The notes beneath the pieces were generated by a model. The model saw only the letters and a program-made list of their open reading frames with translations, did no database searches and was not told where the DNA came from. Positions 1-64,000 of a stretch of 64,000 nucleotides of DNA are shown in pieces. Made by a program: the position numbers and the translations under genes. Origin of the DNA: Bryoerythrophyllum caledonicum (Eukaryota; Streptophyta; Bryopsida; Pottiales; Pottiaceae); contig OZ020517.1 in NCBI GenBank assembly GCA_963971425.1, forward strand, positions 5,768,501-5,832,500. Reading direction: 5' to 3'. Position 1 is the first letter of the stretch; every line of letters begins with the position of its first letter.

Positions 1-1240
1 ACGCCCCACTGCAACCTCAGCCCATGTGCATTAAGCTCTACTGACCTTAATCATACTTATTGAATGCTCTCTAATAAGCAACTTAGACAAGAAACTGATC
101 AGAAACAACGTGAAAACAGAATTCTTGATTGTGAGCTACTAGACAGATTTAACTATTTAAGGACCATCAAAAACTGCTATTGGCTAGAGGAGCATGTGAT
201 CTTACCATGTGGGGATCATGATGAAAGCCCAACCAAACTAACGCCCAGCCACTTTCAACAGTGTTTAACAACCATCCTAGAATGACCTGGGACCATAATG
301 CACGTACTAACTCTGGTTTATTTATGAAGCATACGAGGTATTGAATGAGATTCAAAATCAGAGCTCCTGAGTTCACAGGTGCAAAACAAACAGAATGTTA
401 AATTCTGCACATGTCAGCATTAAATATATTCAAGAGGACAAAGGGTGTCTGAACTACATTTAATGGTTGGGTTAGGAGCTCACAGGACAAGTTAATACAA
501 GCAGAAAATTGCACATAACCTCAACATGGAATCCATTCAAACTTGAAAGCCATTGTAATCATGGTCTTAACAGTTCGCTTGTGGTACTTAACTCCAAGAA
601 CTGATGTTGAATTAGTCCTAATGTATGTGGTACGTCAAAGCAGTAATAAACAATGTCAATTTAGTTGTGTATAAATGTTGTCACCTTATCCTCAAGACCT
701 GTACATGAACAGACTAAGACAAGACTATTGGCTATTGAATTAAAGAAGCGGGAAACTGACTCATGAGTGCCGTCCTTTGAAGGCTTGAACTGGTACTTTC
801 TGTCAGCCTGACCAAGTTAGTAGTACGCTTCAGTTGTACATTGATGTTCATGATTTCAGCAGTTCCATACCATTTTGACAGCTCTAGTCTGAGAGCTAGG
901 GATCCTCCCAATGAGTGATGGCATATTTTCAGAAAAGAGAAATCAATTCAAACTTACATTAACTTGAATTAAATCACATGTGCCTACTTGTATGTACTAT
1001 AAACTTATCATTGTACAGTACTTATATAATAGGTAACAGAATTTGGATGAGAAAGGTGCCATATAGCAGGGAAGTTAAGACCTGCATTTGGGCTGAGAAA
1101 CGGTTGAATACCCTCTTCTCATTGGTGAAACAATGAAACTTAGTCAGAGTATCTGGTGCGTCAACGCAGTTAGAACCACGAAAACCAAAACACATTTTCA
1201 CGGATGGCCGCACCGGTGAAAAAAATTGGTCTGAAGTCCA
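1..1240. other. Unassigned sequence downstream of the kinase gene
   Basis: I see no convincing gene here. A plus-strand reading at 64-285 is charged and open for 73 codons, but it has no recognisable motif or splice context. It could belong to the same unidentified plus-strand gene as the exon-like blocks at 1250-1625. Confidence 0.3.
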
Positions 1241-1249
1241 CATCTGATA

Positions 1250-1625
1250 ACGCATTCCTACAGAAAGTCTAGATGATGATTTCCACAACTACATCTATGA
1301 TGCAAACAAGTTGAAACATGAAAAGCCAGATTTTCTGGAAGTTGACCAGGTTCGGTCACAGCATTGGACGCATAAAACAAAAACAATCAAGAGTCTACAT
1401 ACGAAGCAGATGATTTACTGCTGGAGGCTGCAAAAAAAGGAGGTACAGAGCAAGGGATCTCCATCGAAATGTCATTACGACACAGAATTTACATCATTCT
1501 CTACACCTTTTCAACATTTGGGGGGGGGGGGGGGGGGAGGGGGTAACTATGAAACTCTCAAAAAGAGCCTCCAGATTATGGTGGCTCGACAGGACCCGGG
1601 CAGCAGTAAACTTCAGATGCGCTAA
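1250..1625 (+). CDS. Possible terminal exons of an unidentified plus-strand gene
   Basis: Three blocks look coding on the plus strand. The first follows a CTACAG acceptor at about 1262 and reads as an acidic peptide (ESLDDDFHNYIYDANK...) up to a CAG/GT donor near 1350. The second, at about 1396-1440, contains YEADDLLLEAAKK. The third ends with a KKSLQIMVARQDPGSSKLQMR-like tail and a TAA at 1623-1625. A poly-G run at 1519-1545 separates the last two. I do not recognise the protein. If real, the gene converges on the dihydroxyacetone kinase gene. The splice joins are not proven and the reading may be chance. Confidence 0.25.
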
Positions 1626-1873
1626 CCATGTTATTCAAGTCTCTCATCAGAAGCTACAACTGCAAAATAAGTCTTGTTTTTCGGGGAAGGGCGACAGCTA
1701 GACCACCTCTTCGCTGGACCTTTACCATGAATGATGTTATTCTCACATGTCACAATGGATATAAGAGTGGCTTGCCTGTTTCAGAGCATGTCGATGAAAA
1801 TTTTTATTGGTAGCCATCCGGGAAAACGGCCGGTCGAGCATTTTTCGATGAAGGGTGGAACGACATGGATTTG

Positions 1874-4800
1874 TCAGGAGGAGGGGGAGGGGTACAGAGC
1901 CTCGGCCGCTGCTTTGAGCCACTCTGAGGCTGCCATGGCTCCAGGGTCTGGAACTGATGCAAGAACGTGATCAGGTACGTAACTAGATCGTCCAGCCTGA
2001 AAGATGTAGACAAAACATTAGAAACTGTGAAATCCCTGACCAACTGTAGCCCACAAATTGACTCAATTTGGAACGAGCAGTGGCGAACCTACAGAGCAGT
2101 GCTTCAAAGAGGACGTTAGAAGCTCAGATAATGACAAGCACAAGGATTGTAGGTCCGCACTAGAATCTTACTTAGGGAACTCGAACAGGAGGTAGAAGTG
2201 ACATAAAGACTAAACAGAACTTAATCCTGATAGAACAGTAGTTAAACACGTCACGTACACAATTTATCGAGGCTATTGTTTATCAAAAGAAAATTACGCC
2301 CGCCGAATTTATGGAGCATGTAAGATTCGAGAAGAGATTACCTGTGCCAGCATGGATTTTGTAGCTGCTGCTCCGGCTTTCGCAGCATCTGCGGCATCAT
2401 GGAATGCCTTGCATGGATCCTCCCCAGCAGCCAATTTCTGCATCATTTAAACGGTTGGCTATGATGAATAAACTACGGACGACAAGTCATATTTGCCTCT
2501 TTATTGACTTCTAAGTGATTGTTTCTATATTCTATCAAAGTATAACATTACCTGTTTCAATGTCATTGATGCAGGAATCAAGGCATCCAACAAAGTACGA
2601 TGCCCAGCCGACGCTCCTCCATATTTACCTACCGCAGTAACAGCTGCCTCAAAGGATGCAGCCCCTGTAAAACAAATCATCACAATAAGGACAATCCCAA
2701 TATAAAATCATCAACGAGCCAATTTCTTGCACCCTCCAGCAAATCCCACAGCAAGTTCCATCAACCGGCTAATTACGTTCGAAAACAACAACACGGAAGA
2801 TTGGCTTCATTGGGCAACGCACACAGACCGCAGATCCTGCAGAATCACTGTTGTGTATGATTTGATTGCATGGGAGCACCACAAAGGCAGCCAAACGGGC
2901 GGAGAAGGTTATTCAACAAGCAGAGAAGATTGTTGTTAAGAAGGGTGTGGCCTCGAAAAGGGCAAGGACAGAATTGGAACTTGGACTCGATTTTGGACGA
3001 CGATGTAGAGATACAAGCCATCATACAGGAGGCACAAGACAGGCTGGCCCAGGCTCAACAAAACTTACACTTCTTAGCTGTCACTGGGCCTCCACCTTCC
3101 TTCAGAATCACATATGCTGCTCTGGTGAATATATCGTACCTGAACCCAAATATCCAATCCAAGGACTGTCAATAAACATGAAGGGGGGGCAGCAGAACAA
3201 TTAAATCAGAAATCAGGAGAACAGCATTCAGGATACTAATATGCTTCAGATGGTTTTTTTAAAGCGTAGATAACCAGAAAGTATCTTGGGAGTAACAACT
3301 TACAATATTCCACTAGTTCCACCTGTTACTCTTCTTATCGAGCAGCCTATCTCATGCACAGTAGCAGCAGCATCGTTCACAGGATAGCTGAAAAGTTGAA
3401 TAACGGCATTAATGATTGAATGGCTCATAAACGACAAGTGCTACAAATTTGAAGCTACCATATTACTTTTTGCGAAAGAAACTTCAGATGTATCGATTTG
3501 ACATAGCAATCAAAGCGGCACTGGCACACATCATCCATCACAAAACACAACAGTGGGTACTCACTGTTTGTCTAGATCCTCGAGCACTGCCTTTGCTCCC
3601 TTCGCCATCTGCAAAAATGAGGAGTCACTTCTACTTCGTCAATCGTACAACTAATTGGCCAAAACATGCTACAATACATCTGAACTGAAAGTGATAGGAT
3701 TGATGTATAGCCTGGAGAAGGTGATATCAGCTCAATGCTAACCTGTAGAAACTTATCTGATCTACGGTAATTGATTCAGTGGTCATCATTGAAACCATGA
3801 AATTCGTAAATCCCAAAGAAAGAGCAAGGAATCAGACGATAAATATCTATTTTACGAATTACAAACTCTCACCGTGGTTCCACAATCTCCATCCCCCACG
3901 AGTCCATCCCATTCATTGAGAGAATCTTTGAGGTTTAACACGGCTTGAGCACCAGCTCTGATTGCAGTGTCCAATTTCTGACCTTGTGCATTTAAGTCCT
4001 TTGGGCGGACTGGATCCTGCTCAAGATACTCATAAGGAATCATTGTCAAAGTTCTCTCAACTCGATAGAAACATTTCGATACTATAACTCCAAGCTGGTA
4101 CAAACGTTCCCTCTATGCTCAAACATATTACAAGCGACCACTATCAACCGCTAGTTATTAGGACATTACTTCTTCCTGCTGCGGATCTTGCACATCAAGA
4201 ATCTAGATAGTGTAAGCAGGAAGTTTCATATTCCTCATGTACATTTTCAAAGAATGGGGGATAGAGCTCCAAGGGAACATCAGGATTAGTGAGCTAAGTA
4301 CCGGCTTATTTTTTGCCGGTGCAGGTGGGAGAGGAACAGGCAAAGTTGTTGGTGGGCGGGGTCCTAAGAAAACCAGGAGAAAAAACAAAGAGGAAAGTAT
4401 GAGCCAAAACTGTAACCGTGGTACATTAAAGTCTTGATAGGAGCCTTCACGCATCAAGGGATGAAGGGGCTCGCTATCTCTTACTTGTGATCTGAGACTC
4501 AGAGATGGAAGACATCCTTTCACAGATGAGAAAACTATGCGACATTATACAGTAGTCAGGAAAAAACAGTCATGGCAACGCGTTATCCATGGCCAAATCC
4601 ATGAGGTTGGCAAATTAACAACCAGATTTGGCACCATACCACTAACTCCAACGGGCCATGCCGGCGCTTTGGTTGCCAAGTCGAGTGAATTTAGAATGGA
4701 GTCGTCCACCTTCAGCACAGAAAGAGACATCCCTGTGAATCAAACACAACAAAATGTCACAGAAAAGTTCTTTCGCATTCAAAAAGAATGAAGGAAATTT

Positions 4801-7800
4801 GAATCTTGAATCACAATTCTACACAAGGCCCCTAGACATGTGAATCAGAGGAATAAATCACAGCACAACTCTAATGACACTGATAAAACGCAGTCTTGAA
4901 ATGTATATGGTAATACAAGCCCCCACTGTCCCCACTTGATCGTCCCGTAAAACCTTCAGAGCACAAGTGATGTAACCACCTGCCATGTCCAGAGATGTCA
5001 TAAAAGAGCCTGTGAAAACACGCTCCACCGCTAAACCATGCTCTATTTGCAGCTGAGCAACAGCTTTTCCGGCAGCAATCATTAACTCCATCATCGGTGT
5101 GGCTCCAAGGCTACACAAGCCGATTAATTTTCGTTGTTAGTTGCCAACATCCAGAAGTAAGAAGAAATGATTATGAAGATCAAGGATTCCACCATGCACG
5201 CTTGAATTTACACAAGAAACCCGTCATTCATAAATTAAACACTACCCTTCTCAAGCCTTAGAACAAGTACCTATTCACCATGAGCGCAACCCGACTACCT
5301 CGTTTAATAGGTACATATTTGGTCTCCTGCAAATATTGAACGACCCACTTAATAGGTAAATAGGGATGAACCATTTTGTTATCGTTGACAGAGCTCCTGG
5401 CTTACAATATCTACCCTAGGCTTGCATACAGACAGAAAAACAAGGGGTACCTGGGATAAGATTTGCTTCAGAATATGAGACACAACAATGTCCACAGGCT
5501 GCAAATCAGCCACCAAAGCTCCTGCTTCACCATGCTGCAAACGTAAATACGACCTCTAAAATTATTAGTTTAAAAAAATAACTCGCTGATAAATTTAAAC
5601 CAACACGAGAAAGAAGGCATCTTAAAACACCACTATAGCTAGTTCTAATGCCGCACTCATATCTAACAAAGTGGCTCAATACTGATGAGTTATCTTTGCA
5701 TCGAAATAAAGAACAACGGAACAGTCAGGCAGGTAGAACCTGTTTCAACCCAAGTTTACAATACCAAACATGTAAAAGATACTTACAATGCCTAGACCCA
5801 GCTCCATCTTCCCCGGCCCCAATCGATCAGAGGTATTCTGTCCTGGCAGTGTGCAAACTGTTAATGCAACCCCCATCGTTCCCACCATATCGGCAACTCG
5901 ACGTGCTTCTGCTGTAACTTCAACAAGAGGACGCCCTGCAGCTGCTACAGCACCTGCAACCTAATAAACCAGCTCCCAACACGCCAAAAATCAGACACTC
6001 AAGATTGCAAGGATTCTTTTCCAATGTGTCCCATATAAGGATAATGAAATACAAATACAGGTCCAAAACAAGCACTAAATGGCGAAGAGAAGTTTCTCAC
6101 AAGCGTCCAGCCATATTAAATTTTCAAAGGGATAGGAGAAAATCAGACGCCACTCTGATCTGAAATTTTATTGCATGTAGGGTATATTGCCCTACAAATC
6201 GGTTTGATGTACGCAGTAGCGGACAGCGTCAGAAGCTCTTACGAGCATAAATTGACTGCTTTAAAAGGTTGAAGCACCATGCTCTATGCAACATGAAGGA
6301 GGCATAGTAACGGCCGCTACTGTGCAGATAACTTCAAACTGACGGGTATTATGTATCACCTAACATATCAAACTATTTAACTCAGACGTAAACAAGGTAA
6401 ACAAGGCTGAGGTTTACGAGAAGGATCCACCACATGAAAATTCCATCCTCATCAAGTAGTGAGTATACCTTGTGAACAAATAATGTCCCAGCTAATCCCC
6501 GTCGCCCGATTGGACCTCGGGGAGGAGGAGGAAGTGCACAATCGTCGCCCACGATTACCATCTGAAACAATCAACACAGGATATTCATGGTTTCAATTTC
6601 TAGCTGAAATAAACCTTACCCAAATAGCATCTGATTAGCCAGCCCTTGTAAACATAATTAAACTGACAACCGCCAAGAAAGAATACCTCAACTTTCAACC
6701 CTTCCGCCTTCGCTTGTTCAGCAGCAGACCCAAAATTTAGGCGGTCTCCTGTGTAGTTCTGGCATTCCAACATCGTATAAACTCTGCTTACCCTTCAGAG
6801 CTGGTAGTGCACCGGGAAGCAGTCACAAAAGCCAAAAATGCGACAATCATATGTGTAAAACTATCACCAATCGAAATAAGAACGATGCAACTATGCTCTA
6901 ATACCCTCGAAGGTACTCCTCTTCGTGGAAATAAGAGAATTGGTACCTTCACAATAAGGAGGCAACCAGGCGGTCCAGTAACCGCGCGGATTCCCTGAAA
7001 CACAATAGAGACATTTAACTGAGTATAAAAGTAGAAAGTTTTTTTCAAATAACAACAAATCATATCAAGGACACCCTTAACAGATGCATTGGCATTTGTC
7101 ACTTAAGAAGAAAAAATCTAATCTTTGTTTGTTGCAAAATCAACAAAAAAAGGTTCGACCTCCAAACAACCGGAAAACATTATCATAACCAGCTACGCAG
7201 AGGCAGAAATGTACACTATATCGAGTGAGGTAAGAGGAACCCTGCATCAAGAGTTGGAGACTTCACAAGTCAGCAGACTCAAGATAACAAGCACATCAAA
7301 ATCCCACACAAATAGGAGAATGAGAAACATGTGAATTTACAGCTAAGATTGAGTAAACTGACGGGGAAGAGAAGACATCTCCACAAATTGCAGCTGTAAG
7401 CATACCCTCACCAACGTATCCTGCATGAGCTGGCTCATGACCACTTCCACCACCTGTACATCAACAGGCCAGTGTTCGCAAAATTAGTCTAGAATGTGGT
7501 ACTACTGAAATAAGATTCAATAAATCTATGTACTAAAGCTCTCAATATCAATTTAGCTGGTAAATTCGCTTACCTACCTTGATTTAATAGCATCAAATGA
7601 AGATTGGTAAAACTCGGTGGAACTCAAGTTCGTATCAAATAGAACATTAACCTTGCGAATGCAGATTGCTCCTAGAGATACTTCGACAAAAGAAACTCTA
7701 AAGAACATCTTTGGAAGTAGAAAATAACTAAGAATGGGTTTGTAGAACCCAGAGTAGAGCAGAGTTAATTGAATACTGCACCTGAAATAAGTGCAACTTT

Positions 7801-9455
7801 GTTATAGCTGCCTCGTTTAATATCTGATCGTAATACCACTTTGACCTACACAGCACCAAATAGGCGTGGCTCGTCAGTCATCACAATATGATGATGAATA
7901 CAGCACTCGTAAACTGAAGCGCTACGGCGCAACAATTCACATGAAGCTTTCCAGAGAACTAATTACTGGCCATGACTAGATCCCAAATACCTCTCCATGT
8001 CTTGTAACTACCCAGCAAACTGCCAAGTATCCGCAAAAACAATTCAACAGGAAAAAGTAGGAGAGACTGTAACCACCAGAAAAAGCTTCTGTAAATTGAT
8101 CAATACCTCAGGGAAGCCATCAAGATAGGTGAGATGAGGGTACGTCTCCACTATTCCTTCTATCAACTCTTTCACAACATCTGTATAATCCAAAACAGAA
8201 GAAACTGTGAGTCTAAAAATTGTTCAAACAGATACATGATTTGACTATCACAAATAATCAGAATTGCAAGTGATAGATAGAAATGTACTGAACTATACGG
8301 GGCAGCTTCAGAGAAGAAAGTTTCGTCGAATGAATAAAAACACATTATCACTCGGAAGCCTGAAATTATTCAAACATCAATTGCAACGGAATTCCAGAGT
8401 ACTTGCAAGCAAGTTCAAATATTATGATCCTCAGTGCTGACATTGCATGGTCTGTTACAAAATCTTACGATTACACAAAAATCAATTTCGAACTGGATAC
8501 AAACGCCGAAGCTCAATAACCAATACATAAACCGAAAGCTCTAAAGTGAGGTAGGTACAATGCTGCATTATACCGACTCCAAACAACTGTCTGTTTTTAC
8601 TTCTACCCGATACCGGTAGTCAGATAATGCCTCTTGGCTGGACGACTCTGTTAAGAGCTATGACTGTAACATCCGCCCGTTCGATGAACTTGCCAATACA
8701 GCATCTAAAAAAGTGACTAAAACAGTGACATCAGTGATCAACATACTCTATTCACAGCCGGATACATTACGTCGCTCAATTCCATGTCAACGCATCCACT
8801 ACGTGTTCGTTTAATTAGAATGCATTACACCAGGCATTAAGATCCTGTAAGCTGCAAGCATTCTCAAGCTAGTATTTCCAGGCTGAAGAGTTCCTGTCCC
8901 AAAAACAAGGGACTACACTGTATCTATTGCAAAGAAACCTTCAACATATGCAGCAAAGACCTACATTAATGCCGTCGGACAGCATGATATTCGACAGAAA
9001 ACATCTTAAAACAAAAGACCACACTCTAACATTGCGACTAGACTATGCCGATCCATTTGAAAAGTGCTCTCGATAAGCATTTCACACTACACCCTGGACC
9101 GATATAAGACCAGGCAACGTCAATCAAGGATTTCCTTCCGTCTAAGTTTCAGAATGCAACAGCCCTGACACGGAGACAACTCTACAGGGAAACGGCTAAG
9201 AAGACTGTATCGAACTGAAAAGAAAGGATTGACGACAGCAAGACTGCCGCTCCACACTCGGTATCGAAACCTGAAGCAAGAAGTCACCAAACTGCAGAAC
9301 GAAGGACAAATTAAGACGGATGAGCAATCCAAACGAGCGGTAAAAGCTCGCAGCTCATTAACATCGGTCTGGCAGCGACTCAATCAAGTAATGAACAAAC
9401 AGAAACTCTCGATCTTACCGTTTGGATCATTGATAAGCTTCTTCGCTCTCCCCAT
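1874..9455 (-). CDS. DHAK: Dihydroxyacetone kinase (DhaK-DhaL fusion), complete, 20 exons
   Basis: ATP-dependent kinase that phosphorylates dihydroxyacetone or glyceraldehyde; probably cytosolic. Coding exons read on the minus strand: 9455-9419, 8180-8107, 7845-7782, 7453-7341, 6994-6947, 6758-6687, 6561-6469, 5960-5787, 5534-5451, 5326-5271, 5110-4980, 4732-4640, 4363-4302, 4055-3873, 3608-3565, 3387-3304, 3139-3069, 2664-2552, 2437-2342, 1996-1874. They sum to 1815 nt (604 codons plus TGA) in one frame, and all introns are GT-AG. The start [11 protein letters not shown] matches the usual plant N-terminus. The DhaK domain has [18 protein letters not shown] and the substrate-binding histidine in GLGIHGEAG. 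The DhaL domain has [18 protein letters not shown] (Mg-ATP aspartates), GGTSGI and a C-terminal GRSSYVP...VPDPGAMAA. The length fits plant homologues of about 590-600 residues. The least certain boundary is the acceptor of exon 14 (4055). No organelle or peroxisomal signal is obvious. Confidence 0.95.
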
Positions 9456-10095
9456 TGCTTCTACCGAAAACCGCAAGCGATCTCTACTCTAGGCTCCTCC
9501 AACTCCGACTCCGCGCACTTCAAAAATCGCACTTCCTCAAAACAGAATCCTCCCGATCGAAAGAAACAAAACGCTAGAAACTAAAGCCACCGCCTCTCGT
9601 CCTCCTGCAAACGATCACACCTCATCAAACCTCCCCTCTCGAATCAATTACGCCGCAACGAAAACCTCCACAATTCATCTCCAGCTCCGTGAAAAACTCC
9701 CAAAAGCCAAAACTAGTCACCTGAAACCCTGGCTAGCGTCCCCACCAACACACCATCGCCTTCCCGCACTCGCTCCGAACAGCAATCGAAGGCGACAGCG
9801 CAAGCGGCCGAGGGTTTGGCTGCAAATCCGATCTGCACACGAAGAACGCAACACACACACTCACAGAACTCAGTGCACTTCCAAGTTCGAAGCTTAGCGT
9901 GGATGATGAGGTAGATAGAGGCGGTGGAGGATCTAGGGACGCGGTAGATTTCTGCGGATTTGGGTGTTGGTGCGTGTGAAGATTGGGCGTGGGAATGTAC
10001 CGCGGGTGTGGATTCGGGATGTGTGAGGGATTTGGGGGCGTGTTCGGGCGGGGGTGGTACGAATGTCGAGGGTGAGTGGATGCATAGGAATCTGA
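9456..10095 (-). promoter_or_regulatory. 5' flank and presumed promoter of the kinase gene
   Basis: C-rich on the plus strand near the start codon (about 9490-9800), becoming G-rich after 9900, as is common around plant 5' leaders. I see no clear TATA box and cannot place a transcription start. Confidence 0.3.
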
Positions 10096-10099
10096 GCCT

Positions 10100-10365
10100 G
10101 GCTTTGGATGGATGATAAGGTGCTATTGTTTGGATGGATGATATTGTGGTTTTTATGGATTATATTCTGGTTTTGATTAATGGTGTTGTGGTTTTGATGG
10201 ATGATATTGTGGTTTTGATTGATGGTGTAGTGGTTTTGATGGATGGTATTGTGGTTTTAATGGATGGTATTTGTGGTTTTGATGGATGATAGTATGGTTA
10301 GAATTGGTGATAGTGTGGTATGGATGGTGTTGTGGTTTTGGATGGATGGTTACTAGGTTTTGGAA
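10100..10365. repeat. Minisatellite of a GGATGATATTGTGGTTTT-type unit
   Basis: About nine degenerate copies of a 25-30 bp unit of the form TTTTGATGGATGATATTGTGG run head to tail. Open frames through it give artefactual His/Pro-rich peptides (YHPSKPQ repeats on the minus strand), which are not genes. It lies about 650 bp beyond the start codon of the kinase gene. Confidence 0.85.
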
Positions 10366-11640
10366 TATTGAGGGCTTTGTCCACGGGTGTGACGTGGGCG
10401 TGCTGACGTTGCCTTTGCATATTACATTGATGAAATTTACCCTTTTGTGTAGATGATGTTCTACATAATCTATTATACTTGTGGATTTTTCCAGGCCTTG
10501 TGAGCTCATAGGTCTTTAAGAGTTGCCCGTGTACAGGTGTATGGTCTGAATTTGCATAAAATTTGTGAGGAATTAGACTTTCAATTATGGGATTCGCATT
10601 TGGAGGCATATTGTGTGCACACTTTGCAAAAGTATAATTTAATTATTTCGACTTGTAGAACTCTTGGAATTGTCTTGAAATACATTGTTGAATATATAGA
10701 TATACTCCCATCTAATGGCTACCTACAATACAGTGTCATATATTATGTGGCTCAATGTCTCATTACACTTGTCGGAAGGACACAAAACCACTCAAGTTTT
10801 TGCAGTTCGCGGACCAGGCAACAATGAACTATCGGTAAAGCTATTTGCAAATTACTGCATTGGTCTCTCATCTTTTAAACGTTAGTAGTCCTATGTTAGT
10901 AGAAGGTATTTTGTAGAAAGGATAACCTGACTTTGAAAAAGATTGGGGAAGCTACTTATGGACTCTTTAGAAGCTTCGGATACCACGAAGGAACTTCACC
11001 TTGCATTTGGTAAGAATCAAGAACATTGATTGCTACTGCTACTCAAATATATCATTGGTGCAAAAAAAGGAAGCAAAAAAATCCTCATGCTCTCTTTCTT
11101 TCCATATTTAAATCTCACCGTGCCTTTCTCTTTCCTTTCCTCGTTTGGACGGACATTTGAGAAATCTCAATTCAAGACAAACAAATTCTTATTACAACAA
11201 AATTACACCTCCCTGCGGGCAAACCAAATTCAAGTGCCATTGCCCTATCGCGGTAACAAAAGAGGCCCTATTAAAAGACTATCAGCCCAAGATGCTTGGT
11301 CTAGTCACAGTAAAATGTTGTCATGATCCATATCCATGATAAGAAAAATCACTTGTCGAATGATGGACGCATGACAAGTATTCATAAACCCTCAGCGAAA
11401 CATACTGACTCAGCAATTAAAGCCTTCAGGACAAAAGGATAGTGCTTTGTTATTAGTAAGCATATAAGACTTTTCCGCACATTCTCTTTATCATGTGAGC
11501 ATGAGTTGAAGCCTTCAAACCAAGAAAGAAATGAGTTGATCGGTTCCCAAAAAAAAACACAAGAAAAGAGCAGAAGTGAGAGAGAAAGGAATCCCAACTT
11601 TTGAAAATCAACATCGTTTTATTCTTACCCATATCGCAAC
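10366..11640. other. Intergenic sequence without recognised features
   Basis: AT-rich. The open frames are short and have no recognisable motif, and I see no splice-linked coding blocks. Confidence 0.4.
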
Positions 11641-11650
11641 ACTTATCCAT

Positions 11651-11866
11651 TAACCCCACGAAGGACCAAGTGTAAGCTAGAGAGACAATTTTTTTCACTT
11701 TGATTACAATTATCGTTAAATCCGTACGATCATATGCAAAAAATTCATACTGCGTCATATCATATAAATTCAGAAGAATATCCTATAGTTACATTTTCAA
11801 AAAGCTCATTTTGACAGTATTTAATCAATGGAGTAGAATTTCTCTTGGTCCTTTGGGGTTTAACCA
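11651..11866. mobile_element. Short TTAA-type MITE, decayed
   Basis: Begins TTAACCCC with AGGACCAAG and ends CTTGGTCCTTTGGGGTTTAA, so the ends are inverted repeats flanked by TTAA/TTTAA. The interior is AT-rich. The ends match those of the repeats at 15164 and 45804. A further degenerate relative lies at about 12000-12200. Confidence 0.55.
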
Positions 11867-12200
11867 CTTTTCTAGCAATGACCTTTATGGGAGATTAGAC
11901 AAAGAATAATGATAGAAATCAAGTAACATGGATGGAAATTTTCCAGCACTAGATGAAATGGTGACTTGACATCTTTACAAAATATTGGGACAAGTTCCAC
12001 AAAGGTTTATTTCCTTCTACCCTCTAAAAGACAAAGTGTACATTTGAGGGGCAACATTTTTCACTTAGATTGCAATTATCAATCAATCCATACGATCAAA
12101 TTTCACAAAAAATTTACCACATCATCTTATATAAGTTTAGAAAAAAGATCCTATTGAGACACTCTCAAAAAAATCATCTTTGCAAACTTGAACCCTCTGA

Positions 12201-14200
12201 GGACGAGGCCCGACCACAGACAGAATGTACCCTCTGCCTTGGTAACGGTGAGCATAATCTACGGCCCTTGAAGATTCCGCCCATGATTGCTTGGCCTCGT
12301 CTTCACAAGGTTAAACAATAGAGTAGAGATTCCTCTAAAATTGGATGTGATCCCTTCGAGGTGAACAAGAATGAATACTTGACTCATTTTTGATATATTT
12401 GTCAAATTAATTACATGTAGAAATGGGCTTTTTTGTCTGGCACGGACCTTGACCCAAAGTTGCTTCTATTGATACAGTTCCACGACTTAGCATCATGAAT
12501 TTTTATAAAAGGAAGGAGGAAAACTTCGAGAAACAATCATATTTGTATGGACTCACATGTGAGGTTCACTGTTACAGAAATGAAGATTAAAAGATGCGGC
12601 CGTACATGACTGTGCGACTTGTCCCATTTGTTTTGTGCACACACTTTGATGGCACATGGAGCCTGCCTGGGAATCATCAATTGCAAACTGGCCCGTAGTG
12701 CACAAGTCTACGGCGAATGGAAGGTTCAGTTCAAATAAAAGCACACTGAACTATTCTAGACTTCATTTCTGCCTTTTTCTTTTCTTTTCTTTTTTCTTTT
12801 TTTCTTTTTTATCCGTCTTTTTTTAGGCATTTTAATGATTTAGTATGGTTTTATTTGATTTTTTACATCACATATGCTATGATGACCAACTTGCAACCAA
12901 TAAATACCTATCGTTTCTTTGGCGCATACGATACTCCTATCTAAAACCGGCAATATCCCATAATCGACAACTATTTTTTCATTAATACCTACCAGTAATT
13001 GGGCATGTAACCAAATCTCTATTTTTAGTGCCAATAATAAAGGAATGGGTGGCGCAAGTTGGATTCACAGTTGTTCTTTTTGAGGGGAAAAAAGTTGAAG
13101 GATGAATTTTTAATTACAAAATACAAATTTGGTAACCAGTAAGATTCATATCAATAATGGAGAGACAAGGTGGCGGAAATAGGTTTGCCAATCAACGCAC
13201 AAATGTAATCATTAGTTTGGCTTTAAGTTAATGACAATGTTGTTTTTTTTGCCTAAAAGATATTTTATAAAGGTAGTTGGCAACCTCAAGAGCTGCTTTA
13301 ATGAAGCATCATCCTTCAAACCCATCACATAAGACAATGGACAATGATGTTTTGTGCAACAAATATTGCAATGGAGTTTGGAGTTGAGAACATTAGTCTG
13401 TGAAGGCTTCCTATTATGCTCAAATCTTGAGAATCAAAAGCAATGGAGGGAAGGGCAAGAAAGTGGGAAGAGAATTGTCAACTAGATAGGAGAGAAGGAG
13501 CCGAAAATGAATTTTGCAACTTAGGCAAGGAGCAAATTTTTCAAGTGTTGTTTAATTGTGCAAACGAAGATGCTAGCGATGATGATGGTATTGAAGGTGT
13601 CTTCTTCTCACATGGACAACCATCAAGATTGGCCCAACAATGGAACCCAACAATGAAGCATAGAGGATTGGAGCGACACAAGCTATGAAGAAGAAGATCA
13701 TGTGGAGGACGACACACAACATCAAGTGGTTGATGAGCCTCATTGGAGCAATGACAATGACAACATGGCAATGTTAGAGTTGGAGCAAATGGGAGCAAGG
13801 AGACTTGGCAATGGGCATAAAAATCAATACCCTTATTGCCTCCTCTCCTCCGTAGACTATTTAACAAATAACTTTCTATCCAGAATGTTATCTCCTTTTC
13901 TATATAAATAGCTCTTTGACATGTCCAAGCATCGCTCTACCATTTTAAAAGCATTCGAACAAAACCCCAATAAATTATTACTTTCAAAAGACACTTTTTA
14001 TTTTGAGCAAGTTCCTATGGTCTCAAATTTGATAATGAATTTTTTAATTTTGATACTAAAAATGCAACATATTGGTAATTTCCTGTAAAATTTTTTTTTA
14101 TTATTTTTATAGAAAATGTCTATGCCAATTATAAAAGAATTGGCAAAAGCGGGCATGCTGAGCAACTCCAAAAGCTTTTGCTACAACACTCTATCAAATG
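12201..14200. other. Intergenic sequence with a pyrimidine-rich tract
   Basis: Contains a T/C-rich tract at 12770-12825. A plus-strand stretch at 13443-13911 has modest coding character (acidic DDDGIEG; EPHWSNDNDN), but I recognise no family and see no splice structure. Confidence 0.35.
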
Positions 14201-15110
14201 TGAGATAATTAGACTCGCCAAGTAATTTTCTTCTCCACAAAAAAGTTGGAGATTATTTTACATTTTAGTTCTTTCTACAACAAGATATGGTGTAAACCTT
14301 CTTATAGATCGTTTGGACTCTCATTCAAAATCAAATTCATTCACCAAAAATAAGATGTCTATTGGAAGTTTTTGAACCTCCACTTCTTGTGCTATTTTTT
14401 GAATATGCTATAGACTAACCTCTTTAATATGACAAGTTTGTGAAGCCAAAAAAGTTTTGCAATACCAAGGTGTCACATAATTGTTAATATGACATTTTGA
14501 ACCTAAATGACATATTATCAAAGTTTTGTTAATATGCACGATGATAGATGTCCAAAGGTTGCCAAACAATTTCTAGGAGAAAAAAGCTTGCCAAAAAATA
14601 TCTACGAGAAAGAAGAATCCTAATATGTGATGCATGTGTTTTCATTGTTCAAAACATGTTCTCAAGGTTCACAACTTGGTCTCAACTTGATAACATGATC
14701 CCAATGCATTTATTTCCTCTATAATATTACAAAGTGGGGGTCTCAAAGTGTCACAATATCTAGTGTCATAGTTATATCACAAAGGGAGTTTACGACTACA
14801 AAGATTGGTCATTCAAAAATGTGTCATACATATGAGGTTGCCAAATATTGGAGTGTAATAAAAAGGTTAGATTGTACATCCCTTTTCTACATCTTAAAAA
14901 TGGTGGACAAGAAACTAATATCATGTTCAACATGATGGAAAAAATTAGACATTGTGCAATGCAAAAATTTGAAGTCAAAGTCTGGTAATCCTCTCAAAAG
15001 AGGGATGGAAAAGACTTTTTTCTATACATCAAGCACTAAAATCTTTCAACTGTGCGGTCAAAGTTCATGAAATTTTGTTAGCATGTTATTATAATATGCT
15101 CGTGTATCAT
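14200..15110 (-). repeat. Dispersed AT-rich repeat DR1, degenerate copy
   Basis: Shares blocks, in the same orientation, with the copy at 15164-16140: a TTTTTGAACCTCCACTTCTTG-type block, a CATCTTAAAAATGGTGGAC block, and a GTGCGGTCAAAGTTCATGAAATTTTGT block. It is interrupted and rearranged. No coding potential. Confidence 0.55.
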
Positions 15111-15163
15111 ACAATATGCTGATAGAAGGGAGATCTCTACATTTTGGTAGCACAAGCTTCTTC

Positions 15164-16140
15164 TTAACCCCTAAAGGACCAAGTGTCTCTTAGGGGACAA
15201 TTTTGATTTTGGTCAGGCTCCTAAAATTATAAATAAATACTTTTTTGAAACTTTCATACTAAATTGTCCCTGATAAGCTCTCAATGGAGGTATTTTTATT
15301 ATTATTTTTGGATTCATGGTTTGAAAGTTACTACGACTCAAAGTTAGAAATGGGACTCCGCGCAGCTCCAAAACTTTGCTAGAAGTTGCTATTGACATTG
15401 AGATTTTCCATACAAATAGAGAATATTACCTTCTTTAAAAGTGTAAAAAAAAACTTGTCTTTAGTGTAAAAAACATTTTAACTCAAGTCAAACATTTTTT
15501 GCACATTTTGGGCTAGCGGGGAAAGAACTTTACCTATTCTACATAAGACCTAGAGATCTTCATGTTTTTTACTTTTTATTTTTTCTACGAGAATGTGTGG
15601 TGAGAACCTTTCTATTGACCATTTTGATTATTATTCTAAAACATATGAAATTCACAAAAAATAATTCGTGAACTGACAATTTTTGAACCTCCACCCCTTG
15701 CACACTTGTTTTGAATATGCTACACCCCTTCTCTACCTCTAAAAATTGGTGTCTAAGGAACTAACATCATGTTTAACACAATAGTTAAAGATTTAGACCT
15801 TGTGTAGTGCAAAAATTTGATACCAAGTGAAGTCAAAGTGTGTTGATCCACTCAACGCAGGGAAAGAAATGAACCGTTTTCTCAACTTCAAACACTATAA
15901 CCTTTCAATCTGTACGATCAAAGTTCATGAAATTTTGTCAATATATTACTTAGTAAGTCTTAATTGAGATCTTACGGTCAAAAAGATAAATGTAAGGTTT
16001 CGTTTTCTTCCTTACTCATTGCACTAGAATCAACAATTTTGAAGTGTTTTTGAAGATCCATATTTCTTTTTTCAGTTTTTTTTTCTTGGCAATTCAGTGC
16101 TTCCAGTCCCAAAGTACACTTGGGAGCCTTCATTTTCTTT
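15164..16140 (-). mobile_element. DR1 element, near full length, TTAA-type end
   Basis: One end is TTAACCCCTAAAGGACCAAG. The other, near 16130, carries an inverted CCAAGTGTACTTTGGGAC-like sequence. The body is nearly colinear with 44854-45804 in reverse complement (shared block: protein-free AAATTTCATGAACTTTGA, CACTTGGTATC, TTTTTAGAGGTAGAGAA). It encodes nothing. I interpret it as a non-autonomous DNA transposon of about 0.95 kb. Confidence 0.6.
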
Positions 16141-16556
16141 AAATAGATCCCCCATCCAAAAAAATAGGTTTTACCCCAAACCCCCCAAAATATAGAGATC
16201 AATGAAAGAGTGATGTGGATAAGGGATATGGGAATCCATGTAAGCAAGGAAATAAGTTATTTCATTCTTATTTTTTTATTTATTTTTTCAAAATAGCCAC
16301 AGAATACAGAAATCATGGTAAATTCTCTCAGATTCCTCCTCAATCATGAGGCAGGGAGTCAGTCAGACCTGCCACCCCCCAATTTAAAGAAAAAACAAAA
16401 AAAACAATTATCCACTGGAATTTTGATTCCGGAAGTTCATACGAAGAACTTACCAAGTTACCAGAACCTGAGATGTGAATGTAATGAAGATTCCATGGAT
16501 GTGAAGTGTAGAATACTTTATATTTTTATTTCCATTCCATGGAGAAGAGATTCCTC

Positions 16557-16773
16557 TTAACCCTTAAACGTCAGTTGGGAACCGTATACATTGGGCTGTA
16601 TTTTACATTGTGGAATACAGAAAATATACTTAAAAGACTTACACCTTTGGATTGATGAATTTTCAACTAACATCTTTCATTTGCGAGTCATTTCAATATG
16701 TGAACTTTAGAATGTTCAAATAAGACACAGTACATGTAGAATATGGTGGCACCTTCTGACGTACAAGGGTTAA
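16557..16773. mobile_element. TTAA-flanked MITE (family M1)
   Basis: TTAA, then CCCTTAAACGTCAG, a 180-bp AT-rich core, then CTGACGTACAAGGG and TTAA. The TTAA on both sides and the CCC...GGG ends are the signature of piggyBac-type insertion. Related copies lie at about 23311-23515 and 62969-63203. No ORF. Confidence 0.7.
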
Positions 16774-16984
16774 AGAAGTAGCTAATGATCCATCACCGCC
16801 CAAACCAATGAACTTGGTCCAGAAATGCAAAATATACAAGAAAAATTCTTTGGATGTCCTTTTCCAAAAATTGGGTGTTTGACAAAATGAATTGACGATC
16901 AAGTGATTATTGTGTTGACAAGAAAGGGTGGTAAGTGCATCTCAAATGAGGAACCATGACCAACATAGTAACCCTCATATATGA

Positions 16985-17150
16985 TGAATGTTGTATAAGG
17001 TAAACCCCTCATACCCAATAAGTAATGTTCATATATGGAGAAAGCAAGTAAAAATAAATCTATTTTTGAGTGATAGCCAATAGAATTACAATCTCAACCC
17101 AAGCGATTTCATTTTTTTAATTATGAAAATTGAGTTAGTTATGAATTTTC
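16985..17150 (-). repeat. Dispersed repeat DR2, partial reverse copy
   Basis: The reverse complement shares ordered blocks with 63640-63985 and 20190-20560: GGTTGG/AGATTGTAA, GGCTATCACT, and CATATATG followed by a stretch ending in TTACCTTA. No coding content. Confidence 0.5.
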
Positions 17151-17199
17151 AATGTGTGCTGCCATGATTAGTGGGTGGCCACCACTAGGCACCTCCTAT

Positions 17200-18935
17200 A
17201 AGCAACGATCAGGAGCAACGGGGTCCTAACTAATAGCAAACATTGAATTCAATGTTTGGTGTAGTGGTACTTTAAAAGCAGTGTAATTTTTATTAATGAA
17301 GATTTTTACTAAGAGTACAACTACCTATACTACTCAAAGAGGATGATTATTTTCAACATTGGTGGTTAAATATTCATCGAGAGTAAAAAACTATAACATT
17401 TATAAATCATATAGTGTGTCTACACTAAACATCAAATTTAGAGTAATGGGTTGGATGTACCCTAAGTTTATTTTATTAGAGTTGGTTATGGGATTTGGTT
17501 GGCTATGGTGGGGCTTTACCTTAGCACATAGATACTTTTACATGGCACCATGATTGATTATGCGTCACATGACCAAATCCCCAAATTCGCTCACCAAGCA
17601 TACTTTTGTGCTGAAATCCTGCATTCCAAATTTGTCAAGATTCACCCGAATTCTTCCCAAGTTACTGAACAGATTCGTCTGTTGTACTGTACAATCCAAG
17701 TAACTGCAGCAATATTCTTCCCGAAGTCAATGTAAGTGGACCATAAAAGCCTGGGAGAATCTACAAGTGTAATAGATTAGGTAGAGCTGCATCTATACAG
17801 AGTGTAGATTTCAGCAAAACCCCACTTCACGGAAATCACCATAGCTTGCTAATGCCTGCATGGATTGGAGGTTGGAGAGATTCATTGGATAGCTAACTTG
17901 GAACTCGAAATGCATTCGGAAAACATGAGAGACAATGGCTAATTATTGAAAGAGTAAGAAGAGCAAAAGCGGCCCGACCAGGGTTTAAAGGGTTCAAAAG
18001 AAAAAGTAAACCCCATGCCGATGTGGTTCGGAAACAAAGGAAAGTTGCCACGGTTTTGACTTTGTGTAAGATCTCCCCCTCGTCTTACTCAAGGTCTCCC
18101 AAGCGTGAGAGAGAAGCAAGAATCCTCGAAGAGAAACCAAAAAGCAAAAGAGACTATTTTGTTGTTTTGTAAATTCTCGCTAATAAATACGATCATGGTG
18201 AACACTGAGGCAACATTGACCTGTAAACTGTAAACGAGGCAAGTGGATAAACTGTAGTTTGGGTATTGATTACTCTGTTGACAATGGTGAAATGAGATGG
18301 GGTTCGGTCAAAATGGTGGGACGGTGGGCGTTGGTGGTAAAGTCAAATAACTTGTGTGCATGTTGAACTAACTACAAATATCAAGGAATTCCACATGTGT
18401 CTGGGTTTCCAATGTTGCTTGCCTTGTACACAATAAGATGATGCCTTGCTTGTAAGTTACCCATGTGGCGATACCACATCCGCTTTGGCGATACCAGGCT
18501 TCGCATGGGGCTCCTGCGGAGTTGGAGGATGACAGAATGGGTGGATAAGATGTGTGTACTTTTGGGCATCTACGGTGTCACGGACTTATGGAAAATTTTA
18601 TCAACGTCTCATCTTGTACTTAGGACTAATTTGATTGTTGACCCTAAAGGCCTAAGGAACATATATGGGTGGTTTGGGCACATTTACTCTTCTAGTGGGC
18701 GCTACAAGCCACCCCCGTGGAGAATTTGAACTATGATTTAGTGGCGGAGCAAGGTGAGTATCTTTTGGTACCGGCGCTACCAAAATTAATGCAGGCAGTG
18801 GCAAACTACAATGATTTCCATGGAGTGGAGTCGCTGTGAAATGTGTCCGTTGTGTTAATGATGTTTTGCATGATCTAGTATGATTGTAGATTCTTCCACC
18901 CCTGATGAGCTCATTAGGCCTTAAAGGTGTAAGTG
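17200..18935. other. Intergenic sequence without recognised features
   Basis: Short open frames only. The 88-codon plus-strand frame at 18463-18729 has no recognisable domain. I see nothing else. Confidence 0.35.
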
Positions 18936-18939
18936 CAGG

Positions 18940-19110
18940 TATCTTACAATTTGAGTAGTCAAAGTTTACAAAATATTTTGAGTGTCTTTTTGTAGTAGTT
19001 AACTTGAGATCCTACCATTATAAATAGTAAAAAATTGTTTCAATTAGTGTTGATATGTCTCATCTTAGAGAGGCAATTTTGGAGGTGGTTTTGGTGAAAC
19101 CTTGTCTTTG
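18940..19110. repeat. Left copy of a direct repeat pair
   Basis: Ordered blocks (CTTACAATTTG, AAAGTT-ACAAA, TTGAGATCCTA, AGAGGCAATTTTG, GGTTTT) recur in the same order and orientation at 19935-20115, about 1 kb away. They could be the ends of a decayed element or two independent copies. Confidence 0.5.
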
Positions 19111-19934
19111 TCATTCAGTGGATAATAAGTTTGAACTATGTGAGTTTTACACTTGCACTTTTATATTGTTACTCGCTTGGAATTTTAAGATTCCACTATC
19201 ATATGTCCTCACGAAGAAGATGTTGTAATAAAAAAATAGATTTAGGCTTAGGATGTTTGCAATATTCCTTAAAGATCATATTTATAAGGAAATTGGGTTT
19301 ATTTCCAAAGGGACAGTTTGTACAAGTAAGGTACAAATGATTTGGACAAATTCCTAAAAATCTAATATTGAATTTTTTTTGAAGTTACATTTAAAAAAAG
19401 AATACAAGTTATCTTTGTGGGGTTATTTTTTCTTTTCCTTTTAGGACTTAATATAAGGAAAAATTGTGGTGCTTAAAATATCAAAAGCTCGAGTTTGGGC
19501 CAGCTGGACATGATATTATGGAGTTGAATAGTACAATTCTATAAGGATGACATTGATCACATAAAAATAATTACACACCTTGTTGATTTTACATAAGAAT
19601 GCATTGAAATCAAGAAATATACAAAAAAATAAATTGTTCTCTCCACTATGGAAGAAGGCATGAACAGTCATCTATTGATTGAGATTTGAGATCAAACAAT
19701 TTAAAAAAAAAGTTAAATATAAGGCTGATAACGAATTGGCTACATTCTATACCCCCATGTCATTGCAAGACCCCTTTTCTTATCCTAAACTTGTGATTTA
19801 TGGCATGCAAAGAACTAACATGAGGCAAAACATAGTTCCATACCATTTATGCAATGTGTAGTGGAAAAATATGCCATTATTTTAGTCAAAGTACACTAAC
19901 CCTATCCGCACAAGGAAGAACCTATCTATATTGC

Positions 19935-20115
19935 ACCTTGCAAATGCGTGTACCTTACAATCTGCGCGATTAAAGTTGACAAACATTTTTTGCATGTCTT
20001 CTTCTAGTACTAAAATTTGAGATCCTATGACTGAAGACAATAAAAGTTGTTTAAATTGATCTAAAAATATCTCATTTGAAAGAGGCAATTTTGAGTTGGT
20101 TTTAGAGAAATAGTC
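19935..20115. repeat. Right copy of a direct repeat pair
   Basis: Same block order as 18940-19110 (CTTACAATCTG, TTGAGATCCTA, AGAGGCAATTTTGAG, GGTTTTAGAGAAA). The intervening kilobase has no clear ORF. Confidence 0.5.
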
Positions 20116-20189
20116 ACCGTTCTTTAGGGATGAATGATGCAGTAGAAGGTGACCTTAATGAGGTCAAAGTTGCTGCACAATTTAATCCA

Positions 20190-20560
20190 TCTAAGGTATA
20201 CCCCCCATGACCACCACCTTCCTAACACCACCACTCAATATTTGGTCTCAATTCCACCCCACATTCACCTCATTACCACCCAATCACTCCTTGTTAGCTC
20301 CAAATTAAGGCTTACTCTAGATCAAGACCCATGACTTTTGGCCAACACTCATGGGGGGTATCTAGTGGCAGAATTAGGCTAAAATGACAACAAACTTTGA
20401 AAATTCATCTCAATTTTCATCAGAAAAACATGAAATTCCTTGGGTTGGGATTGTATTTCTATTGTCTATCACTGAAAATATATATGTTTAATCATTTCGG
20501 TTATCCATGTATGCACATTGCTTAATCTGGCGGTCATAGGCTGTAATACCTTCAGACAAG
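20190..20560 (+). repeat. Dispersed repeat DR2 copy
   Basis: Colinear with 63295-63640: CCACCTTCCTAACAC, CAACTCCAAATTAAGGCTT-like, GTCAAGACCC, GAAAATTCAT, TTGGGTTGGGATTGTA, TATGCACATTGCTTAA. Non-coding; terminus type not determined. Confidence 0.6.
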
Positions 20561-20937
20561 TTTATGTAAAAAGGTTGTCAAGTTGCAAGATCTTTCTTTT
20601 TCCATTTAGCAAATAAAATTCCATTCCGTGATGAAATAAACAATGCAACAATGCCTCACTAAGTATAAAAATTTACAAGATAGAACGAACTTTACGAATC
20701 AATGTCATCCACACTAGTATCAATAAATACTAATACAAATTAGAGTTTATAGTGACGGAGAGTAAATAGTGAAGGTTGTAAAAAGTTTAGTCTTCACTGA
20801 TTTTGAGGTTTGCGAAATAGGGCGTGCTTTTAAAAACGGGATCGATTGCAATAATTAGTGTAGTAATTAGAATAATTACAAAATTAATAATAATTAGTAA
20901 TAGTTAGTAATAATTAGAAGGGTGAAGTCAAAATCCT

Positions 20938-23277
20938 TCAGAGCTTGGCAACCAGATCCTGTTCTTTCTCTCTTTTAGTAAACACTTTGATCACTCCCTC
21001 TTGAGCCATTGAGGCCACCAACTGCACCAACAACAGACACCAATAAAATTCATCACTCACAAATTTCACAAGTGGATTAAAAATTTCAATCCAAAAATCA
21101 ACATTTTTTCTACCCCATAATTCATGTATTAGCCATAATTTATATAAGATAATTAACATAAGATGATAGCAAATGGTGACAATTGCTATGAGAGGGAAAA
21201 TATGACTGATGTTTTTGAGACTCAGTCCCTCAAAAGAGTAACATTCCCACATTCCTAATATTAAATTTCATCTTCAATATAAAATACCTTTTTCCCCCAT
21301 ATTTCATATGCACCTAATAAATATTTTATCTTCTTATCCAATAAAAACAATTAATTCCAATTGACTTTCATTTTTTCAAAATATCTATTAGCAAAGTCAA
21401 AGCTTGGTGTAACAAAATATATCACTAGAGTTTCTTTTAGTTGTTTCTAAGTTTCTCTGTGAGGTTGACTTCCCACACTTCATCATAAGTTTGACCAATA
21501 CTCTAGGCTGTCATATACTTTCTAGTGCAGTAAAATAAAAATTAAAAAAGATTAAAAAAAAAGTCAAGCACGAGATGTGTGCATGGTGAGAAAGATGATT
21601 GTACCTCACCGGATGCTGTGTACACTCGAGCAATAGCAAGTGCGCGAGTGTCACATGAGCGGGGGCTCTCCATCTGAAAGGAAATAAGTCATTATCCACA
21701 TACATACATGATATGAATTATCTGACATGTTTGTACGTGATGAAATCACACATGGGTCATTATTATACCACAACAAGGACGTATTCGTCAGCGCGAAAAG
21801 GTCTGTGGAACCATGTCCTGCAAACATACCATGCAAAAACTCATCAGCTACTAGAAAAATGATAATATCACATTAGGAAGAATATCTACACGAGGAAAAA
21901 ACAATAACTAAAATTAAGTGTGCCTAAAATTCTTGAAAATGAGAGGTTTGAACAAGATATCCCCTCTTTTTTTTTTTTAGTTTGATACTACTCTTCCTCA
22001 CTCTTAAAAGCTACTCCTAATGCACCCATTTGACCCTTGAAATCTAGATTTTAGGAGTTGAAATGGGTGCTTAAATTTGGGATCGAGGAAATATTAGATC
22101 AATGGAGGAGGAGCTTGATGGTCTATTAACTATAGCCCTTCAATTAAACCCTTTAACATCGGGCGTGGCCATCTACGAGCATGATAGATTCTAAAACATA
22201 ACATCTACTACACTCGTACATTGATGGTCGTGCCATAGCTAACATGGCGTTAAAGGGTTAAGTGAGGAAGAGTTTGGTGGTCTCCAAACTCATGTTAGAA
22301 GTAATTTTAATTGCCTTTGAGAAGGAGAGGTCAAGAATCTTAGCCACCTTTTTCCTCTCTTAACACAATTATAAAAATTCAAAACTATCTAGGTCTGATT
22401 TTAGTGATTCAAAGAATGTCAAACACTATTGGTACCTTTGCCTAACTTTACAAACAACTTTGTTGTTTAAATAATCAATTATTAAAATTTTATGATATTT
22501 TTAATAATTGACTAATAATACTACTTGAGCCAAATATGAACACAAAAAAATAAAATTGTGGTTGTTGAAGAATCTTGACTTGAGGGTTTGATTCAACAAG
22601 TGAGTGTTGAATCGAACCCTAAATAAGGTAGGACAAACCCAAACCGGCTGGCAACCCAATATCGCTCCCTTCTATACCCTTCCTAGATTCCAGGGAGGAA
22701 ATGTAGCATGTCTTTACATGACATATGCATTCACCAATGAATTTATAAGTGATGTGATGACCGGCTACATATCCTCCCTGAAATCTAGGAAGGGTATGGG
22801 AGGGAGCAATATTGGGACACCGGCCGGTATTGGATTGTCCTACCTTAAAGGAAAAAAAATCTTGTCGCTAGAGGAAGTTGACATAAATAAAGTGTCTCTT
22901 TGTTCCGTCCCTACGCCTATGTCCACAAGACATAGATCAACAATACAAAACTACTACTTCCTCCTCTCAAGGACACACACTACCGTATCAAAGACCTAAA
23001 TATAATTACATTTACAAAGTCTAGGTTTAGGGTTTTAGGGTTTTAGGGTTTAGGGTTGATAAGCTTACGAATGGTCAAGGCTGAGGCCAATTAAGGGATA
23101 TCTGTTCACCAGCTTGTTGTGGGGTCCCAAGGCAGTCTCCAGAAATGACCAATCAAACGCATAACTCGCTGCACACCTACTCATTTCATCCCACTTTCTT
23201 GCCATTATTCCCTAACTGCATCCATAACTCAAATAAAATCACTAGAAATTCCTAACAAGGTGACAAAAATCATACAC

Positions 23278-23311
<34 letters not shown>

Positions 23312-26068
23312 CAAACGGAGTTTCAGGCACATATTATACTCTGTAGAATATAAAAAAATGGAAGCAAGACTTACACCTTTGGATAGAAGATTCTTCAACT
23401 AACATCTTTCAATTGGAGGGCATTTCAATCAATCAGAACCTTATCATGTTCAGATACAACTCCATAGATGTAGAATTGATTGTGACCTTCTGAGGCACCT
23501 TCTGACGTTTACAGGTGAAGATTTAATTTATTGACTTAAACAGTAAACAAGAAAAATTATTGGCTGTTGACAAAATGGCGTACCTATGAAGGGCAGGGTC
23601 ATCACTCAGCCTTCCTTTTGATCGCATCCAAACTTTCTGCCTACAGTGCAAACAAAGATGAATCATGTCAACACCACTGAAAGGTGGGACACTTTGAAAA
23701 GACAGTTGAAAACACTATCGTGTCTTAAAATCTTAGTAGTAATAAGTAAGAAGTGATGGAACATGTTACCGAGGCTCTTGAGGTTGAAGAGTGGCTGGGC
23801 TCCTCCTGTCAACGTATCTCAGGTCCAGCGTTTGGCTCATTTTCAAGCTGGATGAAGATGCCCGCTGGTTATGTCTGTCACAAACCAACATGCCACTTTA
23901 GAGGTACCATAATCAGCCTGGCCTAAATTCCACTAATCACCACTTCCTATCACGAATTAGGGTCCTTGTCAAGTAGGTCGAGTTGTCAAAAATAACTGCA
24001 GGTCTGTACCTTTTAATCAGCGACCTACAACTAATTTTCATGACTTGACTTGTACAGTAGTCAGCAAAGAACAGGCTTCTCACTACAACCAACTAGCAAG
24101 TACAAAGAACCTGTGAAGATAATGTGAGTTTTGACCAGGCTCCTCATCTTCTAATGACCACTTGCCACAATCGGTGATCACTCACCTGGAGAGGCGTTTG
24201 TCATCACAGAGAGGGCCCATGAGCTCTTCGTAAGTTGGGAGCTGCAGTCATCGACATTGATGAATTAGCTAATATGCATCTAATTTTATGTTTTTTTGAA
24301 AAAAACAGACGCACCTGTAGTGAAGAAGTGGGAAGATTATGTACCTGAGAGGGATGAGTTGTGGTTGGCATGGGATATTGATGCTCAAGATCTCCACCTT
24401 CGGCTCTCTGCAATCCATAAAGTATACTTAGCAAGTTGAATTCCACAAGTTGCCAGCTCAAGACATGACCATTTAGAACCAATTTACCTGAAAGGATGCG
24501 TACATGGTGAAACATATTCTTCCTTCCTGTAAGGCTTGCACTTGTCGTGTGGCAAATGTATGGCCATTGCGAATCCTCTCTACTTTGAAATCAATGGGGA
24601 CTGCAAGCAGACTCTCACTCCATGTCAGTGCCAACTACCAGCATCAGGTTCATCTCAAAACAATCAATCTAACATGGAAAAAAATAGTGAAACCTGCAAA
24701 TGAATGTCTGGAAGGGAGAAGAACATGTACCGGTGGGGTTGCCAGAGCGTAAGAAGTAGGAATGAAGGCTGTGGATGGCCAGCGATGGATCCACCGTCTT
24801 GCACGCAGCTCCCAAAGCCTACACGCAGCCAGAAAGCAGCTTAGTAAACCAAAGATCTAAACCCTAAACCCTAGTGCAAAGAGGGTGCTGCTTACCAGGC
24901 CGAGCATGTGACCTCCATACATGTTGGTCCAGAATGTAGGAGCCTCAGGCATGGAATAGGACTGAAACAAATCATCCTGAGACAGACACACATCAGAAAC
25001 AGATGAAAAATATCATCTTAAAACACTGCACATTCTTAAAACAAAAAACATACCGACCCTCTGTAACCTACAACTTCAACTTGTAAGAAATGCGCAGAAA
25101 AAGATTACTTTAGAGAGGGCACTAGTTCCATAGTACTAACCTATGCCACACTTTCTTTACACCAGCTGCCTCAACCTCTTCTTCTTGTTCTCCTTCTTCT
25201 CATAACACACTTTCAACGGATAACCATCCACTCACCTGAACGTGTTTCAGCTGCAGCAGACGCTCTACAGGAGCCAGGTCTCCAGGTTCATGTCGCCACG
25301 TCGAAGCGGGAGAGAGCCATTCGCCTTGCTCATGTGGAATAATCACACACACCAACTGCCATCACAAACAACGTCAGGATCAAACAAAAAGCACAAGAAG
25401 GCGACCTTGAAATCTAGTGTAGCTGCGTGATCGTAGTACCTCTGAGTGCGCAATTACATCGTGAGTGTGACCTGCCTTTGTTGCTCCAAGGCAAGCTGCC
25501 AACCAACAACAGAAAACAACAACAATCGTTTAGGTCAAGCCTCAAACTCCCAAATCACTTCCAGTTCTATCCATACTTACCTTGGCCAAAGTGATCGCCC
25601 TTGCTCAGGAAAAGAGACGACTCTCCTGCCCTCAAGACTTCCACCTGCAAAACTCAAATGTATTTAGGGTTTCTCCTCCTCACCCAGAACACCCAACTGA
25701 TTTTAATTTTTTTCCCCAGTTTCATACCTTGCCTTTGAAGATGACGTACAGACCTTGCCCCGGTTCGCCTGACTTCACAACCACCTCCCCTGCCCCTGCA
25801 GAAGCATGCTCTCGAAAGGGATGATGATTTCTACAAAAACCAGAAATGTAGACTTACCGAAATGCGTGAGGTGGGCAGCTCGAGCGAGCGAGTGGAAGGA
25901 CGAAGCCGGCAGCCGCTGCACGAGCGGCGTCGACGCGAGCAAGCTCAACACTGCGAGTGACAAGTGAGAGGTTTATCGATGCTTGTCAATGCTTCTAGTC
26001 CAGTTCATGTTAGAAGATTAAAAAATCATACCTTGCTGCCGCTCCTCCATCGCCGGAGAACTACTCAT
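20938..26068 (-). CDS. ACH2: Acyl-CoA thioesterase (TesB/ACOT8 type) with N-terminal cNMP-binding-like domain, 17 exons
   Basis: Hydrolyses acyl-CoA to free fatty acid and CoA, probably in peroxisomes. Exons on the minus strand: 26068-26032, 25950-25858, 25795-25728, 25644-25581, 25495-25440, 25355-25236, 24976-24896, 24818-24731, 24600-24488, 24407-24345, 24241-24186, 23874-23770, 23640-23584, 23176-23069, 21817-21769, 21673-21605, 21021-20938. They total 1311 nt (436 codons plus TGA), all GT-AG. Residues 1 to about 140 resemble the cyclic-nucleotide-binding domain of plant homologues (VLSLLASTPLVQRLP; VVVKSGEPGQGLYVIFKG). Two hot-dog repeats follow: MYGGHMLG, LHSYFLRSG and VERIRNGHTFATRQVQALQ in the first; the probable catalytic Asp in SYAFDWSFL, WFHRPFRADEYVLV and the Gln in SMAQEGV in the second. 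The C-terminus AKL is a canonical PTS1. The start is MSSSPAMEERQQ; the internal ATG six codons later is an alternative. Two MITEs and a telomere-like tract lie in the late introns without harming the frame. Confidence 0.93.
22144..22261. mobile_element. Small inverted-repeat element in thioesterase intron
   Basis: Begins TTAAACCCTTTAAC and ends GTTAAAGGGTTAA, with further inverted matches inside (GGCCATC/GATGGTC, ACGAG). About 118 bp. The ends resemble the TTAA/CCC...GGG families elsewhere in the window. Confidence 0.5.
22624..22847. mobile_element. Fold-back MITE in thioesterase intron
   Basis: Two arms of about 80 bp are inverted copies: the left arm (22624-22708) starts TAAGGTAGGACAA and runs through ACCCTTCCTAGATT; the right arm (22764-22847) is its reverse complement and ends TTGTCCTACCTTA. 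The spacer is about 55 bp. The 131-codon open frame across it is a by-product of the palindrome. No target duplication could be fixed. It lies in the long intron between exons 14 and 15. Confidence 0.85.
23024..23058. repeat. Interstitial telomere-like TTTAGGG tract
   Basis: About five copies of (T)TTTAGGG, imperfect, just inside the intron that starts at 23068. This is the plant telomere unit; short interstitial tracts arise by break repair or telomerase capture. Confidence 0.8.
23280..23515. mobile_element. Poly-A run followed by a family M1 MITE copy
   Basis: About 29 A residues (23280-23308) are followed by a diverged copy of the 16557-16773 MITE: ACTTACACCTTTGGAT, CAACTAACATCTTTCA, CATTTCAAT and a CACCTTCTGACGT end. 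It lies in the intron between exons 13 and 14 of the thioesterase gene. The left terminus is eroded. Confidence 0.6.
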
Positions 26069-26773
26069 CTTCAAGCCTCCGGCCACGGATTCATCACCTC
26101 GAACTCTGCTCCTGCCTCGGACAATGTGCTGCAACCCTCAGGAAGAATAGTGTATGTCTGTTCTCTCTTCGTTTGGTTCATACACAGGACCAAATATTCC
26201 AGTTCCAGTTACTTATTCTTCCGGGTTTGAGACTAGGTTCTCAAACGCAGGACCAAGTTCTCTAGTTCCAGTTGCTTATTCCTCCCGGTCTGAGACTAGG
26301 TTTCAAACACACGACCAAGTACACTAGTTTGATACTAGATTATGAAACACATGACCGGCTTCTGGTGTTTCATCAGCTGAGTATGGAGATTGGAGGTTGA
26401 GGGATCTGCCATTTGATGGTCGGTTCTAGGATTCTGGGATGAGGAGTGTTGAAGGTTTTGGTTTTGATGAGGAATGTGATGTTTTTTTTGGTGACATGGT
26501 AAGTTAGAAGAAGAAGAACGTCGGTCTCCGAAGGTGGCCGACGTGAATAAAGTGTATGTTCGTTCCACTACTAAGACCATGCCCACCTTTCGAGGGTAGA
26601 CACTATGTAACAAGTAGCCAGGGACCACAGAACCTACCAATCACAAAAGTAACAAGGAAAGAAGTATGTGGGGGAGGAGAGAGGGAAGAGAGAGAAAAAA
26701 TGTAGGGGAGGGAAAGATGGAGAGGAGGGAGTGCATTGCAATTTCATGGACAAATTAAAATAAAGAGGAGGTT
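26069..26773. other. Flank between thioesterase gene and LINE 3' end
   Basis: Upstream flank of the thioesterase gene (about 26070-26300 contains two near-identical TAGTTCCAGTTNCTTATTC blocks) and then a purine-rich plus strand at 26660-26740 that may be LINE 3' UTR. No gene seen. Confidence 0.35.
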
Positions 26774-28589
26774 TTATGGGGGGTCACGTATGTCGGGAAG
26801 GGCTTGGTTGTTTTCAATTTTTTGTTTATGTAGAAGGATGGACATAGCGTGTTGTATGGCAATGACGTTAATATTCTTGAAAGTGTTAGTAATTGTATTA
26901 ATAGGGATTTTGAAGGTATCTTCTAGGGTTTTAATAGAAGGGATAAAGGTGGTGGCGCGAGCGCCAGCAGTAATTACCATAAGGGGGTCCACTTTCCATC
27001 TGAGGGCAGTGATGTCATCGATAAGGGGTTGGTATTTATTTATTTTGTTGTCGATTGTTTCAGGGGAAAATCTGTCATTACAGTATGTAAATTCGATGAA
27101 TTGAATCGTGTAGTCTAGGTTTATGTGGTCGGGTGGGGGGTCATTGAGGCCTCTAATGCAGAGTATGTCCGGTTTGAGTCGAGCATTACAGTGGCATCGT
27201 TGAGTTTCACATGTACATGAGAGTAGCCATGGTAGCACAGTAGTTTCTTGTGGGTTGTTATTAAAGGTGCCGACATTCATGAGGATGAAACATCTTATTT
27301 GTTACGGGAGGTGATTAATTTACGGATTTCCCATACGGCTTTGTTATGTCTTTTGACAATTAGGGAGTGTATGTGGTGGTTATGACATTTAAGTAGAGCA
27401 TATAGCCATGTGTCGGGATCCGTGGATGTGCATATTGGACAGGTTATGGATGGGAATCTTTCTATACCAAAGAAGAGTTGTTTTCGGGCGTTTCCCATGT
27501 ATTGTCCGGTTCGGAATTTGATAAGGCATGTTATTTGTGAATCGGTGATGATGGGGTTTTTCCAGAAATTTGTAGAGAGTTCATTGTCTATGTTGCTGTT
27601 GTTAGTCCACTTTTCTATGTTAGGGAAGTTATCTGAGATTGTGTCTAGGTTATTATATAAGTCTTGTTTTTTAAGGTATTTGCTCAGAAATCTAACCGAG
27701 CCTTTATCGGGGGTGTCTTCTTTGGAGGGCCAGTCTTCTTTTTGGAAGTAATATGGGGTGGCGTGGGCATGTTCGTGTGGGTCTTTGGCATTTTTGTGTG
27801 ATTTTTCTCGGCCCTCTTTTGCTAGTTAATCCGCTTGTTTGTTTACCATCATGTCGGCGTGGGCTCGAACTTTGTGGATGGTTGTGGTTTGTCTTCATTT
27901 TAGTAACATTTGGACCATAGATTTTAGTATAATTTGGTCGGGGTGGCTATTGTGGAGGGTAGGGTGTGTTATTTGAGTGTTTAATAAGTATAGTGCGTTA
28001 ATACGGTCTGTGAATATGTGCGCTGGCTTATTGTTGTATTTTGTTGTGATAATTTCCAGTGTTTTGTGAATGGCCATGAGTTCAGCTCTAAGGATATTTT
28101 GTAATCCATGCAATCTTTTGGCTAATTTGATTTCTTTAGTAGGGTTGAATATTCCATACCCGGCTTTTTCCCTATGCCAATTGCCTGGACTAATCTGTTC
28201 TGGTGGTTTGAAAGATCCATCGATATAGTAGCTATATGCGGGGTCAAATTTTGGTGAGGTAATAGTTTGGAAGTTCGGGAGGGGTGGGGGTGATAAGATG
28301 TAATCTAGTGTGTTGTTGTTGTGATTTAGTTTCGACCATTTTTGTTTCTGTTCACCGGTGTTGGTATAGGTGTAGATGTCGCCAACTTTGTGTGTAGCCG
28401 GTTTATGTGAAGAGTTTTTGCTATGGCGGTGAGTTTTGCAAGCTGTTCTAAGGTGCCAAGGGTCTGGTTTTGGTGGTGGACGCATATCACTTGTAATGTA
28501 GATGGTTCAATTTTGGGCTTTTTTAGTTTAGGTGGGATAGTAGGTTCTTCATATGTAATTGTGTTTGCTTCAAATATAGCAATGATATG

Positions 28590-28880
28590 GGAGTCTGCAA
28601 ATGGGCTTGATTGTGGATTAAGGTTTTGGTACCAATTTTGTCTGGTGTGATAATGAGTGTAGATGTGTGTTGTGGGTCATTTTTGGCAGCAAGACGGGCC
28701 CAATGTATTGCTTGTTGTGTTTCCTCCTCATTGCGGGGGTGAGCTATACCCTTACCGGCCTATTTATAGTCAAAGGCCTTATCCAAGGGCCAAATATTTT
28801 ATCTCTTTCAAAGGGTGGGTAGAATTTTTTTAATTAGGTGGAGCATGTGACGGGGGAGGAGAAGTATGATTGTTCTATGT
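28590..28880 (-). pseudogene. PCIF1-methyltransferase-like segment within LINE ORF2
   Basis: Across one stop and one frameshift the minus strand reads YFSSPVTCS, then FYPPFERDKIFG, KAFDYKW, GKGIAHPRNEEE, AIHWARLAA and STLIITPDK. This order resembles the catalytic region of PCIF1-type cap-adenosine methyltransferases (ASPLN...D..FGS....ANPPF). The NPPF catalytic motif is replaced by AHPRN, so activity is doubtful even in an intact copy. It lies between RT and RNase H. Similarity is by eye only. Confidence 0.4.
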
Positions 28881-31800
28881 TAAAGGATGAGATTAATGAG
28901 TCTAGAATAGGTGTGGGTATTGTGTATTGTGCACTTTTGAGGGGGTTATTTTTTGGAATGCGATATTTATATCTTTGATATAACCAAATTAATTCGGTTT
29001 CGAATGGTTGGGTTGTTGGTTCAATGTTTGTAGGAGTTTGTAGTTTCATGTTGTATTGGTTCCATAGCCATTGGAACCATGAGTCTAGTAGTGAGAATAC
29101 TGTGAAAATGTTGGCCATTTGCTTCATATAGATGGGCTTGATTGTTATCTATTTTGATTGTGTTTGAAATTGAGATAATATCTTTTTCGGGGTTACATTC
29201 CGTTGTGTAGATGTTTAGGAGTGGGATGATTATAGGTGGGATTACGGATCTAGAGTCTTGTAATTGTTCTTGAGGGTGGTGGGCTTGAATTATCTCCGAG
29301 TATAATTTATTTTGGATTCTTTGGTAATATTGTTTTAGTTTTTCGGTGTTATTTGTGGAGGTGTTGCAGTCGTGTCTTGGGAAGATGTTTCTTTGTGGGA
29401 GCCATTTATTGAATGTATTGTTGTCGTGTTGCCATTGGCATAGGTATTTTGTATTCTATTAATATCTATATGATGTATATGTTTATGTTGTCTGATGTTA
29501 TTAATGGGGTATGTGGTGGGATTTTTGGTGATGTATGTTGGGGGGCGGGGGTGGTATGGATATAAGGGGTTGGGGGGATGTATTGGTGGTAGGGTAGTTC
29601 TTGGGAGGATGTTGTTGTTGGTGGTGATGAATGGGTCTTGGAGTATGTAGGAGTATGGATGTATGTGGCAAGCCGTATCACATGTAGTGGGGCATGTTGG
29701 ATGGCAAAAAAGTTGTTTGGCCACATTTAGGGCGCTTTTGATTAGTTTGAATGGAGTGAAGTCGAAGGTTTTGAAGTCCTCATTATTCATGGTGTGTGTA
29801 CCGTTTGATAGAGTAATTTGTTTTAAATACAAAAATGTTTTTTGAGAGGAGTTTGTGTAAAAGCTTTTGGGAGAGTTGGGCGTTGAGTGTGTTATGGTTT
29901 TGTGTTTCTTGTCGCCATGCTGCTTCTAATGGTGTAGAGTTAAAAAGGAAATTTGGAAGTGTGCTTCTAAGGTGAATTTTAGCTACGTGTTTTAATAAGA
30001 AGAGTGTGCGAGTTATTGGTGATCTTATGCAATCAATTTTTTTAATTCTAGGTATATTGTCGGCACCACCATATTGAGCAAGAACATAATGAGAGCCCAT
30101 TATATATTTTCCCGAGCCTACCTTTGTCATTTAGGGCGTTTTGTAGTTGTTCCCCTACACATCGTAGATAGGCATTTTTGAGGGAGAAAGCTTCAAGTCC
30201 AAATAGGTTATGTGGGAGTTGGGTTATTGCGTTTGACATGCATTTGGGCATTCCACAAATGGTTTTTTGTATGGCTATAATTTTTTGGTCAAATTTTTTA
30301 ATGGCTGGCACAGAGTATGGTACTGCATAAAAGTTGTATGCTACTCTTGGGCGTATTACGGTGTCAACCATTTTAATTTTTTGTTTCATAGTGGCCGGGC
30401 ATGTTGTTAATTCTTTGCATTGTTTAATGAGTTTTGTGGTTGTAGTGTGAGTTTGGATTTTCCATTTTAGAGAAGGGACAAAGTTTGTGCCTAGGTATAC
30501 ATATGATTCATTTTGGTGTAGTATGGAGATTGGTTGACCACGGTAGTTAATGTTAGAGGCTTGCATTAGGGCTTTAAATGTAGTTGGGTTCATTTTGGAT
30601 TTGTTTGGGTATCCGGTAGCAGCGCATTTTGGGACGCCTACGTCCATACCATTCCATTTACAATATCTATCGATTTTATCAATTTGTGTTTGTAGAGATT
30701 TTATTTTGTTAGTTATAGTAGCAAGGTCATCGGCATATGCGGCGGAGTTTATGGTAATTTGTGATGTACCAAACGTATATCCATAATTGCCTCGTTCTAG
30801 CCATCTAAGTAGTGGCTCTAAAAATATTATGAATAGGTATGGATTAAGGGTGTCTCCTTGTATAGTGCCTCTATGCATGGGGATGGACTTAGTTTTACCA
30901 ACGTGCTCTCTGGTGCAGTAAGTAGATGATTGGGAGTAGATATTTCCAACTAGTGTAATTGCATCTTTAGGGTATCCAACATCAGTCATTATTGTTAATA
31001 GACGGGCGTGGTCTATAGATCCAAATGCGTTTTTGAAGTCGACATATAAAACATATATGTCTTGGTTTGTGAATTTTGCGTCTTCTAGTGCAGCTACTAT
31101 TGTTTGTATTTGTCTAGAGGTACTTCTTTCTGCTCTAAATCCTTCTTGGCTATCCTGTAGAATTTTAAAATTTTCACCATATGAGGATAGTATATAGGTG
31201 AGTGTACTAATGAAGAGTTTATATGTTGTGTTGGCTAATGCAATTGGTATATGATTTGGTAGAATTGAGGGATCACCTTTTTTGTATAGTAAGATTGTTG
31301 CACTTTTTTTCCGTGAGGCTGCTATTTGTTTTTGTTTATAGCAATGAGAAAAGAATAGAAATAGTAATTTATTATATCTTGGGGGCATGTGTTTGAGTAT
31401 TGAATTCAGTATGCGGTCTGGCCTTGGGGCTTTGTTGTTTCCGAGGTTATGGAGACATGTGTCATATATAGTTCTATTGAAGTAAGTATGTAATGGAATT
31501 TCGGGTTCACCTTGTCTGTCTAAAGTAAACCCGTCGAGGTCATGCCATGGGTATTGACGTACTGCACATGTGCATTCGACTGAGTGTTGTAGTTGGTAGT
31601 TGCATGTTGGTACTGTGGGTCTATTGATTTTTGTCTGTTGGTTGTATATTTCGTTTGCAATGTCTTCCGGACTAGTTAGAATGTTATTATATTGATCTGT
31701 GATACAATCTAGTGGTGGGGTTTCTAGTTTTTTAAAAACTTTTCTGTTTATTTTCTTAGGGCTAGTTTCGTATAATTGTCTGTATTTTGAGATGGCTTTT

Positions 31801-32410
31801 TTAATATTGTCTTTTGAATATTTTGTAGTTATTTTCCGGGCTTGAATATTGGCATTTTTTGCGATTAGTGCAATGTCTTTTATCCATGTATCATGGGAAA
31901 GTTCCGGGGGGGGGGGTGGGGCAGGGATTTGGGTGTGGTGTAAAGCTAGTAGTTCATTACATATGGAATGGTTACGCCATTGTGGGTTGTTTTTTACCGT
32001 TCTGATAGTTTTTCGTATTATATGGTATGTAGTTAGGTGTTGTTTCCATTTTTTGGAAAGTTTACGGGGTAAATAATCTCCTTGCTGTGACGCTCGGTTT
32101 GTCATTTGTGGTATTGGTTGGGCTTGGCAAGTTTGTTCTACTGTATTAGAGATATTGTTGATGAGTGTATCTAGGGTGTGGCATGCTTCATGCCATTGTG
32201 TTTAAGTGAGTTGGTTATTATTTTCAAGTATGTTTATGAGAGAGCCAATTTGTATGGAGTTTTCTTCAAAGAATTTTGTGTGGAATTTTTCTAAGTTATC
32301 TTTTGGGATGGGGTTAAGTGTATGTATAGTAGTATTATTCGTGTTTATAGGGGTACGGCTTATTAATATGTTATTTGAGATGTGGAATTGTATGGGCGAG
32401 TGGCCCCAGT

Positions 32411-32756
32411 CAAGCCTTTTTTTTTGGCGACCTGGAGCCAAATAACGAATTTTTATTTCCAGAAATAGAATATTCTCGAAAAATTGGGAAATTTTAAAAT
32501 TTTACATCGCCAAAACTTCATTGATGGCTGTTTGCATATCGCCATATTGCTACTAATGAATCCAACTTGTCGCCAAAAAGGATGTACAAATCTATATTTA
32601 TAGAGATGAATTCTTCAAAATGGATATTTACGGAGAAAATTTGGTTTTGTATAGTTTCAAGAGAAACTTTGTGTCGCCAAACTTGTGGTCGTCAAAAAGT
32701 TTGTGTCGCCACTCTGGCCAAATCTAGCTAAAACTCTGAAACCAAAAAAAAGGCCT
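32411..32756. mobile_element. MULE-like MITE, 346 bp, inserted in the APE domain
   Basis: Ends are inverted: CAAGCCTTTTTTTTGG on the left and CCAAAAAAAAGGCCT on the right. It is flanked by imperfect 9-bp duplications GGCCCCAGT (32402-32410) and GGTCCGAGT (32757-32765). Removing it with one copy restores the LINE codons for NSDHSPIQF, the SDH motif of APE endonucleases. A 9-bp duplication is typical of Mutator-like elements. Non-coding and AT-rich, with several TCGCCA/GTCGCC motifs. Confidence 0.85.
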
Positions 32757-34137
32757 GGTCCGAGTTGAGAATAATGTCTTTGTTTGTAGTGGAGGTGTAT
32801 TGTGTATTATTATTTGTGTTTATCTAGAAGCCGTCTATTAGGCTCCAATCACTGTAGTTGTAGCCGCCTTGTCTAGAGTATTGGGTGTCAGTATTTATGT
32901 AGGTAAAGTTTAGGTTTTCTGTAAAGTGTCGCCATTGGTAGTCTATGGTTTGAGGGGGGGTGGTATAATTTCCGTTTTGTCTACCAATTAGTGCTATGTC
33001 TTTGTTGAAGTCACCACATATCAAGTAAGTGTGATTTGGGTTTAAATTTAATTGTGATGTTATATTGTTTTGTATGTCTATGATAAATCTAGTATCTTCG
33101 GGGTGGGATGGCATATACATGTGAAAGATTATCCAAGGTTGTAGTGGTTGATTAGAAATTTTTATTATTTGAAGGTAGGGAGATATGTGCGTTGGGGTAG
33201 GGATTTTTTTGATGTTGCTCGGGAAGGCATATTTTTTGTGTGCTAGTGTAAGGAGGCCACCCCGACCCGGAGTGTATGGTCTCCGTTGTAAGATACATCT
33301 CGTTAGTGTATGTGTGTTGTTAAAAATAAGTTTATAGTCTTGGAATGTGTTTTGTATGTATTTTATAGATTTTGTGGCTAATATTTTTGTTTCTTGAATG
33401 GTTATTAGGGTCGGTGGCGTTTCTGTATATGTGGTCAGAGCTTTTAAGCTAGGGAGAGCGGTGTTGAGGGATGATGCGTTCCATGTGATGATGTTTGTAT
33501 TGTTGTTGTTTGTGCTAATGTTTTGGTTTTGTGGGGGAAGGAAGAGGGGGGGAGGGGGTGGATAGGTGTATTCTGTTATGGAGTCGAAACATTTTAGTGT
33601 CTCATTGATTAGGTTGTTAGGGAGGTACGGGAATTTTTGTTTTATTGTATTGTTTGAGGGTGGTACGGTTTGGCTATGTATGAAGTTGTATAATTCTTTG
33701 TGTATTGAGTTTCCATGGTTTATGATATTTTGATTTTCTGCAAGGAATTTTGTAAATGGGTGTGGGGTATGGATATGTCTTTCGGGTGGGTTTTGTAGAT
33801 TTGATAAAGTTTGTAATAGTGTGTTTGTCCATGTAGTTGTGTTCGGGTTTGGTAGGTTTAAAAGGTAATTACATTCGTTTATGTTTGGATGGATGGTTAT
33901 TACTAGAGCATATAATATGTGTGATGATGGGTGGATATTTTGTTGTTGTATGTATTGTGCAATATTTGGGTGTGTGGTGTTGTGTAAGTGATGTAGTGCA
34001 TGTGTGGTGTTTAATAGAGGTACAAATGTTTGGGCAATGTGTTTGTATTCCGGGTGTAGTATTATGGTATTTGGAATAATGTATATTTTGGCATTTTTCT
34101 TATGTGATGAGGGATGTGTTTTTAATATGTTAGGCAT

Positions 34138-34182
34138 TGGTCCTGGGTTAGTTTCTATGTCTCCACCTAGAAGTAGTAGGAA
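34138..34182 (-). other. 2A-like ribosome-skipping motif in LINE ORF2
   Basis: Residues 53-67 of ORF2 read F-LLLL-GG-DIETNPGP, an exact D(V/I)ExNPGP core preceded by a leucine-rich helix, as in functional 2A peptides. In known systems the bond before the final Pro is skipped, releasing the upstream peptide. Here that would free a basic leader of 66 residues from the APE-RT polyprotein. N-terminal 2A sequences are known in trypanosome L1Tc and in several animal LINEs. Confidence 0.9.
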
Positions 34183-34338
34183 TTTTATGTATTTGGATTT
34201 GGTGTTGTGTTTTAGAGTTTTTGTTTTATGTGTGGATTTTGGATGTTTCTTTATTGTTTTGAGATTATGTGTGTTGGAGTGTGTATATGGGTCTTTGGTT
34301 GGGTATGTTGTTGCCTCAGTATTTGTGTTTCTGGCCAT

Positions 34339-35351
34339 TGTACGGGTAGTGAGTATAGTGCATACATGATATTAGGTGTTTTTGTCTTTGTATTAATGTT
34401 TAGTATTTTGTTTTTTCTTGTGTTTATTATGCCTATTTCATTTTTATTGTCTATATTTTTTTTTGTGTTGGTTTTCTTCTGAGTCATTTTGTTGGTGTTG
34501 ATGGAATTGTGTTTTTTGTCATTAGAGTGTATTGTGGTTTGGGTGGTGTTGTGATTAACGGGGGTGGGGTTTGGTTGTGGGTGTATGTGTAGTTGGTGTA
34601 GTATGGTGGATCGGTGTAGTACGTTTGTGAGATATGGTGTATTGATTTTGGGGGATATATGTTTGGGATAGTGTGTGAGTGGAGGGAGGTCTTTAGCTTT
34701 TTGGGTGATGAGTATATGAGGTGGCATAGTTTGTGATTGGTGTTTGTGTTTGCACGGTATTTAGATGGGTGTGTTAGGTATTAGTGTTGTTTTGTAATCT
34801 ATTGGTAATGATGTGTGAGGATGTTTATATGTGTTGCTTGTGGACAATTGCTTTGGTTGTTGGTAAGGTTGTGGTGGTATTTTGTGCTTTTTGGCGTGTG
34901 GTATGTGTGTGGTAGTGGAATTTTTGGTAATATACCAATGCCATTGGCAATGACAAGAAGTGTGTGTATTTTTGTGATGGTATTGATCATGTAACTTTGT
35001 CATAAAAGTTAGAGGAGCCCATGAGAGAGGTTGTGGCCTACTCATGGGTTTATACTCATACCAATGACATGTGTTTACAAGGAAATACCTATTGGGAGCT
35101 ACAACAATTTCTATGTAGGTAGAAGGTGTAGAGAGAGTGAGGAGGGTGGTAGGTGTGTGGAGAGAACAATAAGAAGTGATTACAATGCGATATATCAGTA
35201 GCAACACTATAGGGTGAAGGGGGGGAAGGTAGATATATGAGGTAGATATATGAAGTAATGCGAAGAGATGTGACTATCAAGGGAGATGTAGCTAGGTATG
35301 TAGGAGTTTGGTGATCACAATGTTGTTGAAGAGTTCGTGGGCGGTCTTTGG
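34339..35351 (-). other. LINE inter-ORF spacer
   Basis: Thr/His/Pro-rich open frames (34727-34251 and 35207-34761) exist here, but they reflect the biased composition (A/C-rich on the minus strand) and have no domain. The spacer may carry translation signals for ORF2. Confidence 0.45.
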
Positions 35352-37484
35352 TCAATCCACATTTGACGGGTCATCCAAGGAGGGGAGAGATGGCTTTTCA
35401 CGATTGGAGTTGATACCCTTCATCACAGACAACGCGGCACTCATTAGCTTTTCAACATCATCAAGTTTCAAGTATACCTCGGTGTTGCGGGCGTCGGTGT
35501 ATTCTCGGGTCTCTCGAATGATGTCCTTCTTGAAAGTGGCTAACTCCAAGCGGAGTTTTTCGTGGCCATCCGCCATGATAGCAGCCGTTTCTTCACGCAT
35601 ATTGATGGTGGGAGCGGTGGTGGGATTGATGGCGGCAACCGTGTTTGCCAAGGCGGTATTTATGTCATTGAATCCCCATTTCTCCACCAAGGTGGTGGAG
35701 GGGGGATCAATGCCATCAAGACTATGGTGGTGGGGTCGAATCTCAACCTAGTGACAGCCTATGTTGAAGGTTTGGTTAAGGTAATGTCTATAGACAATAG
35801 GATTAGCGACTTGCACATTGGCAGAGCCATTGTGTTTGCCACTAATCTGTCGGTGGAACGAAACGTTCACAATGTTCTTGGCCTCTAAAGCTTTCGTGAT
35901 GGCCTCCGTGGTTTCAACCACGCTCAACAAGATTCATAGTTGAAATAACATGAGTGTGAGCGCATCCTTCTTGGCCCTGTCGGTGGTTGTAAAGGTTCCA
36001 GAATTGTTGGGCTTCGCGGGGATGATCTCATGGAAGGTCGTAATCTGGTGCATCGCTAGTTTCTTTACTTGGGTAGGGCTTGGTGCCACAATCCATGCAA
36101 ATGGCTCCTTCTCCTGTTTCTGGACATCAGTAACTTGAAACTCAAGGTTACGGGTAAAGCCATTAAGAACCTCGTTATGAATCAAGGTGTGTGCAGGAAC
36201 ACCACATAAATTATTACTCTTGATGTTGACGGATAGGCCTTGTCGGGCCACTGCATGCCATGTTTTGCAAACTTTACCCAAGGACAGCGGTCCCATAGGG
36301 TCAAGTTGCAACATGAAATATCTTGTTCCTTTGAGTAGGGAAATGGCATCCATTGTGGGATTGAGGAGGTGCAGCTTTATCAATCTTGAGAAGACGTGTT
36401 TTTGTCCTTCCTTCTTCACTCTTTTGCAATGGATGGCAAGGGGGTCCAAAAGGTTGGTGCGAAGGGGAATGTCCATCTTGGTGAGTCTATCCCTAGCAAG
36501 CCTTTTGACATCATCGTGAAACAATGGGGTCTTAGGTAGTTCGAACATGATGGCTATATGGAAATCATACGATAGGCCGGTTTCTGGATTAGTGGCCATA
36601 TCAAATGGGAGTTGTGTGAGGTTATAGTGTTGCCCCTCAACACCATCCTCTCTTACCTTGGGATATAGCATTTGAGGGATCCTGGGGTAAGAGATTGTGG
36701 CACTCATGGCTTCCTCTGCTTCTGATTTGGGAACTCCTCTGGTCATCATATCAGGTATGCTCTCATCACTAAATAGTGGGTCTAAGTTTGCGTCCTTCGC
36801 AAGTTTCTCCATGTTGGGGAAGCCTAGCCAGAAGTGGAATGTGGATTGATCTGGGGTGCTACTGCTAGGATTCGGGTTCAGGGTACTACCTCTTTGTTTC
36901 TTAGTAGGGTGATGTACTTCTAGGGGGTCTAGGGTGGTCTAGGGTTTGTCCTCGCAAGTCACTTTGGGGTTGGCTTCTCCATTTTCTATGTACATGGCTT
37001 CGGTGGTGGTACTAGTCTTTTTTTGGAGCTGCTCCATAGTGTCACAGGGGCTAGTGTAGGTGAGTTGGTTTATATGGTCAGGGGATAAGGGGAGAGATGA
37101 AGATTTCCAACGTCTTTGGCTTGTTCTAAAGAATATAAGAGGACCGTCCTCTTGGTCGTCTGAGAGATGGATTAGGGGCTCAGGGTGTTGTTGAGGTGAG
37201 GTGAGGTTGGTTTCCGAGGTCTTCTTCCTTTTACCTTGTGGTTTGGGGGTGAGCTCGCACTTCAAAGTTGGGGTAGTTAGTTTCCTTGCAGTCATTGGTC
37301 TTGTTTTAGTAGGTGTGGCTTCTACTCTAGAGGTACTGGTAGATTTGGTTTGTCTTGGGTGTGGGTTGTTTATGGAGGCTACTTGTAGCTCTCTACTATT
37401 GGTATTTTGAGGTGCGTCTACGCCACTATCTTTCTCCTTGATGGTTTTACGGGGGGTGGATTTACATCGGCCTCTAGAACTCAT
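35352..37484 (-). pseudogene. LINE ORF1 (gag-like), three nonsense codons
   Basis: One continuous frame of about 710 codons is broken only by stops at 36939-36941, 35934-35936 and 35748-35750. The N-terminal third is basic and low-complexity (SSRGRCKSTPRKTIKEKD). The middle part (36812-35934) has a conserved-looking globular block (PRIPQMLYPKV; FHIAIMFELPKTPLF; ARDRLTKMDIPLRT; SLGKVCKTWHAVARQG). The C-terminal part is helical and acidic. I recognise no CCHC knuckle. Position before a LINE ORF2 on the same strand suggests an RNA-binding ORF1 role. Confidence 0.6.
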
Positions 37485-39640
37485 GCGGTTTTGTCTAGCT
37501 CTCCTAGTGTTGGTGGTGGGAAAGATTGAGTATAGAGGGGAAGAGGTTGAAGAGAGGGTAGTGGTGGTTGAATAATGGTTAGGGTAGTTTGTGGAGAGGG
37601 GGGGGTATGTCTTGTGAGGAGTAGGGAAAGGTAGTTGAGGGAAAGGAAGGAAGCAAGTGGGGAGGAAGGTCGTTGCTAAAGAGAAAAGGGGTCACATGGA
37701 GTAGTGGGGGGTCGCAGGGTGAGAGGGGGGTGACAGGGGGCTGTGGAGGTAGGTCGAAAAGGGGGGGAGGGCGATGTAGGGTCGGTATCAGGGTTTGAAC
37801 TCTGCCAGCAGAGGGTCGCAAGGTGGGAGGCGCCGCGGCTTCAACGCTCAACGGGCGCTTGGTGTAGTCGTTGAGGGGACTTGAGTTGACTAACCACCGA
37901 GCTGTGCGCGGGATGGGGGGCGCCACGACTGTTGCGCGCCTTGAGTTCGGGCGCTGATCAATTTGCCTCGAATTGGATTGTAGTCGGGTTGCTCGGCGTT
38001 GTGGAACGGTTGGGTCGGGGAAGGTGGGTTGATTAACCTTGCAGGTGGGGAGTGTAGGTGGGTATAAGTCGCATTGGTTGTTTTCCTTCATCTCGCATGT
38101 GTGTGGGATCACCAGGGTTGAGTCGCAGGGGCTGGGTTGTTGGGTATCTTCTGTGTTTGATCTTTTTCCTGGCCTCAGCTCTGTCTGTGTGCGAGTTGCG
38201 AGGGTTGGGTCGCGAGGGAGTACTCCTTCTCCAGGTCGTGGCTCCGTCTGTGGGCGTGTTGGGAGGGTTAAGTCGCGGGGCAGTGCTCCTACTCGAGGTC
38301 GCGGTTCTGTTTTTGATTGTGTCGAGAGGCTTGGGTCGTGGGGGAGTGCTTCCGCTCTAAGTCGCGTCTCTGTTTGTCTTCGTGTCTCGGGGGTTGGGTC
38401 GCAGGGGGGTGTGTCGAGGCGAGTCGCCTCATGGGTGAGGGGCACCGGAACTAGACAACGAGCAGGTGTGCTCGCGAGTTGCGGGGGATCGTGTTGTCGT
38501 GTCGTGGTAGTTGAATCTTGGGCGGGTCTCCTGGTGGTGTCACTGGGAGGGAGGATGTTCTAAGTCGCTTCTCCTCTGCGTCGCGAGGGATTTTGTTGTT
38601 GTGTCGGGGGGGTCGGATCCTGGGAGGGGCTATTGATTCTATGAATGGGAGGGGGGGTGCATCGGGTCGTGGGGGGGTTTGTGTTCGGCTGTACTGGTTG
38701 TTGTCTACGAAGGTGTTTGTTTCGGGAGGAGGGGGGGATACAATATCGTGAGGGGGGGAGGGGAGAGGGGGGGGGGAGAATGTAGAAGGGGAGGAGGTCT
38801 CTAGAGGTGAGAGATGGGGGGAGCGAACCTGTTGCAGGGGGAGGGAGAAAGCTTGTTGCAATGGGAGAGGGGGAACCTGATGCAGAGGGAGATAGAGTGT
38901 GGAGGTAATGGAGGAGGGTTGGAGGTTTTACAGGTATACTTACCTTATTTTTTGTCCGTATTCTTTTGTCTTTGTTCTGGTGGTGTATTTGTCTTTGCGT
39001 TGTCTTTGCTTGGTTTCTGGTTGCTTGTCGCTGGCCGCCTCCTGATCTCCAATCGCTACTGGTGCTGATCTGTGGAGTTGTGATGGTGGTGCACGTCTGC
39101 TGTGGACGCACGCGGGGTGACTTCTTTGCTCCTCTTGCTTATTGCCTAGTTCTGTAGAGATTTTGCCAGCCCTTCCGCGTGCGGCGTGCAATCACAAACT
39201 TCCTAATGTTGTGCTTAGAGGTTCTAGGGTTAGCAGTAACATGAGTGTGCGTAATGCTGTGATTATTGTGTGTGCGGAGTTTATCGAGAGAGATCCATAT
39301 TGTGTAAAAGAAATGAGATGAGTAAAGTGAAACCTGAAATGATTGGAGGTTGCTGCCATATACCCGCGTTGAGTTGATCTCTTGCTCAGTCTTGTGTGTG
39401 TGATATCTGGATCGGGAAGGAGGAAGGAACTTATGAAAGGTAGCGGCGGTCAAACCTAGGTGGCTGCCATATACCAATCTATCTGGGTTGGTGTTGAAAC
39501 GTGAATGACGCTGTCGCCGTAGGGTAGCTCTGTCATGTGTGTAAGATGTGGATCTGCAATATTGAGTGTAGATAGCGTGGGTTGGGGAGGCGGAACGATT
39601 GCTGGAGGTGTGTAGATCTGCTGCGGCGGTCAAACCTAGG
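37485..39640 (-). other. LINE leader region, C-rich, with short direct repeats
   Basis: Strongly C-rich on the minus strand, giving Pro/Thr-rich open frames (38445-37579, 38861-38451, 39111-38560) that lie in different frames from ORF1 and have no domain. The block GCGGTCAAACCTAGGTGG occurs at about 39443 and 39624, and GCTGCCATATACC at about 39351 and 39463. These direct repeats suggest a repetitive 5' promoter/UTR. Confidence 0.5.
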
Positions 39641-40424
39641 TGGATTCGCTGCTAAGAAGTGTAGTTGGAGGCACAGATCTGAGTGCCAACACTAGTATCC
39701 CCGCCTTCAGCTACTTACCACATCAGATCTGGCACATCTACTCTCACTTTGCAAAAACCCATCTACCACTGATCTGAATATGAGCCCAATCCAACATCTC
39801 CAACTCTTGCGCAGCTCTACAAACGCCCAGACTAGCCTCAGTTCCACTACAAACGAGGGCTCCACAACAACTCCAGCTACTTGTTGTTGTGTCAAGTGCG
39901 TGGTTCCTGAGACTAAGTCCTTCCACTCCCCTCACCACAAATCTCGGAGCTCTACTCAGTCATTTTTCCGCATACAACCAACTAGTGTCATGGTTAGTTA
40001 CTACAAGCTCGGAGGTGACTTAGCTTGGGAGAAGTGTGGAGTAACTAAATGTCAACTTCTTAGTGGTGGAACGAACATACGCTTTATTCATAGTGGCCTC
40101 CAATGGAGACCAAAATTCTTCTTCTCCAACTCCTAGAGAACTTGGGAAATTTTGGGGGACCTTTAGCTTCCATTGGATGTGGGCCAAGAATATCAATTGG
40201 CATTATTCATGGGTGCATTAAAAAGATACAAGATTTGTTTATATTTGATTCTTTTTCATATTTGAATCTTGCTGTCTATCTCATCTTGTCTTTCCTCTTG
40301 TCGAAGGGCTTTCAGGATTATTCTATTGTAACTCATAGGAATTACAGTGGGCATCTCCATGCCAAATAATCAATTGATTTGGAAAAAATAAAATTAAAAA
40401 AATAAATATATATATATATATACA
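39641..40424. other. Spacer between LINE and Helitron array
   Basis: Short open frames only (39780-40136 plus strand, Ser/Thr-rich, no domain). Ends in an AT dinucleotide run at 40405-40421 next to the Helitron terminus. Confidence 0.35.
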
Positions 40425-40843
40425 CTAGCAGTTGGCGCTTGCTTTGCAACGCATTAGTTCAACCATTTTAATGTAGTTTTTATGTCACAAAATATTTAAA
40501 AAAAGGTAACAACAATCTACATAAAATACAAATATGTCTTTGAAACCTATGCATGAATTTCAATAATGTAATATAATAGAATAGAAAAAAAATAAGGTTT
40601 TAGATTTTTTGCATTTTAACATGGAATTTCAAAAATGTTTTGAACGTCAAATTTGTAACAAAGAGTTTCAAATTTGTTTTGGATAAGCACAAATTGCAAC
40701 ACACGAATGCAAATTTGACACACCCAGAAACTCAAGTCCCTTAATTTCAAAACCGCGTAGTAAACCACACAACAATCAACCGCACAGTCAAACATGCAGT
40801 CAACGGCACAAGAACTACGCAAATTATGATTTTAGTAGTATGA
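40425..40843 (-). mobile_element. Helitron H1, non-autonomous, 419 bp
   Basis: On the minus strand it starts TCATACTACTAAAATCATAA and ends with a GCGTTGC-AAA-GCAAGCGC hairpin, six bases and CTAG. The 3' flanking base is T, as expected for Helitron insertion between A and T. Its 5' end abuts the CTAG of H2. No helicase or Rep coding. Confidence 0.85.
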
Positions 40844-40875
40844 CTAGCAGTTGGCGCTTGCTTTGCAACGCAGTA
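40844..40875 (-). mobile_element. Helitron H2, 3' terminal fragment
   Basis: CTAG terminus plus the same hairpin as H1 and H3, cut after AGTA by the 19.1-kb element. The rest of H2 resumes at 59988. Joining the two parts with one AGTA gives GCAACGCAGTAGTCCAACC, matching the uninterrupted H1/H3 GCAACGCATTAGTTCAACC. Confidence 0.85.
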
Positions 40876-40876
40876 A

Positions 40877-40902
40877 ACACGCAATTAAGCAATTATGCAC
40901 TT
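40877..40902 (+). repeat. Left terminal inverted repeat of the 19.1-kb element
   Basis: 26 bp, identical in reverse complement to 59961-59986. It is followed within 20 bp by AAGTGCAC, which is inverted relative to the TGCACTT inside the repeat and could form a hairpin. Confidence 0.9.
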
Positions 40903-41446
40903 GGCCATTTAAAAAGTGCACTTGGGTACAACGGCGGCCATTGCGAACAAAAGTGGCAAAATTGCAAAAAAAAAAAAATTCAAAAAAAAAAGTTTTCCAA
41001 AGGAAAAAAATTGAGCTTCTGCAACAATATTACGTACAATCATGGTTGTTAATATTGGAAGCGATATTTTGGCATTTTCAACTAATTTGTGGTGGCCCCT
41101 CGTTAATACTAGATAAATTTGTATTTAATATAGTTTCACAATATTTCAAAGATAGATTTGAAGGATTGTAGTATACAAACAGGTGTAATCACAAAAAAAC
41201 ATACTTTATGTAAGGGTTGGGAGTTGATTAAAAGATATTCTACGTAGTACATAATGCATACAATGGTGGAAACTAAATATAGATGCTTCTATAATTGGAC
41301 TTAGCACCAATAGTAAACACAACTTTACTCTAAAGGATTAATGACATAACGTCTTACATCACCCTTAGAATATACTACTCTTACACATACACTATAATAT
41401 ATCAATTACCATACACAACTAGTATACTCTCAAAAAGGCACACTAT

Positions 41447-44400
41447 CTACTTCATAGAATTTAGGGCTGCTTGCAAACGATCGTCATCGATAGCTTTGGT
41501 TTGCATTGTAATATATTGTAGTATGTGAGCCTTTGCCGATTGAAGAATGCGAATCCTACTTTCAACCTGCACTCCATATACATTGCGCTTTCTCCACCCG
41601 CTAGCCCCTGACATGGTTCTTTCCGGTGTGTCTATCCATGAAAAATGCATGCATCTTTCTCTACCCAACTATGGTTTTTCCCAGGTGGCTCCCAAATTGA
41701 GTCCATGCAATTTGCATACCGCTGTGCAGAAGACCCATGCCCATCAACAACCCCCGTTTGGATGATGGGCCAATACCAACAAATCTTTATCTTAAGTCTC
41801 TATCGGTTTTTTCCTTCCTTAATCACTTTCCCACATAGAATGGTACACCGCCTTCTATTTCTGCTCGATCAACACTCAAGGCTACAAATTGTCCACAACA
41901 AATATCAGATTGTGGATTAAATGGTGGAAATGGATCGTGATTACCTTCATACCTTGTTCCTTCTTCGGATCGTTCTTCAACATAGTTGCGCTCTGTTCGT
42001 TGTGCCCTGCGCAATGCTTGATTAGAGGGTCTTCCTCTACGAGGACCAAAGTATCCTCGAGCCTCGGCATTTAGAAGCATCGCCACTACCTGCTCTACGA
42101 CATCTATCTCGTGATTTTCTTCACTTGCACCATCTATTACATCCAAAGATGCACTATCTGTAGGTCCGGTGTTGGAGAACTCTGAAGGCCAAAACGGTGA
42201 CGAACGATGCTCATTGCTACAATCTTTGTGTGGAAATTCAGCTAAATAGAGTTTCAATCTTTCAGCCTCTATTTTTGCCTCACAATTCTTGTCCTCATGC
42301 TGCAATCTTTAGATGCACCTTTGTTTATATACAATGAAGTCATCCAACGCCTTTAACTCCCATTCGTCTGTTCCAAATACTTCCGCAAACGATGGTCGCT
42401 CATCCCTACTTGGCAACGGCCTCAAAGTTTTCGTCCCTGCCTCCGGTCCCCATGGATCCTTGCAATAATGCTTGTGTTGTACTCAAACCTCACGAGTCCC
42501 TTCTCGATTGTCCATATTGAATTGTATGTGGTAAGGAAATGTTATGCCCACTAATGAATCATGACCTGTTAGTAAGTGAGGAGTTATGAAAAACTTCCAA
42601 TCCCATACATTCTCTAGCAGCCGGGCGCTAATAAATGCCTCCGTAGGAGATGTTCCTCGTTCTATAAGACTCATCATTTCCTTCAACGAGTCCACGTCCG
42701 ACCTCTTCAACGTATTTGATATACAACTAAAGCGTTGATCAATATCTTCGTTTGTATGGCCCACTATAAGAAAAGATAGTTCCACCTCCTGAAAAAACCC
42801 CAATCCCACCAATGTAGCACATAGAGCAAACATATAAATGTTTTTGTTCTCGCATGTGCAGTTGTCCGCTTGAATTCGCAATGTTGGTGGTAAAAAGCTC
42901 TTCCTCCGCAACACATCTCCTATCACGTACAACAATGTACTCTCGACTTGGTTGCTATCGTGTTTGTGGTGAGTCCTAAACCACACATCGCAATATAAAC
43001 CAATGTCATGTACAAGAGCACCACACAGATGGGTCTTCACAAACCGATGTTCAATGTTCTTCACAGTCTGCCGCATCCTCGGTACCATGGTCGTATTTTG
43101 GTCCATGCCATCCACTATGATGCACATGTACAACTCAGGGCTAATGTAACACGACCTCTTGAATATCCAATAATGCCTACATTCTTCCATCTGGTTGCGC
43201 ATATTTAACATAAACAAATCATTTATCTTTATCCTTGCATCCGCATTGGTGGTCCCTTCTATGCAACATTTATACTCCCAACACTGATAACACTTTGAGA
43301 ATCTCGAGAATGGAGGTACCTGAACATAGGGATACTTGATGCGCGACATCTTCCGGAACGAACTCATAGAAATGGTTTCTCCATTACAAATTCTCTTGAC
43401 CTCCTCGTTCACGTAATTGAATACATCAAATTTGGCTGTTTTCAAAGGAAGGAGAATGAGAGGCACCACTTCGTTGTCACTCTTACAGCGAATACAACGA
43501 TGAGGTTGAGGACAACCAGCTTCATCGACAAACCATTCAAAGCAAGCCTCTGCCGCAGACATTCTAGTGCTCTCCCTAATCGGATCTGAAAGGGTATTGT
43601 CGTGAATCGATGTCGCTCTTCCATATATCAGACAATCCTTCTTCAATTGCTTAAAGCGCCTCTGTGAATATCTAACCCCAAGAGCGTAGCAAGCATTGCA
43701 AACTTGTTTTCCATCTAACTTTGTTACAAACTTGTCTCGACGAGTTCCTTCCGTCCTTGTGTGAAAAGAAACCAGCATCTATCTCATCCACGTACTTCGT
43801 ACTGAAAACTCATTCGTCCATGCATTATAATGCATCTCCATTAGATACCTTGTTGGAACGTCCCTCAAACAATTACATTTGCATCCTCCTTGTGCCATTG
43901 CAATTTGCACGCTTCTAAGCGATACCTTAGATGGTGCAGCTTCTGTCAATGATGTCTCTCTTGAATCTCTCATTCTCCTATTTTGCATAGAATATGGACG
44001 ACGTGTTGGTCTAACATAAGCAAATCCATCTACATGGGTCAAATCTTGGATATTTGAGGGAGTAGATTGGAAAAACGACGAATTTTCATCTACGGCATTT
44101 GAAGCATGACTACTGCGTCGAGACCTCTCAGTGGATCCTGGTGTGTTGATGAACTCAGGAAAATCAAACTCTGGGGCCATCACTTGTGTAGGTGCTATCT
44201 GTGATCCAATGTCACCATGGACACCTATCATATCAGATTCTACAGCCACTACACGTAGCAAAGACCAATGCGAACGAATGATCAAGCCCACACACATGCC
44301 AAGGTTTTCTCCTACAGTCTCTCTGGTCCAAGCAATGCATCATCAACCCTAGTGATATACACCGCCACCTCGAATGGGAACAACTTCGACCCATTCAATT

Positions 44401-44635
44401 TCATGCCGCTTTTGAATGCATGCTCCCTGGTTGCTAAGCCCACCACATCTCTTCTCTCAGAAAGCAATTCTACCGCCTTTTCTAATTCAGATGACATGAT
44501 CCCAATAGATCTCTGTTGAATTTGCCATGCACGTGTTGCTCGTACTAATCGAGCCGCCACAAAGCTATTGGAATGCATATTATCCCTTTGGATGTGTGGC
44601 CGTATCGAAGGAGTCTCAATCGTGCGGCTCTCCAT
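41447..44635 (-). pseudogene. DUF7869-like, possible transposase gene, decayed
   Basis: The best block (43778-42483) contains GKQVCNACY, a Cys-rich zinc-binding-like region (RCIRCKSD; CYQCWEYKC), VDGMDQN (about 43100), QADNCTCENKN (about 42855) and FLIVGHTNEDIDQRFS (about 42750). The DN..ENKN and GHTxEDIDQ pair is the hallmark of DUF7869 proteins; its spaced Asp residues suggest an RNase-H-like fold, but a transposase role is inference. Upstream 44297-43779 has CKCNCL and is in the same frame, separated by a single TAG (43779-43781). The N-terminal 44635-44312 block (helical, ELEKAVELL) is in another frame. Downstream 42305-41823 (CGQFVALSVDRAE) and 41816-41447 (CWYWPII; IWEPPGKNHSW; ASGWRKRNVYGV) complete the C-terminus with stops and frameshifts. 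Introns cannot be excluded. Confidence 0.7.
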
Positions 44636-44853
44636 TATTAGTATTGAAAAAATAGGAACATTATGGCTGCACATTAGTCAAAATACATGTACTAATTGTT
44701 AACCTTCAAAGCACCATTCATCTGATAAAAGATATGTTTCCAAACACATATTTACTGTTCAAAATATGATGATGATATTGGACCTTTTGATAAAACAACT
44801 TTGAAATGATAAAATTAAGAATTTGTAGAGCATGAACTTCTTGCACGGAGTCT

Positions 44854-45804
44854 TTAACCCTGAAGGTACAATGACAATCTTACACCGAAAACACTTCAAA
44901 ATTGTTGGATGCCAGTGCAATGATCAAAAAATGAAACGAAAACTTTTATTTCTAGTTTTGACCGTAGGATCTGAATAAAGACTTATTAAGTAAAATATGA
45001 ACAAAATTTCATAAAGTTTGACTGCACGGATTAAAAGATTATAGTGTTTGAAGTCAAGCATATGGTTCATTTATTTCCTTGCGTGGAGTGGATCTGCAGA
45101 CTTTGACTTCACTTGGTGTCTAATTTTTGCACTACATAAGGTCTAAATCCACAACCATCTTGTTAAGCATGATGTTAGTTCCTTGTACACCATTTTTAGA
45201 GGTAGAGAACGGGTGTAGCATATTCAAAACAATTGTGCATGGAGTGGAAGTTCGGAATTTGTTAATTCACACTGTGGTTTTTTCTGAACTCAATATGTTT
45301 TAGATTGGTAGTCCAAATGGTAAATAAAAAGGTTTACACCACATATAGTTGTGGAAAAAATAAAAAGTGAAAAATAAAAAGATATCTAGGTTTTATTTGG
45401 AAAACAAGAAGTTTTTTGGGAACCTTGTCCAACAATGAGTGACAATGTGTGAAAATGTTTGACTTAGGTTGATATGTTATTTTTCACTAAAGACAAGAAC
45501 TTATTTTGACAACATCAAGGAAAATAATATTACTTGCAAGTACTGAAAATCTCACATTCAACAGAGTGTCCTAGCAAGAGATTTTGGACATGCCCGACTT
45601 GCCCGCTCTCCCCATTTGAAATTCAAAATCCTATTTTTTTTTTATCAAATGTCTAATTTAGGTAAAAATTGTATTCCCACTAAAGTTTTGGTAATGCCTT
45701 TCTATAGTAAAATTTTCAAAGATGAATGTTAGAAATTGACACCATAAGAATCTGATTGAACTTTCAAGAAGCCCATTTTTGACACTTGATCCTTTAGGGA
45801 TTAA
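44854..45804 (+). mobile_element. DR1 element, TTAA-flanked, 943 bp
   Basis: TTAA (44854-44857) then CCCTGAAGGTACAATGACA; ends TGACACTTGATCCTTTAGGGA then TTAA (45801-45804). The body matches 15164-16140 in reverse complement and the 47900-48600 copy in direct orientation. Non-coding. Because it lies inside the 19.1-kb element it probably inserted after that element did. Confidence 0.65.
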
Positions 45805-47168
45805 ATATGCTACATCCCTTTTGCATCTCTAAACATTGGTATAAAATAGAACTAATATAATTTCTAACATGATGATAATAAATCTAGATCATGTGTAACG
45901 CAATCTTTTGAATCCAAGTGAAGTGAAACGAAGGGAATCCACTGAACCTAGGGAAGAAAATGAACCATGTTCTCTACTTGCTATTACTGACACCATTGAA
46001 ACTTGTTACAATCGCTAATAAAAGAAAGGATTTGTACATCCATATAAAGGTTATTCTACAAACAACATAGTACAGAAGTTCAATCAACACATAATATTAA
46101 AGTTGTATAAAAATAAATGTTTATCTCAAGATACGTTGCACGTGTTAGTGGTACACGCACTGTTGCTTGATGGCGTTCAACATTAAATCACCATTCCGTC
46201 GTTTTTGAACATGTTTTTCAACTCTTCCCACTTTACCTGCAACACATGCATAAAATTTATATGGTAAACTGTGTGATAAAAACTCCTAAGTATCTTCATA
46301 TTACATATAGCTTGAAATTTTAATATTATATGTAAAAAGTGGGAACATAAGGAGAAACAAAGCAAAAGGTCCAAAGTTCAAAAGTCAAATTTTCACTAGT
46401 AAACTTGAGGCACAAGGTTACAACATGGATATAAGGTTTCTATGCAAATGTGGAGGTCATTTCTTTTCCCAATTTCTAAGGTGAGCTCTCTTGCAATCAA
46501 AGCCTCAAGGCGATGTGATTTTTACTTCATTCACTAATTACTGTAAACTTTGTGTACTGTGTAGATTGGAGGAAATTTGCACATCGAGGAGATTCTTGCA
46601 ACTTTGGAAGGCTTTTGAATCTGTTTCAATTCTCAAAATGAGGGAACTCCAGGGTTAGGTTCATGATCTTTGAAGTTCAGTTAGAGTTATGAGTGTTACG
46701 TGAGTACAAATATTTTGATACACAAATGAGGACACCAACTTGAGTACGTCCAAAATTGCAAATTCAACAAAGTTGAGTGAATACACATGTAGCAGTCAAC
46801 AACTCGTGAGTTCAGCCTTCGTTCAAATGAAGTTATTACACCAAAACCACACTAAATTGATGTCAAGAGAGTAGCTAGCAGTATGGCACTAAATCCTTAG
46901 AATGGCACATGAACGCACTACCTTAAACCCTAGCTGCCACACCCAGGCACCCAAACCCTAGCCGCCACACCCAAATCCTAGCTGCCGCAATCAAACCCTA
47001 GCCGCCGTTTCCATGGAGTTCGCACGTCACCTCATGGAGTAACTGTAGACTTGAGGTGTGCGCGCGCACACCCCCAACTGCTGATGCTCCTCCATCAATT
47101 CGAAAACAACCTGGCCTTTGTGAGTTTCCGTCGCGTGAAATCTCTTGACGACGGTGAGAAAGAGCTTC
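45805..47168. other. Repeat-rich centre of the 19.1-kb element, left of gap
   Basis: 45805-46010 repeats the middle of DR1 (GCTACATCCCTTTTGCATCTCTAAACATTGG block). 46920-47010 holds four or five copies of AACCCTAGCCGCCACACCC-like units. 47056-47075 is an alternating GTGTGCGCGCGCACACCCCC palindrome. No gene recognised. Confidence 0.4.
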
Positions 47169-47368
47169 NNNNNNNNNNNNNNNNNNNNNNNNNNNNNNNN
47201 NNNNNNNNNNNNNNNNNNNNNNNNNNNNNNNNNNNNNNNNNNNNNNNNNNNNNNNNNNNNNNNNNNNNNNNNNNNNNNNNNNNNNNNNNNNNNNNNNNNN
47301 NNNNNNNNNNNNNNNNNNNNNNNNNNNNNNNNNNNNNNNNNNNNNNNNNNNNNNNNNNNNNNNNNNNN
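47169..47368. other. Assembly gap of 200 N
   Basis: Exactly 200 N, so its size is probably a placeholder. It is flanked by the GC-rich palindromic and C-rich sequence of the element centre, which may have defeated assembly. Any frame crossing it is meaningless. Confidence 0.99.
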
Positions 47369-47880
47369 CTCCATAAACTTGTGGCTACTTTTTTTTTCTC
47401 TCCATTCCTCACACCTATTCTCACACCCCAACTATTCTCCTTCTCTCTCCCAAACCCTAGCCGCCCACAACTTCTCTCCCTCACACCTCCCCTCCATTCC
47501 TCTCCCTCACAACTCTTCTCTCCTCACCCTACGCCCTCACAAGTTCCTCTCTCACAAACCCACAAACCTCTCCCTCCTCCAAACCCTCTCTCTCACACTT
47601 GCAACCTCCTCACTACTATGGCAGGGGTGTGCACGCGCACACCCCTCCTTGGACTACCCAAGGATTGATATCCTCAATTCATACCCTCTAAACGAAAACC
47701 CTAATTTTCAAACCCTAATTGATACCCTTGTCAAATACCTATGTTGATAACCGGATGTTGGTATCCATGAAATCATACCCTGGTTGTGATACCCTCGCTA
47801 TTGATACCCAAAGTACCATAGTCCATAAATGGTGTAGAGAATATCTCAAACATAACTCGTCAAAAATGCTTGTTTTAGTG
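47369..47880. other. C-rich sequence right of gap
   Basis: CTCTCCCTCACA-type low-complexity sequence to about 47600, then GGGGTGTGCACGCGCACACCCC (an imperfect palindrome near 47625, similar to the one at 47056) and AT-rich GATACCC repeats. The two palindromes either side of the gap could be the inverted ends of a small insertion. Confidence 0.4.
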
Positions 47881-47899
47881 CAATTAGCTTGGATGAAAA

Positions 47900-48600
47900 A
47901 ATAAAGTTTTTTTTTGTAGTTTTAACCGTAGGATCTCAATAAAAACTTATTACGTAATATACTCACAAAATTTCATAAAGTTTTACTGCACGGATTGAAA
48001 AATTATAATGTTTGAAGTTGAGAAAAGGCTCATTTTCATCCCTGCGTTTTATGGATCAACAGACTTTGACTTCAATTGGTGTCCAATTTTTGCATTTTAA
48101 AGGGTCTCAATAAATTACCATAATGTTAAACATGATGTTAGTTTGCTATATACCAATTTTTAGAGGTAGACAACGAGTGTAGCATATTCAAAAAAATTAT
48201 GCAATGAGTGGAGGTTCAAAAATTCTCAATTCACGTTATATTTTCTGGGGAACTCGATATTGTTTTAAATGAGAATCCAAATGGTCAAAAAGAAGGTTTA
48301 CATCACATAATGCCATAGGAAAAATCAAAAGTGAATCATACAAAGATCTCAAAGTTTTATGTGGAAAGGTAGTGGTTTTTTTGGTACCTTGGCCGAAAAT
48401 GTGTGACAATGTGTGAAAATAATTGACTTGGATCAATATGCTATTTCACCAAAGAACTAAGAACATGCTTAACACAATGGTATTGGATTTAGATCTTCCG
48501 TAGTCCAAAAGTTTTTAGAGGTAGAGAAGGGGTGTAGCATGTTCAAAAAAAATAGTGCAATGAGTGGTGGTTCAAAAATTCTTAGTCCATACTAATAGTG
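47900..48600 (+). repeat. DR1 partial copy upstream of the ParB-like gene
   Basis: Colinear with 44930-45500: CCGTAGGATCT, AAATTTCATAAAGTTT, CTGCACGGATT, CAGACTTTGACTTCA, TTTTTAGAGGTAGA. The CCC/GGG ends are missing, and the copy stops about 45 bp before the first ATG of the ParB-like gene, so it now forms that gene's upstream region. Confidence 0.6.
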
Positions 48601-48644
48601 ACTATCGTTTTGTAATGATATACAGGTTTTTTGAGTGTGGTGTT

Positions 48645-51179
48645 ATGGCACCACCAAATATTGACAAAATCTGGGAGAGCCACGGTTGGTGGATCGCGGA
48701 AGTGGATGAGTCGAACGCCTTCTTGTGGGTGACGGATTATCCCTTTGAGTTGGAGAAGCGTGCATCGGCGTTGGGGAAGAGTTTTGGCAAAATCCACGCA
48801 ATCACTCTTCGATGCGATGATTTGGTATAGATTACTTGCACAGTGGGTCCAGGTCAAGCGAAGGTGAAGACTTCTGTTTCGAATAAGTTGCTTCTTGCAC
48901 CTGTCCCTTTGAATCTTCTTCAAAATCCAGGTCAAGTGAAATTCCTCAAATCATTGCGGACGTTTTGGTTGAACATCTCTCTTGCGGTACGCACTGCTAG
49001 AAAGAATAACGTCTTACCTTGTTTAGCGTTATCACCGGAGATAGTGCTGAAGGTTAGAAAGATTATGGAGGAATATATTAGATATGAGGCATTACGGGAG
49101 AGGGACCCATCACGTGCGACAATTCAAGCGCCACCAGCGGAACCAGAAGAAACAGAAGTTTATCGAATTCTTGCTGAGCCGTTGCAACTCGATTGACGAC
49201 CACTGGAGGGGGGGAGGGGAAATGGAGGCCAACATCCCACCACGGTTTCTGAGGTACAGACATTACCGAATCCTCCATTAACGAGTAGACATCCTACGAG
49301 TAGATGCAAAGGCCACGGCATGTTGAGAGTGATGTAGCTTCTGGTTCAAGAGAAGGCCCATCAAGTTTGGATCCCAGCGGGAGGAGGTTGATTGGGACAA
49401 TTGTAAGATCCGGTGGCACGGTTCCAAGGTCGGGGCTCAGGACGCCTAATGGTCATCGTAGGGCCCCTACATCTACACCGGGAGATTTAGTTGATTTGTC
49501 AGCCATGGCGCCGGAAGAAGAAGCATTTCACAACCTATTTGACAGTGTACCAGAGGATTTTGAAGACAATGCGGAGATACCACAGGATGTTTCAACTTCA
49601 ATGTATTTAAAAGCTTCAGTGCCTACAACGGAGGAGATTGCAAAAGGATCAGCGTAGGGGAATTTTGTGTTTAAGGCACACATAGACCGCATTGTCTTTG
49701 TGGAGAATCCGGAAACAAACCACCGGGTTTTATCACAGAAGAGGGTCAGAGAAGTATTTAACCATTTAACAGACCCTGAATCCGCGACTCGGGTGAGTAG
49801 ATTGGTAATTCCACCGATCAGATACATCGTGCATACTACCACCGATGATGGTGTCGTTGAGAAGGAGGAGCTGCCATTTCCGTTGGTAGGAACCGCACGA
49901 GAATTTGAGCGCATGTTCATTGCACACGGGAGTGCTTCTACACATGGTGCTATGAGATCCCAATGTTCTTGGCTTCAAGATCATATCATTTGGGAACCGG
50001 TGGATGGGCAACACATAGTAGCAGCTTGTGAGTTTGCACAACACGAGTGGAGAGATGGTACCATGTCTTTAAATGAGTACCTAGACACGTTCGAGTGGCG
50101 GGAGGTTTTTTTTGTGGTGTATGATGATCGTCGCTTTTACATTGAGAAGTCTGCACGGATCAACGTGGCGAAGTTCCAGAGACATTCATATTCTACCATG
50201 GAGGAGGATTTAAGAAAGCTCCGTCAGGTTTGGGATCTATACGGGAGTCGTGATAGCACACTACGTGCGGACAACGCACGCAGGGCTGTTGCTTTGGTGA
50301 GTGCGGCAAGTGCAGTGCATAAATTGCCCAAGGAGGATGGAATTGTCATGGTGAAGAGGTTGGCTAAAAACATGGAGGATTTGACCAATCATGCATGAAA
50401 TCCGAGCAATGATTGCTTCCCTATCATTCAAGTATGCAAGGACTACAAAGACGGCATTATCTTTTACAGCAAGGAAGAAGAGGACAAGTGGAAGGACATA
50501 GCAAAGAAGAAAGAGCTGGATCCAAATGTGGACATACGACCAACAAGAAAGGAGATGACCCAGAATTGGTTGAGGCCATTAGGTAGGGTTCCGAATCCAT
50601 ATTATCTTCAGTTGGCAAAGTCTGCTGCAGCGAAGCCGGTGAAGGGGGATGGAGTAAGACCTCGTCAAGCATATTACTTCGACGGTGTAAAAGACAAGAA
50701 TCCACATCCTCGTACGATTACCGGTGTGGTTGATCGATATCAGAGACGAGAAGTTGTGATGAATTCCATCCGTTGGTTCATTGTGGAGAAGAAGGAAAGT
50801 ACACCTGATTCCATGGAGGAGTTCTTTCGTATCCGAATAGGGAAGTGTTTTCCGAGGAGTAACGCACAACTTGATACCATTGGAAAGCTTTTGAATGGTA
50901 CCACGAAAAAAACTTGGACTGCTCATGTGTGGGGAAAGGTGTCTAAACTGGAAGACATAGGCTATCATTCCATCATGTTTCATTTTGGTGACATTGCAAC
51001 AGGGGGGGGCGTGGATACATTGGACTGTCCGTGGATGTGGAAGGACAGGCTACTGCTAATTGGGAATGACAGATAGAAGTCAAGACGCCACGCCAAAGCG
51101 ACTACATAGAGCTGGGGAAACCATGTTTGTGGGTGATTGATTGTTGACGTGGCAGTGGGAGGCATGGAGATGGTCATTG
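48645..51179 (+). pseudogene. ParB-like gene of the 19.1-kb element, 5' part
   Basis: Starts MAPPNIDKIWESHGWW. The frame continues through a TAG at 48828, ends in TGA at 49194, then shifts; 49304-51076 is again one frame broken by TAG at 49655 and TGA at 50396. Around 49991-50032 the protein reads IIWEPVDGQHIVAACEFAQ, like the DGxHR box of ParB/sulfiredoxin-fold proteins but with Ile for Arg. Downstream are charged blocks (FVVYDDRRFYIEKSARIN; VRPRQAYYFDG; NSIRWFIVEKKE; RIRIGKCFPRS; DTLDCPWMWKD). The whole is over 800 codons. Function unknown; a DNA-binding or nucleotide-hydrolysing role is speculative. The gene is interrupted at 51180 and continues at 58004. Confidence 0.65.
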
Positions 51180-52549
51180 CACTATAAGAAACTCGTGATT
51201 TTTGTGACGTTAGCTGTGATCTAGTGTGTTTTTCAAAACATGTTTTTGCGAACGGGCCGTGCCTTGGGCTTTCGGATTTTGGTGGATGTTGCACCAAACA
51301 TGAAAAATTGGCGGAAAAACGCAGAGATGTTAGCATAAACGTATTTGTTTTGCGGGACGTCCTAGTGAACATAGTCATGTTTTAGACAACGTCCTCAGAA
51401 AGGTGACAATGCCACGTCGGCAGGGAGGTTTCAGATTCACTGTGAGTAACTTCGAGATTGTTACTGCAACCTCCCGTAAAACGCTGCCCAACGGTTAAAA
51501 CACAATGGAGATGGGCTGACCCCTACAAAAATAAAAACGTGGATGTCGTTACTGACGTCACAAAAAACGTGGATGTCGCTACTGACGTCACAAAAAACGT
51601 GTTTGAGCCACGTAGGCAAGGTAGAAATTGGATTCTTTTAAAATATTTGTGCCACGTAGGCAAGGTTGAAATCAACTGCCACGTAGGCAAAGAGGTTGTT
51701 GGAACAGACGTCTGGATGGACGTCTACTGTGACATTTTAATGTTTATGCTAACACGAGGCTAACACCATGACAAATCCAATAATCCCATATGGATTGTCA
51801 CCACTTGTGCATCCCATTATATATATATGTAAGGCCTTCTCTCCTATCTCATCACACTTGAATCAAGATTGATTCACTTTCATCCATCTATTTGGATGAA
51901 TTTGAATTACCCTTGAAACTTAAAGTGATACGGTACTTCTTGATGACATGGCGCTTCTTTTTGGTGACATGGCACTTGCTTTTGCTGTCTTGGTGCTTGC
52001 TTTTGGTGACCTCCATCTCAACGAACGTCACAAAAAACGTCATAACGAACGTCACAGAAAACATACCGTGTTAGAAATGACGTCCCAATTTACACTGTCC
52101 ACAATTAATTATTGCATTAAACTATGCTGATTGGACATGCCACGTCATATTTTAAAAAGTGACACGTCATATTTTAAAGGCGCCACGTCATAAAATGGCG
52201 GGTCCACGTATGCAAGCCTAGTCACAATCTAATGCCACGTCATGCGCCACATCATGGGCCACATTACCAAGGGCCCGGATGAAAAATTTGGGGATGTGGC
52301 ACTGCCCGTCCATGTGGCCATGACGTGGACGCGACGTGGCAGCCACATGGCAGATTTTTAACACCTTCAACCCCCAAGTTTTTGTGACGTTTTAAAAAAC
52401 GTGGGCCTGTTTTTTGAGATTTTGGCATGTTTTTTGCATGTCAATTATAACGGATTTTTTTGGACGTCAACGTTGACGTGCCGGATGCTGCACAAAACAT
52501 AATTGCACGTTAGTTGCCCTGTCACAAAAAACACGGGTTTCTTATAGTG
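51180..52549. mobile_element. Mini-CACTA transposon, 1370 bp, non-autonomous
   Basis: Ends CACTATAAGAAA...TTTCTTATAGTG, extending to about 29 bp of imperfect inverted repeat, with a 3-bp TTG duplication (51177-51179, 52550-52552). The interior is full of subterminal motifs in both orientations (CACAAAAAACGT, GACGTCAC, GCCACGT), the usual transposase-binding arrays of CACTA elements. No transposase ORF. It splits the ParB-like gene. Confidence 0.93.
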
Positions 52550-52797
52550 TTGGGGAGACACCCAGTTGTCGTAGCACGGGTTGGCAAGTATTCTCATCTT
52601 AACACAAAGATACCCTAAGGTATTCGTTCCCACAGAGAATCACCCAGAACTACAACGACTGACAACAGTCCTAGGGCTATACAACACTAAACATACCACA
52701 ATAGATACATAATAAGAAAGAAAAGAAAGGTTAGGTCATATGGTTTAGTTTTATCTACAACCACCCTCCTCCTTTACCGAAAGGGAAGGGCTTCACC

Positions 52798-52895
52798 CCT
52801 TGGGCGGAAACCCACGGCGGACGCCCACGGCAGATACCCCCGGCGGACACCCCCGGTGGCTACCCACGGCAGACCCACACGGCGGACACCCACTA
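52798..52895. repeat. Short tandem repeat ACCCACGGCGG
   Basis: Seven or so 13-16 bp units of the form ACCCNCGGCGGAC/CAGA near the left end of the 5.4-kb element. Confidence 0.8.
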
Positions 52896-53256
52896 AGTCC
52901 TTGGGCAGGAGTACTGTACACCTACATACACTTTAGACATTCGGAGATCATAAGCATCCGGAGAGGGGGGAGAGTATATCACCACGGACGATTGCTCCGT
53001 GGACTTGTAGAGATTTTGGGGTTTTACACAAGTTTCATCTTTCCTTCCTTTCTCCTATTCTATCGACTCCTACTTCTAACTTGAGATGGTTGGAGTTTCA
53101 CTGTATTTCCCCCGTTAGGGAGGGGGTTTAGGCCCTTGGCCTCTAGGACTTATGTAATTCTCGTGGCGGCCACGTAGTTCTACCTACCTACTATCTGAAT
53201 TAGTAGTCCTTCCTTTACCTCGAAATGGCTAAAAGAGCTTTATCTAGGGGGTCCAC

Positions 53257-53534
53257 ATAGACATCCGCACAAGAGACCATAGACTCTACTCCTTTCCTTC
53301 AGAGGATGACCTCCTTTCCTTCAGAGGATGACGTCCTTCATCCCTCACCTCCAATAGACATCCGCACAAAGGGGGGTTAGTTAGCTTTCCGTCCTTCCCT
53401 CAAGGTAACCCGAGCTATTAGAGTAGGTCCTAGTTGTATCCGCATAGACATCCGCACAAGGGATCTAACCAGGTCCTATTCAATCCTTAACACATGGTTT
53501 TTGGGTCAGCCCTTACCAATAGACATCCGCACAA
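53257..53534. repeat. Four spaced copies of ATAGACATCCGCACAA
   Basis: Copies at 53257-53272, 53354-53369, 53444-53459 and 53519-53534, spaced 75-97 bp. The core is exact while the spacers differ, so this is not a simple satellite and might be a bound motif in the terminal region of the element. No CRISPR character. Confidence 0.75.
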
Positions 53535-54301
53535 AGGAGAAGACTGAAGCTAGACTCAATGTTTTAAGGTAAGTTAACGCTCCTTACGACTCAACCATCC
53601 GACCAAAGGTTAGTGTAGCGGGAATCTGACTACGCCCTCACAACCGGCTACATCCGCCACCGATAGGTCACACAAGGCACAACAAGACTCCTCCCTCACC
53701 GGTCACTCCCCCCCTTGTCCTTCCCTAAACCCGTACAATCTCATCTGTTATTCCCATCCACCCGGACTAACCCTACTTGATGGAACAAGGAAACAATTGC
53801 ACGAGTAAGAGTTAGAGTCACGTCCGACTAACCCCCTAGCCATCTCACATGTTATTCCCATCCACACGTCTAACTCTACTTTGATGGAAGAAGGAAACAA
53901 CAACTTCGGTGGTTAGTATAGACTTGAGGAGTGGACTACTTGAAATGGTACTCACAATCACGTATGCAATCCGAGCTCTCCAACCATGGAGGGTTTTCTG
54001 AGAGCGTAGGTTTAGAATTCAAACCGAAAGCAAATACATACAACAAGCAGTGAAGGGAGGAGCCAAGAGGCTCCTCACTTATACTGCAGCAAACACAAAC
54101 TAGCGTCCAAAACAAGAGATGCCATCTAACTAAACATGGTGGCATTAACTACCTTTGACGGCGTAGCCGTCAACCCACCAACTCAACGCCAAGTCAAAAG
54201 GCATCTAAACACAACTCCCAAGGCAAAACTAGTCAAACTCCAAAGTCAAACCGGGGCCTAGTCCGCGAATGAACAGTGACCTATAAACTAAGATACTAAC
54301 C

Positions 54302-56296
54302 CTACTGCCGGGTCGACTCCTCAAGTCTTCTCTTCTCTTCCTTCCTCTTCCGCTTCTTGGTAGTCCGACTTGAGGTCGACTTGGAGGCGGCCTTCGCAAG
54401 AGTTGCCAAGGGAAATAACAAATCTGCGGACAACGAGGAAGCAGGTCCGGACACGGACGCATGAGGGAGGGTCTCCCTCGAGGTCAAAGAGGCTTCCGGA
54501 CCACCCGAAGTGAGTAACACGGAAGTAGTGCTTGGATGAAGCTCGGGTCGGGTCGTGAAGGCGGGTACCGGGCTTGGAGTCGCGGTGAAGACCTTCTCCG
54601 CAGCAATGGGTCCGGACTTGTCCTTCATGGATACCGGAAGGTGCAAGTAAGCGCAGCTCTCACTCGTGGACCTCCCCGGGTGAGATACACTCGGCAAAGG
54701 CGCCACGAATGGCGCGTCGCGAACGGGGTCTCCAAGAGGGAGGGTGTGGGGACCAACCTTGGATGAAGGCTCCCCCGTGACACCCGTGTCCTCCTTCCTA
54801 CCGCCATGTACCTGCGTGGTGATCTCCGAAGGGGAAGGGCATGCAGCAACTCCCACCACTAAAGCTCGGGGTGGAAGGTCTGGGCTATCAAGATCAACCA
54901 CCTCTTTCGACTTGTCTTGGCCACCCAAACCCTGCCCACCCGAGTCCGTTTCTAATCCTGAAGTGTCAAAATCCTCCACAATCTTGGGTAGAATGTGGGT
55001 GAGGTTCTCTACCAACAACCTCATGTTAGCATAAGCTTCCTCCACTTTGACGGTCTGCTCCACCATGAAGGCAATCACCCTCTTGCTGGAAATATGGCCA
55101 TCCCTCTCTAACTTGGCGTCGAACATCTTGGCCTTTGCTACTACATCCGTCGGGAAGTGCAAGGCCTCCTCCACCTGTTGCAATGCTGCTACCGAGGTGT
55201 TGGCTCGCAGAAGAGCTTCCCTACAATTCTTCTCCGCCTCCACTGCCCGGCTCCTCATCTTGGTCATGTCAAGGATGAGCTTGATGATCTTCTGCTCCAG
55301 GGTGCGGAGGTCACCAACTCCTCCAACCTTCTCCTTGACCGCATCAACCAATCTTTCATGCGAGGGATTGCCCACCAAACCGCTCACCTGTCCTAAGGTC
55401 CTGTCCATGTCCTCCACATACACACGAAGGGCTTCAACCAACTCAGAGGCTGGGTAAGTCTTACCCCCAAGTTGAGCTGGACCGGTGGCGGCGGCGCGGA
55501 TGGCGGCTCGGGTGCAGGTGGAGGGGGCTCCTCCCTGTCTCTGCCTCTTGCGCTTGGGAGGTGGTAGAGCCTCCTCCTTCGACTACGAAGTACTACTCCC
55601 TCCCTCCAATCCTTGCTCGGGCTCTGACTCAGTTCCTTCAAACTTCTTGAGCATGAGTTGTGTCCCGTAAGCAATGTCCTCCTCCGGAGAGGTCTTTTAG
55701 AAATTATGGTAGAGGTGGATCAAGAAAGAACAGATGGGAGAGCGTTTGGTGTTGTTGATGCCCTTGGTCAACCTGAGCACCACCTCCCGCACGATGATGG
55801 CCCAATTCACCACCCGTTCTCCAAGGTAAGAGCCATACAAAGTGTTAGCTAGTGTAACCGTGACTCTAGTGGGCTTCTCCGGGTGCAAGATGGGTACAAG
55901 GAAGGAGAAGACCCTCTTTGCTCGGGGATCCAAGCAATCTCGTAAGGCATAACCGCTCTTGGCATCCTTGGTGTCAAACTTCCCCTTTGCATACTCCTCC
56001 TTCTTCAAGCTTGTCCATCCCGCTCCCTACCTTGGAAAACCATACACCTCCTGCCATCTTCCCATTGTCCATCGATCCGGGTAAGCTCGGATGCTATCTC
56101 CCTCTGGTAGCGGCAAGGGGGCTTGCCGGAGCTCCTGCACCGTTGAATCAACCCGGAAATCCCAACAGAATTCTAAGAGAGAAAGACACCCCATCCGGAG
56201 GAGATCCTCCTCAAGCTCGGTTCGTTCCAGAGGGTTTTTGGGGAGGAGTGGAGAGATCTCCTTTGCCATAGTCGTTACCGGGTTAGAGGAGGCCAT
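54302..56296 (-). pseudogene. Gag-like / plant transposon-type ORF
   Basis: A single frame of about 665 codons with stops near 56027, 55697 and 55560. N-terminal MASSNPVTTMAKEI; then CLDPRAKRVFSFLVPILHPEKPTR, TLANTLYGSYLGERVVNWAIIVREVV, SPICSFLIHLYH, which resembles the gag-like domain of some plant retroelements (recalled pattern). A long helical, probably coiled-coil region (55441-55000) and a Ser/Pro-rich tail ending in KKRKRKEEKRR follow. Nuclear localisation of the product is plausible. No knuckle or protease. Confidence 0.55.
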
Positions 56297-56529
56297 GCTC
56301 CTCGGCTGTGCAGGTAATCTGTTAAAAGGCCGAGCTCAACGTGGCTCGGATGGAGAGTCCCTACTTACTCCCTCGAGTCTTCTTTTCTGGTCGTCTCGGG
56401 TCTCCTTCCCTTGGCTCGGTCTCAGGCCTCCTTCTTGGCTCGTATTGCGCCCACAGCTCGGCTCCTCCTAGCTGCCTCGGCTCGGATTGCAGGCTGTTTG
56501 GAAGAGTGTTCGGTGCAAGGATGCTCCAG

Positions 56530-57335
56530 CTGCCCGGATCGTGACTCGGATCCAGCGGTGCCGGTGTGCTCCCTACTCGGATGCTGTGGTGCCGAGGTGC
56601 TCCCTAGGTTGCTCGGATATGCTCTTCCGGGTGTTGGGACGCTCCCTGCTCGGATGCTGTGGTATTGAGGTGCTCACCTAGGTTGCTCGGATATGCTCTT
56701 CCGGGTGCTGGGACGCTCCCTGCTCGGATGCTGTGGTGCCGAGGTGCCCCCGCTCCAAGGTATTCCCTGCTCGGATGCTGTGGTGTTGAGATGCTCACCT
56801 AGGTTGCTCGGATGTTGTGGTGCCGAGGTGCTCCCTAGGTTGCTCGGATATGCTCTTCCGGGTGCTGGGACGCTCCCTGCTCGGATGTTGTGGTGCCGAG
56901 ACGCCCCCTGCTCGGATATGCTCTTCCGGATGTTGGGACGCTCCCTGCTCGGATGTTGTGGTGCCGAGGTGCCCCCTGCTCGGATATGCTCTTCCAGGTG
57001 TTGGGATGCTCTCTACTCGGATGTTGTGGTGCCGAGGTGCTCCCTAGGTTGCTCGGATATACTCTTCCGGGTGTTGGGACGCTCCCTGCTCGGATGCTGT
57101 GGTGTCGAGGTGCCCCGTGCTCGGATATGCTCTTCCGGGTGTTAGGATGCTCCCTGCTCGGATGCTGTGGTGCCGAGGTGCTCACCTAGGCTGCTCGGAT
57201 ATGCTCTTCCGGGTGTTGGGACGCTCCCTGCTCGGATGCTGTGGTGCCGAGGTGCTCCAGCTCCGGGGTGCTCCCTACTCGGATGCTGTGGTGCCGAGGT
57301 GCTCCCGCTCCGAGGTGTTCCATGTTCGGATGTTC
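56530..57335. repeat. GC-rich satellite of CTCGGATATGCTCTTCCGGG units
   Basis: At least ten units combining GATATGCTCTTCCGGGTGTTGGGACG and CTCCCTGCTCGGATGNTGTGGTGCCGAGGTGC in 60-120 bp higher-order arrangements. All three plus-strand frames stay open, giving artefactual Cys/Leu-rich repeats. It is at the 5' side (minus strand) of the gag-like ORF. Confidence 0.9.
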
Positions 57336-57554
57336 CCTCTGTTGAGCGGTATACCTCCCCCTCCTCTGTTGGTATGCTGCACCGTTCCGGCTGCTTGGCT
57401 GCTTTAGGCGTGGTGTTTCCTTCTTGTTTGGTGCAATCGGGCTGCTCGGCCGTTGACTTCTAGGATGGCAGGGAAGTTTCCTTCCCAGGCCCTCCTCATT
57501 CTTTGTGCCCTTGTTCCTCGTCTTTTCGTTGTTGCCTTCCTTCGAACAGGGTCC

Positions 57555-57815
57555 TCTCGAGCTCGGATGAGCTTTCCTCCAGCTCGGATGAGCCCTCCGG
57601 CTCGGATGAGCTCAGATGGTTTCCCTTCAGCTCGGATGAGCTCGGATGAGCTTTCCTCCAGCTCGGATGAGCCTTCCAGCTCGGATGAGCTCAGATGAGC
57701 TTTGGGGGTGACCCGGCTACCCCGGTTGGGGTGGCTTGGTTGCCTCTGGGTCGGTTGGGGTGGCTTGGTTGCCTCTGGGTTGGTTGGGGTGGCTTGGTTG
57801 CCTCCGGGTCGGTTG
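57555..57815. repeat. Two further tandem arrays (CAGCTCGGATGAG and GGTTGGGGTGGCTTGGTTGCCTC)
   Basis: 57555-57705: about ten CTCGGATGAGCT(TTCCTCCAG) units. 57716-57812: three copies of a 31-bp GGTTGGGGTGGCTTGGTTGCC unit. Both share the CTCGGATG word with the larger satellite. Confidence 0.85.
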
Positions 57816-58003
57816 GACAAGGCATGGTCTAGCCCTGGTTTTAACTATTTTAGTGGGTTCCACACCTCTGATCTTGGCTCTTATCCTAATACTACTAAAG
57901 CTTAATATAGGGGTAATCTAACCCCTCAAACATGAGTTATTTTGTACTATTTAAACTATTCTAAACTATCAACTAAATTTTTTTGAAAATTCGTGGTACG
58001 ACA

Positions 58004-59387
58004 CCAGTTATCCGCAGCTTTTGCACAGCTGACATTATGGATGGCAAATATTGGACGATGGAACGTCATCTTCTTGTTACCAACGGCTCTGTATGCGAAC
58101 GAAGTGTTTTTCACGAAAGTGAAGCTTCCAGAGGGATGTACTATGCGACGTAGATGTTGGGCATTTGATCCGAACTCGGTTAATCCTTATGCTCTCGATT
58201 TTACAGAGAATGGGCGTCTGGAGCAAGTAGTACAACCAATTGGCAATGTTGTGATTTGTATGCAGCACCTTGTGGGTACATCTCTTGGCCCGAATTATGT
58301 TTCTGGAGACGTTCACTTCCACTTGTATTTTTGGATCACTGGAGTGAGGCACGCCAACCCTCTGAAGTTGATTCACTTCAGAGATCTCCATCAGAGCTGG
58401 CAAGACTAGTAGGCTCGTATTTACCCCATGGTTGGGGTTTAGTGGCGTGTAACATATCTACGGCCATTCCCACGATCCTTGAAGGAGATTTCCAGGAATC
58501 TGAGATTTTTATCATTGACGATTGTACAGACAGAGTTTCATTCGTGTACAATGAGTTGTCTGACAATTTCCAAGGACGATTGTTGGTCAGGATTGGTGGA
58601 ACAAGTACTGGTTGCAACATCGTACATGAGACCGAACAGACGGTTGGTGGAGTGAAGAATGAAGACGACAATGAAAATGAAGGTGGTTTACATGAGAGAT
58701 TGCCACGTTCAGGTACCACTGAAGATTCTTTATCTCGTAGTAGCCCGATGTATAGGACTTCAGACACCGATGAAGATGAAGTGAACCAATCTCCTCCAAG
58801 AGAGAAGATTCCATTAACGCAGCGGGCAATGGGAGATACTTCAGCGGAGACGTCTGCAACACCTACAGAGAGGATGCAAGATACAGGTGTAGTAGATGTT
58901 AGTTTGGCGGTAGGGGCAGGAGGGGGGCGTATATTTGATGGTCCTAGGCTGGAGATGGAGGAAGAAGGATTGGATTTATGTGAATTTTTTTTCGGTGTAG
59001 AAGAGGATTCCACAGCCTTCAATGCCTTCTCAATCAGAGCCTGTATCAGAGATACAAGAGACGTTCAGAGGTACTCAGAGTGATACCAGACCAGGTTTGC
59101 CTTCCGTTCCAAGATCTAGCGTATCCGAGGACATCATTGCATTTCAGGGAGCCTTCTCATCAGAGCGAGAGATGTCTTTCAATACAGAGGATGGTTTTTT
59201 CTACAATGATGATAGCGTAAGACATATGCGGGAGGGTGTTCCTGGCAATTGTCAATATGTTGAGTGTGTGCCCATTAGCATCGAAGATGTGGAAGATCGT
59301 CTAGTGCAGGATTATGAACTATCCGCTATGGTAGGTAGCGCCATTAGACACGTGGAGGGAGTCGTTCCGCTAGAAGATGAGCTCTGA
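58004..59387 (+). pseudogene. ParB-like gene of the 19.1-kb element, 3' part
   Basis: After the insertion the reading continues in one frame (ANIGRWNVIFLLPTALYANE; PYALDFTENGRLEQVVQPIG) to about 58350, shifts, and runs in the next frame to about 59080 (LVGSYLPHGWGLVACN; EGDFQESEIFIIDDCTDRV; FQGRLLVRIGG), then in a third frame to TGA at 59387. The last 300 residues are acidic and low-complexity (NEDDNENEGG; DTDEDEVNQSPP), an unstructured tail. Two frameshifts show decay. Confidence 0.6.
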
Positions 59388-59390
59388 GCC

Positions 59391-59944
59391 ATGGAGCTAT
59401 ATACTATAGTAGAGCATGCACGCAGTTTAGGTGGCAAGTACATCAGTATAATGCAGTTTGAGATGTGTCTATCGTTTCGTGGGTGGTATATACTTATATA
59501 TTGGGTGGTCCATATGATATGTTTGATTTTAGAATCCCTCAGCAATAGTATGGAATTATTTGATTATGTATGTTTTTGCATTATAAAATACAGTGAGGTA
59601 CTTTACACTATTGTTGGAAATTGCATATATATTTTTTTGTATCTCTTACACATTGTATTTGAAGTGGAGTACTCTAAAATCCTATAATAATTCAAAACAC
59701 ATTTATAATCTCTTTGGGCACATGATTATAATTTTGTAGCAGGATGTATAAACTAGATTAGAAATCATATATTTTCTAAAAAAAGGTAGCGAATGTAAAA
59801 TATATATTACTGATATGAACATTAAGATGCCAATGTTTGACTCGATAAACACCAAAATTTTGTGACAAAAAACATACCAGAATTTTGCCAAATTTTGATT
59901 TTTTTTTAAGTTATGAGCAAATAACTTGCGGCTTTCTACCAGCA
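59391..59944. other. Subterminal non-coding region of the 19.1-kb element
   Basis: AT-rich, with no gene. Candidate 3' UTR of the ParB-like gene, followed by the right terminal inverted repeat. Confidence 0.4.
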
Positions 59945-59960
59945 ACCAGTGCACTTAGCT

Positions 59961-59986
59961 AAGTGCATAATTGCTTAATTGCGTGT
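59961..59986 (-). repeat. Right terminal inverted repeat of the 19.1-kb element
   Basis: Mirror of 40877-40902. Its inner edge forms a perfect 18-bp palindrome, TGCACTTAGCTAAGTGCA (59950-59967), overlapping the repeat. This may be a transposase-binding or hairpin site. Confidence 0.9.
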
Positions 59987-59987
59987 A

Positions 59988-60259
59988 AGTAGTCCAACCA
60001 TTTTAATGTAGTTTTTATATTACAAAATATTTAAAAAAGAAAGGTAACATGGTTCACTACATTGTTGACTGCGTGGTTGATTACAACGTTTCTGTAGTTC
60101 AATGCACGGTGGACTGCGCGGTTGGCTGCAGCGTTTCCGTAGTTCATTGCATGTTGGACTGCGCGGTGGACTACATCGTTTCTGTAGCGCACTGCATGGT
60201 TGATTGCACGATTGATTGCTGCATGGATTATTGCACAAATTATGATTTTAGTAGTATGA
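59988..60259 (-). mobile_element. Helitron H2, remaining 5' part
   Basis: Starts with the second AGTA copy and GTCCAACCATTTTAATGTAG, as in H1/H3, and ends ...TTTTAGTAGTATGA, i.e. the TC end on the minus strand, directly against the CTAG of H3. It contains three about 50-bp units of the GTTTCTGTAGTTCAATGCACGG type (60085-60215) that H1 lacks. Confidence 0.85.
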
Positions 60260-61034
60260 CTAGCAGTTGGCGCTTGCTTTGCAACGCATTAGTTCAACCA
60301 TTTTAATGTAGTTATTATGTCGCAAAATATAAAAAGAGAAAGGTAACAACAATCTACATAAAATATAAATATGTCTTTGAGACCTATGCATGAATTTTTA
60401 TAATGTGATAGAATAGAATAGAAAAAAACGAATTAGGTTTTAGATTTTTTGCATTTTAACATGGAATTTCAAAAATGTTTTGAACATCAAATTTGTAATC
60501 AAGAGTTTCAAATTTGTTTTGGATAAGCACAAATTGCAACACACAAATGAAAATTTCACATACAACAAACTCAACTTGCATTTACAATCTCAATTTCACA
60601 CACCCACAAACTCAACTTGCAATTACAATCTCAATTTTTCACACCCACAAATTCAATTTGCAATTACAATCTCAAAGTATGCAATCTCACCTCAAAACTT
60701 GTAATTTCAACCTCCACAACTCGAATATGCAATTTTGCAACTCCAACTTTGTATGCCAACCTCCAAGATCACAACTCCAACTTCACAACTTTTGCACTTC
60801 AAGTTTACATAATTTACATTTCAATCTTTAAGTACTTAACTCAAAAAATATTTTGAACGTCAAATTTGTAATCAAGAACACAAATTGCAACACACAAATG
60901 CAAATTTGACACACCCAAAAACTCAAGACCCTAAATTTCAAAACCGCGCAGTAAACCACACAACAATCAACCGTGCAGTCAACCATGAAGTCAACCGCAC
61001 AGGAACTGCGCAGATTATGATTTCAGTAGTATGA
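60260..61034 (-). mobile_element. Helitron H3, non-autonomous, 775 bp
   Basis: CTAG plus hairpin at 60260 and TC end at 61034, with T at 61035, so the A/T insertion context is intact. Closely similar to H1, with an extra block holding three tandem copies of an about 43-bp unit (CACACCCACAAACTCAACTTG, 60590-60690). Confidence 0.87.
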
Positions 61035-61406
61035 TAGTAAAAATTCATTGATTGCTATATTAAGTTATCCTTGACACATGCATAGTTGATAACTCTTGAC
61101 TTGAGGCTCCAAGTAGAAAGCTTCTAGCATATCCAATCAAAATCCAAGGCTTTCTTGATCCTTCATTGACTACGTGGACCATGAGGCACTAGGAGAACCT
61201 ATGATGGTAATAGATTATGCAGAATCTTATTTATACATTGGGTACATTTCATCATGACCCCACTTCAAATAAATCAATGTAGTTTGTCAATACATGCATC
61301 AATTGGAGATCGGAGAGATGTGTTGAGAAGATCTTTTACAACTCTAAGTGCAATATGAAGAACTCAACGACAACGGACAATTGTGGTGAATATTACAACT
61401 AAGGTA
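61035..61406. other. Spacer
   Basis: AT-rich, with no ORF or repeat boundary recognised other than the Helitron target T and the MITE target TA at its ends. Confidence 0.35.
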
Positions 61407-61942
61407 AAGGCACCCAATTCCGATTGACCACCTGTCTCCGATCAGTAGAGTATCCATGGTATGGTGCATGAAAATGACAAATGCATGAAATGGTGCATGA
61501 AGTGATCCAAAACCGATGACTCAAAATCTGAAAACACCAATCATTATCGGTACTGGGGTCTTGAAGTGTGCAATTTTGGGTTGCTCCACCTCAATTGAGC
61601 TCTCATTGGTGGCATCGCCTCGAAAGTGGAACAAGGCCAATCGGCATTGGGTACCCTCCATGAGTTGGTTATCCATGGCATGTCTTCTCTCTTTTACTCA
61701 CTCTCACTTGTTGGCATTGGGCAAAGGAGAGCACTAAATCTCACCTACTCTACAATTTGATTATGGGCTCCAATGGTTTTTGGGCTTTTAAATTATGTGT
61801 CAATTCCAAATCTTTGAGATTAAATTTGAAAAAATATTTGTTGAGTTTCATTCCTAATCCCCCATCTTTCTACGTAAATGTTTTTGACATACAATGTCAT
61901 TTGAGTCCCGAACTGGCTTAAGTGATCGGAATTGGGTGCCTC
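61407..61942. mobile_element. Tc1/mariner-like MITE, 536 bp
   Basis: Ends AAGGCACCCAATTCCGAT and ATCGGAATTGGGTGCCTC, flanked by TA at 61405-61406 and 61943-61944. The 73-codon frame inside has no domain. The internal words CGGTACTGGGGTC and CGGCATTGGGTACC echo the terminal repeat. Confidence 0.75.
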
Positions 61943-61944
61943 TA

Positions 61945-62968
61945 TCTTACACCATAAACACAAAAAATGACCCTACTAGAGCCTCATTGGTGTTAAAGGG
62001 TTCAGCCTACCTCCCCTTAAATTTCTCCAACCTTCAAACCTTCAACCATTTAACATTCATTATATTTTTGGCAATTCAAATTAAAATTTTCCTAATAATT
62101 TGGCATGTCATTTTTGAACTAATTAAAGTTGTACATGAGGTTCACTTACGGCAATTCGTCAGTCACTTGTATTGTGATTTGGGTCAATAATTTCCAATAT
62201 TATTATACATGTGGTAATTTTAGATTTTACTAATTGAAAATTCATATTCAATCGGTGGCTGGCACACACTTGATTGAAAACAAATAGCCAATCAGATTTT
62301 GAATGTTGCATGTGCTTGATGCAAATTAGTGTCGATCATCTACCTCAATTATGAATCCACACTATATTTAGTCTTTGATTTACTAGCAACCATGTCGTTT
62401 TTCACTTACCATTTAAAGCATTTTCGAAGTGGTTGAATCACTTTGACCACAAAAGACAATAATAAACAACCTTTCTCCTCTTTATATGAGAGAAGAGTGA
62501 TAGGATTGCTTGGAATGCATCATCTAGTTGATAGCTTGATAAGATCCAACCATTGATGTTCAAATGTCTAGTAATGTGTTTGCAACAACTCATGTGGCTT
62601 AGCAAATTTATTTCTCATAATAGGGGCCGCTTGCACATTACATAGCCCCAAGGTTATTGAATACATTTACTCGTACAACTAATTATATGTATTCATATGT
62701 ATTTTTGTTGTATACAAGTAATTTTAGATATACTAATACACGTTGTTGTTGACAACGCATTTATTGCTTATTGCTGCTTCTTGTACCTCATTCAATCATA
62801 TTTGGGCATATATGGAATATGGAATACAACCAAAAACATGTATTTGTATCTGGAATATGAATACTCCATATTTGATAACCTTGCATAGCCCATAATCTTG
62901 CAAGGCCCACTTTGAAGTTACAATGCTCTTGATTATGACAATCAAAGGCAGGTTGTCATCCAAGAGTA
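61945..62968. other. AT-rich intergenic sequence
   Basis: No coding potential recognised. The open frames at 61894-62190 and 62697-62888 are hydrophobic, short and have no motif. Confidence 0.35.
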
Positions 62969-63203
62969 TTAACCCTTAAACTTCAGAAGGTCATAATCAA
63001 TTCTACACGTATGGTGTCGTATTTGAACATGATAAGGTTCAAATTGGTTGAAATAACCTCCAAATGAAAGATGTTAGTTGAAGAATCTCCAATCCAAAGG
63101 GTGTAAGCCTTGCTAAACTTGAATACAATTTATGTATTCTACATGTTACTAAAATACGCCCATGTATATATATAATTCATGGCTGACGTTGAAGAAGGGT
63201 TTA
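62969..63203. mobile_element. MITE family M1 copy
   Basis: TTAACCCTTAAACTTCAGAAGG at the left and GGCTGACGTTGAAGAAGGGTTTA at the right; reverse-oriented relative to the 16557 copy (shared AAAGATGTTAGTTGAAGAAT, CAAAGGGTGTAAG). The right target is TTTA instead of TTAA, probably mutated. Confidence 0.65.
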
Positions 63204-63294
63204 CAAAATCCATCCATGATCTACAAATGTCCAAATTATAAAGATACTCTGGATAGGACGGCTATTCTCATATGAAGGCGTTGCGCGCACAATA

Positions 63295-63640
63295 AGATAT
63301 ACCCTTCCGTGACCGCCACCTTCCTAACACTACCACTCCATATTAGGTCCCAATTCCACCCATTTACTCTTTATCAACTCCAAATTAAGGCTTCCTATTG
63401 GTCAAGACCCCTAACTTTTGGTCGGTGCTATTGAAAGGTACCTTGTGGCCGAAATAGGCTAAACATGGCTAACCACTTTGAAAATTAATAACTAATTCAC
63501 ATCTCATCGGAAAAATATGAAGCCACTTGGGTTGAGATTGTAACTCTATTAGCTATCAGTGGAAAAAAAGTATTATTCCTTAGATTCTCCTTATATGCAC
63601 ATTGCTTAAAATGTCGGTCATCGGAGGGGGTAAGGTAAGC
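63295..63640 (+). repeat. DR2 copy, first of a tandem pair
   Basis: Blocks CCACCTTCCTAACAC, CAACTCCAAATTAAGGCTT, GTCAAGACCCCTAACTTTTGG, GAAAATTAATAACTAATTCA, GGGTTGAGATTGTAACTCT and TATGCACATTGCTTAA, in the same order as in 20190-20560. Confidence 0.65.
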
Positions 63641-63990
63641 CCCCCCATAACCAACAAAAACCCATAGCCAACGCTTATAAAACTGGGTTATATCCAACCC
63701 TCTCCCATCCCATTACCACCAACTCAGCTCCAAATGGAGGTTTGCTAGTAGTCAAGACCCTTACTTTTGGTCGTTGGTTATGGGGGGTACCTACCCACTA
63801 AACATGGCTGCACAGTTTGAAAATTCATAACTAATTCAGTTTTCATCGAAAAAACATGAAATCACTCGGGTTGGAATTGGAACTCTCTCGGCTATCACTG
63901 AAAAATACTAGTATAATCATCTCCTCTCTCCATATATGCACATTCCTTAACTTGTCGGTATTAGGGGGGCTTACCTTACACCTTACACTC
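63641..63990 (+). repeat. DR2 copy, second of a tandem pair
   Basis: Same order as the preceding copy, about 75 percent similar by eye, starting CCCCATAACC and ending with GGGGGGCTTACCTTA. It may continue past the window end. Confidence 0.65.
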
Positions 63991-64000
63991 CCACAGACAG

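Follow-up and report, generated by a model that had tools for sequence, protein, structure and literature searches.

Evidence for a high-copy, two-gene DNA transposon family with possible Sola affinity in the moss Bryoerythrophyllum caledonicum

A block of DNA bounded by paired inverted repeats, inserted in another repeat and carrying two divergent genes raises the question of whether it moved as a unit and, if so, what kind of transposon it represents. In a 64,000-nucleotide stretch of contig OZ020517.1 (hereafter the window), such a block spans positions 40876–59987, and we consider it quite probable that it is one degraded copy of an autonomous cut-and-paste DNA transposon, about 12.5 kb in size, that is present in many copies and was active recently. 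The terminal inverted repeats (TIRs), described as 26 bp in the first-pass annotation, pair over 29 nt at 97% identity (40877–40905 with 59958–59986); read together with other copies, they are 27 bp long, with the left TIR (AACACGCAATTAAGCAATTATGCACTT, plus strand, on the DUF7869 side) at 40876–40902 and the right TIR (minus strand) at 59961–59987. In other copies, the 27-bp TIR has a terminal A/T (A-ACACGC...GCGTGT-T), and the final T is an A in the window copy. The AGTA target site duplication (TSD) claimed earlier was read at both the left (40872–40875) and right (59988–59991) flanks. Restoration of the host repeat, a putative Helitron, on excision was likewise borne out by paralogues with an uninterrupted target: 53 of the 56 listed matches to the joined 219-bp flank (40 of 2190 candidates scored) spanned the junction, while the others were the window's own two flanks and one match that stopped short of the junction. 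At two loci read base by base, as well as in two stretches of the host repeat within the window, the empty target was present once, as ATTA.

The transposon does span the 19.1 kb originally assigned to it, but 51180–58003 consists of two later nested insertions, so that a single 19-kb element is rejected in favor of a natural size of ∼12.5 kb. The first insertion is a CACTA-type element (51180–52549; CACTATAAGAAA...TTTCTTATAGTG, TTG duplication), and the second is an LTR-type insertion (52567–58003; TGTCGTA...TACGACA), delimited by alignment against L041, L047, L031, and L043 and flanked by a CCAGT duplication (52562–52566 and 58004–58008); both lie outside the family. The two genes, previously regarded as outward-pointing cargo, do point outward, but look like the core of the element. 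The DUF7869 gene, encoding a probable DDD transposase, lies on the minus strand at 41448–44635 (ends by alignment to L041) and is interrupted by an in-frame stop near 43779 and a frame shift near 44330, while the second gene, on the plus strand at 48645–59387, is split by the nested insertions and also interrupted. Between them, a noncoding centre (44636–48644), perhaps a shared promoter region of both genes, contains ∼77% direct repeats (44934–45482 and 47898–48446) that also match other copies.

The TIR pattern is not a chance occurrence, given that it was found 2082 times (1028 + 1054, up to three mismatches) in the 437-Mb genome and 0 times in the reversed control. Identical 4-bp flanks were present in 17 of 24 convergent TIR pairs examined, compared to 5 of 552 mismatched pairings, and six of the seven pairs without an exact TSD agreed at three of four flank bases. 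All ten full-size copies fetched had an exact TSD and both genes in divergent orientation, including one (L037) with ∼74% identity to the rest over approximately half its length; both genes were fully open in one of these copies (1066 codons for DUF7869 and 1341 for the second gene) and both interrupted in eight. Short copies were internally deleted and had lost the genes. Five copies were 99.0–100% identical over ∼1.7 kb at unrelated sites, with homology ending at the TIR. Together with the empty sites, the paired ends, 4-bp duplications and joint presence of both genes strongly support the first proposal, namely that the block moved in one piece and is a member of a large transposon family with both genes.

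Genome-wide, DUF7869 had at least 150 matches (150 scored of 3600 candidates, all above the cut-off), 69 of which lay in open frames of at least 1000 codons, and it had no matches in 14 control genomes. The second gene had at least 35 matches (35 scored of 2005 candidates), and a divergent DUF7869 match, among the 133 listed, lay within 12 kb of 22 of these 35, versus a random mean of 0.08 and maximum of 2. Of the 14 DUF7869 matches on C1 and in the initial 14.8 Mb of C2, 10 had an exact TIR at a distance of 1555–1621 bp, and two more had a TIR with one or four mismatches. No recognisable TIR was found at the expected place for 5 of 30 DUF7869 genes tested (L072, L074, L076, L078, and L079), indicating that other end types or orphan genes exist, and a second TIR type also adjoins DUF7869 (L077, L084–L088). 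In searches beyond this genome, no relative was confirmed on viral contigs. Among genome contigs, 4 of 99 candidate stretches encoded a relative, on contigs of 3.2–6.4 kb binned in bacterial MAGs, which are possibly eukaryotic contamination.

Judging from its sequence motifs, the DUF7869 protein is probably the transposase of the element, of the DDD type. The Pfam DUF7869 match (E = 1.1e-44) falls in the ORF at 42483–43778, and dN/dS between subfamilies was 0.16, indicating purifying selection. Three acids, D223, D305, and D345, lie in IVDGMDQ, QADN, and GHTHEDIDQ, respectively, ordered and spaced as in a DDD core. All three were invariant in a seven-member alignment (A5); in a larger alignment (A2), D223 was conserved in 68 of 68 rows, D305 in 58 of 67, and D345 in 55 of 58. 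D305 was the weakest, with N in seven rows of A2, many of whose rows may be decayed copies. A PDB sequence search with DUF7869 returned no match.

The second protein resembles a DNA-binding protein by virtue of a putative ParB-like motif, VDGQH (50000–50014), whose DGQH was invariant in alignment A4. The gene was under purifying selection between subfamilies (dN/dS 0.31). Its earlier designation as ParB-like holds for the motif and for its outward orientation on the plus strand, but it is a motif-level label: Pfam returned no match at E ≤ 1 for the protein of two open copies, and a 12-member Pfam scan detected no ParB family. NCBIfam returned no match, PHROGs one at E 0.25, and phage records four at E 2, while PDB sequence searches returned no ParB match and none that was convincing, one being at E 1.1. 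A partial structure model was poor (pLDDT 56). By eye, the protein bears some likeness to a methyltransferase, with LWVIDCRRGGG at the DPPY position followed by a KPxELxRL-like stretch. In profile-profile comparison with a seven-member methyltransferase alignment, the best alignment to the C-terminal part covered this stretch (E 0.35 and 0.086 in the two directions), but against the whole protein it ranked only second (E 0.66), and controls gave 0.5 (reversed) and 0.93 (DUF7869). A degenerate N6/N4 methyltransferase domain is not claimed, the profile probability being below 1%.

Under the proposed mechanism, the DUF7869 protein would act as an RNase H-like DDD transposase (D223, D305, D345), cutting the element at its TIRs and producing a 4-bp stagger on insertion, while the second protein would bind the ends or centre of the element and aid synapsis, protection or regulation. 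This proposes a function for DUF7869, and the many open, near-identical copies make that role directly testable; given that the ParB-like second protein is kept with the transposase between subfamilies, its job in large eukaryotic transposons is testable as well.

Several transposon classes could be ruled out by their hallmarks, as given in the available parts of their descriptions. CACTA/EnSpm (CAC...GTG termini, 3-bp duplication) conflicts with the AACACGC termini and 4-bp duplication, Mutator (MULE; 7–12 bp) with the 4 bp, and hAT (usually 8 bp) and Harbinger (usually 3 bp) with 4 bp of varied sequence, which also rules out piggyBac (TTAA). Ginger (5′-TG...CA-3′ termini, Gypsy-type integrase) is ruled out by the AACACGC termini and the lack of a Pfam integrase in either protein, and IS481EU (TNT...AYA or TGT...ACA) by the AACACGC...GCGTGTT termini. 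Polinton/Maverick elements, which carry self-synthesis genes, have a 6-bp duplication, and are ruled out by the 4-bp duplication and the lack of a Pfam polymerase domain in either protein. In the PIF/Harbinger group and its two-gene relatives, such as Nuwa, a transposase is similarly combined with a second DNA-binding-type protein; however, according to the accessible text of one study, the canonical Harbinger duplication is 3 bp, in contrast to 4 bp in the moss element, and the second protein of Nuwa has a Myb/SANT domain (PMC12730594). Neither moss protein matched PIF/Harbinger/Nuwa proteins in Pfam.

Among known classes, we lean slightly toward Sola (Sola1-like) as the best fit, a comparison made with published descriptions. 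In the available portion of a plant-transposon review, Sola (Sola1, Sola2, Sola3) is characterized by a DDD transposase, a 4-bp TSD, TIRs of 11–1124 bp and a size sometimes above 15 kb, and is reported in the moss Physcomitrella and described as uncommon among flowering plants (PMC10741241). The 4-bp duplication (exact in 17 of 24 pairs) and the 27-bp TIR of our element agree with this description, as would its putative DDD triad. In addition, the giant Ectocarpus element Sola1-1_Ec32 encodes a ParB-like protein opposite the transposase strand, much like the second moss protein with its putative ParB-like motif, according to the part of that study at hand (PMC12477816). Sola1-1_Ec32 differs in being 21.5 kb long, versus ∼12.5 kb, and its 1104-aa partner has a DNA methyltransferase domain, whereas none was detectable in the moss element by Pfam or profile comparison (PMC12477816). 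As far as these excerpts reach, they run counter to the first-pass view that the 4-bp duplication and gene content fit no plant superfamily (PMC10741241, PMC12477816).

A lesser but serious possibility is that DUF7869 elements form a separate, undescribed DNA transposon superfamily, which has the 4-bp duplication and ParB-like partner in common with Sola by convergence or partner exchange only. Neither DUF7869 nor the motif strings GHTHEDID and DGMDQ were found in the literature searched, and none of 98 DUF7869 homologues, from a search confined to proteins of similar length with common short words, was named Sola or was a moss Sola protein, though nearly all were without informative names. 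TET/JBP genes also pass between transposon superfamilies in fungi, according to the accessible text of PMC12730594. On the other hand, the putative DDD-type motif, TSD, size and opposite-strand ParB-like partner all fit Sola as described in the excerpts above, and the only NCBI/UniRef entry among the homologues, from the sea urchin Lytechinus, is in line with the wide range of Sola. More tentatively still, DUF7869 might be the transposase of an unrecognised two-gene eukaryotic superfamily in which every autonomous element needs its ParB-like partner. This partner might be a nucleotide-switched DNA clamp that derives from prokaryotic partition systems and, once loaded on the element, unites its distant ends.

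It is improbable that the two genes are passengers of an element mobilised in trans by another transposase, with DUF7869 not the enzyme. In-trans mobilisation has been inferred for some giant algal transposons, giant transposons exist with only genes lacking transposase homology, according to the available part of PMC12477816, and the enzymatic role of DUF7869 is read from sequence motifs. However, both genes are conserved between subfamilies, DUF7869 also occurs at the second TIR type, many copies are open while genes are lost in short copies, and the three conserved acids are arranged and spaced like a DDD core. Finally, an assembly or segmental duplication artefact, with TIRs flanking a block copied by other means, has a negligible probability: for the family as a whole, the empty sites refute it, and copies also lie between unrelated flanking sequences with 4-bp duplications. 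One 6-kb copy on C2 would fit such an origin: it is present twice, inverted and with the same flanks, indicating that duplication or misassembly has multiplied some of the copies.

The block at 40876-59987 of the window is a copy of a real, abundant and recently active DNA transposon family that carries both genes, as indicated by its paired terminal inverted repeats (TIRs), 4-bp duplications, empty sites and near-identical copies. The inverted pair in the window (40877-40905 against 59958-59986, 29 nt, 97%) has AGTA on either side, as the first-pass annotation had reported. Its inverted ends stand as well, but not as 26-bp identical repeats: comparison with other copies gives a 27-bp TIR, AACACGCAATTAAGCAATTATGCACTT, with A before ACACGC at the left end and T after GCGTGT at the right end of ten full-size copies, and at the window copy's right end A replaces this terminal T. 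The outer A was present in 29 of 29 oriented TIR ends (30 loci, L009 not oriented). Across the 437-Mb assembly, where the window occupies C4:5768501-5832500, the 26-bp pattern with ≤3 mismatches had 1028 forward and 1054 reverse matches, and the reversed pattern used as control had 0. From the 2082 TIR places, 100 exact ones were listed, and among them we paired 26 as convergent TIRs ≤25 kb apart and inspected the flanks of 24 (all but C1:11757843 and C2:2842702). The 4-bp flanks were identical in 17 pairs, agreed at three of four bases in six and at one of four in one, while mismatched pairings agreed in 5/552. Since the duplicated words differ between copies, no fixed target word is seen. 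Two of the six three-base pairs are one 6-kb copy that appears twice, 60 kb apart and in opposite orientation, between the same flanks (C2:3103773-3109787 and C2:3164169-3170194 of the host assembly), the product of either a segmental inversion-duplication or a fault in the assembly.

Empty sites, proposed as a check in the first-pass annotation, were found both at the window's host repeat and for a copy on contig C9. The window flanks joined minus one AGTA (219 bp; 40 of 2190 candidates scored) gave 56 listed matches: 53 cross the junction, one falls short of it, and the remaining two correspond to the flanks of the window element itself. In loci L070 and L071, read base by base, and likewise in two stretches of the same host repeat within the window, the target is present once, as ATTA. 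The C9 copy (TIR from C9:18432387, TTCA duplication, right TIR with one mismatch) sits inside the central region of another family copy and provides a second empty site: eleven elements were compared, and the three best (L043, L035 and L039) carry that region uninterrupted, with a single TTCA. The host repeat around the window element (40400-40875 and 60000-61040) shows local tandem units and has many genomic paralogues.

The genes and the ends are linked genome-wide. A search with profile PF25273, for the DUF7869 gene, returned 3600 candidates; 150 of them were scored, all 150 were above the cut-off, and 69 matched without a stop in open frames of at least 1000 codons, while 14 control genomes gave no match. 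Fourteen of the listed matches fall in the part of the assembly for which TIR places were listed (C1, plus C2 up to 14.8 Mb): ten have an exact TIR 1555-1621 bp off in the right orientation, L075 and L073 have one with 1 and 4 mismatches, respectively, and at L072 and L074 it was not found at the expected place. Among eight matches chosen elsewhere, the TIR was exact in three and had 4 mismatches in one and 7 in one, the last being a second TIR type, AACATGGAATTCGCTAAATATGCACTT; none was found at L076, L078 and L079, which are among the higher-scoring matches and perhaps represent other subfamilies. Shuffled sequence gave at least 9 mismatches. All of eight further matches, chosen for alike scores, had a TIR, an exact one in four cases and the second type in the other four. 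The three sets sum to 25 of 30 genes with a TIR and five without, so that regular separation of genes from ends, which the first-pass annotation considered fatal to its reading, does not apply to most of the genes tested, although it does to some. Of 2005 candidates for the second protein, 35 were scored, and 22 have a divergent DUF7869 partner within 12 kb (random mean 0.08, maximum 2) among 133 listed matches (17 on small contigs left out), with no partner there for the other 13; this is a lower bound, given that just 150 of 3600 DUF7869 candidates were listed.

Ten full-size copies were fetched whole, out of 12 listed TIR pairs 11-15 kb apart. In all ten, DUF7869 lies on one side and the second gene on the other, both pointing outward from a noncoding centre between paired repeats, which, together with the identical 4-bp flanks, agrees with what the first-pass annotation expected of other copies. 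Nine of them and the window copy are about 88-95% identical, and L037 represents a subfamily, about 74% identical over about half its length. Each gene is a single open frame in L041 (1066 codons for DUF7869, 1341 for the second gene); L037 has an open frame of 1377 codons for the second gene, whereas its DUF7869 gene is open over the last 950 codons, with the N-terminal part in another frame. Both genes are interrupted in the remaining eight copies and in the window copy. Between L041 and L037, dN/dS was 0.16 for DUF7869 (948 codons, dS 0.86) and 0.31 for the second gene (1302 codons, dS 1.13), indicating that both proteins have been under selection. Within the second TIR type, five copies shared 99.0-100% identity over ~1.7 kb when gaps were ignored; on the outer side of the TIR, 26-37 of 100 bases agreed, which is chance level. 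Two of the five, L085 and L086, 24 kb apart on C9, were identical over 1752 bases.

Aligned to L041, the window element is broken by a single long stretch (element coordinates 10305-17128), which, read base by base, consists of two nested insertions that explain its 19-kb size: a CACTA-type element within the second gene (51180-52549, TTG duplication) and, at 52567-58003, an insert of LTR type bounded by TG...CA and flanked by a CCAGT duplication (boundaries by our own reading of the sequence). The latter is GC-rich, with 31-bp repeats near 56544-57307 and a 426-codon minus-strand frame (54302-55582) that had no Pfam match above cut-off. Once these later insertions are subtracted, the element measures ~12.3 kb, and the single 19.1-kb unit originally described is not upheld. 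Among shorter copies, four of 12 examined pairs <10 kb were compared with full copies. L010/L011, L013/L014 and L029/L030 kept both ends but lacked stretches of the interior, which usually marks non-autonomous derivatives; in L053 (2.2 kb) the match was confined to ~430 bp at one end plus 70 bp at the opposite end. The 5.7-kb L029/L030 is a chimaera of two subfamilies, joining an end like that of the L037 subfamily (96%) to one resembling L041 (92%).

In an alignment of 82 DUF7869 proteins, D223 was conserved in 68/68 rows, D226 in 67/69, D345 in 55/58 and D347 in 55/57; D305 was less strict (58/67, N in 7), and D223, D305 and D345 were invariant in a seven-member alignment. Their order and spacing (IVDGMDQ, 81 residues, QADN, 39 residues, GHTHEDIDQ) would be those expected of an RNase H-like DDD core. 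A PDB sequence search gave no match, and a literature search by the name DUF7869 and two motif strings found no mention. The 98 homologues came mostly from jgi and ena sets, the sole NCBI/UniRef one being from the sea urchin Lytechinus pictus. Relatives were also observed on 3-6 kb contigs binned in bacterial MAGs (L093-L096), possibly eukaryotic contamination. For the second protein, other data sets contained ten homologues 1037-1488 aa long, with 42-73% identity over the compared part (best 8000 candidates scored), together with nine shorter ones. Its conserved stretch, TNHRxL ... IIWEPVDGQHIVAAC, resembles the ParB/sulfiredoxin superfamily at the level of a motif. Pfam at E≤1 gave no match for the protein in two open copies, a Pfam scan of a 12-member set returned no ParB family, and the predicted model of a 246-aa part had a mean pLDDT of 56. 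A methyltransferase reading, tested by comparison, found no support.

The first-pass annotation held that the 4-bp duplication and cargo fit no plant superfamily known to it, a view that the literature on Sola contradicts. A review describes Sola as encoding DDD transposases and producing 4-bp duplications, with TIRs of 11-1124 bp and sizes mostly of 2-9 kb, some >15 kb, and as occurring in the moss Physcomitrella (PMC10741241); amoebozoan Sola2 has AT-rich 4-bp duplications (PMC3627910), and the 21.5-kb Ectocarpus Sola1-1_Ec32 is described with a ParB-like and DNA methyltransferase protein opposite to the transposase (PMC12477816). The combination in the window element therefore has precedent in these accounts. 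The family is most likely Sola-type, a likeness drawn from published description, and there is a real chance that it forms a separate superfamily. Other classes with 4-bp duplications, namely Ginger, piggyBac and some IS481EU (PMC10045372), are set apart by termini or target word.

Elsewhere in the window, no direct repeat of at least 60 nt was found in 24000-41000, so the minus-strand retroelement genes at 27895-34371 (reverse transcriptase E 6e-23; endonuclease and RNase H matches weak) appear LINE-like. In the noncoding centre of the window element, GC-rich 20-nt inverted words, GGTGTGCGCGCGCACACCCC (47055-47074 and 47624-47643, 95% complementary), flank a 200-base assembly gap (47169-47368).
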